A DNA stretch of 64,000 nucleotides. It comes from Dicyema japonicum. Its lineage: Eukaryota > Dicyemida > Rhombozoa > Dicyemidae. Shown one piece after another: positions 1 to 64,000 of the stretch (its first letter is position 1; each line of letters begins with the position of its first letter). Position numbers and translations under genes: made by a program. The stretch is taken from NCBI GenBank assembly GCA_011109175.1, contig RDEW01000026.1, forward strand, positions 575,695 through 639,694. Reading direction: 5' to 3'. Below the pieces are notes generated by a model. It did not search any database. It saw only the letters and a program-made list of their open reading frames with translations, and was not told the origin of the DNA.

Positions 1-575
1 ATTATGTTTAATTGGTGGTACATTCCTCTAATAATAGAACGATTACCAACGATTTGAATAACTATGTTATGGAGTTCTATATACTTAATTTATTTATAAA
101 AAAACTTACAATTTTACTTAACTAGCAATCAATAAAATAAGTTGTGTTTATCCGTAAGAATTCCCAAATTTAGTTTAACTCAATTCCGAACGGGGAGGCG
201 TAAAATCAAAATGGTATTATTCATAAAATCTAATTTAATAAAAGTGATCATTAATAGGAAAAACGTATTCATAATGAAAGCGAAGGAATTTCCGTTCAAA
301 TTAAACAATAAAAATTAATTAAAAGATTTTAAATGTATATTATGAAATGTTAACTCAATTTTATAGATTTAAAAAGTGTCATTTATAGATCAAGTATGAA
401 TCAATATACAAAAGTACATTATTACACCATTTCCAATAATTGCCTTCAATTATATGTTTACCTGCAGGGAAAGTCTTTGTGTCTTACAATGAGTAATTTA
501 TTCCAATAAATCAGACAATAATAATAAACCACAAAATCAACAACAACATTTATATAAACAATTAATAGTTAATAC
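1..575. other. AT-rich intergenic flank
   Basis: No coding frame, RNA gene or recognisable repeat is seen. The stretch is strongly AT-rich and contains the region downstream of the minus-strand BTG/Tob gene, so its right edge should hold that gene's 3' untranslated sequence. Confidence 0.6.
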
Positions 576-1091
576 TCAACCATCCAAAACCTCATGATTT
601 ACTCCTTTCCCTTGACAATATAAAGGAATAGCACAAGAATGACTCCACATATAATAATCTTCCATATTATACATTTCGGTCATTAAATAAGGCATTCCAG
701 AATATATTTCTGATTCTTTACTATGTGATCCATTAAAGATTGTTATACAAACACCGTCTTCATTTTTCCTAAGTTGAACAGAGTTTGGATCAGTCCAGAT
801 TGTGATCTCTCCCAGCTGTTCCACAATCTTTTTCGTCATTCCATAAGTGAAAGCAGCACGTTTACAAGCTAATGTTATCTTTGAGTCTCCTCTTAATGGT
901 GAATTTCGAATACAACGACTAGCAGATCCAAATAGTTGATGATTGGTATCCCAAGATTGAAAATATTTCTCACAAAGAACAGTATGTAAGTTTGTTTGGA
1001 ATTCCTGTATTATATTATGCTTTATTCGGTTGGTTAGTAGGTTTTCTATGCATTTTAAAGTAGATTCAAGCTCATTATTGAATGGATACAT
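576..1091 (-). CDS. BTG/Tob-family anti-proliferative protein
   Basis: A single-exon frame of 171 residues, the same size class as vertebrate BTG1. Family members are adaptors that bind the CAF1/CNOT7 deadenylase of the CCR4-NOT complex through an N-terminal APRO domain and restrain proliferation by promoting mRNA deadenylation. Seen here: an MYPF start; a box A-like segment at about residues 38-66 with YFQSW and then SRCIRNSP; and a box B at about 93-119 reading ITIWTDPNSVQLRKNEDG, which keeps the family W-x-DP-x-x-V and EDG residues. The C-terminal 50 residues are not recognisable. The start is the first ATG after AT-rich upstream sequence, and the TGA stop is at 576-578. It is intronless, unlike the cullin in this window. 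Box A lacks the usual proline-rich HW-x-PE-x-P spacing, so it is a divergent member; BTG versus Tob cannot be decided. Confidence 0.85.
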   Translation of the reverse strand: MYPFNNELESTLKCIENLLTNRIKHNIIQEFQTNLHTVLCEKYFQSWDTNHQLFGSASRCIRNSPLRGDSKITLACKRAAFTYGMTKKIVEQLGEITIWTDPNSVQLRKNEDGVCITIFNGSHSKESEIYSGMPYLMTEMYNMEDYYMWSHSCAIPLYCQGKGVNHEVLDG

Positions 1092-2520
1092 AATATAAAT
1101 AATATATTTTAAATAAAATTTATTGTTTTAATTTTAAATTTATTTATTAATATAATATTAATAACATTCATTTTATTTTCACTTTATTATTGAGATCATA
1201 ATCTTTTCTCAAATATTTTTTTATTTTATATTTAAAATGATATTTTTTTGTGTAAATATCTTAAAATGTCTGAAATACATTAATATAGAATCGATTGTTT
1301 AATTGAATATAAAAATCATTAATATTTTGGTGACGAACAAGTTTTATTAGAGAACGTCAATAGGTTTATAATATATTACTTAGAATAGCCTGATTTACTT
1401 TCCACTATGTAACGATTACTAGCACTTTTATATTGCACTTTAATGGGATAGTCATTTAAATATTAACTATTTAGAATTTGTTCTTTATGATCCAACTAAT
1501 ACATTCCGAAAATGAAACATTACCTTCTTCCAATTTATAAAAATGTATTTATTAATGACAATAAAGTTAACAAATGATCATACAGCGACCGCCTTGACTG
1601 AGTGGCTATTCCCTATCTGGATGTATAAAATATTTTCCTTATCGGACATTGTTCTTATTATTTGTTTCATTCATTTATCTTATTATCTCTAATGACATTA
1701 AACCCTGGACTACCAAAATTCTTATTTATAGTAATTAAAGGAAAAATCTGAAAACTACAGAAACATGGAATTGACGTATGCCATTTACAATAGACAAAAT
1801 TATTACTACACACCTTGAGTTGTGATGGGGAATCATTAATCTAGTTACGAAAATCTACGAAAATCCCTCATTCCCAGTTGAATTCTTAAAATCTCAATAG
1901 ATAACAGACATTGTTATTAATTCTATAGTTTGATGGAGATAATAATTTTCTATACAAGGCAGATCAAACAAGTTACTTATAATTTCAGCTATTATGAAAA
2001 AACCAAGCCTGCCTCAACTGTAGTGTGCAAAATGATTAATTTAAAAAGAGTATTTAATTTATCAGACTTCATCCACTGTAAAAGACATCTTTCGTCTTTA
2101 TTAGTTTTAAATCATCGATAATCAATATGTTCCATGTAAAATGGAAATGAATTCCATGTGTTTCATTTCATAGTGTCAGATGGATATGTTTTTCTCTTGC
2201 ACAGCACTTAGAAAATAAAACCACTTAATTTCCCTATCGGGTTCTCAATGGCGAACATCGAAGGGCATAAAGACTTCACTCTGTCTAAACATCATCAAAC
2301 GGCATGCCTGTTAAAACCCTAAGTATATAAATGATGTTAAACAGTAGGCAAAAGTATTAATATTAAAAACATGAACCAAAGGACCTATTTCTTAATATTT
2401 GAGAAGTAACAACCATCATGCAGCTCAACTTTCAATATAGAACAAAATTATTATTTCTTGAAGACGCAAGCATTCAATATTTTTATTGATGAATCATATT
2501 TTTATGAATCATAAGATAAA
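1092..2520. other. AT-rich intergenic region upstream of the BTG/Tob gene
   Basis: Should hold the promoter of the minus-strand BTG/Tob gene near its left edge. No core promoter element can be told apart from the AT-rich background. A 63-codon open frame at 1930-2121 has no recognisable features and is not called as a gene. Confidence 0.5.
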
Positions 2521-2848
2521 TTTGCATAATGGTTAGGTGTCGGGCTAAAGTGACTTAGGTTACGGGTTCGATTCTCGCTGCTGTTCACATGGTGGAAGGT
2601 TCCACGCATCTACGATGCTAAAAGGGTTTGACCTGTGACACCGTCATCTGTGGATACTCATTGCGGAACTGGATTGTCTAGAAAAGACCCACACACAAGA
2701 AAAAGAAACAAAGATCTTGGTTCTGCGATTAGTTGAAATTAACTGTTCTTTACTTAAATAAAGTCTGTGTACTGCTTATGCGGAGCTATAAATATTGTGG
2801 CTCTCGTGAAAAGCTGTTATTATTATTATATTTTATTAAGATAAAGTT
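2521..2848 (+). mobile_element. tRNA-derived SINE, copy 1
   Basis: A short interspersed element of about 325 bp, one of three copies in the window (others near 10966 and 42633). The 5' head keeps a polymerase III A-box-like TGGTTAGGTGTC and a B box GGGTTCGATTC, spaced as in a tRNA gene. The body includes a conserved stretch around TGCGGAGCTATAAATATTG and the element ends in ATT triplet repeats rather than poly(A). This copy has lost the first bases of the tRNA-like head. SINEs encode nothing and borrow LINE machinery; the partner LINE is not identified here. Confidence 0.8.
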
Positions 2849-3059
2849 AATAAATAATAGTTAACAAATTCTGTTTTTTTTCATTATTTTTTTAAGAGAA
2901 TTTCAATTACATACAACTATGAGTTATATTCTAAACTATGCTTAACGACAGTGAAGTGCTAAAAAAAACACTTTGTTATTCTTTACAGGTCGTCCAACAT
3001 AAAATTTTCGTTGGTAAAAATTTTTCGATGATATAGATAGATCGTTTAACAACATTTAG

Positions 3060-3576
3060 CAAACAAAAATTAAATGAATTTTAAGTTGGAAACTGGGATT
3101 TGAAGTGACTAAGGCCCTTCAGAAATGTGACATTCCGCTTAACAAATTGTCAGTTCCTTTGTTCATTGATCTTTATGAATGCAACCAAATTTCTATTCCT
3201 TCGCAGTCGCAAGCAGAGAACTGTGCCAAATATATTACAAATAAATACATAGCTTTGTTCAGGGACATATTCAAGTATTTTATCAAATTTATTTTCTAGA
3301 GAACAAAAATTTTTTGCGATAACGATGAAAGATGAAACAGGGGTCAAACAATATTTGGAAAAGTGAATTTTGGAAAGCGACCTAACTAAAATTATTAATA
3401 TGGAATATAAAAATGTCTCTCTTGAAAATTGTTCGTTCCTTCTAAATTGTCAGCCATCCTCGGCATCTGTCGAAATATGTTATCCGCAATTCAAGAGTTT
3501 TTTGAGGACAAACAGAAACTTTTGTACACGAAATCTGGAAAATTACGTAATGTCTATTTTTAATAATAGTCTTTAA
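3060..3576 (+). pseudogene. hAT transposase remnant, CGGBP1-like
   Basis: Two short frames read as the middle and the end of one hAT-type transposase of the CGGBP1-like group. The first (from 3105) has CDIPLNKLSVPLFIDLYE, matching the family's D-I-P-x-x-K-L...P-x-F segment. The second (3370-3576) has the C-terminal dimerisation signature in degraded form (SSASVEICYPQFKSFL, where the family has S-A-S-V-E-R-S-F-S). The DDE core between them is missing, so this is an internally deleted, dead copy. No clear terminal inverted repeats were found. A fragment carrying the N-terminal zinc finger of a similar protein lies at 46562-46780. Confidence 0.6.
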
Positions 3577-4179
3577 AACAACATTTGTCTTTTATTGTAT
3601 CGCATCTATATTTTACAAATTTAAATTGAGAATAAATAAAGTTAAATTTTTTAATTTTATGGTTAAAAAGTTTGGTTTATAGGTCAATAAAATTAACCTT
3701 TTAAGGTTAAATTTTTTTCAAATTTTAAAGTTAAAAAATGTTTGCCCTAACCATAAGACAATAAGGGACGTTATTATAGCATCGATTTCTAAACCAGGTT
3801 GTCAATCACTTTTCTATGTACAGAAATGAATTCTTGAGAATACAGATTAAATGTTTTATTTAGGAAAAAAGAGAGTAAATCGTCAAAAAGCAACTGCCCT
3901 GAAAGCGTGGCTATTCACTCTAAAGATGGCAAGCGAGATTCGCTCAAATAACCAGCATCGCTCACGAGGGTCTCCTGATCGTATAGCAATCCGATTCCCT
4001 AGACCCCGGGTCGGAAAAAGCGAGCTCGCAAGCCTTTGGTGGCTCTTTAAGTTTAAAAGTAGGCTCTTTTTTTAACTTCGACACCATTATTAGCAAAGAA
4101 AATTAAAGAGGGAGTTATTTGGCCTCATGCCGCAAGTCCTGTAAACCCTTGGACTCTTCTCTGCTCTATCAGACCCCTC
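3577..4179. other. AT-rich spacer with one GC-richer island
   Basis: The left part is low-complexity A/T with TTAACC-like words. At about 3870-4060 there is a clearly GC-richer island with no recognisable protein similarity and no repeat partner in the window. It may be a fragment of an unrecognised mobile element. Confidence 0.35.
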
Positions 4180-4548
4180 TTATCGTTTATTCTGTGCTGC
4201 AACATACAAGTCAATTATGTCATCTCTTTTTAGGTAGTTTTCCATCCTTTTTTCTGCTGCATCTATTATCGACATTACTAGCAAATTTTCATCATCATCT
4301 AGCTTTTCGGTTATAATCCTCGTCCTAAGAAATATGTGTCTTGTAATCACATCTTTCAAGGTTTCCGTTGATCTACAATGTTCAATATTTTTAAATAAAC
4401 CTATCTTGAACCTCTGCGAGAAAACAGCGCCCTGCTTCGCGCTCGATTCCTCCAAGGACCCAATGATCTTGGATCCTTTGCTGATGCTCGTCCTTTTCTT
4501 ACACTTCATGCATTTCCATACATGTTTATCGACCACTAGAATCAACAC
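4180..4548 (-). pseudogene. Possible Merlin/ISXO2-type transposase N-terminus
   Basis: A frame of 122 codons that begins with VWKCMKCKKRTSISKGSKI. This resembles the zinc-ribbon start of Merlin (IS1016/ISXO2-like) transposases, where W-x-C-x-x-C is followed by a basic K/R-x-S-I-x-x-G-S stretch. The remaining 85 residues show no DDE catalytic core and are not recognised. Either the frame is a truncated element fused to unrelated sequence, or the resemblance is only to the ribbon. No terminal repeats were located. Function is unproven. Confidence 0.35.
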
Positions 4549-4559
4549 AAAAAAGTGAC

Positions 4560-5610
4560 AATAAATCTATTTATTACATATTTTCAAAAATAACCTTGCA
4601 CAGTCAGTAGAAAATTGTGTTCCTTGTCAATCGCCGTGCTGCACACCACTTTATGGATTCCTCCAGACTCTGTGTACCCATCAGAAGCCTCAACAGGGAG
4701 AGTCGTTCGGCTTGAATAGCAGCACGACTCATTATTTCTTGTGGAATTATGCTCTTGCAAAGTTACTCTAAATATGCTGATGTAATTAATAATATAATTA
4801 TTTATTTTAGTTACTCGTTTACTTGTTTTATCAATTGCCAGACGAGTCTTGGACTCGGTATGCCCTATAGTGATTCCAGTTTAGATTCTTGGTATCGCAA
4901 CTGACAAAGACTCCAGGTTCATTAATAATTTTCATATCCACGGATATGTGGTCACTGCCAATATCCGGAAGAGTAATTGGTACGTCGGCGTATTCTGAAA
5001 TAGCAGGGGAAATCAAGAAGACACCAAGCTTGTCACCCCCGTAGGAAGAGAAATGGTCATCCTCTTTTGATGTAAGGACTTTTACTCCTAGGCATTTAGA
5101 TAGCATCATCAGGAGCTTTCTATCCCTGTTACTCTTTTTTCAGCGAAAGGATGTGCTCTTTGAGTTAAGATCATCTCCCAATATGGCCATCGAATTTTCA
5201 CTGAAGGATTGGGAGATATCTCTGGTACATACCCTCAAGGATTTGGAATACATATTGCCATGCGAGCCAACCGTCGACACAAAAACATAAATGGCGACAA
5301 ATTCACAACAAATTGATGAAACAATTCTCGGATTCCTTGTCTTTAGATGACACCGATAAAAATTGATGTTCCAGTCCCTGGTATAGTCCCTTCTTTCCAG
5401 TATAAAGATATCGATTCGAAACCCGGTAGTACTGTATTCTCATTTGACTTCACCTTCGTCTCGTTGACAATTATTATATCAGCTTCCTCGAAATTCGCCA
5501 GGGAAGCTATCTCATGATGCCTCCTCGGATTGATCAAACATTCATGAGCATGCTCGTTATGTTTTGTATCACTGGTCTTGGCGGCCTGATCTCTTCAGGA
5601 CCAGAGCCAC
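4560..5610 (-). mobile_element. Jockey-like LINE fragment (endonuclease region)
   Basis: Read on the minus strand this is a decayed APE-type endonuclease of a Jockey/CR1-like non-LTR retrotransposon. The upstream piece (5343-5537) has IASLANFEEADIIIVNETK, the family's first catalytic segment with the N-E-T-K motif. The downstream piece (4831-5109) has LPDIGSDHISVDMKI, the S-D-H motif that closes the domain. Stops and frameshifts separate the two, and the sequence towards 4560 looks like the linker before a reverse transcriptase that is not present. Confidence 0.7.
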
Positions 5611-6457
5611 CACTTGCAGTAAATCCAAGTTTACCTTATCACTAAAGCGAATTTTTTTAACCTAAAAAAATAACTTTATTAACCAAAAAACTAAAAAATT
5701 TAACCTAAAAAATTTAACTTTATAACTAAACAATAAAATCACTAAAACTTTTTGTTACACATACAAATTACATAATTTTCTAAATTTTCTGTTAGAAAAT
5801 GTCTGTTGGATCTTGGAACATTAATTCATTATCTCAGAGAAAGATCGTTCAACCGAGCACTAAGTTGGCTAACAATTCAGGAGTAGTGAATACTCGGCAG
5901 GAGATGTGTGTTAATTAGTCATTTTAATTATGTTTGAAATATCATTTTTTTGAAACTTTTTATTTATGTATTTTTTAATAAACTTGTTGTCATTTTTAAA
6001 TTCCAACGATTATAAACCATCACTTGTTTGTTCAATTGTGGAGAGTGTACGTTAATAATAATATCTGCAATAGCGACATTATTCGGAAACCTGGAATGTT
6101 CGAATAGCTTCAGATAAGGTCACATAGACTGATAATTAACGATGAGGAAAATCGTACAGAGCCTCCGTAAAACAATTCTCAAAGCCATGGCATAGATAGT
6201 TTGTTTAGTAGAATATCAGATTTTATAAATGCTCTGGATACTTGTAGAGCCCAATCATCATTTTTAGAATATTGGTCAATGTGTGTTTGGTGCGATTCGG
6301 TCAGATTATCTAGAAAAAATAATTGTTATATCGCAAAACTCAATGAATTTTCATCAAAATGAATTTTGATGGGAATTTACAAAATGTTTTTTTTGCTTTT
6401 TCTCGCATTTTATATTACACAAACAGAGTCGACAATATAGCGCACCATCCTCAAGAA
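5611..6457. other. AT-rich spacer with a 39-codon open frame
   Basis: Low-complexity AACCTAAAAA-type sequence at 5650-5740 is followed by unremarkable A/T-rich DNA. One short plus-strand frame, 5799-5918, starts with MSVGSWNINSLSQRKIV and is less AT-rich than its surroundings. It could be a small peptide, an isolated exon or chance. Nothing supports a function, and no GT...AG mini-intron next to it gives a longer frame that I can recognise. Confidence 0.3.
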
Positions 6458-7300
6458 TCATAAATTCTTTAGGATAGGATAATCATCAATGATGATTGTC
6501 AGATTGCCATACTGCGTCAACAGCAAATTTCCTCTTGTATCTGCAGACTGATTTAAGAGCCAGAGAGGGTGTTTAGCATTCAAATCGCCGCATATAACGA
6601 CTTCGTTCCAAATCTCCAGTGCTGATAAGTCCGGCATACCGTAATGTTTCGGAAATGAGCCGCCCAGAAGCGGAATATACATGTTTACAAAATATAGTCT
6701 TCCTTTTGTTGTGCCAACAGATATTCCGATTGTCTCCGTGGTTTCATCACTCCCCAAAAGTTTCTTCGCTTCGAGTGTATGGTCCTCATACTTTATGTTT
6801 TTTCTGATTAATATAAGTAGTCCTCCTCCATGTTTCTTAGTGCGATCGGCACGTATTATGTTGTATCCGGGAAAGAAGGGCGTAGTATCTTTCGCTGATA
6901 GCTTCGATTTTAGGATGAGCATGATGTCAGCTTTAAGTTTAACGATCAGAGTTCTAAGTTCAATAATTTTGCCTTTTATTCCGTTCACATTCATTTTTAT
7001 AACGGAGATCCGGTCCTTTGACTTGTGTAGGTTGCGAATCCGAGAAGCTGTAGACAGACCAGTAATCCGTCGATCAGGGGTGAAATGTACCCCCGGTAGG
7101 AAGAGAGCTAATGGCTCTTTTTGGAAATGCTTTAGGAGCATTTTGAGCGCCTCCAGAGTTGTTGCATCCGGTGAGCCACATGACGCCACGCTAATAAATA
7201 TATTAATAATCTTTATCTCCCTGGGGAGTACCAACATTGCACGTAAATTCACGGGAAAACGTCTTACCGACCCGCATTCTGAGCTTCGTGTTAGATAGCA
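6458..7300 (-). mobile_element. Jockey-like LINE endonuclease fragment
   Basis: A 264-codon open stretch on the minus strand carrying most of an APE-type endonuclease. It has MNVNGIKGKIIEL (the N-x-N-G start), ILKSKLSA (the E-T-K position, here with the catalytic glutamate replaced), GYNIIRADRTKKHGGGL, and VICGDLNAKHPLW (the G-D-x-N-A-x-H motif). It is cut off before the final S-D-H motif, about 1 kb from the similar fragment at 4560-5610. The missing glutamate and the truncation mean it is inactive. Confidence 0.7.
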
Positions 7301-7309
7301 ACACTCTGA

Positions 7310-8815
7310 TCATACTGACAGAATCAGCGTCCAAGAATTGTTCCAGATCCTGAGAAGTAGACCACGGCGGACCGTATCAAAGGCCCTAGAGAGGTCTATT
7401 CCCAGGACTGTTGTTGCACTTTCAAATCTCTGGTTGATAGCACAGCGCCACTTGTGGCTCCATACTACATCCGCAGTGGATCTTCCTGTCATGAATCCAC
7501 TGTGACTAGGGGATAGATAGTTGTCCACTTGTTCTCTGATTCGGTTCAGCGTAAGTAATGCCAGAAGTTTCCGTAAAGTGTTTAGCAGGAATATTGGACG
7601 TAGGTTTTCAACAGGCCCAGCATGCTTGTTAGGTTTTTGTATTGGTATTAATAGTCCGGATCCAAGAGCGGGGTATTATTTTTTTATAAACATAGAGTTG
7701 AGTAGTTCTGCCAACTTATCTATTAGTGAAGGTGGCCCGTATTTGAGAAGTTCTGAATTGATTCCATTCAGTCCATGAGAGCAACCATTCTTAAGTTTGA
7801 CCATTGCATTTGAGATTTCGCCAGGTGTGATATCTTTATCAAGTTGGGTGGCGTATCCACAAGTATGATCAGATATTTCTCCGCGGACAGTTAGTATATC
7901 CTCGAAATACGACGCAATATATTCAGCCTGATCTTTGGGATTTGTTAAGAATCTTCTATTTCCGTCATGGAGTTTGAGTTTGTTCGATTGTTTTCTTCTG
8001 TTGAACTGACGGATTGCAGTGAACATTTTTGATGAGTCTTTTAACTGTTCAACTTCTGCAGTTCTTAGATCAAGTAGGTTAGTGGCATGCTTCTTATTCA
8101 AAATCTTTCTGGTTTTCTGGGTGGATCTTCTTATAGACTTCAGGATTTGTTTCCTGTCCGGATCAGACGTATTTTCCAATTGTAATCTTAGTTCCTTTTG
8201 TTTTTTAATAAGGGCGGGGACATCTGGATGTATACATTTTTTAAACAGTGCTGAGGACCAGGTTCCGATATTCCCATTTGCTACCGAAATGATCCCTTTC
8301 ATTGTCTCCGCCGAGGTGCCTCCTGGAGGAAGTCCGGGATCTAGGTTTCGTAAGAATTTCGTAAATGATATTTCTCGTAGAACAGGTCAAGTTCTTCCGG
8401 ATTTTTTAGGATACGTCCACTGTGTGGTAACGTTGATAATTGAGATTAGTCTCCTCGAATTTCTGATTGATCTTGTACGTAGTTGTAAGACAATGATTCT
8501 GTCATTGACTTTCCAGTAACGATATACTCTGGGAATATAGTCCTTGTGTATGGCAAAGCCTTGTCCATAATGCCTCGATTCCGAGAAAAGCAATAGTAAC
8601 CTGTACTTTGCATTTGTTTCATCGAGTCCATTTTTTATTTTAGTCTCCTGCAGGCAGCCCCCATATTTCTTAACATCAGAATATAGAAGCTGCCTTTTAG
8701 CCACGTTATTCAGGCCTCTGACATTGAAGGTTAGGATAGTCAGGTCATTAAATTGTTCTGAATCCTTTGCAGACATAGGTGCAAAAGATGCACGTCACCA
8801 CCTCAACCAAAAAAA
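7310..8815 (-). mobile_element. RTE-like LINE, 5' end intact, endonuclease core deleted
   Basis: A minus-strand copy of a LINE family seen four times in the window. From its 5' end (about 8815) it has the conserved terminus GGTTGAGGTGGTGACGTG, then an endonuclease start with LTILTFNVRGLN and GCLQETK (8387-8776). A deletion near 8302-8387 removes the endonuclease core. The frame resumes as the endonuclease-RT linker (7676-8302), ending with LKNGCSHGLNGINSELLKYG, where the family has P-G-x-D-G/A-I-N. After a frame break it continues as reverse transcriptase (7310-7528) with SGFMTGRSTADVVWSHKW and GIDLSRAFDTV, the motif A aspartate region. RT motifs B and C are absent. It is inactive. Confidence 0.75.
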
Positions 8816-8846
8816 ATTTATCTTATGTTATCAAAATTAAGTATAT

Positions 8847-9240
8847 AGGTTGAGATGGTGACGACACCTATATTGCACTATTTCTTATTCGTATACCTTA
8901 CCGACTTCTCTGTTCACTCTGGAATCTTTCAATTGCAGGGGACTGATCAACCTTGCAAGAAATATCAACTGGTATGCGATCTAACTAAATATGACGTCTC
9001 TGTCTGCTGTCTACAAGAGACAAAACGACCGTACAATGTACAGAACTGTTTGGAAAATTCCACCTTTTTATCCCTCCCGTCAGCCTGCCGACATTATGAT
9101 CTTGGATTTGCAGTCAATCAGGATCTGATTCACTACGATACAAGGGTGTGGACAGCATCTGATATTATAATGGAAATGGCGGACGACCTGGACTACCTAA
9201 GAGAACTAGTGCGTAACAGAAGATCATGATCGAAGCTAAC
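8847..9240 (+). mobile_element. RTE-like LINE, 5' fragment
   Basis: A plus-strand copy of the same LINE family, placed head to head with the copy ending at 8815 and only about 30 bp away. It begins with GGTTGAGATGGTGACGAC, followed by the endonuclease start (VSVCCLQETK and ACRHYDLGFAVNQDL). After about residue 100 the similarity ends abruptly and the rest of the element is missing. It is a dead 3'-truncated fragment, the opposite of the usual 5' truncation of LINEs. Confidence 0.7.
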
Positions 9241-9309
9241 GGAGAGGATGTTCGGAATACGGCACAAGGGAAATTTAACTAATTTTATGTTTTCTCGGGA
9301 GTGCTTTTT

Positions 9310-10470
9310 TTTAATAATTAATTAATAATCCAAATTAAGTCGTTTCCGATTCTTGGAGATCTCATGAGCCAATTTTTTCCACTCTCCCCACTCCGTCGCA
9401 AATTGGAGTAGCCTTGATATAGGCATTCCCGTGATGTCTTCTACCGTGGATAGCCACCAAGTCCTTGATCGACCAGGTCTTCTTTTTTCTTCCCAGTAAT
9501 ATTGTTCAGCATAATGGTTCTTTCTAAATAATCGATCGGACAACATGCCCAAAGAACGCATCTGTGTTTTACAATTTTTCCTTCTAGCGAAATGTCTGTC
9601 TCCACCGTTTGAGTACATCGGTGTTTGTTATTTTGTAAGTCCAAGGGATTCTTAGTAAACTTCTCCAGCACCAAAGTTCAAAAGCATCAATTTTTCGTCT
9701 ATCCGCCTTTTTTAGTATCCATGATCTGCGCCGTATAGAAAAACCGGGAACAAGATTGCATTAACCAGTCTGCATTTGGACCTTAAGCAAATATCTTTAC
9801 TTTTCCTAAGTCTATTCATTCTCTGGAATTCGCGTTTTAATTTCCAAGTCTCCGTCAGCATTCCGATTAACTAGACATCCCAGAAAGACAGCATTATAAC
9901 AACTCTCTATGTTTCGCATTCCCAATTTTTAGTTCCATTATTACATTATTAGCAGTCATCATAATTTTGGTTTTCTTGACATTTAGCAATAAACCAAAGA
10001 CCGCCGCTCTCTTCTCTGAATCTTAGAATCAACTCCCCAGGCCATCCTCTGTTTCAGCCAGTAAGGTTGTATCGTCAGCATATCAAAAATTATTGATGTT
10101 CCTGCCTCCAATTTTCATCCCGTTATTTGACACAGTATCCAATATAGTCATGATTATTTCGGCATAAATATTGAATAGATGGGAGATAATAAGCATCCTT
10201 GTCTTACTCCTTTACCAATTTTGAACAAATCGGTATCTCCATACACTGTTCTAACAGTAGTTTCTTAATCCTTATAAAGAGATTTGATGAACAATATCAG
10301 ATGGGCATCGAATCCAAATTCTTTTAAAGCGGACCACAGCTTGTCATGTATAAAGGAATCAAAAACTTTCCGATAGTCAATTAAGCACATGTATACATTC
10401 TTTTGGGATTCATGGGCTTTCTCCATAATCCACCGGACATTTGCTACATTGTCACGTGTGTCTCGTCCCT
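9310..10470 (-). mobile_element. Second LINE family: decayed reverse transcriptase and C-terminus
   Basis: On the minus strand, with many frame breaks, the sequence follows a reverse transcriptase of the type with the tract R-D-x-x-x-N-V-R-x-I-M-E-K-A at about 10400-10450, then an LIDYRKVFD motif A, then IGKGVRQGC (motif B) near 10200. The frame at 9322-9618 is the C-terminal tail: LFRKNHYAEQYYWEEKRRPG followed by RSRTWWLSTV, typical of the end of these ORF2 proteins. It ends in AT-rich sequence near 9310. The catalytic Y-x-D-D box is degraded. It differs from the GGTTGAG-type family next to it. Confidence 0.65.
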
Positions 10471-10479
10471 TCCTAACGG

Positions 10480-10892
10480 GTAGGGACCAATTCGAGCAAA
10501 TTCCTATACTTTGCTCTCATACTCCTCGTATACCTAATCAAAAAGTAAAGATTATCCCACTGGTTATGACCTGGGATGGAGTTATCTCGAAATGCAACAA
10601 AAACTATATGAATAAGTTATCTATTGAAGAATAACGAGAACTTAACCACTGAATTGTGTTGAAATGGACTCTCGAAAGCATATTAATTGAACACAAATAC
10701 AGAATGAAGGTTTCCTCTGCTACCTCTCAACTCGTGGAAATGATATGCCGTGAGGACATCCCACTGAATTCTAACAGAGATACTACGACTGACTCTGATG
10801 TGAAGATGGGTAATAAGAGGTACTTGTTGGCACAATCTCTTGTAAGAAAAGAAGGATTACCAGCGATCTGGATTAAAATCTATTTAATTAGA
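10480..10892 (+). mobile_element. RLE-type LINE fragment (C-terminal)
   Basis: Plus-strand remnant of the C-terminal end of a LINE that carries a restriction-like endonuclease. KVKIIPLVMTWDGVISKCNK and IVLKWTLESILIEHKYRMK closely match the C-terminus of the longer minus-strand copy at 48836-52160 (VKIIPVVLTWDGVVSRCFKN and VVLKRTLESMLIEHKHGQK). Two stops lie between the matching parts. The catalytic PD...E region is not included. Confidence 0.65.
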
Positions 10893-10965
10893 TAATTTAC
10901 TCGTTTTACTTTATAATCACTATATGTTTATCATCAAAGAAAACTTTATTAAACAACAAAAAATG

Positions 10966-11260
10966 TGCCGGATGGCAAAGTGGTTAGGCGTCGGGCTAAA
11001 GTGGCCTAGGATACGGGTTCAATTCAAGCTGCTGTTCACCTGGTGGAAGGTTTCCAAGCATCTACGATGCTCTGAAAAGGGTTTTGACGAGTGACGCCGT
11101 CATCAGTGGATATTCACTGCGGGAGTGGATTGTCTAGAAAGGACCCACACACAAGAAGAAACAAAGATCTTGGTTCTGCGATTAGTTGAAGTTTGTGTAC
11201 TGCCTATGCGGAGCTATAAATATTGTGGCTCTCGTGAAAAGGCCGTTACTATTATTATTA
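10966..11260 (+). mobile_element. tRNA-derived SINE, copy 2
   Basis: Second copy of the SINE at 2521-2848. The head is more complete: ATGGCAAAGTGGTTAGG as A box region and GGGTTCAATTC as B box. It shares the body segments CATCTACGATGCT and TGCGGAGCTATAAATATTG and ends in ATT triplets. It lacks the short TTAACTGTT...TTAAATAAAG segment present in the other two copies, so it carries an internal deletion of about 25 bp. Confidence 0.8.
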
Positions 11261-11829
11261 AAAAATGATCATCGCAGAAAAAATCGACGTTTCGTTCCTC
11301 GCTAGATTGCAAAAAATCAACTGAAAAAATATCGAGTTTCACGTGCGTCGTTGCTTTTTAGCGTAGCCAAATGTCTCAGCTTCTTGAGGAAACAAAGCGA
11401 TTTCCCGATTATTTTTCTAGTTATCTCAATTACGATAACGTGTACAAATAGCTTCGTATTTTTTCTCCTTAGCTTTCATAGCTTTTTTATTGACATACAG
11501 TGTGTCTACTACGCTCCCGGCAATGTTGGATGGACAAAGGGGTTGATGCACGTGTATCATATACCAATGGAGTCTTACCGCGTGGCGCCATGTGGTGCTG
11601 CGTGGTTAATTGAGTGAAGTTTCTGCTTGCTTGTCTGTTCCTCCTCTCTTCCTAATAGAGTGGCGTCATGTGATCCACCTGTCTAGGTGACGCCCAGTGC
11701 CAGGATCATTTGCTCTTCCCCACTCCACTGGAGAGGTTTCCACAACTGCATGTAGTGGACGTCTTATTTTTTATGCTGATTCCGGATGGACTCTTTCTGT
11801 AGAAGTGGAAACTAGATACATTTAATTAG
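11261..11829. other. Unassigned region with a possible mini-intron gene
   Basis: This stretch is less AT-rich than most spacers. On the plus strand, an ATG at 11371 opens a frame (MSQLLEETKRFPDYFSSYLN). Removing a GT...AG segment of 31 nt at about 11442-11472, or a GC...AG segment of 22 nt at 11451-11472, joins it to the frame that ends at 11617 (containing IDIQCVYYAPGNVGW). The predicted protein of about 70 residues is not recognised. Because the neighbouring cullin uses introns of this size, the possibility is recorded, but it could equally be chance or transposon debris. Confidence 0.25.
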
Positions 11830-12400
11830 TTTTTTTACTTTAACTTTTTTCTCGGTGTATCCGGTGGTAATAAATAAATAAAATAATAATAAAATAAATA
11901 AATAATAATGGCTTTCCACCTCGAATGGAGAGATTGTAATTCCGTCCCTCTATCCAAGCCAACCGGTTCAAGGATGGAGGGGTATTCCAGAACTCGCTTA
12001 ACAATTCTTTTGATCGTCTTATGTCTTGGGAATCGTTCGCGCTTCTTCGGAAAGAAAGGGCATGATGTCCATAACAGTCGACGGTACCACCGCACCGGTA
12101 CTTGTAAGTCTGGCAAATTTCAGTCCCAGTCTGATGGAGATATCGGTGCAAAAAGTTTCATCGTCAAGGTGGATCCCGACGCTTCCGACCGGGAGCTGTT
12201 GATCCAATCGTCACTCCATTCGCATCTTCCTGTCACTGGACAGAAGCGTAGGTGTTGGTTTGATTGGCTCAAAATCCTTCCATATTTATCAGGCAGAAGG
12301 TTGTTGATTCTTACAACCTACTCTAGAGTGTTTCTGGAGTCTACTCTACCGCTGAGAAAATTGTAAATTCTCTCTTCTCAGACAGTTTGACTTTCAGATT
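11830..12400 (-). mobile_element. R2-like LINE fragment (C-terminal region)
   Basis: On the minus strand, overlapping frames spell the cysteine-rich C-terminal region of an R2-like LINE family widespread in invertebrates: VGSVGIHLDDETFCTDISIR, then YRCGGTVDCYGHHALSFRRS, then SILEPVGLDRG. The family normally continues with a restriction-like endonuclease (P-D-G...W-D-x-T), which is cut off here by AT-rich sequence. Several frameshifts are present. Reverse transcriptase fragments probably of the same family lie at 45420-45715 and 63500-64000. Confidence 0.65.
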
Positions 12401-12658
12401 CAGAGTCCAATTCACAGTCTATGACTCTTAAAACTTTACTATTTGAACAACGACGAAAATTCTTAAGGGTGGTCAGCTTAAAAAACTGTCAACTATACGA
12501 TATTATTGTCAAATATCTCAAAAATCACACGAGATACGCTACTCAATAAACTAATTTGTAATTAAGACAAAAACAACTAATAAACAGTTTTTATAATTTT
12601 ATTTAGTATTAATTTAAAAAAGTAGTTAGATTGTAAGCGGCTAAATTTGATAAAGCTC
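12401..12658. promoter_or_regulatory. Short upstream region of the cullin gene
   Basis: Only about 260 bp separate a LINE fragment from the cullin start codon, so the promoter must be compact or overlap the LINE. No TATA or initiator element stands out from the A/T-rich sequence. The reading frame stays open upstream of the chosen ATG as far as 12626, but has no other ATG. Confidence 0.3.
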
Positions 12659-15097
12659 ATGTGTGCCACTTTTAGATACGACTCCGACACCTCAATCAAG
12701 CTCAAACTCGACTTACAAGAGTCTAAAAACTCAATAGATTCGCAGTTAGCCAAGGTAAGGCAATTCGTCTACGCTGTGTTCGATGGAAGCAACAAGCCCT
12801 CAATCTGGACTATTTATAAGGTATTATAATACATTAGTTGAGTCTATCAACATCATCCTCGAGAGATCTGACGGAAGGTGTCTCGGTGATGTCATCAATG
12901 ACTTGTTGGACAACAAAATCAACGATTTTCACTCTGAATTGGATTCCGAACCAGAAAATGAGCGATTTTTGAGAAAAATTTGCGACTATTGGGCTTTCTA
13001 CGACGGAAAAATCGTTTATACCTATTTAACCATAGAAATTCCTTAGCCTCGTCTTCATTAACTACGACAGAGTCTCCGGTCTAAAGACCGTCTCCGAATA
13101 CGCCCAGGACCATTTCATACGTCATCTTCTTTTCCCTGAAAGGATGAAAATTGGTTTTCTGCGCTCCCTTAATGACCTGCTGCGTGAAGAACGGAACGGA
13201 GGAGTCCCGAATACAGTGACCCGAGATGCCGTACACTTGCTCACAGTACTGGGGGTTAGTTTTCTTATCAAGTAATAGTTGGAGGAGAGCTATGCCTTTG
13301 AAGCTATCTGCGAGGAAATGACGAATTACTTTCAGTCTAAGACTTGTGATTTTACGGTAAAGTAGTTTTCCTGATCGAGGACAGGTGAGATGTTCGACCA
13401 TATCGAGAAGAGGATCATGGAAGAAGAATCCCGTTTCCAAATGTTCCGTGATATAAGGCCGCGGTGGATTTTGTTGTTATTCCAGACTAGTGGCACGCGT
13501 GCACTCTCTGGTGTTTTTCCAGCGCGTTGAAGAGCTCCTTGGAGACCGTATACAATAATTTGATTTTTGTAGGACTTGCGAATGTACTCAACGCCGGAGA
13601 CTGGGAGATGCTGGGACGATTCCGTGATTTCTTTATTAATTACGGAATTCAGGAAAGATTGATCAACCAGATATGCCGTTATTTTGGAGTTTCAGTTATT
13701 TTTACTAAAGAAATGGTTTGATGACGTCGTTTCTAGCTCTCCTGAGTCCATTTTGATTACCCTTCTCGCAGGTAGAAGGATATTTTACCACAGAGACGAT
13801 AACCAAGGCCTTAACTATGATAACCCACGTGTTTGAGGACCATGGAGACATCCTCAAAAGCATCCATCTATCAGTGGAGAACTCCTTAGTTCCCATCCAC
13901 AAATCAATACCATCAATGTTGAACAACCACATCCGATGTCTCCTCACTTCTGGGATCGTCCCTGACCTTAGTTCCCGACTGGACGACTGTATCTATATAA
14001 GTACTTGTCTTCGAGGTAGCAGTTGTTTCCACGTAGGCTCCTTTGACCAATTCATGAGCTTATTCATTTACGAGACCAGCTTCAGATTGGTCTATTCTGA
14101 ATACCGATCCCTTGAAGATGAGGCATTGATGTTGGCCAAATTAAGGCAAGGTGCTTAATTGATTTATTCTAGAGATCGGTCCTTTTCGCATGGATGCGCT
14201 CGACAAGATTCTCTCGAACTACAAAGTCGCTATTGGGAAGACAAAGGACTACTACGCCCACATGGGTGGTTTTTTATTTGTTATTAATAGAGGATCCCTC
14301 TCTTGAGTTTCTGTTCCGTCCCCTGGCGATGTCCGTGAACATTTCCGCGTCGGCTCCGTGGATAAAACCGGAGATTGTACATGTGCGTATTCCGGAAAAG
14401 GTTGAGTACTAACTTAGCCTAGTTATCGCGCTTAAAGGACAGTTTTGAGCGGTTTTTTTCCGAGAAAAATGAATTTTGTGAGCTCTCATGGATAAACGCG
14501 ATTGATAGATGCACTTTAGGAGTGTTTCTTAAGGTGAACGTATCGGTAATTATAGGGCGGAGTGAGGGATGTCGAAATGACCTTATTGCAGGCTGTGGTG
14601 TTACTTCTTTTCGACGGTGAAGATCGGCTCAGTTTCGCGGAAATTCAAGAAAAAACGGAAATCCGTAATTTCGTGCTTATTTCAAGATCCTGACATATTG
14701 GAAAGGGTCCTGAGTAGCATCACATGCACGGGACTGTTACTTGAGGACGACGGGTACCTCTTTAATCCACTCTGTGAGTGTCCCCTTGTCTATATACTGC
14801 CCCCATTGGATTCGCAGGTTACTCGAGAAGTTGTGAAATCCACGGAAATGACGGTTAAGAACCGACAGGAGATTGTGGGAGGTGCCATGATGAGCGTTTT
14901 GAAGGAAATGAGGACTGCGACGATGAATGAACTGAAGGAGAGGGTTGTTGAGAGGCTTAAGTTCTCCATGGAGGTTGATGGAGATGTGATGATAGAGCAA
15001 CGATTTAAAGGAGGTGATTGATGAATTGGTAGGTAGGGGATATATGGAGAGGCACCCTGACTTAATTGATGTGTATAAGTATAAGAGTTTTTCCTGA
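12659..15097 (+). CDS. Cullin-family protein, 16 exons with ultra-short introns
   Basis: Predicted scaffold of a cullin-RING ubiquitin ligase: it would hold a substrate adaptor at its N-terminus and a RING protein plus E2 at its C-terminus. The joined exons give one frame of 701 residues (family usually 740-780), ending in TGA at 15095-15097. Landmarks in order: SIWTIYK at about 48-54; WAFYDGKI next to exon 3 KFLSLVFINYD; LREERNGG at about 160-167 (family E-R-x-R-N-G-E); HIEKRIMEEE; MLAKLRQ; LLLFDGEDRLSFAEIQEKT (first winged-helix segment); VLKEMR with the likely NEDD8-acceptor lysine near 645; and a C-terminal GYMER and VYKYKSFS, where most cullins end Y-x-Y-x-A. Alignment by eye fits CUL1, CUL3 and CUL4 about equally, so the subtype is open. 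All breaks between frames coincide with GT...AG segments of about 18-25 nt, so it reads as an intact gene. The start is the only in-frame ATG in the first exon before the conserved region. Confidence 0.9.
12821..14995 (+). other. Set of 15 ultra-short spliceosomal introns in the cullin gene
   Basis: Introns placed by restoring the cullin frame, all with GT...AG ends: 12821-12842, 13014-13035, 13255-13278, one near 13362-13379 (18 nt; a 33-nt choice at 13357-13389 also keeps frame), 13464-13485, 13548-13572, 13689-13710, 13772-13793, 14016-14036, 14151-14172, 14266-14290, 14401-14422, 14534-14555, 14665-14686, 14974-14995. Ten are exactly 22 nt, two are 25, one is 24, one is 21. Most are T-rich, and some contain a branch-site-like TACTAA a few bases before the acceptor (13689 and 14401 introns). 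The intron at 14016 is a multiple of three without a stop and would be invisible to frame-based prediction. Confidence 0.85.
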
Positions 15098-16516
15098 GTT
15101 ATAATTTTTGAGTATTTTGGTGTTTTTTTATTTATTTAATAATATCGCAAATAAAAACCAAAACATATAAATTAACTTATGGTACTTATTGCGAGTTTCA
15201 AATTTCTATCACTATTATCAATAATCATTTTCGACAGAAAGTACATTTAAGAGATCGCCGACCTAATGGAAAACGTATATTTTGAATTCTCTGTTGTTCA
15301 ATATACTGATAGTTGATTTCCTGTCTGCTAGGTAACTAAATACAATATGTAATGTATGATGACGTACTACTGTCTCCCATATCGAGTAAAATCTCGGAGA
15401 AGAGGCTAATTGTACAGTGCTTAGCATAGTATATTGTACACTTAATTTCTCAATTATTTAAGGGAAATAGTTTCATTTTTTTATTTATTCCGACTTTATT
15501 TTATATATAGAGCTTCAATGAGTTTTTTGCTATCATTAAATTCCTAATTGCGGAACAAACAGGAATTTTTTTATTTTTACTGATCAATGAAAATCGTACA
15601 TTTGAATTTTCAACATTTTGTGTGTCCACCATGTGCCGAATATACGTACAAACGCGTTTTTTCATTGAATTAATGAGTTTCTCTGTTAAACTTTGTGGGA
15701 ATCAAGGTGTTTTTGAAAATTCAAAGATGCGATGGCAACATCTTGATGGCATGAAGCAATCAGTGTCATCAGGATATGAAAGGATAGTCTATTCTAGTTA
15801 GCCGCCAAGCTTGATAAAAGTAAATTGAATAAGGTCAGAGAAAGAACCGAACCACGGAACTCTATTAGGTAAGATCTACAGCATGAGTATGTGTACATGA
15901 TAATGGAATGTTAAGAGGATCAGAAAAAAATGAAAGTAGCCAGATTTCTATCTAATCCAGTTCTCTGTGTTGAGGATCTTCATTCTCAAAATATTTCTTG
16001 TTCTGTCAAGACCTTGTCAATTGAGCAACAATTGTTCGCTCGGTTTGATAAAATACAGTAAAATTCGTTCCGCAATTTTGTAAATAACTGGCAAGAAGGA
16101 AATAGAACGTTAAGAAGGGGAATCAGAATTGGTTAAAGCAAAAAAATTTTTCGGACCGTGATTTTTCAGGTAATGTACGACAAGACCGTTGGACCTCTTG
16201 TATATGAGTTTCGAGAGTAACGACAAATTGCTTAATTAAGGATTGTCAAATAGTGAACCAGTCCACTGACTTTTGAGCATTTGGTCTCTTACAAAAAAGG
16301 CCTTTGGGTAGGAAGAAGGCTAATGTTTGCATATTGACATATCAGTAAGCTAGCTTGGTCTCGGAAGGATATCATACGTTTTCTGTTAGAGACAAGTAGT
16401 ATGACAGATTAATGGAGACGTGTGTACTGAGTGAATCTTTCTAAGGGTTTTCCAGAAAAAACGGATGCCAGAATATTTAATTTATTTTATTAACCCCAAA
16501 TAAATAAATTAATATA
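15098..16516. other. Intergenic region with a LINE 3' end on the minus strand
   Basis: No gene is supported. At about 15477-15540 the minus strand carries the sequence GTCGGAATAAATAAAAAAA, which also ends the minus-strand RLE-type LINE fragment at 18547. It is therefore the 3' terminus, with AATAAA, of that LINE family. Further right, minus-strand frames near 16190-16260 (VVTLETHIQEVQRSC) faintly resemble the same family's C-terminal tail, so much of this interval may be a very old LINE copy. Confidence 0.4.
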
Positions 16517-18547
16517 TTTTTGGTTGAGGTGGTGACGTCCCTCTATAGCACATATGTTTTTCTCACGTCTAATATCTAACTGCCCTTTTTCTGTGGGTAC
16601 CCTGAATGTAAGAGGACTCAATCCAACATACAAGAAGCTTCAGCTGTCACGTGATTTGGATCACTATAAGGTATCAGTATGCTGCCTACAGGAAACAAAA
16701 ATAACTGACGACACATGCATGCGGGTGGGAAATTATCATTTGATTACCCTTCCAACAACGTGTCGTCACTATGGACTTGGATTTGCTATTCATCACATTG
16801 TATAGTCGTATATCTCGGATGTGGTCGTTACAGACAGGATTGCGGTACTGCAAATCCGGTGGGGAAGCAAACCAAACTCTACAGTGACAATCATCAAACA
16901 TATACGCCCCGACTGGAATTAGGGGCATCTGCCAATCCAGAAGAACTAGACGAATTCTACTCCGCCTTCATAAGGGTTTACAACACTCTCAATTCTTCAT
17001 ATTTTTGCTTAATTGCCGGGGACTGGAATGCCAAAGCAGGAAAAGCCAGATCTGGAGAAACTTGTATCGGATCTCATGGAAGAAATCGGCGAAACACGCC
17101 CGGAATGGCATTAATCCACTTTTGCACTTCCTTGGATCTGTTTTTGTGCAATACGGCATTCCGTCACCCAGCGAGACACAAGACGAAAAGGACTGGAACT
17201 AGGAAGGATTTGCAAGGAAATTACATAAAAATATATAATCAAATTGACTACATACTATGCAGACGAGGTCACAAACATCTCCTCGTAGACTCCAGGTCAT
17301 ATGGAGGATTAGAGACATATAGTGATCATAAAATTGTGGTTACTCGCATTGGACTATACAAAGTCCATAACCAAATGAAAACACCTTCCAATAAAAAGCA
17401 GGAGCAATATGATATCCAATTATTACATGACAAGTCAACTCAACAGAAATATGCGTATCAACTAAATCTTGAACTTAATGATGTCGACGAAACTAAACCT
17501 GTTCATATTATTTGGGACAAAGTCACAAAGTCGATAAAAGGTACAGCATGTGATGTGTTGGGAAGTATTACAAAACCCCGTAAATTTTACAATCATGATA
17601 TTTGCGTCCTATCAGAAAACCAGAAAGCCTTGAGATTGAAGATAGAAAACTCAAGGTCTCCAGAAAAGGCCAAGGAACTTCGGCAACAACGAAACTGAAC
17701 ATTATTAAAAATCAAGCAAATTCAGAAATCCCTAACGGCTAAAGAAATAGAAAAACAAATTGAAGACATTGAAAAATATAAAGATGGAGTAAAATGTTAA
17801 AAGATATTCAATTAATTAATAAGAAAAAGAGTGCCCCATAATAATCAATGACATCCTTGGCAGAATAATTATCGATGAAAAGGACAAAGCAGCTACTATA
17901 TCTGCTTATTACTATCATATGCTCAACTGGGACAACGAAATAGGCTATAAATTTGGTGCACAAGTCAAGCATGGTTTGGACATCCCAATAAACACACAAG
18001 AAACACTGGATGCAATTAAAAAATTGAAAAATGACAGATCGGCAGGACCAGATGTAATAGTAGGAACTTATAAAGTATGCCCAGTGAAGTTGGTAACAAT
18101 CATTACCAATATACTCAACAAAATATTTGAAGAAAACACTACGTTAGACATTGGCAAGGGTTGGTTAATTCCACTGCAAAAACCGGGAAAACCCAAAGGG
18201 CCCCTTTCCAACCTAAGACCAATCATCCTACTAACTACACTGCGAAAAATTTTGTCAATTATTACTTTGGAAAGAATCAAAGACAAGGTGGAGTATTTTC
18301 TGTCACTAGGACAAAGTGGGTTCCGGTCAGGCAGATCCACTGCCGATGTCATTTGGACACACAGATGGTCAAGTCCTCTTTGCCAAAAAAATAAAAAGTG
18401 CATAGATGTTCTCGGAATAGATATGTCAAAAGCGTTTGACTCGGTTCATAGAGGCAAACTTCTTGAAGTACTCACAAGCTTCCTAACAACGGATGATGTC
18501 AAAATTATACAAAAACTACTGCAGAATACGCAACTAGCAACCAAACT
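16517..18547 (+). mobile_element. RTE-like LINE, 5' intact, cut inside the RT domain
   Basis: The best plus-strand copy of the GGTTGAGGTGGTGACGT-type family. It starts at that conserved 5' terminus. Endonuclease: VGTLNVRGLN and VSVCCLQETK (16554-16805); after a frameshift LIAGDWNAKAG, and IDYILCRRGHKHLLVDSRSY followed by SDHKIVV in the frame 16715-17698. After the linker, the RT (17919-18584 frame) has DRSAGPDVI, LIPLQKPGK, GQSGFRSGRSTADVIWTHRW and GIDMSKAFDSVH (motif A). The copy breaks at about 18547, where it meets the 3' end of a minus-strand LINE, so RT motifs B and C are lost. At least two frame breaks make it inactive. The G-D-W-N-A endonuclease and domain order point to RTE or a close relative. 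Confidence 0.75.
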
Positions 18548-18835
18548 CATTTTTTTATTTATTCCGACTTTTATAAACAGTTGATGTAGATAAGCCTGGA
18601 GCTTCCTATCTACCCTTAACTGTTTTAAATAACCTTTGTTGTCTTTTTTGCAATTCCTTCCATTTCATTAGTATTAGAATAACGAGAACCTTGGAACCAA
18701 GTATCTGCCCCATCTCATTTGCAAGAAAAACATACTTCTTTTTTCCACTTCCACAGTCTGCAAAAAGCATTTGAACGTAATGCCAAATTCTATGATAAGG
18801 GCTTGCCAAGACCATAATGCCGGTTTATTGTGCTT
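18547..18835 (-). mobile_element. RLE-type LINE, 3' terminal fragment
   Basis: Minus-strand fragment with FLANEMGQI and a downstream tail that parallel the plus-strand piece at 57690-58350 (YDLLANEMGQMF). The 3' end is seen directly: a short untranslated stretch ending in GGAATAAATAAAAAAA, which abuts the broken RTE-like copy at 18547. Since the poly(A)-like end lies exactly at the break, this fragment probably inserted into the RTE-like LINE. Confidence 0.6.
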
Positions 18836-18904
18836 GACTAGCACCGAGGTTAATCGGACAGAATTTGCGAATTTGTGTTAATTTAAGCTATTACTTTTAA
18901 GGAT

Positions 18905-21793
18905 ACCAGTGACTTGGACCCTGGTGTTCTCTACTACAGATTGCACCTTTTGAGTCTGCAACTTTCTGTTGTGGTGAATACCATTATTATGTTCCTAGCC
19001 AAGGCTCTCATGTCCAGGTCGTCGGCATTTTTAAGATTTCTTTTGATATTGACCAGGTCTTTTTGTAAGACTATTGGCAGTGTTGTTCTTGGTCTTCCAC
19101 GATAGCGGCCTTCTTGGCTAACATAGTATGTTTCCATAGATATGTTCGGTGGGGATGTTAATTCCATCTCAGCACGTGTCCGAAAGCTTCCATCGGGATT
19201 CCAGTACTTCTAAGCTGATAGGTCTAGTCTGCATCTCTTATATAAAGCATTTAGATATTCTAGTTGGCCAAGTAGTTCCTGTTATTTTTCTCAGCTGAGT
19301 TCTGTGGAACTAGTCTAGTTTTTCCATATCCGCAGATGAGTCGCCCAAGTTCCAGCGTTATATAAAAGTACGGGTTTTTGAATGCGTCTATAATAGGATT
19401 CTCATTTTCGTGAGATACCTCTTTGATTGAGCCATAGAATTCTTTAGTCTATATAACGTAGCATTGGCTAGAGTTTTCCTACGTAAAATATCTTCGCTAT
19501 CTCCCAAAAGTGAACCGAGTTTCTTTACTTGTCGCCAATTCTCTTCTAGGACGTTACTCATCTTTCTTATCTCTGTGAGTTCTGTTTTCTCTCTGTTCAC
19601 AATAAGAAACTATTCCCTCTTTGTCTTCAGAAATTAGGTCTACATCGTCCGCGTAGATTACTTCTTCCGTCTTTCCTTGGTATAACGGTCTAAGTTCCCT
19701 CATAGCGGCTTCCAAATAAATTGTGAATAGTAGAGGAGAATGAGAGTCTCTTTGTGGAGTGCCCGTGTTTGTTTCAAATTTTTTAAATAGGTCTTTCCGA
19801 CTCTCGCAAGGAACTTAGTGTTAGAAAGTAGAATTCGGGTAATCCTTAGACTTTATTCATCAAGAAAGCCGCTCACTACCCCATTAATTTGTTCCTGTTA
19901 ACCGTATAAAAGCTCTTGATAGGTCAATTCACAGAATATTGGTGGCGTTACGGTATCTTTGATATGTTGAACACCTCCATCTGTGACTCTAGACCGCATC
20001 AGCTGTGGATCTCCCTTCTCGAAAACCACTTTGACTATCTGGTAGGTATTTGTAAGCAGATTCTTTTATTCGTTCGAGCACAATGTTTGCCAAGACTTTG
20101 CGTAATGAATTTAGTAGTTTGATGGGTCGCGAATTTTCGAACGGTCCTCTGTTTTTGTTGGTTTTTTGTATAGGGATTAGTTGAGTTAGTTGAAAACATT
20201 TCATTTAGTAGTGTAGCGATTTTTTAAAAAAGGTCAAGGCCGTATTTCAGTAATTCTGGGTTTATCGCATCTGGTCCGGGGCTTCTGTTATTCTTGAGTT
20301 TTCGGCAGGCCGTTTTGATTTCCTCGGACGTGATTGGTATCTCCAGGGACCTTCCATCAAATGGGTGGATTTCTATGTTTTTGATGTTGAAAAGCTTCTC
20401 AAAATGAGCCGCGATGGCTTTAGTTTGTTCATTAGTGTTCAGTATCAGCTTACCGTTCTCGTCTTTTATGGTTATTCGACTTCGGTTTGTTCGCCGCAGC
20501 AAACGGGGATCGACGTTCACCTGTGCGATGTCTTTCACTTTGTTTACTTCTTCTATACAGGAAGATATTAATTCTATGAAAAGCTTCTTGTTCAGACCCC
20601 TTATTTTTTTCTGACACGTTGCCTTTCGCCTTGAAGGACTTTTATCGTATTAGTTTCAGTGGCATTTGATTTTATCACATTTATTTCTTTTAGACTTCAT
20701 ACTCAGGGAACATCTGGATGAATAGCCTTCAGGTCCATTTTACTATTCTCCTTTTTACCAAGTCATGCTTCAGCATCTTCGCTGATGGACTTTTTTGTGC
20801 GTTTCCAGGCGTCTTCTAACGTGTATCCACTAATACGTCCTGCAATGAGTCTGAATGTATTGTTGACATATCTCAGTTGTCTCCGGTTGGGAATCAGCCT
20901 TTCAGACGCGTAGTCTCCTCTGATTTTTCTAATTCGTGATTTTTGCATTCATGTATTTGATGGCATGTTTTTTCATGGTGAAGGTCGCAATAACCATCTT
21001 GTGGTCGCTGACAGTCGTCGAGCCTTCATATGAACGTGCGTTTACTAGAAGGTGTTTGTCTTTAGCCCGGCATATGACATAATCTATTTGGTTGTATATT
21101 GGACCAGCTTTCCTCTGAGTTCCTTCGCTTCCCCATCCACGTAGTTTTGTGGCAGGCAGGATGCGTAAATGCAGTATTGCATAGGAAAAGGTTGTTTGCC
21201 ATACAAAAGTGACCAAGTATTGTCCCGGGTAAATTTCTTATTCCACGTCCATGTTCTCCCAAGAAAACATCATCCGGGTTATTCTTCAACCCAAATGCAA
21301 TGAGTATTAGTGATGACGACTCATATTCGTTGTACGTCCGTAACAGTGTTGAATAGAAGTCGTCTAGTTCTGTCGGATCTTTCACTACTCTCCCGCAGTG
21401 TGGCGCATAAACATTTAAAATTGTCAGAAAGCTCTTCGAAGGGGGAAGTCGTTTAGCCGGATTTGTATAACACAGATCCTGTCATTCACACTCCATAAAC
21501 AGTGGAGTGCACTTGTCAACTTTGAGTGGATGGCAAATCTAAGTCCATAATGTTTTGAGTCGCTCGGCTGACATATAATTCGATATTCGCCATAGTTCTC
21601 ATCAATGCTACAAATTACTTTCGTCTCTTCTAGGCACCCAATAGATAGGTCGTATCTCTCCAGATCGTCACAGAGAATTTTCCTCGACCAGGTCGTAGAT
21701 AATCATAGCATCCCTTTGTATCCATTGCTTTTTAGACAATATTATCAATTGAGATCTAATTAAGAAACTAGGCACGTCACCTCACCAAAAAAA
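18905..21793 (-). mobile_element. RTE-like LINE, nearly full length, many frame breaks
   Basis: A minus-strand copy of about 2.9 kb running from the family 5' terminus at about 21793 (GGTGAGGTGACGTGCC) to a C-terminal tail near 18905. In order: endonuclease start, an endonuclease core at 20929-21385 with IDYVICRAKDKHLLVNARSY and SDHKMVI, a linker, RT with LKNNRSPGPDAINPELLKYG (20224-20538), SQSGFREGRSTADAV (19989-20204), then the C-terminal part with ENWRQVKKLGSLLGDSEDIL (19388-19600) and GRPRTTLPIVLQKDL (18934-19167). It is the only copy here that shows the family's C-terminus. Its 5' end sits exactly at the satellite edge. Confidence 0.75.
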
Positions 21794-24700
21794 CTTGAGC
21801 TATTAAATATAATTGTTAAATCTGCGATTCGGGATAGACTGAAAAAGGGCAAAATAGGACACAATTTGAAAAAAATGGTGTCAATTTGAGCAGATAGAGA
21901 AATATGAGATTCGGGATTGACTGAAGAAGTACCAACATTATCCGTCTAAATTTGAGAATTGGTGATAATTTGAGCTATTACTTTTATATTGATTATCTGC
22001 ATTCGGGGTTGAGTAAAGAAGTACCAACATAATCGGACACAATTTTAAATTTGTCACTTTATGCATTAGTCAAATTTGAGATTCGGGATGACTGAAGGAG
22101 TACCAACATTATCAGACACAATTTGCGAATTAGTCTTAATTAGAGCTATTATATATCTAAGTGTAGTCCATTCGCGATTCGGGATCTACAGAAGAAATAC
22201 CAACGTTATTTAATAAATGTCAGATTAGAGTTTTTAAAATATTAACTGTATACATTTGAGATTGATTATCTGCATTCGGGATTGAGTAAAGAAGTACCAA
22301 CATAGGACACAATTTGAAAAAATTGTTGTCAATTTGACAGTTAGTCAAATTTGAGATTCGGGATTGACTGAAGGAGTACCAACATTTCAGACACAATTTG
22401 CGAATTAGTCTTATTAGGAGCTATTATATATCTAATTGTAGTCCATTCGCGATTCGGGATCTACAGAAGTAGTACCAACGTTATTTAATAAATGTCATAG
22501 ATTAGAGTTTTTAAATATTAACTGTATATATTTGAGATTGATAATCTGCATTCGGGATTGAGTAAAGAAGTACCAACATAGGACACAATTTGAAAAAATG
22601 GTGTCAATTTGAGCAGTTAGTCAAATTTGAGATTCGGGATTGACTGAAGAGTACCAACATTCTCAGACACAATTTGCGAATTAGTCTTAATTAGAGCTAT
22701 TATATATCTAATTGTAGTCCATTCGCGATTCGGGATCTACAGAAGTAATACCAACGTTATTTAATAAATGTCATAGATTAGAGTTTTAAAATATTAACTG
22801 TATACATTTGAGATTGATAATCTGCATTCGGATTGAGTAAAGAAGTACCAACATAGGACACAATTTGAAAAAATGGTGTCAATTTGAGCAGTTAGTCAAA
22901 TTTGAGATTCGGGATTGACTGAAGGAGTACCAACATTCTCAGACACAATTTGCGAATTAGTCTTAATTAGAGCTATTATATATCTAATTGTAGTCCATTC
23001 GCGATTCGGGATCTACAGAAGTAATACCAACGTTATTTAATAAATGTCATAGATTAGAGTTTTTAAAATATTAACTGTATACATTTGAGATTGATAATCT
23101 GCATTCGGATTGAGTAAAGAAGTACCAACATAGGACACAATTTGAAAAAATGGTGTCAATTTGATCAGTTAGTCAAATTTGAGATTCGAGAATGACTGAA
23201 GAGTACCACATTATCCGTCTAAATTTGAGAATTGGTGATAATTTGAGCTATTACTTTTATATTGATATCTGCATTCGGGGTTGAGTAAAGAAGTACCAAC
23301 ATAATCGGACACAATTTCCAAATTTGTCTCACTTTATGCATTAGTCAAATTTGAGATTCGAGAATGACTGAAGAAGTACCAACATTATCAGACACAATTT
23401 GCGAATTAGTCTTAATTAGAGCTATTATTTATCTAATTGTAGTCCATTCGCGATTCGGGATCTACAGAAGAAGTACCAACGTTATTTAAATAAATGTCAG
23501 ATTAGAGTTTTTAAAATATTAACTGTATACATTTGAGATTGATTATCTGCATTCGGGATTGAGTAAAGAAGTACCAACATAATCGGACACAATTTCCAAA
23601 TTTGTCTCACTTTATGCAATTAGTCAAATTTGAGATTCGGGATTGACTGAAGAAGTACCAACATTATCAGACACAATTTGCGAATTAGTCTTAATTAGAG
23701 CTATTATTAATCTAACTGTAGTCCATTTCGCGATTCGGGATCTTACAGAAGTAGTACCAACGTTATTTAATAAATGTCATAATTTGAGTTCTTAATTAGA
23801 GCTATTATATATCTAATTGTAGGTCCATTCGCGATCGGATCTACAGAAGTAATACCAACGTTATTAATAAATGTCATAGATTTGAGTTCTTAATTAGAGC
23901 TATTATATATCTAATGTAGTCCATTCGCGATTCGGGATCTACAGAAGTAATACCAACGTTATTTAATAAATGTCAAAGATTTGAGTTTTTAAAATATTAA
24001 CTGTATACATTTGAGATTGATAATCTGCATTCGCGGATTGAGTAAAGAAGTACCAAAATAGGACACAATTTGAAAAAATGGTGTCAATTGATCAGTTAGT
24101 CAAATTTGAGATTCGAGAATGACTGAAGAAGTACCAACATTAGTCCGTCTAAATTTGAGAATTGGTGATAATTTGAGCTATTACTTTTATATTGATTATC
24201 TGCATTCGGGATTGAGTAAAGAAGTACCAAAATAATCGGATACAATTTCCAAATTTGTCTCACTTTATGCATTAGTCAAATTTTGAGATTCGAGATTGAC
24301 TGAAGAAGTACCAACATTATCAGACACAATTTGCGAATTAGTCTTAATTAGAGCTATTATATATCTAATTGTAGTCCATTCGCGATTCGGGATCTACAGA
24401 AGAAGTACCAACGTTATTTAATAAATGTCAGATTAGAGTTTTTAAAATATTAACTGTATACATTTGAGATTGATTATCTGCATTCGGATTGAGTAAAGAA
24501 GTACCCAACATAGGACACAATTTGAAAAAATGGTGTCAATTTGATCAGTTAGTCAAATTTGAGATTCGGGATTGACTGAAGGAGTACCAACATTCTCAGA
24601 CACAATTTGCGAATTAGTCTTAATTAGAGCTATTATATATCTAATTGTAGTCCATTCGCGATTCGGGATCTACAGAAGTAGTACCAACGTTATTTAATAA

Positions 24701-27700
24701 ATGTCAGATTAGAGTTTTTAAAAAATTAACTGTATACATTTGAGATTGATTATCTGCATTCGGATTGAGTAAAGAAGTACCAAATAATAGGAAACAATTT
24801 CCAAATTTGTTGTCATTATGCATTAGTCAAATTTGAGATTCGGGATTGACTGAAGAGTACCAACATTCTCAGACACAATTTTGCGAATTAGTCTTAATTA
24901 GAGCTATTATATATCTAATTGTAGTCCATTCGCGATTCGGGATCTACAGAAGTAGTACCAACGTTATTTAATAAATGTCAGATTAGAGTTTTTAAAATAT
25001 TAACTGTATACATTTGAGATTGATAATCTGCATTCGGGATTGAGTAAAGAAGTACCAAAATGTTCGGATACAATTTCCAAATTTGTCTCACTTTATGCAA
25101 TTAGTCAAATTTGAGATTCGGGATTGACTGAAGAAGTACCAACATTATCAGACACAATTTGCGAATTAGTCTTAATTAGAGCTATTATTTATCTAATTGT
25201 AGTCCAGTCGCGATTCGGGAAAAACAGAAGTAATACCTACGTTATTTAATAAATGTCATAGATTTGAGTTTCTTAATTAGAGCTATTATATATCTAATTG
25301 TAGTCCATTCGCGATTCGGGATCTACAGAAGTAATACCAACGTTATTTAATAAATGTCATAGATTAGAGTTCTTAATTAGAGCTATTATATATCTAATTG
25401 TAGTCCATTCGCGATTCGGGATCTACAGAAGTAATACCAACGTTATTTAATAAATGTCATTAGATTGAGTTTTTAAAATATTAACTGTATACATTTGAGA
25501 TTGATAATCTGCATTCGGATTGAGTAAAGAAGTACCAACATAGGACACAATTTGAAAAAATGGTGTCAATTTGATCAGTTAGTCAAATTTGAGATTCGAG
25601 AATGACTGAAGAGTACCAACATTATCAGACACAATTTGCGAATTAGTCTTAATTAGAGCTATTATATATCTAATTGTAGTCCATTCGCGATTCGGGATCT
25701 ACAGAAGTAGTACCAACGTTATTTGATAAATGTCAGATTAGAGTTTTTAAAATATTAACTGTATACATTTGAGATTGATTATCTGCATTCGAGCATTGAG
25801 TAAAGAAGTACCAAAATAATCGGAAACAATTTCCAAATTTGTCTCACTTTATGCAATTAGTCAAATTTGAGATTCGGGATTGACTGAAGAAGTACCAACA
25901 TTATCAGACACAATTTGCGAATTAGTCTTAATTAGAGCTATTATATATCTAATTGTAGTCCATTCGCGATTCGGGATCTACAGAAGTAGTACCAACGTTA
26001 TTTAATAAATGTCATAGATTTGAGTTCTTAATTAGAGCTATTATTTATCTAATTGTAGTCCATTCGCGATTCGGGATCTACAGAAGTAATACCAACGTTA
26101 TTTAATAAATGTCATAGATTAGAGTTTTTAAAATATTAACTGTATACATTTGAGATTGATTATCTGCATTCGGGATTGAGTAAAGAAGTACCAACATAGG
26201 ACACAATTTGAAAAAAATGGTGTCAATTTTGATCAGTTAGTCAAATTTGAGATTCGAGAATGACTGAAGAAGTACCAACATTATCAGACACAATTTGCGA
26301 ATTAGTCTTAATTAGAGCTATTATATATCTAATTGTAGTCCATTCGCGATTCGGGATCTACAGAAGTAGTACCAACGTTATTTAATAAATGTCAGATTAG
26401 AGTTTTTAAAATATTAACTGTATACATTTGAGATTGATTATCTGCATTCGGGATTGAGAAGAAGTACCAAAATAATCGGATACAATTTCCAAATTTGTCT
26501 CACTTTATGCAATTAGTCAAATTTGAGATTCGGGAATGACTGAAGAAGTACCAACATTATCAGACAACAATTTGCGAATTAGTCTTAATTAGAGCTATTA
26601 TATATCTAATTGTAGTCCATTCGCGATTCGGGATCTACAGAAGTAGTACCAACGTTATTTAATAAATGTCATAGATTTGAGTTCTTAATTAGAGCTATTA
26701 TATATCTAATTGTAGTCCATTCGCGATTCGGGATCTACAGAAGTAATACCAACGTTATTTAAATAAATGTCATAGATTTGAGTTCTTAATTAGAGCTATT
26801 ATATATCTAATTGTAGTCCATTCGCGATTCGGGATCTACAGAAGTAGTACCAACGTTATTTAATAAATGTCAGATTAGAGTTTTTAAAATATTAACTGTA
26901 TACATTTGAGATTGATTATCTGCATTCGGGATTGAGTAAAGAAGTACCAAATAATCGATACAATATCCAAATTTGTCTCACTTTATGCAATTAGTCAAAT
27001 TTGAGATTCGGGAATGACTGAAGAAGTACCAACATTTCAGACACAAATTGCGAATTAGTCTTAATTAGAGCTATTATATATCTAATTGTAGTCCATTCGC
27101 GATTCGGGATATACAGAAGTAGTACCTACGTTATTTAATAAATGTCATAGTTTAGAGTTTTTAAATATTAACTGTATACATTTGAGATTGATTATCTGCA
27201 TTCGGGATTGAGTAAAGAAGTACCAACATAGGACACAATTTGAAAAAATGGTGTCAATTTGATCAGTTAGTCAAATTTGAGATTCGGGATTGACTGAAGG
27301 AGTACCAACATTCTCAGACACAATTTGCGAATTAGTCTTAATTAGAGCTATTATTTATCTAATTGTAGTCCATTCGCGATTCGGGATCTACAGAAGTAAT
27401 ACCAACGTTATTTAATAAATGTCATAGATTAGAGTTTTTAAAATATTAACTGTATACATTTGAGATTGATTATCTGCATTCGGGATTGAGTAAAGAAGTA
27501 CCAACATAGGACACAATTTGAAAAAATGGTGTCAATTTGATCAGTTAGTCAAATTTGAGATTCGGGATTGACTGAAGAAGTACCAACATTATCCGTCTAA
27601 ATTTGAGAATTGGTGATAATTTGAGCTATTACTTTTATATTGATTATCTGCATTCGGGGTTGAGTAAAGAAGTACCAACATAATCGGACACAATTTCCAA

Positions 27701-30700
27701 ATTTGTCTCACTTTATGCATTAGTCAAATTTGAGATTCGAGAATGACTGAAGAAGTACCAACATTATCAGACACAATTTGCGAATTAGTCTTAATTAGAG
27801 CTATTATATATCTAATTGTAGTCCATTCGCGATTCGGGATCTACAGAAGTAGTACCAACGTTATTTAATAAATGTCAGATTAGAGTTTTTAAAATATTAA
27901 CTGTATACATTTGAGATGATTATCTGCATTCGGGATTGAGTAAAGAAGTACCAAAATAATCGGAAACAATTTCCAAATTTGTCTCACTTTATGCAATTAG
28001 TCAAATTTGAGATTCGGGATTGACTGAAGAAGTACCAACATTATCAGACACAATTTGCGAATTAGTCTTAATTAGAGCTATTATTAATCTAAGTGTAGTC
28101 CATTCGCGATTCGGGATCTACAGAAGTAGTACCAACGTTTTTAAATGTCATAGATTTGAGTTCTTAATTAGAGCTATTATATATCTAATTGTAGTCCATT
28201 CGCGATTCGGGATCTACAGAAGTAGTACCAACGTTATTTAATAAATGTCATAGATTTGAGTTCTTAATTAGAGCTATTATATATCTAATTGTAGTCCATT
28301 CGCGATTCGGGATCTACAGAAGTAATACCAACGTTATTTAATAAATGTCATAGATTAGAGTTTTTAAAATATTAACTGTATACATTTGAGATTGATAATC
28401 TGCATTCGGGATTGAGTAAAGAAGTACCAACATAGGACACAATTTGAAAAAATGGTGTCAATTTGAACAGTTAGTCAAATTTGAGATTCGGGATTGACTG
28501 AAGGAGTACCAACATTTCAGACACAATTTGCGAATTAGTCTTAATTAGAGCTATTATATATCTAATTGTAGTCCATTCGCGATTCGGGAACAACAGATGT
28601 AGTACCAACGTTATTTAATAAATGTCATAGATTAGATTTTTAAAATATTAACTGTATACATTTGAGATTGATAATCTGCATTCGGGATTGAGTAAAGAAG
28701 TACCAAATAATCGGATACAATTTCCAAATTTGTCTCACTTTATGCAATTAGTCAAATTTGAGATTCGGGATTGACTGAAGGAGTACCAACATTCTCAGAC
28801 ACAATTTGCGAATTAGTCTTAATTAGAGCTATTATTAATCTAAGTGTAGTCCATTCGCGATTCGGGATCTACAGAAGTAGTACCAACGTTATTTAATAAT
28901 GTCATAGATTTGAGTTCTTAATTAGAGCTATTATATATCTTTATTGTAGTCCATTCGCGATTCATGATCTACAGAAGTAATACCAACGTTATTTAATAAA
29001 TGTCATAGATTTGAGTTCTTAATTAGAGCTATTATATATCTAATTGTAGTCCATTCGCGATTCGGGATCTACAGAAGTAATACCAACGTTATTTAATAAA
29101 TGTCATAGATTAGAGTTTTTAAAATATTAACTGTATACATTTGAGATTGATAATCTGCATTCGGGATTGAGTAAAGAAGTACCAACATAGGACACAATTT
29201 GAAAAAATGGTGTCAATTTGACAGTTAGTCAAATTAGAGATTCGGGATTGACTGAAGGAGTACCAACATTTCAGATACAATTTGCGAATTAGTCTTAATT
29301 AGAGCTATTATATATCTAATTGTAGTCCATTCGCGATTCGGGATCTACAGAAGTAATACCAACGTTATTTAATAAATGTCATAGATTAGAGTTTTTAAAA
29401 TATTAACTGTATACATTTGAGATTGATAATCTGCATTCGGATTGAGTAAAGAAGTACCAACATAGGACACAATTTGAAAAAATGGTGTCAATTTGATCAG
29501 TTAGTCAAATTTGAGATTCGGGATTGACTGAAGGAGTACCAACATTCTCAGACACAATTGCGAATTAGTCTTAATTAGAGCTATTATATATCTAATTGTA
29601 GTCCATTCGCGATTCGGGATCTACAGAAGAAGTACCAACGTTATTTAATAAATGTCAGATTAGAGTTTTTAAAATATTAACTGTATACATTTGAGATTGA
29701 TTATCTGCATTCGGATTGAGTAAAGAAGTACCAAAATAATCGGATACAATTTCCAAATTTGTCTCACTTTATGCATTAGTCAAATTTGAGATTCGGATTG
29801 ACTAAAGAAGTACCACATTATCAGACACAATTGCGAATTAGTCTTAATTAAGCTATTATTAATCTAAGTGTATTCCATTCGCGATTCGGGATCTACAGAA
29901 AGTACCACGTTATTTAATAAATGCGATTAGTTTTAATTAGAGCTATTATATATCTAATTGTAGTCCATTCGCGATTCAAGATCTACAGAAGTAGTACCAA
30001 CGTTATTTAATAAATGTCATAGATTAGAGTTTTTAAAATATTAACTGTATACATTTGAGATTGATTATCTGCATTCGGGATTGAGTAAAGAAGTACCAAC
30101 ATTGGACACAATTTGAAAAAATGGCGTCAATTTGACAGTTAGTCAAATTTGAGATTCGGATTGACTGAAGAAGTACCAACATTATCAGACACAATTTGCG
30201 AATTAGTTTTAATTAGAGCTTTTATATATCTAAGTGAAGTCCATTTGCGATTCAAGATCTACAGAAGTAGTACCAACGTTATTTAATAAATGTCATAGAT
30301 TAGAGTTTTTAAAATATTAACTGTATACATTTGAGATTGATTATCTCCATTCGGATTGAGTAAAGAAGTACCAACATAGAACACAATTTGAAAAATGTGT
30401 TAATTAGAGCAGTTAGTCACATTTGAGATTCGGGATTGACTGAAGAGTACCAACATTATTAGACACAATTTGTGAATTAGTCCTAATTAGAGTTATTATA
30501 TATCTAATTGTAGTCCATTCGCGATTCGGAATCTACAGAAGTAAGTACCAACGTTATTTAATAAATGTCAGATTAGAGTTTTTAAAATATTAACTGTATT
30601 CATTTGAGATTGATTATCTGCATTCGGGATTGAGTAAAGATGTACCAACATTGGACACAATTTCCAAATTTGTCTCACTTTAATGCATTAGTCAAATTTG

Positions 30701-33700
30701 AGATTCGGGATTGACTGAAGAAGTACCAACATTATCAGACACAATTTGCGAATTAGTCTTAATTAGAGCTATTATATATCTAAGTGTAGTCCATTCGCGA
30801 TTCGGGATCTACAGAAGTAAGTACCAACGTTATTTAATAAATGTCATAGATTAGAGTTTTTAAAATATTAACTGTATACATTTGAGATTGATTATCTGCA
30901 TTCGGGATTGAGTAAAGAAGTACCAACATAGGACACAATTTGAAAAATGGTGTCAATTTGATCAGTTAGTCAAATTTGAGATTCGAGAATTGACTGAAGA
31001 AGTACCAACATTATCAGACACAATTTGCGAATTAGTCTTAATTAGAGCTATTATATATCTAATTGTAGTCCATTCGCGATTCGGGATCTACAGAAGTAGT
31101 ACCAACGTTATTTAATAAATGTCATAGATTTGAGTTTTTAAAATATTAACTGTATACATTTGAGATTGATAATCTGCATTCGGGATTGAGTAAAGAAGTA
31201 CCAACATATCGGACACAATTTCCAAATGGTGTCACTTTATGCATTAGTCAAATTTGAGATTCGGGATTGACTGAAGAAGTACCAACATTATCAGACACAA
31301 TTTGCGAATTAGTCTTAATTAGAGCTATTATATATCTAATTGTAGTCCATTCGCGATTCGGGATCTACAGAAGTAGTACAAACGTTATTTAATAAATGTG
31401 ATAGATTTGAGTTCTTAATTAGAGCTATTATATATCTAATTGTAGTCCATTCGCGATTCGGGATCTACAGAAGTAGTACCAACGTTATTTAATAAATGTG
31501 ATAGATTTGAGTTCTTAATTAGAGCTATTATATATCTAATTGTAGTCCATTCGCGATTCGGGATCTACAGAAGAATACCAACGTTATTTAATAAATGTCA
31601 TAGATATAGATTTTTAAAATATTAACTGTATACATTTGAGATTGATAATCTGCATTCGGGATTGAGTAAAGAAGTACCAACATAGGAACAATTTGAAAAA
31701 TGGTGTCAATTTGAACAGTTAGTCAAATTGAGATTCGAGAATGACTGAAGAAGTACCAACATTTCAGACACAATTTGCGAATTAGTCTTAATTAGAGCTA
31801 TTATATATCTAATTGTAGTCCATTCGCGATTCGGATCTACAGAAGTAATACCAACGTTATTTAATAAATGTCATAGATTAGAGTTTTTAAAATATTAACT
31901 GTATACATTTGAGATTGATAATCTGCATTCGGGATTGAGTAAAGAAGTACCAACATAGGACACAATTTGAAAAATGTGTCAATTTGAGCAGTTAGTCAAA
32001 TTTGAGATTCGGGATTGACTGAAGGAGTACCAACATTCTCAGACACAATTTGCGAATTAGTCTTAATTAGAGCTATTATATATCTAATTGTAGTCCATTC
32101 GCGATTCGGGATCTACAGAAGTAGTACCAACGTTATTTAATAAATGTCATAGATTAGAGTTTTTAAAATATTAACTGTATACATTTGAGATTGATTATTT
32201 GCATTCGGATTGAGTAAAGAATGACTGAAGAAGTACCAACATTATCAGACACAATTTGCGAATTAGTTTTAATTAGAGCTATTATTTATCTAATTGTAGT
32301 CCATTCGCGATTCAAGATCTACAGAAGTAGTACCAACGTTATTTAATAAATGTCATAGATTAGAGTTTTTAAAATATTAACTGTATACATTTGAGATGAT
32401 TATCTGCATTCGGGATTGAGTAAAGAAGTACCAACATAGGACACAATTTGAAAAAATCGTCATTTATCATTAGTCAAATTTGAGATTCGGATGACTGAAG
32501 AAGTACCAACATTATCAGACACAATTTGCGAATTAGTCTTAATTAGAGCTATTATATCTAATTGTAGTCCATTCGCGATTCGGGATCTACAGAAGTAGTA
32601 CCAACGTTATTTAATAAATGTCAGATTAGAGTTTTTAAAATATTAACTGTATACATTTGAGATTGATTATCTGCATTCGGGATTGAGTAAAGAAGTACCA
32701 AATAATCGGATACAATTTCCAAATTTGTCTCACTTTATGCAATTAGTCAAATTTGAGATTCGGGATTGACTGAAGGAGTACCAACATTCTCAGACACAAT
32801 TTGCGAATTAGTCTTAATTAGAGCTATTATATATCTAATTGTAGTCCATTCGCGATTCGGGAAAAACAGAAGTAGTACCAACGTTATTTAATAAATGTCA
32901 TAGATTAGATTTTTAATTTAACTATTATATATTTAATTGTAGTCCATTCGGCGATTCGGGATTACAGAAGAAGTACCAACGTTTTTAAAAATGTATAGAT
33001 TTGAAGTTCTTAATTAGAGCTATTATATATCTAATTGTAGTCCATTCGCGATTCGGGATCTACAGAAGTAATACCAACGTTATTTAATAAATGTCATAGA
33101 TTAGAGTTTTTAAAATATTAACTGTATACATTTGAGATTGATAATCTGCATTCGGGATTGAGTAAAGAAGTACCAACATAGGACACAATTTGAAAAATGG
33201 TGTCAATTTGAGCAGTTAGTCAAATTTGAGATTCGGGATTGACTGAAGAGTACCAACATTCTCAGACACAATTTGCGAATTAGTCTTAATTAGAGCTATT
33301 ATATCTAATTGTAGTCCTTTCGCGATTAGGGATCTACAGAAGTAATACCAACGTTATTTAATAAATGTCATAGATTAGAGTTTTTAAAATATTAACTGTA
33401 TACATTTGAGATTGATTATCTGCATTCGGGATTGAGTAAAGAAGTACCAACATAGGACACAATTTGAAAAAATGGTGTCAATTTGATCAGTTAGTCAAAT
33501 TTGAGATTCGGGATTGACTGAAGGAGTACCAACATTCTCAGACACAATTTGCGAATTAGTCTTAATTAGAGCTATTATTTATCTAAGTGTAGTCCTTTCG
33601 CGATTCGGGATCTACAGAAGTAAGTACCAACGTTATTTAATAAATGTCAGATTAGAGTTTTTTAAAATATTAACTGTATAAATTTGAGATTGATTAATCT

Positions 33701-36700
33701 GCATTCGGGATTGAGTAAAGAAGTACCAACATAAGGACACAATTTGAAAAAATGGTGTCAATTTGAGCAGTTAGTCAAATTTGAGATTCGGGATTGACTG
33801 AAGGAGTACCAACATTATCAGACACAATTTGCGAATTAGTCTTAATTAGAGCTATTATTTATCTAAGTGTAGTCCTTTCGCGATTCGGGATCTACAGAAG
33901 TAAGTACCAACGTTATTTAATAAATGTCATGATTAGAGTTTTTAAAATATTAACTGTATACATTTGAGATTGATATCTGCATTCGGGATTGAGTAAAGAA
34001 GTACCAACATAGGACACAATTTGAAAATGGTGTCAATTTGATCAGTTAGTCAAATTTGAGATTCGGGATTGACTGAAGGAGTACCAACATTCTCAGACAC
34101 AATTTGCGAATTAGTCTTAATTAGAGCTATTATATATCTAAGTGTAGTCCATTCGCGATTCGGGATCTACAGAAGAAGTACCAACGTTATTTAATAAATG
34201 TCAGATTAGAGTTTTTAAAATATTAACTGTATACATTTGAGATTGATTATCTGCATTCGGGATTGAGTAAAGAAGTACCAAATAATCGGAACAATTTCCA
34301 AATTTGTCTCACTTTATGCAATTAGTCAAATTTGAGATTCGAGATTGACTGAAGAAGTACCAACATTATCAGACACAATTTGCGAATTAGTCTTAATGTA
34401 GAGCTATTATTAATCTAATTGTAGTTCCATTCGCGATTCGGATCTACAGAATTAGTAGCAACATTTAATAAATGTCTAGATTTAGTCTTAATTAGAGCTA
34501 TTATATCTAATTGTAGTCCATTCGCGATTCGGGATCTACAGAAGTAGTACCAACGTTATTTAATAAATATGTCAGATTAGAGTTTTTAAAATATTAAACT
34601 GTATACATTTGAGATTGATTATCTGCATTCGGGATTGAGTAAAGAAGTACCAAATAATCGGACACAATTTCCAAATTTGTCTCATTTATGCAATTTAGTC
34701 AAATTTGAGATTCGGGATTGACTGAAGGAGTACCAACATTATCAGACACAATTTGCGAATTAGTCTTAATTAGAGCTATTATTATATCTAATTGTAGTCC
34801 ATTCGCGATTCGGGATCTACAGAAAGTACAAACGTTATTTAATAAATGTGATAGATTTGAGTTCTTAATTAGAGCTATTATATATCTAATTGTAGTCCAT
34901 TCGCGATTCGGGATCTACAGAAGTAGTACCAACGTTATTTAATAAATGTGATAGATTTGAGTTCTTAATTAGAGCTATTATATATCTAATTGTAGTCCAT
35001 TCGCGATTCGGGATCTACAGAAGTAGTACCAACGTTATTTAATAAATGTCAGATTAGAGTTTTAAATATTAACTGTATACATTTGAGATTGATATCTGCA
35101 TTCGGCATTGAGTAAAGAAGTACCAACATAGGACACAATTTAAAAATGTGTCAATTTGATCAGTTAGTCAAATTTGAGATTCGAGATTGACTGAAGAAGT
35201 ACCAACATTATCAGACACAATTTGCGAATTAGTCTTAATTAGAGCTATTATATATCTAATTGTAGTCCATTCGCGATTCGGGATCTACAGAAGAAGTACC
35301 AACGTTATTTAATAAATGTCAGATTAGAGTTTTTAAAATATTAACTGTATACATTTGAGATTGATTATCTGCATTCGGATTGAGTAAAGAAGTACCAACA
35401 TAGAACACAATTTGAAAATGGTGTCAATTTATCAGACACAATTTGCGAATTAGTCTTAATTAGAGCTATTATATATCTAATTGTAGTCCATTCGCGATTC
35501 GGGATCTACAGAAGAAGTACCAACGTTATTTAATAAATGTCAGATTAGAGTTTTTAAAATATTAACTGTATACATTTGAGATTGATTATCTGCATTCGGG
35601 GTTGAGTAAAGAAGTACCAACATAATCGGACACAATTTCCAAATTTGTCTCACTTTATGCATTAGTCAAATTTGAGATTCGAGAATGACTGAAGAAGTAC
35701 CAACATTATCAGACACAATTTGCGAATTAGTCTTAATTAGAGCTATTATATATCTAATTGTAGTCCATTCGCGATTCGGGATCTACAGAAGTACCAACGT
35801 TATTTAATAAATGTCAGATTAGAGTTTTTAAAATATTAACTGTATACATTTGAGATTGATATCTGCATTCGGGATTGAGTAAAGAAGTACCAACATAGGA
35901 CACAATTTGAAAAAATGGTGTCAATTTGATCAGTTAGTCAAATTTGAGATTCGGGATGACTGAAGGAGTACCAACATTATCAGACACAATTTGCGAATTA
36001 GTCTTAATTAGAGCTATTATTTATCTAAGTGTAGTCCATTCGCGATTCGGGATCTACAGAAGAAGTACCAACGTTATTTAATAAATGTCAGATTAGAGTT
36101 TTTAAAATATTAACTGTATACATTTGAGATTGATTATCTGCATTCGGATTGAGTAAAGAAGTACCAAATAATCGGAACAATTTCCAAATTTGTCTCACTT
36201 TATGCAATTAGTCAAATTTGAGATTCGGGATTGACTGAAGAGTACCAACATTATCAGACACAATTTGCGAATTAGTCTTAATTAGAGCTATTATTTATCT
36301 AATTGTAGTCCATTCGCGATTCGGGATCTACAGAAGTAATACCAACGTTATTTAATAAATGTCATAGATTTGAGTTCTTAATTAGAGCTATTATATATCT
36401 AATTGTAGTCCATTCGCGATTCGGGATCTACAGAAGTAATACCAACGTTATTTAATAAATGTCATAGATTTGAGTTCTTAATTAGAGCTATTATATATCT
36501 AATTGTAGTCCATTCGCGATTCGGGATCTACAGAAGTAAGTACCAACGTTATTTAATAAATGTCATAGATAGAGTTTTTAAAATATTAACTGTATACATT
36601 TGAGATTGATTATCTGCATTCGGGATTGAGTAAAGAAGTACCAACATAGGACACAATTTGAAAAAATGGTGTCAATTTGACAGTTAGTCAAATTTGAGAT

Positions 36701-39300
36701 TCGGGATTGACTGAAGAGTACCAACATTATCAGACACAATTTGCGAATTAGTCTTAATTAGAGCTATTATATATCTAAGTGTAGTCCATTCGCGATTCGG
36801 GATCTACAGAAGAAATACCAACGTTATTTAATAAATGTCATAGATTAGAGTTTTTAAATATTAACTGTATACATTTGAGATTGATAATCTGCATTCGGGA
36901 TTGAGTAAAGAAGTACCAACATAGGACACAATTTGAAAAATGGTGTCAATTTGAGCAGTTAGTCAAATTTGAGATTCGGGATTGACTGAAGGAGTACCAA
37001 CATTCTCAGACACATTTTGCGAATTAGTCTTTATTAGAGCTATTATATATCTAATTGTAGTCCATTCGCGATTCGGGATCTACAGAAGTAGTACCAACGT
37101 TATTTAATAAATGTCATAGATTAGAGTTTTTAAAATATTAACTGTATACGTTTGAGATTGATTATCTGCATTCGGGATTGAGTAAAGAAGTACCAACATA
37201 ATCGGAACAATTTCCAAATTTGTCTCACTTTATGCAATTAGTCAAATTTGAGATTCGGGATTGACTGAAGAAGTACCAACATTCTTAGACACAATTTGCG
37301 AATTAGTCTTAATTAGAGCTATTATTATCTAAGTTGTAGTCCATTCGCGATTCGGGATCTATAGAAGAAGTACCAACGTTATTTAATAAATGTCAGATTA
37401 GAGTTTTTAAAATATTAACTGTATACATTTGAGATTGATTATCTGCATTCGGGATTGAGTAAAGAAGTACCAAAATAATCGGAACAATTTCCAAATTTGT
37501 CTCACTTTATGCAATTAGTCAAATTTGAGATTCGGGATTGACTGAAGAAGTACCAACATTCATGACACAATTTGCGAATTAGTCTTAATTAGAGCTATTA
37601 TATCTAATGTAGTCCATTCGCGATTCGGGATCTACAGAAGAAGTACCAACGTTATTTAATAAATGTCAGATTATAGTTTTTAAAATATTAACTGTATACA
37701 TTTGAGATTGATTATCTGCATTCGGGATTGAGTAAAGAAGTACCAACATAATCGGACACAATTTCCAAATTTGTCTCACTTTATGCAATTAGTCAAATTT
37801 GAGATTCGGGATTGACTGAAGGAGTACCAACATTATCAGACACAATTTGCGAATTAGTCTTAATTAGAGCTATTATTTATCTAAGTGTAGTCCATTCGCG
37901 ATTCGGGATCTACAGAAGAAGTACCAACGTTATTTAATAAATGTCAGATTATAGTTTTTAAAATATTAACTGTATACATTTGAGATTGATTATCTGCATT
38001 CGGGATTGAGTAAAGAAGTACCAACATAATCGAGAAACAATTTCCAAATTTGTCTCACTTTATGCAATTAGTCAAATTTGAGATTCGGGATTGACTGAAG
38101 AAGTACCAACATTATCAGACACAATTTGCGAATTAGTCTTTATTTGAGCTATTATATATCTAATGTAGTCCATTCGCGATTCGGGATCTACAGAAGAAAT
38201 ACCAACGTTATTTAATAAATGTCAGATTAGAGTTTTTAAAATATTAACTGTATACGTTTGAGATTGATTATCTGCATTCGGGATTGAGTAAAGAAGTACC
38301 AACTTAATCAGACACAATTTCCAAATTTGTCTCACTTTATGCAATTAGTCAAATTTGAGATTCGGGATTGACTGAATAAGTACCAACATTATCAGACACA
38401 ATTTGCGAATTAGTCTTTATTTGAGCTATTATATATCTAATTGTAGTCCATTCGCGATTCGGGATCTACAGAAGTAAGTACCAACGTTATTTAATAAATG
38501 TCAGATTAGAGTTTTTAAAATATTAACTGTATACATTTGAGATTGATTATCTGCATTCGGGATTGAGTAAAGAAGTACCAAAATAATCGGAACAATTTCC
38601 AAATTTGTCTCACTTTATGCAATTAGTCAAATTTGAGATTCGGGATTGACTGAAGAAGTACCAACATTATCAGACACAATTTGCGAATTAGTCTTAATTA
38701 GAGCTATTATATATCTAATTGTAGTCCATTCGCGATTCGGGATCTACAGAAGTACCAACGTTATTTAATAAATGTCAGATTAGAGTTTTTAAAATATTAA
38801 CTGTATACATTTGAGATTGATTATCTGCATTCGGGATTGAGTAAAGAAGTACCAAAATAATCGGAACAATTTCCAAATTTGTCTCACTTTATGCAATTAG
38901 TCAAATTTGAGATTCGGGATTGACTTAAGGAGTACCAACATTATCAGACACAATTTGCGAATTAGTCTTAATTAGAGCTATTATTTATCTAATTGTAGTC
39001 CATTCGCGATTCGGGATCTACAGAAGAAATACCAACGTTATTTAATAAATGTCAGATTAGAGTTTTTAAAATATTAACTGTATACATTTGAGATTGATTA
39101 TCTGCATTCGGGATTGAGTAAAGAAGTACCAAAATAATCGGAAACAATTTCCAAATTTGTCTCACTTTATGCAATTAGTCAAATTTGAGATTCGGGATTG
39201 ACTGAAGAAGTACCAACATTATCAGACACAATTTGCGAATTAGTCTTAATTAGAGCTATTATTTATCTAATTGTAGTCCATTCGCGATTCGGGATCTACA
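21794..39300. repeat. Satellite array 1: roughly 277-bp higher-order repeat of three roughly 92-bp subunits
   Basis: About 17.5 kb of uninterrupted tandem repeats. Spacing of the landmark ATCTGCATTCGG over seven successive units near 37441-39100 is 273, 278, 278, 279, 274 and 277 bp. Each unit holds three related subunits of about 84-97 bp that share a core of ATTCGGGAT, then AAGTACCAAC, then often ACACAATTT. They can be told apart by GGGATCTACAGAAG, GGGATTGAGTAAAG and GGGATTGACTGAAG. That gives roughly 60 units. Many units carry one or two extra copies of the CTACAGAAG-type subunit. Small indels, mostly in short homopolymers, are common between units. No transposon or gene interrupts the array; the occasional open frames inside it are by-products of the repeat. 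Left-edge units (21800-22250) are the most divergent. Confidence 0.95.
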
Positions 39301-40587
39301 GATCATTACACTATCTAAGAAAGGTATTCTTATCTATTTGCGATTTGGCATAGATAATGTATTCTATCCAATTTTTTGATGCCATTTGAGTATTTGAACA
39401 TTTCATGGAAGTACAGCATCATTCTACATTCTAAAAAATTGGTTTTAGTTAATCCAGTTTCTCCAAATATAACTGGATGCCATTTGAGATTCTTGATCAC
39501 TTCATTAATTAATTAGTTATTCAAAAAAACTTGTGAATGCAATATATGTTCTTTCCATATAAATCTAGTTAATTTTAGATTCAATATAAATACACTATGA
39601 AAGTTATTTAAAACTTCTTGGGAATTGTTATGTAATCTAAGTTTAATCCATAAAAATGTAGTCGATTAGAGAATCAAGATCATTACATGATCTATAAAGT
39701 TATTCTACAGTACATGATATGCACTATATTGTATCCATATTATTGTAATGAATTAGATAATCATGATCATTACACTATCTACGAAAGGTATTTTATCCTA
39801 TTTGCCATTGGCATAGATAATGTATTCTATCCAATTTTTTTATTTCATTTGAGTATTTGAACATTTCATGGTGTACAGACATTCTACATTCTAGAAAATT
39901 GGTTTTGGTTTTACATATATTACTGGGATGCGATTTGAGATTCGTGATCACTTTATTAAGTAATAAGTTATTCAAAAAAACTCGTGAAATGTTATGCACT
40001 ATATGTTCTTTCAATACAAATAAGTCAATTAGAGATTCAAGATAATTACACTCTCTAAGAAAGATATTTAAAACTTCTTGTTAATTGTAATGCAATCTAG
40101 GTTCTGTCCATATAAATGTACTCGATTAGAGATTCATTCAAACTTTTGTGAATTGTTATGCAATCTAAGTTTAATCCATAAAAATGTAGTCGATTAGAGA
40201 ATCAAGAACATTACATGATCAATAAAGTTATTCTACAGTACTTGATATGCACTATAGTGTATCCATATTATTGTAATGAATTAGATAATCATGATCATTA
40301 TACTATCCACGAAAGGTATTCTAAACTATTTGCGATTTGGCATAGATAATGTATTCTATCCAATTTTTTGATGCCATTTGAGTATTTGAACATTTCATGG
40401 TGTACAGACATTCTACATTCTAGAAAATGGGTTTTGGTTTTACATATATTACTGGATGCCATTTGAGATTCTTGATCATTTCATTAAGTAATAAGTTATT
40501 CAAAAATACTCGTGAAATGCACTATATGTTCTTTCAATACAAATGAAGTCAATTAGAGATTCAAGATAATTACACAATCTAAGAAAC
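39301..40587. repeat. Satellite array 2, part a: roughly 460-530-bp unit
   Basis: A second tandem repeat begins directly where satellite 1 stops. Units start with GATCATTACACTATCTA-type sequence near 39301, 39764 and 40293, giving spacings of about 463 and 529 bp. The first unit is built of subunits of about 184, 90, 94 and 88 bp, marked by repeats of GATTC...GATCATTACA and AAGTTATTC. The units are much more divergent from each other than those of satellite 1. A MULE interrupts the array at 40588. Confidence 0.8.
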
Positions 40588-42470
40588 ATTTTACTAAAGT
40601 CCGAAGTCCTCCAAACCCTCATGATTTTAAGATACTAATTGACTTCGGAATAAAAATTATTTTTATTAAAACTAAATTTAATATGTTATTGTCTCTTTTA
40701 ATTTCTTTTATTATAATAAAACTTTTGAATAATTTAATTAATTAATTGATTCACTATTGCATGCCGTTTCTCGTTAATTAAATGTGAAATAGAAGTTTAG
40801 AACATGATGGAAATCTGTATCATTTAATATACAGGAAGGGACATAACACATATTCGAGGTGCTCAGGTCGTAATTGTCCTGGATCTGTAAAAACCATTTA
40901 ATCCTGTGATGAAGTTTGAAGTCTGAAGCAACATAATCATCTTCCAAGGAGTGAATTTGTCAAGAGAGCCTTAATACGGGAGGACATAAAGCAGAAATCA
41001 CTCTTATGTGATATGAGTCATAGACAGATAATTAATAATTCTCTGCTTGGACAAAATTTGACTACTATTGCTTTTACAGGGACTCATTCTTTTCTGGAAC
41101 AACTGATTAATAGAACAAGAAAAAGTATCCCACACGAAAGTGATGATTCAGTTCTTAATATTGAGGAGAATTTAATGTATACCTTACGAGGGCATAGATT
41201 CTATCAGTTTGGACACAGTTTTCGCCAAAATATTGGTATATTAATGATTAACTTTTCAGATGTTGAGACAAATATGGTTATTTTTTTTAATTCTGAAATG
41301 ACGACACCATTAAAAAATCATAAAATATGGTCTATTGATGGGACTTTTTCTGTCTGCCCTCTTCCTTGGAAGCAATTATTCACAATATCGGTAATAATTA
41401 ATCACCATGTAATTCCAATAATATTCTGTCTTTTAACATCAAAAACTGAAAATGAATATGACACAATGCTTCAAATAATTAAACGTCTTATTCCGGATTT
41501 AGAACCAAGAGTTATTGTCTCAGATTTTGAAAAAGGAGCAATAAACTCTTTTCAAAAATCATTTCCAAACGCACGGATAAATTGCTGCATGTTCCATCTA
41601 GGACAAAATATTAATAAAAAATATTGGAATTAGGAATTTTCAACGACATAAATAATGAAGATATAAATAGGTTAAATGTGATTTATAATTAACGATAGAT
41701 TTGTAAAACTGTTGAAACGGCTCTCCTTTATTCCTACACATACTGTAAAGAACACTTTTGATTGGATAGTGTCGAGATCAGATTTTCCTGAGATTCTAAA
41801 TCCATTATATCAATATTTTTCGATCAATTATATCGGAAATCAAGAAAATGCATTAATTCCAAGATTTCCAATTAATTATTGGAATAATCTGGATAATTAT
41901 ATGAGGACTTACCTCGGACAAATAACTAAATTGAAGGCTGGCACAACGTTTTTAGAAGTACATTTGGGACACTAAACAAGACGCCAAGAAATTTTGTAAA
42001 GAAATTGATAAAAGAAGAAGGCATAATGATTAAATTCTTAAGATTACAAAATGAAGAAAAAATTCTTAGAAAAACAAAATATATCGCTTTATCTGAGAAT
42101 ACATTGAGATTTGTTGATGAACAAATATTATTTAATATGGATCCGACAGAATATATATTCAATTTAGTAGAATTTTTGTTCTAGTAACATTTATAATCAT
42201 TTTCCTTTTTTTCTATTGAAAATAAATATTTCATTTTAAACTTTTATAAAAATATTAAAAAAGATGATTTTTTTAGCTAAAGATGTCGAGGACCTTAGTA
42301 AATGTTCCACTTAGCCATAGGACCTTAAAATCAATTTTTATAAGATTTAAAAAAGATGACTTTTTTACCTAAAGATGTCGAGGACCTTGGTAAAATATCT
42401 CGTGATGTCTATTGTTGAACTTATCCAAAACCTGAAAAAATTTATCGGAGGCCATTTTGAATGGGAACCG
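40588..42470 (+). mobile_element. MULE (Mutator-like) DNA transposon, decayed
   Basis: An element of about 1.8 kb inside satellite 2. Candidate terminal inverted repeats are ATTTTACTAAAGTCC at 40588-40602 and, inverted, GGACCTTGGTAAAAT at 42382-42396 (13 of 15 positions match). A second GAGGACCTTAGTAAATG motif lies just inside the right end. It encodes a FLYWCH-finger and MULE transposase described separately. No target-site duplication could be read: the right side resumes the satellite (from about 42471) in a different register, so the insertion was accompanied or followed by rearrangement. Confidence 0.75.
40836..42184 (+). pseudogene. MULE transposase with FLYWCH-like zinc finger
   Basis: Read across three frames. 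An N-terminal FLYWCH-like finger (HNTYSRCSGRNCPGSVKT, around 40840-40900) is followed by the main frame 41013-41633. This holds the MULE catalytic core: IWSIDGTFSVCPLPW with the first aspartate, VIVSDFEKGAINSFQKSFP with the second, and INCCMFHLGQ, the C-x(n)-H signature. The third part (41712-41975) has LSFIPTHTV and PRFPINYWNNLD, matching the C-terminal half, where the catalytic glutamate would lie. A last frame runs to the TAG at 42182-42184. Stops after KKYWN and after EVHLGH break it. It would cut and paste the element if intact; this copy is dead unless the breaks are sequence errors. Confidence 0.75.
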
Positions 42471-42632
42471 TATTCTATTCATTTTTTTTAAGCTATTTGA
42501 TTATTTGAACATTTCATGGTATAACATCATTCTACATTCTAGAGAATTGGTTTTGGTATGTATTACAGATTCTACATATATTACTGAATGCCACTTGAGA
42601 TTCTTGATCATTTCATTAAATAATAAGTTATT
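42471..42632. repeat. Satellite array 2, part b
   Basis: Continuation of the satellite 2 unit between the MULE and a SINE, with the shared GTATTCTAT...TTTGAACATTTCATGG and GGTTTTGG landmarks. The following SINE splits the unit at GTTATTCT. Confidence 0.7.
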
Positions 42633-42957
42633 CTGGTGGCTTAGTGGTTAGGTGTCGGGCTTAAGTGGCTTAGGCTGCGGGTTCGAATCTCGCTGCTGTT
42701 CACCTGGTGGAAGGTTCCACGCATCTACGATGTAGAAATGGTTTGACGAGTGACGCCGTCATCAGTGAATACTCACTGCGGAACTGGATTTGTCTAGAAA
42801 GGACACTCACACAAGAAAAAGAAAAAAAAGAAGTGAAGATTATTCCTTGGTTCTACGATTAGTTAAAATTAACTGTTTTTTACTTAAATAAAGTGTGTGT
42901 CCTGCCTATGCGGAGCTATAAAATACTATGGCTCTCGTGAAAAGGCTTTATTATTAT
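42633..42957 (+). mobile_element. tRNA-derived SINE, copy 3 (most complete)
   Basis: The best-preserved head of the family: GGTGGCTTAGTGGTTAGG contains a textbook TGGCTTAGTGG A box, and GGGTTCGAATCTC a B box. Length is about 325 bp, ending in TTATTATATT. It is inserted in satellite 2, and the empty site is preserved in a sister unit near 43515 (AGTTATTCTAAACAAC), which shows the exact insertion point. There is no convincing long target-site duplication. Confidence 0.85.
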
Positions 42958-43850
42958 ATTAAACAACTTGTGAATGCAATATATGTTCTTTCCATATAAA
43001 TGTAGTTAATTATAGATTCAAGAGAATTACACTATCTAAGAAAGTTATTCAAAAGTTCTTGTGAATTGTTATGCAATCTAAGTTCATTCCATAAAAATGT
43101 ATTCGATTAGAGAATCAAGATCATTACATGATCAATAAAGTTATTCTACAGTTCTTGATATGGACTATAGTTTTATCCATATTATTGTAATGAATTAGAT
43201 GATCATGATCATTACACTATCTACGAAAGGTATTTAAACTATTTGCGATTTGGCATAGATAATGTATTCTATCCATTTTTTAAGCTATGTGATTATTTGA
43301 ACATTTCATGGTGTTCAACTAAAGGTATTCTAAACTATTTGCGATTTGGCATAAATAATGTATTCTATCCAATTTTTTGATGCCATTTGAGTATTTGAAC
43401 ATTTCATGGTATAGCATCATTCTACATTATAGAGAATTGGTTTTGGTATGTATTATAGATTCTACATATATTACTGGATGCCATTTGAGATTCTTGATTA
43501 TTTCATTAAGTAAGTTATTCTAAACAACATGTGAATGCAATATATGTTCTTTCCGTATAAATGTAGTTAATTAGAGATTCAAGATAATTACACAATTTAA
43601 AAAAGTTATTCAAAACTACTTGTGAATTGTTATGCAATTTAGGTTCTTTCCATAAAAATTTAGTCCATTGAGATTCAAAATCATTATATGATCAATAAAG
43701 TTATTCTACAGTAATTGATATGCACTATAGTTTTATCCAAATTATTATAATGAATTAATCATGATTATTACACTATCTACGAAAGGTTTTCTATACTATT
43801 TGTGATTTGGGATATATTATGTATTCTATTTAATTTTTTAAGCTATTTTT
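42958..43850. repeat. Satellite array 2, part c
   Basis: Remaining satellite 2 units, with further unit starts near 43207 and 43767 and a short partial duplication at about 43318. They diverge progressively to the right and end at about 43850, where a pogo-like transposon remnant follows. Confidence 0.75.
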
Positions 43851-43984
43851 ATCGTTTATCCAACAATTAACAATAGTTGATGTTGTTACTCAATTCTCCT
43901 ACAAATGCAATTATTTGCCACATATTAATAGTCAATAGGGTCGAATAGTATTCTTTAACATCTTCAAGAAATCATTTCATAAAG

Positions 43985-44760
43985 AACGTTGTAATAATAA
44001 TTTCACAGTCTGATAAATCGTGACTGTTCACAGATTGGATTAAAAAATATTTAGAATATTTAAAAACCATTGCAATTTAGAAATTTTTAAGCTTTTTGGA
44101 GATATAAATTTCCGATAACAAAAGGGTTAATTTCTCACCTTAAAGACTGCAGTATAAAAGAATTGAAACTCGTTCTTTGATTTCGTTTTACTTAAACAAT
44201 CATTATTCAAAGAGACACATGATTTTCATGAATTTTTTTAACAAAATGAGAAGTTTCGTCGAAGTTAAAAATATTTTTTTTGTATTTATCAAATAAATTG
44301 TTGTAATCGTTAAAAAATTTTTGGATTTTATTTCTGTCACATAAGTTCTTTTCACCCAAAATTACTTTAAACAATAATTCATAGCGCATTTTACATCTAT
44401 CCAACCATCCATTTGATCCTTTGAAATCATTAAAGTTAAGATTAGCTGCTATTTTTTTGCAATAGTTTTGAGGAGATATCCTGATACTGAAATACCATCC
44501 TCTCTCAACTTTTGAAAGACTTCGAATACTTATCGATCAATTCGAATAGAATGATCTGATTTGAATTTCTTAGATGAGAGTTCATCAGTGCAAATTTGTT
44601 CTTTTCGATACCACATTTCCGATTTCTTTTATAATTCTTGAGACAGTTCTTTTTCCAATATTGTATAATTGATAAAAATATTTTTTACTTTCATTAAAGA
44701 ATTGGAAATCTTCTGTTTCAGGTGGCGACTAAGCTTCGTAGCCATGCCTAACAATATTTT
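43985..44760 (-). pseudogene. pogo/Tigger-like transposase, N-terminal half
   Basis: On the minus strand, the sequence follows a pogo-type transposase with a CENP-B DNA-binding region: FKGSNGWLDRCKMRYELLF (family F-x-A-S-N-G-W-L-x-R-F-K-x-R) and then NIFNFDETSHFVKK, which carries the first catalytic aspartate (F-D-E-T). It is truncated just after that. Frame breaks separate it from the start. The other half of a similar protein lies at 56985-57560, also next to satellite 2 sequence. Confidence 0.65.
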
Positions 44761-45419
44761 AAAATTAATTAAATAAATATAAAAATGAAATAATAAATTT
44801 AATATTATCGATTGAAAAAGTGCCCAGATGAGCGTGGTTTTCTATTTTAAATTTAAGGTTCCTATTGGTCAAAAAATGTAAAAAAAGTAAAAATCAATGA
44901 AAATAATATTTATTAAAAAAATCGCATCCAAAACAGAGGATGCCCCAAGGCCGGGGATTTATTGGGGCGGGGTCGTACTGTATTTGAAAAGTGGTAGGAA
45001 TAAATCTAATTTTATCTGAAACATCAATGAAAATTTTTTATATTTAAATCTTTTCCACGTCACTTTTGTTTCACATTTATTACACTAAGAATATAATCCT
45101 ACTTCACAGATGTTGATAACCTGATTTCTTCTTTAACTCCTGCCACGGTGAATAACAATAGACACTGGAAAATGTTCTCACAAATAGGAAATGCATCTTA
45201 AGAAGTTTTCACAAAATGCGGAAGCTGGTTAATAGCCGCAAAATATTACTCCCAGAATCTTCCAGAAATTATTACATTGTCTATGAATTTGCGAAAGATG
45301 GAGTTTTAATCAAAAATGTTGTTATTTTTAAATATTTTAGTTCAAAGAATCAGTTAAAATTCCCACTTTGTTTTCAAGTTTAACTGAAATCAGGTCAAAC
45401 TATTTGGTTTTAATTGAAA
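44761..45419. other. Spacer without recognisable genes
   Basis: A/T-rich, with one GC-rich patch (GCCCCAAGGCCGGGGATTT at about 44945) that forms a short hairpin and may be the end of an unrecognised transposon. No coding similarity is seen. Confidence 0.4.
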
Positions 45420-45715
45420 TGATTTCAAATACCTAAAGCATTTCAACTGCTGTTGACTCACCCTCTTTATCCAGAACCAAGAAAAGGGATCTTCGCAGAG
45501 AAATAATCAAGAAGATCATGGTCGGGGACATTCGGGGAGCCCTACGTACACTCTCCAGCAGCGACAAGGTTAGCACCAGCTGATCTACGTGACACGAAAA
45601 TTCAAAAAGATGTCCACAACTATTGACACTCCTGATGATATTAAATGTGCTATTCGTGCATTCCCTGGAAGCAGCGGCGACGGGCTGGATAGTTCTAGGT
45701 AAATTCATCGCCGGA
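45420..45715 (+). mobile_element. R2-like LINE fragment (before the RT domain)
   Basis: Plus-strand frames read IIKKIMVGDIRGALRTLSSS and, after a frame break, DDIKCAIRAFPGSSGDGLDS. These match the region just before the reverse transcriptase of the R2-like family, where G-D-I-x-G-A-x-R-x-L-x-S-x-D is followed by an A-I-x-S-F-P-x-G-S-x-G-G-x-D-G segment. Only about 300 bp remain. It probably belongs to the same family as 11830-12400 and 63500-64000. Confidence 0.6.
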
Positions 45716-46302
45716 AATTTTTTCGCTGGTAAATTCATCGCCGCTTAATTCAAGCGACCACGTGGGTTCTTGAAAGAAGAGGTCGAAATTTTGATTTTTT
45801 ATATTATCATTAAAATGTAATTTTGTAGATTAATTTGACGGTATGTACTCTCGCTTTACATTAAATTTTATAGTAGGATTCATATTTCCAAAATGTGACT
45901 TCGCCATTAAATTTTTAAAAACAGTAAATGTATACATTTTCTGAAATTTTTCTCTTATTTCTATCACTTATTACAAATTGCAAAGCCATGCTGTCAAGAT
46001 ATAAGAAATTAGCGAAAAATATCACTTTATAGTAATCAATTATGATAATGACTATAAAGTACAAAAGAATTCAAAGACATTATCACCAGATTATAAGCTA
46101 CTTTATCAGTTAAAAGAAACACAATTACATGCAACCATTACTCTTGTGTTTAAGATAGAGATGAATACTGTCCTCAGCACTAAAGAAAACTGGCTATTTA
46201 TGTTTAATCGTCGTATATAGATGAATACTGACAGAGTTATTTATTTTATTATTTGTTAGTCACAGGCGTACAATCTTTGGTAAGCCTAGCAAAAACAGTC
46301 AT
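45699..46302. mobile_element. Nonautonomous long-TIR element, copy A (left end)
   Basis: The left end carries GGTAAATTCATCGCC twice (45699 and 45729), then CCACGTGGG and GAGGTCGAAATTTTG. The same end, inverted, closes copy B at 59544. The body from 45852 to 46302 is nearly identical to 58819-59273 of copy B. The right part is missing, replaced at 46303 by a LINE fragment. Together the two copies define an element with terminal inverted repeats of about 75 bp and no evident protein, as in MITEs or long-TIR nonautonomous DNA transposons. Confidence 0.65.
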
Positions 46303-46540
46303 ATATTGCAGAATTTAGTCCCGTCAAAACATTAACTCTGACATACTTTCTCTGAATTTTGGGTGTTGGTTTTTGAGTATCCCTCGGAATTGACTAAATT
46401 TCTCAATTTGTACTTTTAGTTCCTCAAGGCAATTTCTGAAGGTGGAAATTTCCACATTAGTATCCTTTTGCACTTTGAAACATTCGCCTCCTTTTACATT
46501 GTTATTCCGATTTTCAGGTTTCAGCATCTTTTTTAGCTAA
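46303..46540 (-). mobile_element. RLE-type LINE fragment (ORF N-terminal part)
   Basis: Nearly identical to 51521-51755 of the large minus-strand LINE. The frame MLKPENRNNNVKGGECFKV and then EISTFRNCLEELKVQIEK is shared with few changes. It is a 240-bp internal slice with neither element end, stitched between the long-TIR element and an hAT fragment, so it probably arrived by rearrangement and not by retrotransposition. Confidence 0.75.
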
Positions 46541-46561
46541 CATAGCTAACATAATTTAAGA

Positions 46562-46780
46562 GTGGCATATTTGAGAGAGTTTACTGTATATATCGCAATA
46601 ACACCTAAAGGAGATTTATTTTGCCAAAAATGCTCTAAGATAGTAAAATCATCTAAACAATACTACATCGATCAACATCTTAATGGACAAAGACATCAAA
46701 CAGAACTAGACAAAGACATCAAACCACTTAAGTTTTTCTTTCTGATGAAAAAGAAGAAAACTGGATATCTTTTTGGTTAA
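46562..46780 (+). pseudogene. hAT transposase N-terminal zinc finger, CGGBP1-like
   Basis: A 72-codon frame with LFCQKCSKIVKSSKQYYIDQ and then HLNGQRHQTELDKD: a C-x-x-C...H-x(5)-H finger of the kind that starts CGGBP1-like hAT transposases. The frame crosses the outer edge (46623) of the inverted duplication without interruption, so this arm holds the original arrangement and the copy at 48869 is derived. The rest of the transposase is missing. Confidence 0.6.
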
Positions 46781-47399
46781 AGCATTTTTAAATGATGATA
46801 TTCCACTTCAAAAAATAAGGAATAGTTATATAAAAACCGAATCATCGGAGCCGTTGGTCCAATGACGGCTGAGTTCTTGCGAGAACTTGGAGGATTGCTT
46901 GCCAGAAAGAAAAGGGATTAACGAGAAGGGTTATGGCTAAGACAAAAAATTGAAATAGCCATACTCCGAGGGAACTCGTTCTCTATCCACGCAACAGGCT
47001 TCCTCAACTGACATTTGTTAAAAAAATTATTTTGTAAAAAAAATATATAAAAAAACTATTCCTTAAATTAAATTATCATGTACCGTCTATTACAGCACTA
47101 CAAAAAAATATTCATAAACTTAATGATCTTCATATAATAGTTCACAAAGATTTTCTTCATTGATCGTGGGTAGTCTTGTATTTAAAGAAATTTTGTAGTA
47201 AATTCAAGTTCATTTTCCAGCACAAGAACCAGTCTTCCAAAAAAAGTATCTAATGAGTCGTATCCATCAATTTTAAATGGTCTTCTCTTTAATTTAGTTT
47301 CGTTTATAATTAGAACATCCATCTGGATCGTGCTGGCTAGAGCAACCAGCACTGAGGCCCGTTTTAATCAGGGTTATCCTGACTACTTCTGGTTTTTTT
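46623..47399 (+). repeat. Left arm of a 777-bp inverted duplication
   Basis: Near-identical, in reverse complement, to 48094-48869. It contains the rest of the hAT finger fragment, a unique stretch around CGGAGCCGTTGGTCCAATGA, and a minus-strand piece of a Jockey-like LINE endonuclease. The inner end stops at a single undetermined base (N at 47400), the only N in the window. Only scattered single-base differences separate the arms. Confidence 0.9.
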
Positions 47400-47400
47400 N
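47400..47400. other. Undetermined base at the inverted-repeat junction
   Basis: The only N in the window. It lies precisely where the left arm meets the loop, after a run of T, and suggests that the assembler joined or patched sequence here. Confidence 0.95.
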
Positions 47401-48330
47401 CAATTATTTGGAAGAATACCTTGGAACGATATTGGGGAAAAATTTACGGTTGAAAGATTTGAAAAACAGGGCATCAGACTATCGTTTTTGCAAAAATGTT
47501 GAACGATGCCTTGTTTGTTCTGGGACACATAGAAGATTGCAGTGTCCGGTTGCAAACAATAATAAGTCGTGTGTGAATTGTGGTTTCATCCTGCCACTTT
47601 GCAAATTATGGAGGATGCCCCAAGGCTGTTGAAGCTAACATAGCGAAGAAAAACAAAATTGACCAAAAAAGAAAGAATCGAATGGAAAATTTTCTCTAAA
47701 ACAAGAAAATACCCATAATGGAGAAAGTGAAGTTTTTCCAAAATTGGAACGAATAAGAAATTAAAGTCAGAGTTTAGAATGTATGGGCAGACTGGCTGGA
47801 ATACGACATATAATAAGAAACCTTTTAAAAAAGAAACAGTAGAAGCTTCAACATAGACAAGCATTCTTGATGAGAGTGACCAGGTGGAAGCACGTGTTAG
47901 AAAAGTGACTTTTGGAGTTGCTACACAGACTATCGAGACTCACTCAGACATCTTGTCTGAAAATGAAGAAGTAGTAGCTTCCAACTAGATTCTTGACAAG
48001 TTGGAGAGAAGCATTAAAGATATGACTAGAAAAAAAAGGATTCTAAATTTTTACTAGATTTGGTGGCGCTCTTAAAAAGAGAGGGCAGCCAACAAAAAAA
48101 CAGAAGTAGTCAGGATAACCCTGATTAAAACGGGCCTCAGTTGCTGGTTGCTCTAGCCAGCACGATCCAGATGCGATGTTCTAATTATAAACGAAACTAA
48201 ATTAAAGAGAAACCATTTAAAATTGATGGATACGACTCATTAGATACTTTTTTTGGAAGACTGGTTCTTGTGCTGGAAAATGAACTTGAATTTACTACAA
48301 AATTTCTTTAAATACAAGACTACCCACGAT
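47401..48330 (+). mobile_element. Jockey-like LINE: gag zinc knuckles and endonuclease start
   Basis: The loop of the inverted repeat encodes a gag-like ORF1: RCLVCSGTHRRLQCPVANN, then CVNCG and, after a frameshift, HPA...ANYGGCPKAVEAN, that is, paired CCHC knuckles as in Jockey-group ORF1 proteins. Further right, reaching into the right arm at about 48180, a frame reads DVLIINETKLKR, the first catalytic motif of the matching endonuclease. The order gag then endonuclease is normal, so loop plus right inner arm are one LINE copy. It ends in the arm and has several frame breaks. Confidence 0.65.
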
Positions 48331-48869
48331 CAATGAAGAAAATCTTTCGTTGAACTATTATATGAAGATCATTAAGTTTATGAATATTTTTGTAGTGCTG
48401 TAATAGACGGTACATGATAATTTAATTTAAGGAATAGTTTTTTTATATATTTTTCTACAAAATAATTTTTTAACAAATGTCAGTTGAGGAAGCCTGTTGC
48501 GTGGATAGAGAACGAGTTCCCTCGGAGTATGGCTATTTCAATTTTTTGTCTTAGCCATAACCCTTCTCGTTAATCCCTTCTTTCTGGCCAAGCAATCCTC
48601 CAAGTTCTCGCAAGAACTCAGCCGTCATTGGACCAACGGCTCCGATGATTCGGTTTTTATATAACTATTCCTTATTTTTTTGAAGTGGAATATCATCATT
48701 TAAAAATGCTTTTAACCAAAAAGATATCCAGTTTTCTTCTCTTTCATCAGAAAGAAAAACTTAAGTGGTTGATGTCTTTGTCTAGTTCTGTTTGATGTCT
48801 TTGTCCATTAAGATGTTGATCGATGTAGTATTGTTTAGATGATTTTACCTATCTTAGAGCATTTTTGGC
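48094..48869 (-). repeat. Right arm of the inverted duplication
   Basis: Reverse-complement copy of 46623-47399. Its inner part is continuous with the Jockey-like LINE in the loop. Its outer edge cuts the hAT finger fragment and abuts the 3' end of the long RLE-type LINE. Confidence 0.9.
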
Positions 48870-49491
48870 CATGCTTATGTTCAATGAGCATACTTTCGAG
48901 CGTTCTCTTCAGTACAACCGATTGGATGTAAGTCCTCGTTGATTCTTCAATAGATAATTTATCCATATGATTCTTGAAGCATCTTGAGACAACTCCATCC
49001 CATGTCAAAACCACTGGAATAATCTTCACTTGGCATTCATAGAGCAGCGAAAGTTCATTTGCTAGCAAGTCATATTTGTGAAGTTTCTCAACTTCAACTT
49101 GCTTTAGTCGGTCTTGTGAGGTAATCCCCACTTCAATTAACGTTACTTCCTTCTTTATTTTGTCATACACGAAAATATCAGGTTTATTGTATTGGACTTT
49201 TGTTTCTGTCAAAATCGACGAGTCAACTCTAATTTCGACATTTTGATTCGTCAATATTGACTGAACCGAATGTCCTTTCAATTTCCTGCTTCTTTTGATT
49301 CCATAAATTCGACAAAGATGAAGATGGATGCACTTTACCACTTCATTATGTCTTCGGAGATAATCACTATTTAGCATTTTTCCACACTGAGTGGCCAAAT
49401 GATCAACAGTTTTCTTGCTTTTTTTACAATGGTTGCATAATGACCCCGTGTGTGCAAAAAACAAATTCCTATCTTGCAAAAGACAGTACAA
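48835..49491 (-). pseudogene. RLE-type LINE ORF, C-terminal zinc knuckle and endonuclease
   Basis: A 218-codon open segment, the best-preserved piece of the LINE ORF. A CCHC-type knuckle (CNHCKKSKKTVDHLATQC) is followed by RRHNEVVKCIHLHL and by the PD-(D/E)XK-like endonuclease core, in which KPDIFVYD gives the P-D and VTLIEVG the acidic residue. K-Y-D-L-L-A-N-E-L follows as the downstream conserved helix. Such endonucleases nick the target and prime reverse transcription. The segment lacks the RT and cannot act alone. Confidence 0.75.
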
Positions 49492-52160
49492 TGCTTCGCT
49501 CCGTGGCCGTTATTTCCTTTGGATAACCATTCTGAGGAAGTATATAGGTCGACATTTGTTTCATCAATACATTTGAACATAATTGAGTGTAGTGTTCTGC
49601 AATAAATTTTATTTAGTAAATATTTTTTCTGAGTGTCCTTGAGGGACTTAATATCCATGCTTTCCCTGTCGGCAATTGCATATTTAGAGGCAAGAAATCC
49701 TGCGATTGTAGCCAAGTGCCATTTTTTTGTTTTTATTACTCGCAGAATCCCCGACCTTCGCAAACACACAGTCGACTGTTTTTCCAAACTTTTAAAAAAC
49801 TGGAAAAGTATTAATTCGCTCTTTAATGAAATCGAGGAAAGTCCTCTTCCAAAAGTCTTCCTGTCCAAATACAGCCTCTCTTTATTTGCAGGTTTGAGGT
49901 GCAACTTGAGTGACGTAAGCAGTTGGCGTATTTGTTGGTCAATATATCAAATTCGTATGGTTCAATATTAATTAATCCTATATAATAGTTATATAGGGAC
50001 ATTGCGTATTCATTTATTGCGCGAAATAAGTTCACAGAATTTAACTTTGTTTTTGAAAGCATGGTTATTCTCTTCTTAACATTTTCAAGTATGGACTCCA
50101 TAACTTTGCTTTTAAGAACATTACTTCCCTCATCTTCAAAAACACCCAAATATCGATATCCACTGACTCCTTCCAGATTCTCACAACATGATAACGATTT
50201 AACATTAGACAGTGACTTTTCCGAATTCATTCCAAGCCGGCAACATAAAAGAAATCGCGAACAACTTTCATCATTCTAATAACAGTATCTTCTTTTCGCC
50301 CAAATATCTTTAGTCATTAATGAATAACAAATGATTTGTAGAATAAGTCAGTGTATTAGAATCCTCCTGATTAATTTGGAGTCTTGGGAACATAAAGTTA
50401 AGGGTCCTGCTCAAGGGTTCCATTACCATAACAAATAGTTGAGGGGATAATGAATCTCCTTGCAGAATTCCACGTCCCAGTTTTACAGAACCAATTCTTC
50501 TTCCATCTAAGTGGAGATTTACAGTCCACTTCTTGACTATGGTCTTTACAAAGAAAGGGCGTTTCCATACTCCTTATTTAAGCATTGATTAATAAGGGCC
50601 TGTTCCTTAGCACCCTGACAATGTTTCCTCGTTCCCAGCTGATTGTCAGATAATAGACCAAACGAATCCACAAAATCTGAGAGTTTGGAATTAACACATT
50701 TGGTAATAAGTTTATATAAAGTTGGCATACACGTTATAGGACGTAAGTCTTTAGGAGTCACAATCATCCTTTTTAGGAATTAAATAGGTTATTCCAGTAT
50801 AAAACCAACTTTCAGACATATATTCACCATTAATAATTCGGTTGATCTCATTACATAAAAAGCCATGTAAAGATTCCATTTTCTTAATAAAGAAGTTTAT
50901 ATGAGCCATCGCATCCACACGCCTTCCAATCGGGAAGCCATTTAATAACATCCAGGATAAACTCATTTGTGAACTCTGGCAACATCTCTTCAATACCAGT
51001 ATTTACTTTACCCACACTGTCATATGGCACGTGCATCTCTTTTCTTTTAGACCACACTTTTTCCCAAAACGACATACAATCATCATCATCGAAACCATTT
51101 AACGTTACTTCATTGCTTGCTGATAGGTTCCGATAAAATCTTCTTCGATTTAATTCAAAACAACAGTTGTCCTTGCGAAACTCCTTCCTCGAATGATGTA
51201 CAGCTATTTGCTTCTTAATTCTACAAGGTCACATATTAGAGCCTCAATCCTGGCAACCTCCCCTTTTTGGCCCTTTTGTATCCATAGGCACAAAGAACAT
51301 CCATAACCTTTTGTTTTTCATACACAGGGAGAGCTTGTCTGGAAAAGCGATTGACAAGTTCTAGTTCTGCCATCAGCTTTGAGATTTTCTTTTCAGTCTT
51401 CTCCAACCACGTACTTTGCGGTTTAACCTTCGCAGTTAAAGTCATATAAGCACACTGTGCAGCATATAGAATATCAGTAATTTGATTGATATCTTGAGGC
51501 GGATTATCTTTCGTAATATAATATATTGCAGAATTTAGTCCCAACAAAACATTAACTCTGACATACTTTCTCTGAATTTTGGGTGTTGGTTTTTGAGTAT
51601 CCCTCGGAATTGACTTAATTTTCTCAATTTGTACTTTTAGTTCCTCAAGGCAATTTCTGAAGGTGGAAATTTCCACATTAGTATCCTTTCGCACTTTGAA
51701 ACATTCGCCTCCTTTTACATTGTTATTCCGATTTTCAGGTTTCAGCATCTTTTTTAGTTGACATAGACTGGAACTCTTGGAGTACTTTTCATTGAACTTT
51801 TTAAGTACGAGGTTCCAGCCACTTCTAGGTATCCTTCCAAATCTTTGTTTCGTGGCAAGAAAAATCTGAGATACCCACTCAACTTCAGAGACACAGTGGA
51901 CCTCTTCAATAATGGCAGATAGTGAATGCAAGTTGGTCTGTGCACCAATATTCCCAACGATGTTGATATTAGTTCTTGTGACATTATCCAGCCCCACAGA
52001 CGACGGTCCTGCTTCTACTATACTATCTTCTTTATTTGATTTTGCAGGAAGGCCCATAGGATTAGAAACGGACATGTCAACACCACAACAACAAATGTCG
52101 TAATTAATAATCATTATAAGATAGAATTAATTAATTTATTGATTTATTTTTCATTAAAAA
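48836..52160 (-). mobile_element. LINE with restriction-like endonuclease, near full length
   Basis: A minus-strand non-LTR retrotransposon of about 3.3 kb with a single ORF now broken into pieces. N-terminal part 51236-52114. RT: GITYLIPKKDDCD and KDLRPITCMPTLYKLI (50546-50993), then LGTRKHCQGAKEQALINQ, RGILQGDSLSPQLF (motif B, about 50450) and HLLFIND at the catalytic Y/F-x-D-D site, where the first aspartate has become asparagine. Thumb at 49823-50230 (YRYLGVFEDEG, INEYAMSLYNYY). C-terminus 48835-49491: CNHCKKSKKTVDHLATQCG zinc knuckle, RHNEV, and the endonuclease signature KPDIFVYDKIKKEVTLIEVG. This is the R2/R4/Dong-type plan, in which the endonuclease lies after the RT. The mutated active site and several breaks make it dead. 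Fragments of the same or a close family recur at 10480, 15477, 18547, 46303 and 57690. Confidence 0.8.
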
Positions 52161-52420
52161 TTATTGATTTCTAACGGCTTAACAAATAATAATAATAATA
52201 CAAACCTTGAAAAAAAATAAAGGAAATTAAGGAAGAGTTAAACATCTTAAGACAGGAAAGAGATCGTTTAACGAAAATAGCTATAAATTTTATTTTTGAC
52301 GAAGAAGGAACATATTATAGGAGAAAGGCTACAAGTTGTGATTTTTTTTGTTGAAGATATTGAGTTGAAACTCAAATCCATAGAAGTAATTAAATCGTTT
52401 AGATTAATTTTGTTCCCACC
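52161..52420. other. AT-rich spacer between LINE 5' end and Helitron 3' side
   Basis: Contains ATA and AAT runs and no recognisable coding sequence. One of its edges should be the 5' terminus of the RLE-type LINE and the other the 3' terminus of the Helitron, but neither can be fixed from one copy. Confidence 0.4.
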
Positions 52421-52542
52421 TTCGGAGTTCACTCCCATTTCGCTCCTGCGGAGATAAGTTTTTTCCTTAGTGAATTATATTTAACGAATTAAACTATTTT
52501 TATTAAAAAAACTGATTGTTATAGTAAAAATTATCAAATATC

Positions 52543-53617
52543 TTATTGTAATGCTTGTTGATATACAACATTGCTTGTACGACCGTCCTTTGTGTATATG
52601 AATAGGTTTTCTCGTTCACCTACCCTAGAACAACCTACATATAACTGTCCATGTGCAAAACATTCACTTGCTAAATATAAACCTACTACTTTAAGAGTTT
52701 GTCCCTGTGATTTGTTGATTGTCATTGCGAAACTCAACTTCAATGGAAATTGTAGTCTCTTAAATCTAAATGGTAATCATCTGAAATTATCGGAATTCTT
52801 AGAATATAAACGTCTTCTCCTTTATTTCGCCCCGTTAATATCGTTGCTTCTATAATATTAAACATCAAATTTCTTACTACCAATCTTGTACCACTACATA
52901 ACCTTGGAGATTCTAAATTTCGTAATAGAACAACTGGCGCTCCTACTTTTAATTTTAAAGTATGATGAGGCATCCCTGACGGTTCTAAAGAATTTAAAAA
53001 TTCCACAGGATATTCACATACTGATTCTTGATCCATAATTACATCGACAGATTTATAAATACGTTCCAACCCGGTTAATTTAATTCTGACTTGTTTTGTG
53101 GTCGAATATTTACATCTAAACTTACCTTTTTTACAAAAGACCACAAATACGATGATTTCAGACATGCATTTAATTCATCTGCTGGTGTTCCCCTTTGAAT
53201 AATAGGCAGTGTCCGTCTAAAATCACCTGCTAATACTAATACCGATCCACCAAACGGTATATCAGAGTGTTTTATGTCGCGAAAAGTTCTATCAACTGCT
53301 TCAAATGCTCTTTTACTTACCATTGTACACTCATCCCATACTATTGGATTACAATCACGTATAATAGTCCTAATAAGTGAATTTCCTTTAATGCTACAAA
53401 CTGGGTTCATATCTCTTGCTAGATTTAATAGTAGTTTGAACATTAAATGCGCTGTTCGACCACCATCTAAAAGCGTAGCCGCAATACCTGTAGATGCAAC
53501 TGCTATGGCTATTTTATGATTGCATCTAGCCTTTGCTAACAATAGATTTAACAAATATGTCTTACCTGTACCTCCTGGTGCATCTATAAAAAAATATCTT
53601 TCCATCATTTTCTTCAA
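52543..53617 (-). pseudogene. PIF1-like helicase of the Helitron
   Basis: Three overlapping minus-strand frames. 53075-53617 holds the Walker A motif in DAPGGTGKTYLLN, VASTGIAATLLDGGRTAH (motif Ia region), Walker B as VWDECTMVSKRAFE, and VLAGDFRRTLPI (family G-G-D-F-R-Q-x-L-P-V). 52740-53165 is the middle part, with YPVEFLNSLEPSGMPHHTLK and VVLLRNLES. 52543-52743 is the C-terminus, with FAMTINKSQGQTLKVVGLYL and HGQLYVGCSRV. Helitrons use this 5'-3' helicase to unwind DNA during rolling-circle transfer. All main motifs survive, but the frame changes twice, so it is recent debris or contains sequence errors. Confidence 0.8.
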
Positions 53618-53797
53618 TCGTTCTGTTTATTTCAGTGAGATTCTTGATTGACCTTCCAATAAATTTGGTTCCCTTTCTTTTAGTATTTGATGTAGTTCTT
53701 CTATATTATATTTTTCATATTCCAAATTATTTGTAGTATTTTGACTGTTAACGGTAAACCCGCACTCATTAAGATTTTTCCCAATCACTGACTCAAG

Positions 53798-55487
53798 TCA
53801 TCTATTGATGATTAGTAATTCTTCATTAAAATTGTCCTCATCAAAACCTGATTTTGTGTCCCTCTTTAATATATTTTTACACATTATTTCTTTATGCTTC
53901 TCCCAAAGCTGTAGGGGATTTGATATATTACAATATGTCAAAATCAATGTGAATAAATATCTAATATGTGATGGCATATTGAAAATCCCAGCTTCGGTCA
54001 ATGCGTCGTCCCAGCTTTTGTCATCTTCTAAAAGTCCCAATTTAAAACAGGCTTATCTATATGTTGCGTAGATTACTCCATCGACTGTCTTTAAATCAGT
54101 AAAAGATTTCGGTCCTCGGATGGTATGCAGAAGTAACCTAACACAATAACATTCGGAGTTATTAGGGTGAACTGTGTACATTCTGCCCAATGCATCACTA
54201 CTTAAAATTCCTGGATATCATTCACTGGTTCTCCTCTTATTCTTCGTTTGAATTTCTTACCGGTAGTTTCCCATGTGTAGTATCTAGGAATTTCACAATA
54301 TAATAATGTTTTTGCAAATGTATTTAGTGTACAAAGTTCAAAGAAATCCATAAGCGTAGAATTCCTTGGGTTTTGTATTTGGTCTTTTACGTTTTTTTCA
54401 TTGAAGTAAACTCTTTGTCCATTTTCCAAGTGTACTCTTAAATGCATTACCAAAGGATATCTATCATGTATGGAAAATCCAAAAATTTTCCACGCAGCCT
54501 CACTGCCTCAAATATATCTCCCATGCATGTATTGTGTAACCTCATCCTTTCCTTCTATAGTAAAAACTGCCTGATCTGACCCTTTGTTGATGTATTTGCA
54601 GACATATTTAATTGATTTAATTGAATTACAGAATTCTACATTTATATGATCACTAAAAATTTTACATAACAGTGGACTAAAAGGTACTACCCACCTATTA
54701 TCCACTGTTATTTCATTTACCTAGCCTTCGTTAATAGTCACTATATACCCCCATCAGTTGGCCTTCTCCTACGGTAAAGAGGATACCCGTTTTCTCCCGT
54801 TCGAGTGATAAAAAAGAATTCTTTTGGATATCCTTTACTACACTTATCGTCTTTCATACATGGTGAAGACCTATTAAGAATTCCACATTGTCCATGTATC
54901 ATATTTTTCCTGATGGTTTCATATAATTCCGGATTTTCTTCTGGATTTTTAATTTCTGCGGATATGCAGTCTTCAATTTCAGTAGGCCTAATTTTGTCAA
55001 CTAAACATATTAAAATGTGTGCATGTGGAAGTCCTCTTTTCTGCCATTCAACTGTGTACATATGGCATCGTGTCTTACCATATATATGACTCTTCGTAAT
55101 TAGATCCATCAGTTTCATAATTTTCTGTCTAAAAACTCTTGCAATTATATCATGTCTATTTTCGTACTTTTGACCTATAAATAAGTTATCAATAATTTCT
55201 GGCCATTTAGGATTGCACGTAATCGTAATGAATAAATCTGGAGTACCGTAATTTCTTACGTAAGTCATTGCATCTTGTGTTCGTTCATGCATATATCTTG
55301 GCCCTCCCGTAAATGATGAGGGTAATATGATCATTTGACCTACATCAGTTACATTACCATCATTAATTATTGCATCTCTCAGATGTATATATTCTTCTGC
55401 TCTTAGTTTTCGCTGATTTAAACGAATGTAGAGAAGTCTCTCTGCCTCTATCTTTGCATACATATCAACTAAATATTGATCAAACAA
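53798..55487 (-). pseudogene. Helitron Rep (HUH) region and linker
   Basis: Minus-strand frames from 55487 downwards. 54741-55487 begins FDQYLVDMYAKIEAERL and contains PDLFITITCNPKWPEI and the HUH motif in KRGLPHAHILICLVDK (H-A-H). 54508-54705 has FCNSIKSIKYVCKYINKGSD, whose Y-x-x-K-Y holds the catalytic tyrosines. 54202-54453 (FAKTLLYCEIPRYYTW) and 53798-54040 (GLLEDDKSWDDALTEA and NPLQLWEKHK) are the linker to the helicase. Rep nicks and joins DNA at the element ends. Stops between the pieces make this copy inactive. Confidence 0.8.
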
Positions 55488-55646
55488 TTGGCCTGTTTCG
55501 ATGAATAGTATTAAATTTTTCTTTTTTTAACATGAATCTATAAGAGTAAAATGCCATACAGCTAATTTTTTTATTTGTGTTTTGTCCTGTAGATGGATTT
55601 CGCTGCATAAGCTTAAAATTATATCCTTTTTCCCCTCTTAAAAATA

Positions 55647-56794
55647 TCAGAGGGTACTGTAGAGCATCATAAGAAACGATGTGTTTTCTGAAATTCTTCG
55701 TAGTCCACTGTCTTTATTATTAACGATAATATCTCGTTTATCATATTCTTGGCCAACTATTAAAACCTCAACCTGATTAGAGCTTGGTGTGTTGTACCGT
55801 CCTTCATGAACTCCCGTAGGTGCCTTATCTGCATGAATAATTACTTTGTAGTCCTTTTCTTTTGTAGTCAGCATAACACTCCTAAAAGATAAAATATATG
55901 AATTATGTTCAATTAACATGTTTTGTAACATGCTAGTTATAGAGTGACGTAATTGTGGCTCTGTTTCTAATCTTCTTGTTGACTGATCCTCAAAACTTTC
56001 TAAAAAATATATTGTAAAAAGCTATGTTGCTCTCCTACATTTGGAGTAGTGACCCCATCCTATGATAAACTTGACCAAGAACCTTATATGTAGGCATATA
56101 ACCCTTATAAATTAAAATTACCTGTTGTTCCAAACGATGTCATAAGAAAACAATTATTATACTTTAGAATATTTTCAATAAAATGCTTCGAGGTTGGTAA
56201 TTCATTTCTTAATAGCGTCAATAGTGGTTCTGGTGGAATCAATAAGGCAGGCAAATCTACCTGACCGAGACTGCAACACATGCCTGTTGTTTCCCCTTTA
56301 AATTTTAGTGCCGAACAAAATTTACATACATCGGACATAGTGCCGATATTCTCCAAACATCTAAAATTATTAGCTGCAGCATAATTAAATCCTAGATTAC
56401 CCAATAATTCAGGATTATATAACCTCGTATTCCTCCGTGATATAATTTCTTGATATTCTATATAACGTTCTTCTTGATTTTGTTGGCTTCTCATTGTAAC
56501 GGTTCTTATTCTGTCTGTTTCTTGACGGATAATTTTTCTTTCTTCAATTTCTTGACTTCTTGTCAACTTTTTCCTTTTTTTGTCTATTTCTTGTCGGATA
56601 AGTTTTCTTTCTTCATTTTCTTGACTTCTTGTCAACTGCTTCCTTTTTCTGTCTGTTTCTTGTCGGATAAGTTTTTTTTCTTCAGTTTCTTGACTTCTTG
56701 TTAACTGCTTCCGGTGTCTTTCATTTTCTTGGCGAATATTTATATCTTGTATAGATTCATGACTTCTTTTTTTCTGCATTCGTACTTTGTTCAT
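55647..56794 (-). pseudogene. Helitron N-terminal region with 23-residue basic repeats
   Basis: The frame 56105-56794 starts with three copies of a 23-residue charged repeat containing LTRSQE-x-EE-x-K-L-I-R-Q-E, predicted to be helical or coiled coil. It continues with FNYAAANNFRCLENIG and a cysteine cluster (CKFCSALKFKGETTGMCC), the zinc-finger-like start of Helitron Rep proteins. 55647-55931 continues towards Rep with YDKRDIIVNNKDSGLRRISE. Length and repeat number of this region vary between Helitrons. The DNA is correspondingly a 69-bp tandem repeat. Confidence 0.7.
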
Positions 56795-56810
56795 CTCGTT
56801 GTGACTTGAT

Positions 56811-56984
56811 ATGCACTATAGCTTTTACCATATTATTGTAATGAATTAGATATTCGTGCTCATTACACAATCTACGAAAGTTATTCTAAACTACTTGTGA
56901 TTTGGCCTAGACTATTTATTCTATCCAATTTTTACTACATTTTTTAATAAATGCCATTTAAGATTCTTAAATCATTTTTATTTT
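56811..56984. repeat. Isolated satellite 2 fragment
   Basis: About 170 bp matching the satellite 2 unit (GATATGCACTATAG, ATTATTGTAATGAATTAGAT, CATTACACAATCTACGAAAG), 13 kb from the main array. It lies between the Helitron 5' side and a pogo-like transposase fragment, as the end of the main satellite 2 array also lies next to a pogo-like fragment. Confidence 0.7.
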
Positions 56985-57560
56985 GTTTATCAACCATTTA
57001 AATTCATCATCATCCTCCTCAAAACACAAATACTGAATTATATAATTTGAGTAATAATCTTTAAAGGTCTTGATAATTTCCCATATCCAATGGTTGCAAA
57101 TACGGTGTTGGATTTTTGCAAAGATAAAAACTCAATATTTGAGCATTCAATAGTTTTATGACATCCCGCATTATCAAGCAATATTAATACTTTTCTTGGT
57201 TGTATTAAAAATTTTTTCATTTATCCAAGTCAACCAGCTCATAAAAATATTTCCAGTCATCCATGCATTTTAGAGGATGAATATGAAATTCCAAAATCTT
57301 TCACATTGAAATTTTTGAGACATCGAGGGTTTTTAAATTTTCAAACAATCATTGGTTCAAGTTTTTCCCTCATGGAATTGCAACAAAGAAGTACAGTGAC
57401 TCTTTCTTTTCCCTGTTTAAAGCCAAAAGTATCGTCATTTATTCCTACAAACGACTTTCGTGGAGTCCTTTTTATATAAAGAGCAGTTTCATCAAAATTA
57501 AAAACATTTTGTCTTCCATATTGAAATAATTTTGGTCAAGTGTGTCTGCTAGGAAGCACG
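56985..57560 (-). pseudogene. pogo/Tigger-like transposase, DDE half
   Basis: Minus-strand remnant: VFNFDETALYIKRTPRK (first catalytic D), GKERVTVLLCCNSMREKLEP, a degraded middle, then KVLILLDNAGCHKTI (second D, family L-L-L-D-N-x-x-x-H) and, after a frame shift, IIKTFKDYYSNYIIQYL, the segment after the third acidic residue. It complements the N-terminal half at 43985-44760 and may be from the same family. It is dead. Confidence 0.7.
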
Positions 57561-57689
57561 CCATAATAACGACCGAAAAAACACGTGCAACCCACCTAGG
57601 CACTATCAGACCTCTTTTGTCTGCTAAGTATCGTGTGATGATGGTGAGGTAGTAAATGTGAAAGCGTTGATCGAATTACAATATAATAT

Positions 57690-58350
57690 TTTATGGAAAA
57701 GATCAACTTAAAAAGCCTTCATAAGATCCTCTTCAGAGCATTGTACAACCCACATGTCAACCTTAAGTAGTCACGGTGACAACTCACCTCTATCGGAAGC
57801 GCTGTTCACAAAGACCGCAATATCTTTTGGGGTCGATCAACAAATACATGTCCCCGCTGTAAGTCACGGAGCATGTCGGTTGATCTTTTAGCCACTCGAT
57901 GTGGATCGATTTTCTGCCACGATTATGTTTGGAGGCATAACGAGGTAGTAAGAAGTCTTTATTTTCTACTATGCAATATGTATGGTATTCGCCACACCAG
58001 AAAGTTGCGGACTTATGAAGTGCAATCTGTAGCAGAGAACACCTGGGTCCAAATTAAGGTAGACAGTGTATCCATACCTCGGTTCTAGTCAAGCACAATA
58101 AACCGGACATTGTGGTACACGATAAGGAGTCTGGCCGAGTCCTTATCATAGAGATTGAGAGCGTTTGCAGACTGTGGAAGTTGAAAAAAATGAAGTATGA
58201 CTTGCTTGCGAACGAGATGGGGCAGATGTTTTGGTTGCAAAATCCTTTTTATTCTAATAGTAATGAGGTGGAAGTAATTTCAACAAAGTACAACAAGGGT
58301 AATCTGAAGCAGTTGGGGGTAGATATGAAGCTCCAAGCCTATCTATAGTC
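57690..58350 (+). mobile_element. RLE-type LINE fragment, C-terminal
   Basis: Plus-strand remnant with VDLLATRCGSIFCHDYVWRH and NEVVRSLYFLLC (knuckle end and RHNEV motif; 57873-58088), then NKPDIVVHDKESGRVLIIEI (P-D endonuclease motif) and MKYDLLANEMGQMF. Upstream, NTCPRCKSRSMS supplies the first cysteines of the knuckle. It ends with a tail (NLKQLGVDMKLQAYL) that parallels 18600-18830. Two frame breaks are present. It is slightly different from the 48.8-52 kb copy, so possibly a sister family. Confidence 0.7.
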
Positions 58351-58354
58351 CACT

Positions 58355-58800
58355 GTATTCATGCGGAATCTAGAGAGCTTGACACTGTAGTATAGGCAGA
58401 GCTCGGAAATGTCATATGGGCAGAGGGAACCACCCTCTCTCTGAATCGGTTTCCTAGCTCATTGCATATACGTATGAAGCCAGGCCATTTTTCACCGTCG
58501 CCATCTCTGAAAGCATACCAGAGACGGACATGGAGTCTGATTGTATATACCTCATGAACTTCCGTCTGAGAGAGTTCATACGTTCCATCCTCGTTGAAGG
58601 AATAGCGCATCTCAATCATTGGCGAAATAACTTGTAGATATTCTTTGCTGATCCAAGCAGTAGGAGTGAAGGGGCTCTTCTTTATGATAGCATTTAGGAC
58701 GTTCCATTTTCGGAGACTCGTGGTTAACACCTCCTCCGTGTGACTGGCGAACGTCATCAGAGAGTTGAAAGTTACTCCAAAGATCTTCTGGATTCATGAA
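58355..58800 (-). mobile_element. Probable Jockey-like LINE fragment, after the RT domain
   Basis: Two minus-strand frames. The junction MTFASHTEEVLTTSLRKWNV and LNAIIKKS resembles the L-T-F-S-x-H-x-x-x-V-x-x-K segment downstream of the RT in Jockey-like elements. The rest (to a stop at 58359) is open for 132 codons and rich in W, R and charged residues (LWYAFRDGDGEKWPGFIR) but is not recognised. It abuts the long-TIR element. Confidence 0.4.
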
Positions 58801-58818
58801 TAAGGAAGGGAATGTTTC

Positions 58819-59544
58819 CGCTTTACATTAAATTTTATAATAGGATTCACATTTCCAAAATGTGACTTTGCCATTAAATTTTTAAAAACAGTAAATATAT
58901 CCATCTTCAGAAAGTTTTCTCTTACTTCTATCACTCATTACAAATTGCAAAGCCATGCTGTCAAGATATAAGAAATTAGCGAAAAAATATCACTTTATAG
59001 AAATCAATTATAATAATGACGAAAAAGTACAAGAGAATTCAAGGACATTATCACCAGATTATAAGCTACTTTATAAGTTAAAAGAAACACAATTACATGC
59101 AACCATTACTCTTGTGTTTAAGATAGAGATGAATACTGTCCTCAGCATTAAAGAAAACTGGCAATTTTATGTTTAATCGTCGTATATAGATGAATACTGA
59201 CAGAGTTATTTATTTTATTATTTGTTAGCCACAGGCGTACAATCTTTGGTAAGCCTAGCAAAAACAGTCATTGGTAATTAATCCAAGGAGGGAACGCAAA
59301 AGTGAACGTCTGCTTGTGACAACTAAATTGATCCCCCAATAATACATGGCAGGCTGAAGAGACGTGAAAAAATAGGTCCTCTCTCTTCAATTTTCATAGG
59401 TCCTACCGTCACGGATACGTGACTCCTATCGCCGAATTATCTCCAAAATCGCAATTTAACTATAATATAAAAAATCAAAATTTCGACCTCTTCTATCTAG
59501 AAACCCGCCCACGTGGTTCCTTGATTTAACTGGGATGAATTTAC
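58819..59544. mobile_element. Nonautonomous long-TIR element, copy B (right end)
   Basis: Body 58819-59273 is nearly identical to copy A (45852-46302). The right end, 59465-59544, is the inverted form of copy A's left end (TCAAAATTTCGACCTC, CCCACGTGG, GATGAATTTAC). The left end is missing, replaced by a LINE fragment. A 73-codon open frame at 58955-59176 lies in the body but is broken in copy A, so it is probably not a gene. Confidence 0.65.
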
Positions 59545-59549
59545 TTCTT

Positions 59550-59645
59550 TAAAATATTTCATTCACAGTCTGATAAATCCTCCCTGTTCACAGATTGAAT
59601 TAAAAAATATTAAGAATATTTAAAAACCATTGGAATTTACAAATT
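59550..59645. repeat. Dispersed repeat shared with 44003-44095
   Basis: A stretch containing TTCACAGTCTGATAAATC, CTGTTCACAGATTG and AATATTTAAAAACCATTG occurs here and at about 44003-44095, where it lies downstream of the pogo-like N-terminal remnant. It is probably part of the pogo-like element's noncoding sequence. Confidence 0.6.
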
Positions 59646-59753
59646 GTATTAACTGAGAAATAAAATATCTATAAAATTAATTAATTAAATTAACGTTCTG
59701 AAATTCGTTTGGTGTATATTTCTTTAGAAAACAAAGCAGTGGACCATCTAAAC

Positions 59754-61640
59754 CAGGGGTTCTCAATCTTTTTTTACTCGTCGACCCCTTGACTTTTTTT
59801 TCGACCCCCCTAATATTTAATCGACCCCTCAAAGCTTTTTTATTTAGAACAGACAATTCTATGTAGAATTTGTTAACTATCTAAAATGGATTCATTGTTA
59901 ATATTCAAATCAAACAAAAAAAGTATATACTCGATGTTAAGTTAATATCTTAGCATAAATCTATAATAAAAAAAGATTTAAATACCAATGGGATCCCTGT
60001 GACTGATGTTTTATTAACAAAGATTTATTATCTGGGTCTATATGTGTTATTTTTAAACGAATATCTCCTCAAATGGACACATCCAATCTGTTTCGTTCTT
60101 TATTTACAATTCGATGTAGAATGTTAAATCCGTATTCACACAAAATGATGTCGGAAAATAGAGTAGCAATTGTGCTATTTCTGTCCACTATTTTGTATAA
60201 CTCTCTTTCACTTTCATATTTTGCCAAAAAATAACAGGTGATTGTGAATCATTATAATATAGTTTTAATTCTAAATTGAATTTTAACGTAATTAATTCCT
60301 CTTTAATATTTTCTTTTTGCTCTGTTGGCTTTGACAAAAACGGATTAATCATCCAAGATGAAATTTCTAATTCAAGAATATCTTGGAATCGAAGAATCAA
60401 ATCTTTTTCTATACTTAATAAATGTTGCAAAAAGTTGTTAATCTTCATTAAATGTTTGAACAATTAAGTGGAATTCGGGAATGTTATAATAATTTCTTTT
60501 TTCCAAGTTATATTTATATAACATAATTTTTTCGATAAATATTTGAATAATTCTTTTCAATCTATTAACGTCACATACTTTCTCTGAAGTTCTAATGAAA
60601 CTTCATTAAATTTTCCAAAAATCCAAGTCAAATAAACAATTTTTTTCTTTTTCGATACAATTAAATCTTCTAAATTTTTTATCACTTTCAGAAGTAAGAA
60701 AATTTACGATTGTGTCAAATAATATTGAAAATCGTTCTAATGCATTTCCCTTTGATAACCGTAATGCATTTCCTTTAATCGTACCTATAAAGTAAAATTG
60801 GAAACTATAACCTCAGTGTGAAGCACAAGACGGGCATATGTTTCTTTAGCCTCATAGCAAAATTTTCTAAAAAGACGATCATACTTGCTTTAATTTTGTT
60901 TATGGTTTTAATAACTATATTTAACGTTTCATGTAGAATTGGTGAAAGAGCTTTTGAAACCAAATGTTGTATACGTAGGACGCAATGTATATAAATCACA
61001 TTTGGACATATTTTTTTCAAATATGCCTCAAATCTTTTATATTTTCCAACCATAGGCATTCCACCATCTGTGGCACAAGAAACCAAATTTTCATATGGAA
61101 TCTTCTTGTCATCCAAAAATAATTTGACTACGGAAAAAATAGAAAATCCAGTCGTATCAGTTTCCAAATATTTGACGAATAATAAATCTTCTGTAAGAAG
61201 AGCATGATCGTCAAATTATCTTAAAGGGTAAGCTTCTAATAATATAAACCTGACAAATCCCATTAGAATTGATTGGTTGTCACATATATGACTTTCGTCT
61301 ATTTGAAGCGAAAAAATAGTATTTTAAGCCTTTCACAAAATATGTTCAACATTATCTGACATTTCGTTAATCCTGCAGCGAATTGAATCATTGCTAATTG
61401 GTACGGATTTTAAAATATCGTCGTGATTTAAACCCATCAATTCTGATAGAATCACTGATATAGATGGTTTGATGAGATTTTCACCAGAAACATGGGAACT
61501 CTCATTTTTGGCAATAATCATTGCAATTTTATAAGATGCTATTAGTGCTCCTAAATATAATTTAAAATAACAACAACTATTGTTTCTTTCATTACTATTT
61601 GCAAAAACAGTGTCAATCGTTTTTTGTTTACGAAAAAATC
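59754..61640 (-). mobile_element. hAT transposon, ZBED5/FAM200-like transposase, decayed
   Basis: The left boundary on the plus strand is the hAT-type terminus CAGGGGTTCTCAATCTTTTT. On the minus strand, 60805-61167 encodes the transposase core METDTTGFSIFSVVKLFLDD, then NLVSCATDGGMPMVGKYKRF (the D-G-A/G-x-x-M catalytic segment) and IHCVLRIQHLVSKALS (family H-C-x-L-H-R-x-x-L). 61333-61521 is the preceding part and 60188-60463 a later part. Many stops separate the pieces. The matching inverted terminus was not found at the right, where another hAT end in direct orientation (61649) follows. It is inactive. Confidence 0.7.
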
Positions 61641-61648
61641 CTTTAAAT

Positions 61649-62040
61649 CAGCGGTTCTCAACCTGGGGTCGATTCGACTCCCAGGGGTCTAAAATCATTC
61701 CAGATCGATCGTAAGGGGGTCGAAAATGAAATACTTGGGAATCGAAAATAAATTTAACATATTTAATTTTTTCTTATTTTAAATTAAGTTAGTTTATTTT
61801 TAAAGTGGTAAACCTTCGTCTTTAAAATTTTTAAAATTTCCATGATTGTTTTTGTTCAAGTCGTCCTTCTACAATAAAAATTCGTCAATATAAATATGAA
61901 TATTTAAATTTATAAAAAAATCTTTTGATAATAGACCATATTGCTTACTGCATTATCAAATGATTCAATGAAACCGTCCAAATTGTTGGATCATAAGATA
62001 AACCATTAGAGTATTTTGAAGATTTAAAGGATTTTTTAAT
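61649..62040 (+). mobile_element. Second hAT terminus and internal A/T-rich remnant
   Basis: Starts CAGCGGTTCTCAACCTGGGG, the terminus known from SPIN and related hAT elements, followed by several GGGGTC/GGGGGTCG words typical of the subterminal region. The remaining 300 bp are A/T-rich, without transposase, and run into a LINE at about 62040. The opposite terminus is absent in the window. Confidence 0.6.
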
Positions 62041-63490
62041 TACAAAGCTCATCAGAGAAAAGAAAGATAGGGCGTGGAACCGCCATTATCATCTATTGGA
62101 CATATGAAATCCACGAGTCTTTTATGGAAAACTATTCGTCGAATCAAGCTAAACTTATCAGATGAATCAGAATCTTTTTCTGCTCCAAATACTGTGAAAG
62201 CTAACAACCTAATGAAATACTACGCATCCATAAGTCACAAGGACTTCTCGAAATCCCATTCTTGTCACCTTCGAATTTAATGCCTAAACCAACTTCGTGA
62301 ATCAATTTATTACCCATGCCGAGGTCACACAGGCAATAAGATCGATGAAGAGATTTTATACATGTGGTCCTGACGGCATTCTGGGAATTTTGCTAAAACA
62401 CCTTGGTAATGTTGCAATCAATTCGATTACGTCAATTTTTAATTTGTCTTTTAACATGAACGTCATCCCATGCAAATGGAAGAACTCACTTATAATACTA
62501 ATCCTAATTTTCTCTCCGGAAGGACGTGTCTGTATGGGCCACGCAAGATCGAGGTCTCGTCTACTACCAAATGGCGTCCTTCAAGGATCGCTCCTCTCTC
62601 CGGCGTTATTCAACTTATTCCTCAACGATTTACCCTGCCCTGGAGGACCAGATTCAATGCTTTCTCACCTATGCTGACGACCTTATCATCGCTAGCAGGA
62701 ACAAATACGTGGGTACAGCAAAATCAGAGCTTCAGTCACATATTGACGACCTGGGAGCCTGGTTGAAGTTGAATCGTCTCTCCATATCCAGGGATAAATC
62801 AACGTGTACAATCTTCACCACGGACAGAAAAGAAAAACATACACTGGATTTGAACTTTTATTATTATTATTATTTAAGCCAAAGAAACACCGTCTTAACC
62901 AATAACTAATATTCAGGTGATCCCGGCATCTCTCAATAATCGGGCCATTTTTTCTCTTTTCTCGATGCTCCGACTGTGATCCCACGCATTTTCTATACGG
63001 ACGGGGGTCTTTTTCCTTTCCTCTTCTGAAATTGCCTCCAGTTGCCTCTATGATAGACTCGAGTGCTCTGGGGGCAATTTCTTTATCTGTATATTTTTCT
63101 AGTAACTTTTTCGCTCTTGACTGGATATCTTGAATTTTTGTTAGGTTCGTTGCCGACAGGTTAGATCCCCATGCAGCATATGCATAGCCTATTGTTGGCT
63201 CGACATACTGCTTGTAGAGGGTCCCGATACCTGGCGGATAAATTCCTCCACAGTTCCAAAGGAAGGCCTTTACAAAATTGATCTTCTTTGCACAGGTTGA
63301 TATGATAGATTCCACATGGGCTGAGAAGCAGAGGAAAGTATCAAAAGTTACTCCCAGAAACTCCTTACCATTACAGATTCGTCCAACTATCCTGGGAGTG
63401 ACATTTGACCCTTTGATGACATTTTCCCAACATATGAAGAACGTTATGACAAAGGGTCTCAGGAAACTATACATAATCAAACCGATCTTG
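62041..63490 (+). mobile_element. Jockey-like LINE, internally deleted and interrupted
   Basis: Plus-strand reverse transcriptase region. 62297-62500 has FITHAEVTQAIRSMKRFYTC and GPDGILGILLKHLG (fingers). A deletion at about 62515 removes motif A. 62526-62850 has LPNGVLQGSLLSPALFNLFL (motif B) and LTYADDLIIASRNK (catalytic Y-A-D-D intact). An antisense LINE fragment then interrupts at about 62855. The element resumes at about 63375 with ILGVTFDPLMTFSQHMKNV and ends near 63490. It is dead through the missing motif A and the insertion. Confidence 0.75.
62855..63374 (-). mobile_element. 5'-truncated Jockey-like LINE inserted antisense
   Basis: A minus-strand 3' end of a related LINE: EFLGVTFDTFLCFSAHVESI, WNCGGIYPPGIGTLYKQYVE and AAWGSNLSATNLTKIQDIQS, a stop-free frame, then a tail of AAT repeats at 62855-62872. 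The tail at one end and truncation at the other show normal target-primed insertion of a 5'-truncated copy into the plus-strand LINE. Confidence 0.75.
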
Positions 63491-63499
63491 TAGTCCAGG

Positions 63500-64000
63500 C
63501 CGTTACTTTAATGCGCTGTCGTCTTGTTCAATTAACTCCTAAAACCGACGATAGAGTATAGAGTTGGAGTACCTAATGGATGTGAAACAGTAATACATTC
63601 AATCCGGAATCCTGACGCGCAGGATTCAATTATAGTCAAACTGGACATACGTAATGCATTCAATAGCATCCGAAGCGATAGAATCATAGAAGATAGTGTC
63701 TCTAGGATTCCTGAGATTAGCAGGATGTCAGACTCTCATATGGTTCCCCGTGTACGCTGATCTTCGGACAACGCGCCATCAAGTCCAAGACTGGAGTCCA
63801 ACAAGGAGACCCACTTGGCCCTCTACTCTTTGCTTTGGGTATCGACTGTATCTGCGATCAAAACTCCTTGAAATTATGGTACCTTGATGACTCGACCATT
63901 GGGGGAGTTGGGAAATTGTTGTAAAAGAAGTTAAACGCGTCATCCCTGCCCTCGCGGCACTCGGACTGGAGCCGAATCCATCGAAGTGCGAAGTTATTAA
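63500..64000 (+). mobile_element. R2-like LINE fragment, RT motifs B to D
   Basis: Plus-strand frames, with breaks, read KTGVQQGDPLGPLLFALGID (motif B), then WYLDDSTIGG (catalytic Y-L-D-D) and LAALGLEPNPSKCEV (thumb start), as in the R2-like family with the HLDDET C-terminus seen at 11830-12400. The copy runs off the right edge of the window. Confidence 0.7.

Follow-up and report, generated by a model that had tools for sequence, protein, structure and literature searches.

Positions 12,659 to 15,097 of a stretch of Dicyema japonicum DNA fall into many short reading frames, and the question raised by this locus is whether it holds a complete gene interrupted by unusually small introns and, if so, what keeps those introns so uniform. 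The window, meaning the whole stretch that was analysed, comprises 64,000 nucleotides (assembly GCA_011109175.1, contig RDEW01000026.1, positions 575,695 to 639,694, forward strand). The assembly as a whole contains 64,672,829 bases in 191 contigs, with a GC content of 37% in the 264 kb sampled, and carries animal-type genes read with the standard code, including CAD, an F-BAR/SH3 protein and a myosin tail; for the dihydroorotase domain of CAD, the alignment covers 344 of the 348 residues of the reference. Animal genes, a size of about 65 Mb, 37% GC and introns near 25 nt are together the features of a dicyemid genome. The published account of the D. japonicum genome gives 65–67.5 Mb, 36.7% GC and 49% repeats, and describes both the genome and the gene set as reduced (PMC6736024).

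Ten open frames of the window were scanned with Pfam. No host-like gene other than the cullin was recognised in the window, and a 152-residue open frame located 5' of it (11908–12363) has no Pfam match. Positions 21988–39302, about 17 kb, are taken up by a satellite-like array whose units are near 100 and 276 nt. Transposon pieces are found at 6461–7252, 16715–17695, 17919–18581, 41013–41630 and 54744–55487; reverse transcriptase, MULE transposase and Helitron domains score above the Pfam cut-offs, and two endonuclease-like frames fall slightly below them.

The gene structure was predicted by a semi-Markov gene finder. Its input was the window together with 20 further pieces of the assembly, each 10 kb long, which makes 264,000 bases in all, including 25,006 N. 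It worked without a protein profile, although the codon counts from which it started came from open stretches of the window cullin itself that had been picked by hand. The initial model, obtained without protein homology, begins with the ATG at 12659, ends with a TGA whose last base is 15097 and contains 15 GT–AG introns of 22, 22, 24, 18, 22, 25, 22, 22, 21, 22, 22, 22, 22, 22 and 25 nt, in that order, leaving 701 residues. The initial annotation, made from the sequence alone, had likewise proposed 15 GT–AG introns with ten of exactly 22 nt, and this count of 10 in 15 was reproduced. The last intron was subsequently re-placed (Table 1), because the move raises the score of the C-terminal neddylation domain from 21.9 to 35.1 bits (Pfam cut-off 36.9) and because homology alone picks the same site; therefore, 11 of the 15 introns are 22 nt long in the corrected model, and the protein is a single open frame of 702 residues.

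The spliced product matches Pfam Cullin at 1.8e-50 (172.9 bits against a cut-off of 33.2) over residues 37–588, which is most of the protein length, so that the earlier reading of a complete cullin was right, coordinates included. CUL4A/B are its best relatives in the PDB, as found with a hand-made early draft of the cullin as the query. The protein shares with the cullin family, in which CUL4 is the closest PDB member, the Cullin domain, an aligned lysine and a putative C-terminal neddylation domain, whereas its identity to pieces of CUL4B ranges from 25% (59/234 in the N-terminal half and 46/187) to 33% (26/78), and its neddylation domain stays slightly below the Pfam threshold. Conserved landmarks had been claimed as far as the neddylation lysine, and an AAG codon that aligns with the IVRIMK lysine of CUL4B agrees with this; we take this lysine to be the residue modified by neddylation.

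Table 1. Features of the cullin gene in the window, and the U12 snRNA found elsewhere in the genome.
Feature	Position	Strand	Basis and remarks
Cullin gene, 16 exons, 701–702 codons	12659..15097	+	Gene finder; Pfam Cullin; CUL4-like; single open frame of 702 residues
Intron 1, 22 nt	12821..12842	+	Gene finder; recovered also with GT–AG only and flat length
Intron 2, 22 nt	13014..13035	+	Gene finder and homology
Intron 3, 24 nt	13255..13278	+	Gene finder; homology alone favoured 13255–13287
Intron 4, read as 18 nt	13362..13379	+	Gene finder; 18, 33, 39, 45, 51 or 54 nt keep the frame
Intron 5, 22 nt	13464..13485	+	Gene finder; homology alone gives 13448–13490
Intron 6, 25 nt	13548..13572	+	Gene finder and homology
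Intron 7, 22 nt	13689..13710	+	Gene finder; recovered also with GT–AG only and flat length
Intron 8, 22 nt	13772..13793	+	Gene finder; recovered also with GT–AG only and flat length
Intron 9, 21 nt, optional (stop-free, can be read through)	14016..14036	+	Gene finder
Intron 10, 22 nt	14151..14172	+	Gene finder and homology
Intron 11, 22 nt	14269..14290	+	Gene finder; homology gives 14266–14290, 25 nt possible
Intron 12, 22 nt	14401..14422	+	Gene finder and homology
Intron 13, 22 nt	14534..14555	+	Gene finder and homology
Intron 14, 22 nt	14665..14686	+	Gene finder and homology
Lysine codon AAG, aligned to the cullin neddylation lysine	14902–14904	+	Counterpart in CUL4B is the lysine of IVRIMK
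Intron 15, 22 nt (corrected from 14986–15010)	14974..14995	+	Homology, neddylation-domain score and gene finder
U12 snRNA, complete match, 85.4 bits	L044:1501–1629 (G000:C68:163471–163599)		

The individual introns are fixed by the data to different degrees. At 18 nt, intron 4 would fall below every accepted intron in other genes, and a length model taken from those genes refuses it and splits the cullin gene at that point. Removal of the optional intron 9 closes a gap of seven residues relative to CUL4, as judged by eye. Spliced alignment of CUL4B fragments in the window gave 12 introns of 100, 22, 33, 39, 43, 25, 22, 25, 22, 22, 22 and 22 nt. The first six of these, from the N-terminal half, include only two trusted lengths, 22 and 25 nt; N-terminal introns called by homology alone were otherwise rejected as misplaced, because the cullin is too divergent.

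The intron lengths of the 15-intron model were drawn from a distribution that the gene finder learnt from its own predictions, and the count of 22-nt introns in the first model is therefore partly circular. When no length information was supplied and GT–AG was the sole splice signal, two runs still gave 22 nt in 6 of 14 and 6 of 13 cullin introns. Splice-site weights taken from other genes, combined with a flat length, produced 17 introns, eight of them of 22 nt, in a model that extended into an upstream frame. Over the 264 kb, a flat length prior placed 72 of 395 predicted GT–AG introns within 22–26 nt, compared with 21–42 in the same bin for 11 control dinucleotide pairs, among which TG–GA was the highest (42/447); the codon table used in this control was derived from a GT–AG run, and the twelve runs had similar total scores (2554–2732). 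With lengths learnt, which is a self-feeding step, 22–25 nt accounted for 213 of 427 predicted introns in the 264 kb. Without the learnt distribution the finder was noisy, also in CCT genes. A plain count by length of GT–AG segments that join frames in the window was discarded, showing no distinct peak because the noise of non-coding DNA masks it.

For intron sizes in other genes, the DNA was matched to solved proteins by spliced alignment, allowing only GT–AG boundaries and a flat range of 14–120 nt and applying no splice-site weights. The genes aligned outside the window were CAD (CPS and DHO parts), ACAT2, CUL1, CCT-alpha, CCT-epsilon and CCT-beta; the 12 window introns from CUL4B fragments were excluded because of their low identity. 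In these six genes 57 introns of 20–25 nt were called. The only 20-nt call, in CCT-epsilon, was rejected as false, since VEDYNKLRQYE is encoded there in another frame and a 2-nt GT indel breaks the frame; this indel (L045:845–905) lies within a TGTGTG run and is either an assembly error or a polymorphism. The other 56 introns are all 21–25 nt long (mean 23.25, SD 1.12), with 2 of 21 nt, 14 of 22, 17 of 23, 14 of 24 and 9 of 25. The narrow intron size is not peculiar to the window cullin.

When introns of up to 500 nt were allowed in these alignments, two more appeared (255 and 309 nt), both at alignment ends and each gaining one or two residues. Genes outside the training set (four CCT, U2AF65-like, SF1, RED, SMU1 and CstF64-like) had, with learnt lengths, introns of mostly 21–26 nt, and outliers of 16, 51, 68, 86 and 88 nt were taken as mis-calls. 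Lengths did not differ significantly from gene to gene, either with the seven homology-fixed cullin introns (p = 0.107) or without the cullin (p = 0.196). In-frame stops occur in 14 of the 16 introns of 21 or 24 nt, which is about what their composition would give by our own estimate.

A positioned adenine also recurs among the 56 introns. An A at intron position +16 is present in 36 of them against 15.3 expected (z 6.4, a value reached in 0 of 20,000 shuffles) and absent from 20, and an A at –7 is present in 32 (z 5.2). A T-N-A-Y model anchored at the 5' end places the A at 16 (0.58), 17 (0.21), 18 (0.13) or 15 (0.05), and the same model anchored at the 3' end places it at –7 (0.41), –8 (0.25), –9 (0.23) or –10 (0.07); the two anchorings fit about equally well (log-likelihood 48.4 vs 47.3). 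In 25-nt introns the A tends to lie at +18. Few AGs follow this A: the last 9 nt of the introns hold 7 interior AGs, where 16.0 are expected (p 0.003). The exon end preceding GT reads AAG (A 0.50, A 0.57, G 0.64), the intron is weak at +4 to +6, and G never occurs at –3.

The signal recurs, in weaker form, in a further 100 introns, taken from 10 other stretches with genes and predicted without a splice-site model and with a 19–28 nt preference (six introns outside this range were dropped): an A at +16 was found in 42 against 26.1 expected and at +17 in 39 against 23.8 (z 3.8 and 3.7). In the window cullin, an A occupies +16 in 12 of 15 introns, some of whose boundaries had been placed using acceptor weights biased towards A at –7, and among the seven homology-fixed cullin introns five have A at –7. 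An EM motif search of width 6 yielded a motif above shuffles (log-likelihood 27.8 vs 11.2–18.5 in 12 shuffled sets, which had fewer restarts) but in mixed registers, and it was set aside in favour of the clearer T-N-A-Y model with a learnt position. This motif has the appearance of a U2-type branch site, the branching chemistry itself being a prediction. The constrained feature looks to be the placing of the branch site, with the A about 16–18 nt from the 5' end and 7–10 nt from the 3' end, rather than the total length.

Several parts of a splicing machinery were found in the genome. U1 snRNA starts with ACUUACCU in three of four aligned copies, the remaining copy having ACUUACUU, and U2 GUAGUA and U6 ACAGAGA are present in the aligned copies. 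Scoring covered the best candidates among the matches listed, and the best U1 copy reached 69.0 bits, slightly below the Rfam cut-off of 69.5. All 11 U1 matches listed fall below that cut-off, and three of the four aligned copies (L036, L037 and L039) lack a large part of the 3' stem that the Rfam model has. Scattered snRNA genes or relics occur in the genome, with 25 U2, 11 U1 and 10 U6 among the matches listed (E up to 0.001). Genes for SF1, RED and SMU1 (E 1.8e-170) were found, and a U2AF65-like gene was recovered in fragments, none scoring above 82.6 bits where the cut-off for the whole protein is 310.3. SMU1 and RED are described as important for short introns in human cells, and SPF45/RBM17 is named alongside them (cited in PMC12862383). 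To judge from the recognition elements of U1, U2 and U6 and from the other parts examined, this looks like an ordinary spliceosome. A complete U12 snRNA is present as well (Table 1), and thus the minor spliceosome may have been retained alongside the minimal introns. A pattern search for U12-type introns gave 6 matches vs 4 with the reversed pattern, and the two that were inspected were unlike introns in genes.

The segments are, in our judgement, almost certainly real introns. GT–AG removal that restores the frame, intact U1, U2 and U6 elements and a statistical branch-site motif are features of U2-type introns, and it is quite probable that these are ordinary U2-type spliceosomal introns of the dicyemid type, about 21–25 nt long with a positioned branch site. 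The positioned A at 16 (less often 17–18), 7–10 nt before the intron end, would be the branch point. The size floor would then be the sum of the shortest distances that the spliceosome accepts, about 15 nt from the 5' splice site to the branch and about 7 nt from the branch to AG, and selection or deletion bias may have driven nearly all introns to this floor. Recognition of the 5' splice site would be aided by the exon end AAG before GT, because positions +4 to +6 are weak. Additionally, SMU1 and RED may assist activation at so short a distance between 5' site and branch, as they do in human short introns. That such a two-part spacing limit causes the narrow size is a proposal which could equally be right or wrong; we are evenly divided, too, on its wider form, according to which nearly all introns have one geometry, with the branch A at 16–18 and AG 6–8 nt beyond it, and are short as a consequence of the spacing limit.

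Other explanations of the same segments deserve consideration. The presence of transposon pieces and a 17-kb satellite in the window, the 2-nt indel in CCT-epsilon and the several lengths that fit cullin intron 4 could suggest that the segments are assembly insertions or that the gene is a decaying pseudogene. This is very unlikely, as like segments interrupt CCT, CAD, thiolase and CUL1 inside well-aligned protein, and a full-length cullin results once the segments are removed. Still less credible is another removal system, such as the ciliate-type elimination of internal DNA segments: in size the segments do resemble the shortest elements and introns of ciliates, but the boundaries are GT–AG and restore frames, the genome has U1, U2, U6 and U12 snRNAs together with SF1, SMU1 and RED, and its genes are of animal type (F-BAR/SH3 protein, CAD, myosin tail).

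The initial annotation had suggested a spliceosome that measures or tolerates only a fixed intron size, close to the minimum able to hold donor, branch site and acceptor. A narrow size near that minimum stands, whereas a single length of 22 nt does not, the introns of other genes being 21–25 nt long in 56 of 56 cases. A spliceosome of this lineage that directly measures a total length of about 22 nt would account for the 11 of 15 window introns at 22 nt and for the 5-nt range of the others. It is nevertheless rather improbable, considering that 22, 23, 24 and 25 nt are all frequent, that the snRNA recognition elements are canonical and that a branch-like A has a preferred place from both ends; since the A is placed relative to both ends, the size range is explained without a separate length sensor. 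The main rival to the spacing limit is that a spliceosomal limit plays no part in the narrow size, and that deletion bias or selection for smallness trimmed the introns; the branch motif would then be no more than the weak motif common in metazoans, fitted into a small space. The reduced genome and gene set of D. japonicum, as described in its genome paper (PMC6736024), and the presence of every machinery part looked for are in line with such trimming. On the other hand, if trimming alone were at work, some longer introns would be expected as a tail, and 0 of 56 exceed 25 nt; furthermore, about half of the D. japonicum genome is given as repeats in the same source (PMC6736024), so the genome is not compact outside genes. 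We consider trimming without a hard limit a possibility to be taken seriously, although one with somewhat less than an even chance.

Uniform, very short introns have been reported in dicyemids from 2007 onward (PMC2222250, PMC2483917, PMC6543705, PMC6736024), and therefore the basic finding was already known; the cullin introns are a known dicyemid trait in one more gene. Published values are 26.2 ± 1.9 nt (n = 16) and 24.9 ± 2.5 nt (n = 41), with the median elsewhere given as 27 nt (PMC2222250, PMC2483917, PMC6543705), a mean intron of 38.2 nt is stated in the D. japonicum paper (PMC6736024), and a survey of 40 D. japonicum genes by Ogino et al. (2010, Gene) is cited in PMC6543705. In the accounts of Dicyema acuticephalum, Dicyema sp. 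and D. japonicum, the introns are tiny and uniform, in intron-rich genes with weak 5' splice sites, as they are here, whereas the present introns (23.25 ± 1.12 nt, n = 56) are slightly shorter than the published 24.9–27 nt. A further difference is the positioned branch-like motif: the survey of 41 D. acuticephalum introns, which to judge by its table scored hexamers, gives no branch-point signature (PMC2483917). Beyond that survey, the literature covered, which took in few subscription papers, yielded no dicyemid branch-site signature or spliceosome inventory.

Comparable introns are described in distant lineages. The 15-nt introns of Stentor coeruleus, as reported in PMC9505925, are likewise accompanied by canonical snRNA elements, and the loop to their putative branch A is short; they differ in being shorter, with a loop of 10 nt against about 16 here, and in that minor-spliceosome RNAs were not found by that report, in contrast to the U12 found here. 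Introns of Paramecium (20–35 nt) and of the Bigelowiella nucleomorph (18–21 nt), as quoted in PMC2222250, are also of narrow, minimal size, yet they belong to protist and endosymbiont genomes, whereas the present case is an animal with many repeats.

These results carry a caution for annotation, as gene finders with a longer minimum intron would label such genes as pseudogenes. The positioned motif also turns the uniform dicyemid introns, described as having no visible branch site, into a testable geometry, with a location for the branch point and spacings that should fail. If the proposed spacing limit is true, dicyemid introns would constitute a natural minimal substrate of a metazoan spliceosome, in which a loop of about 16 nt between the 5' splice site and the branch is used genome-wide.
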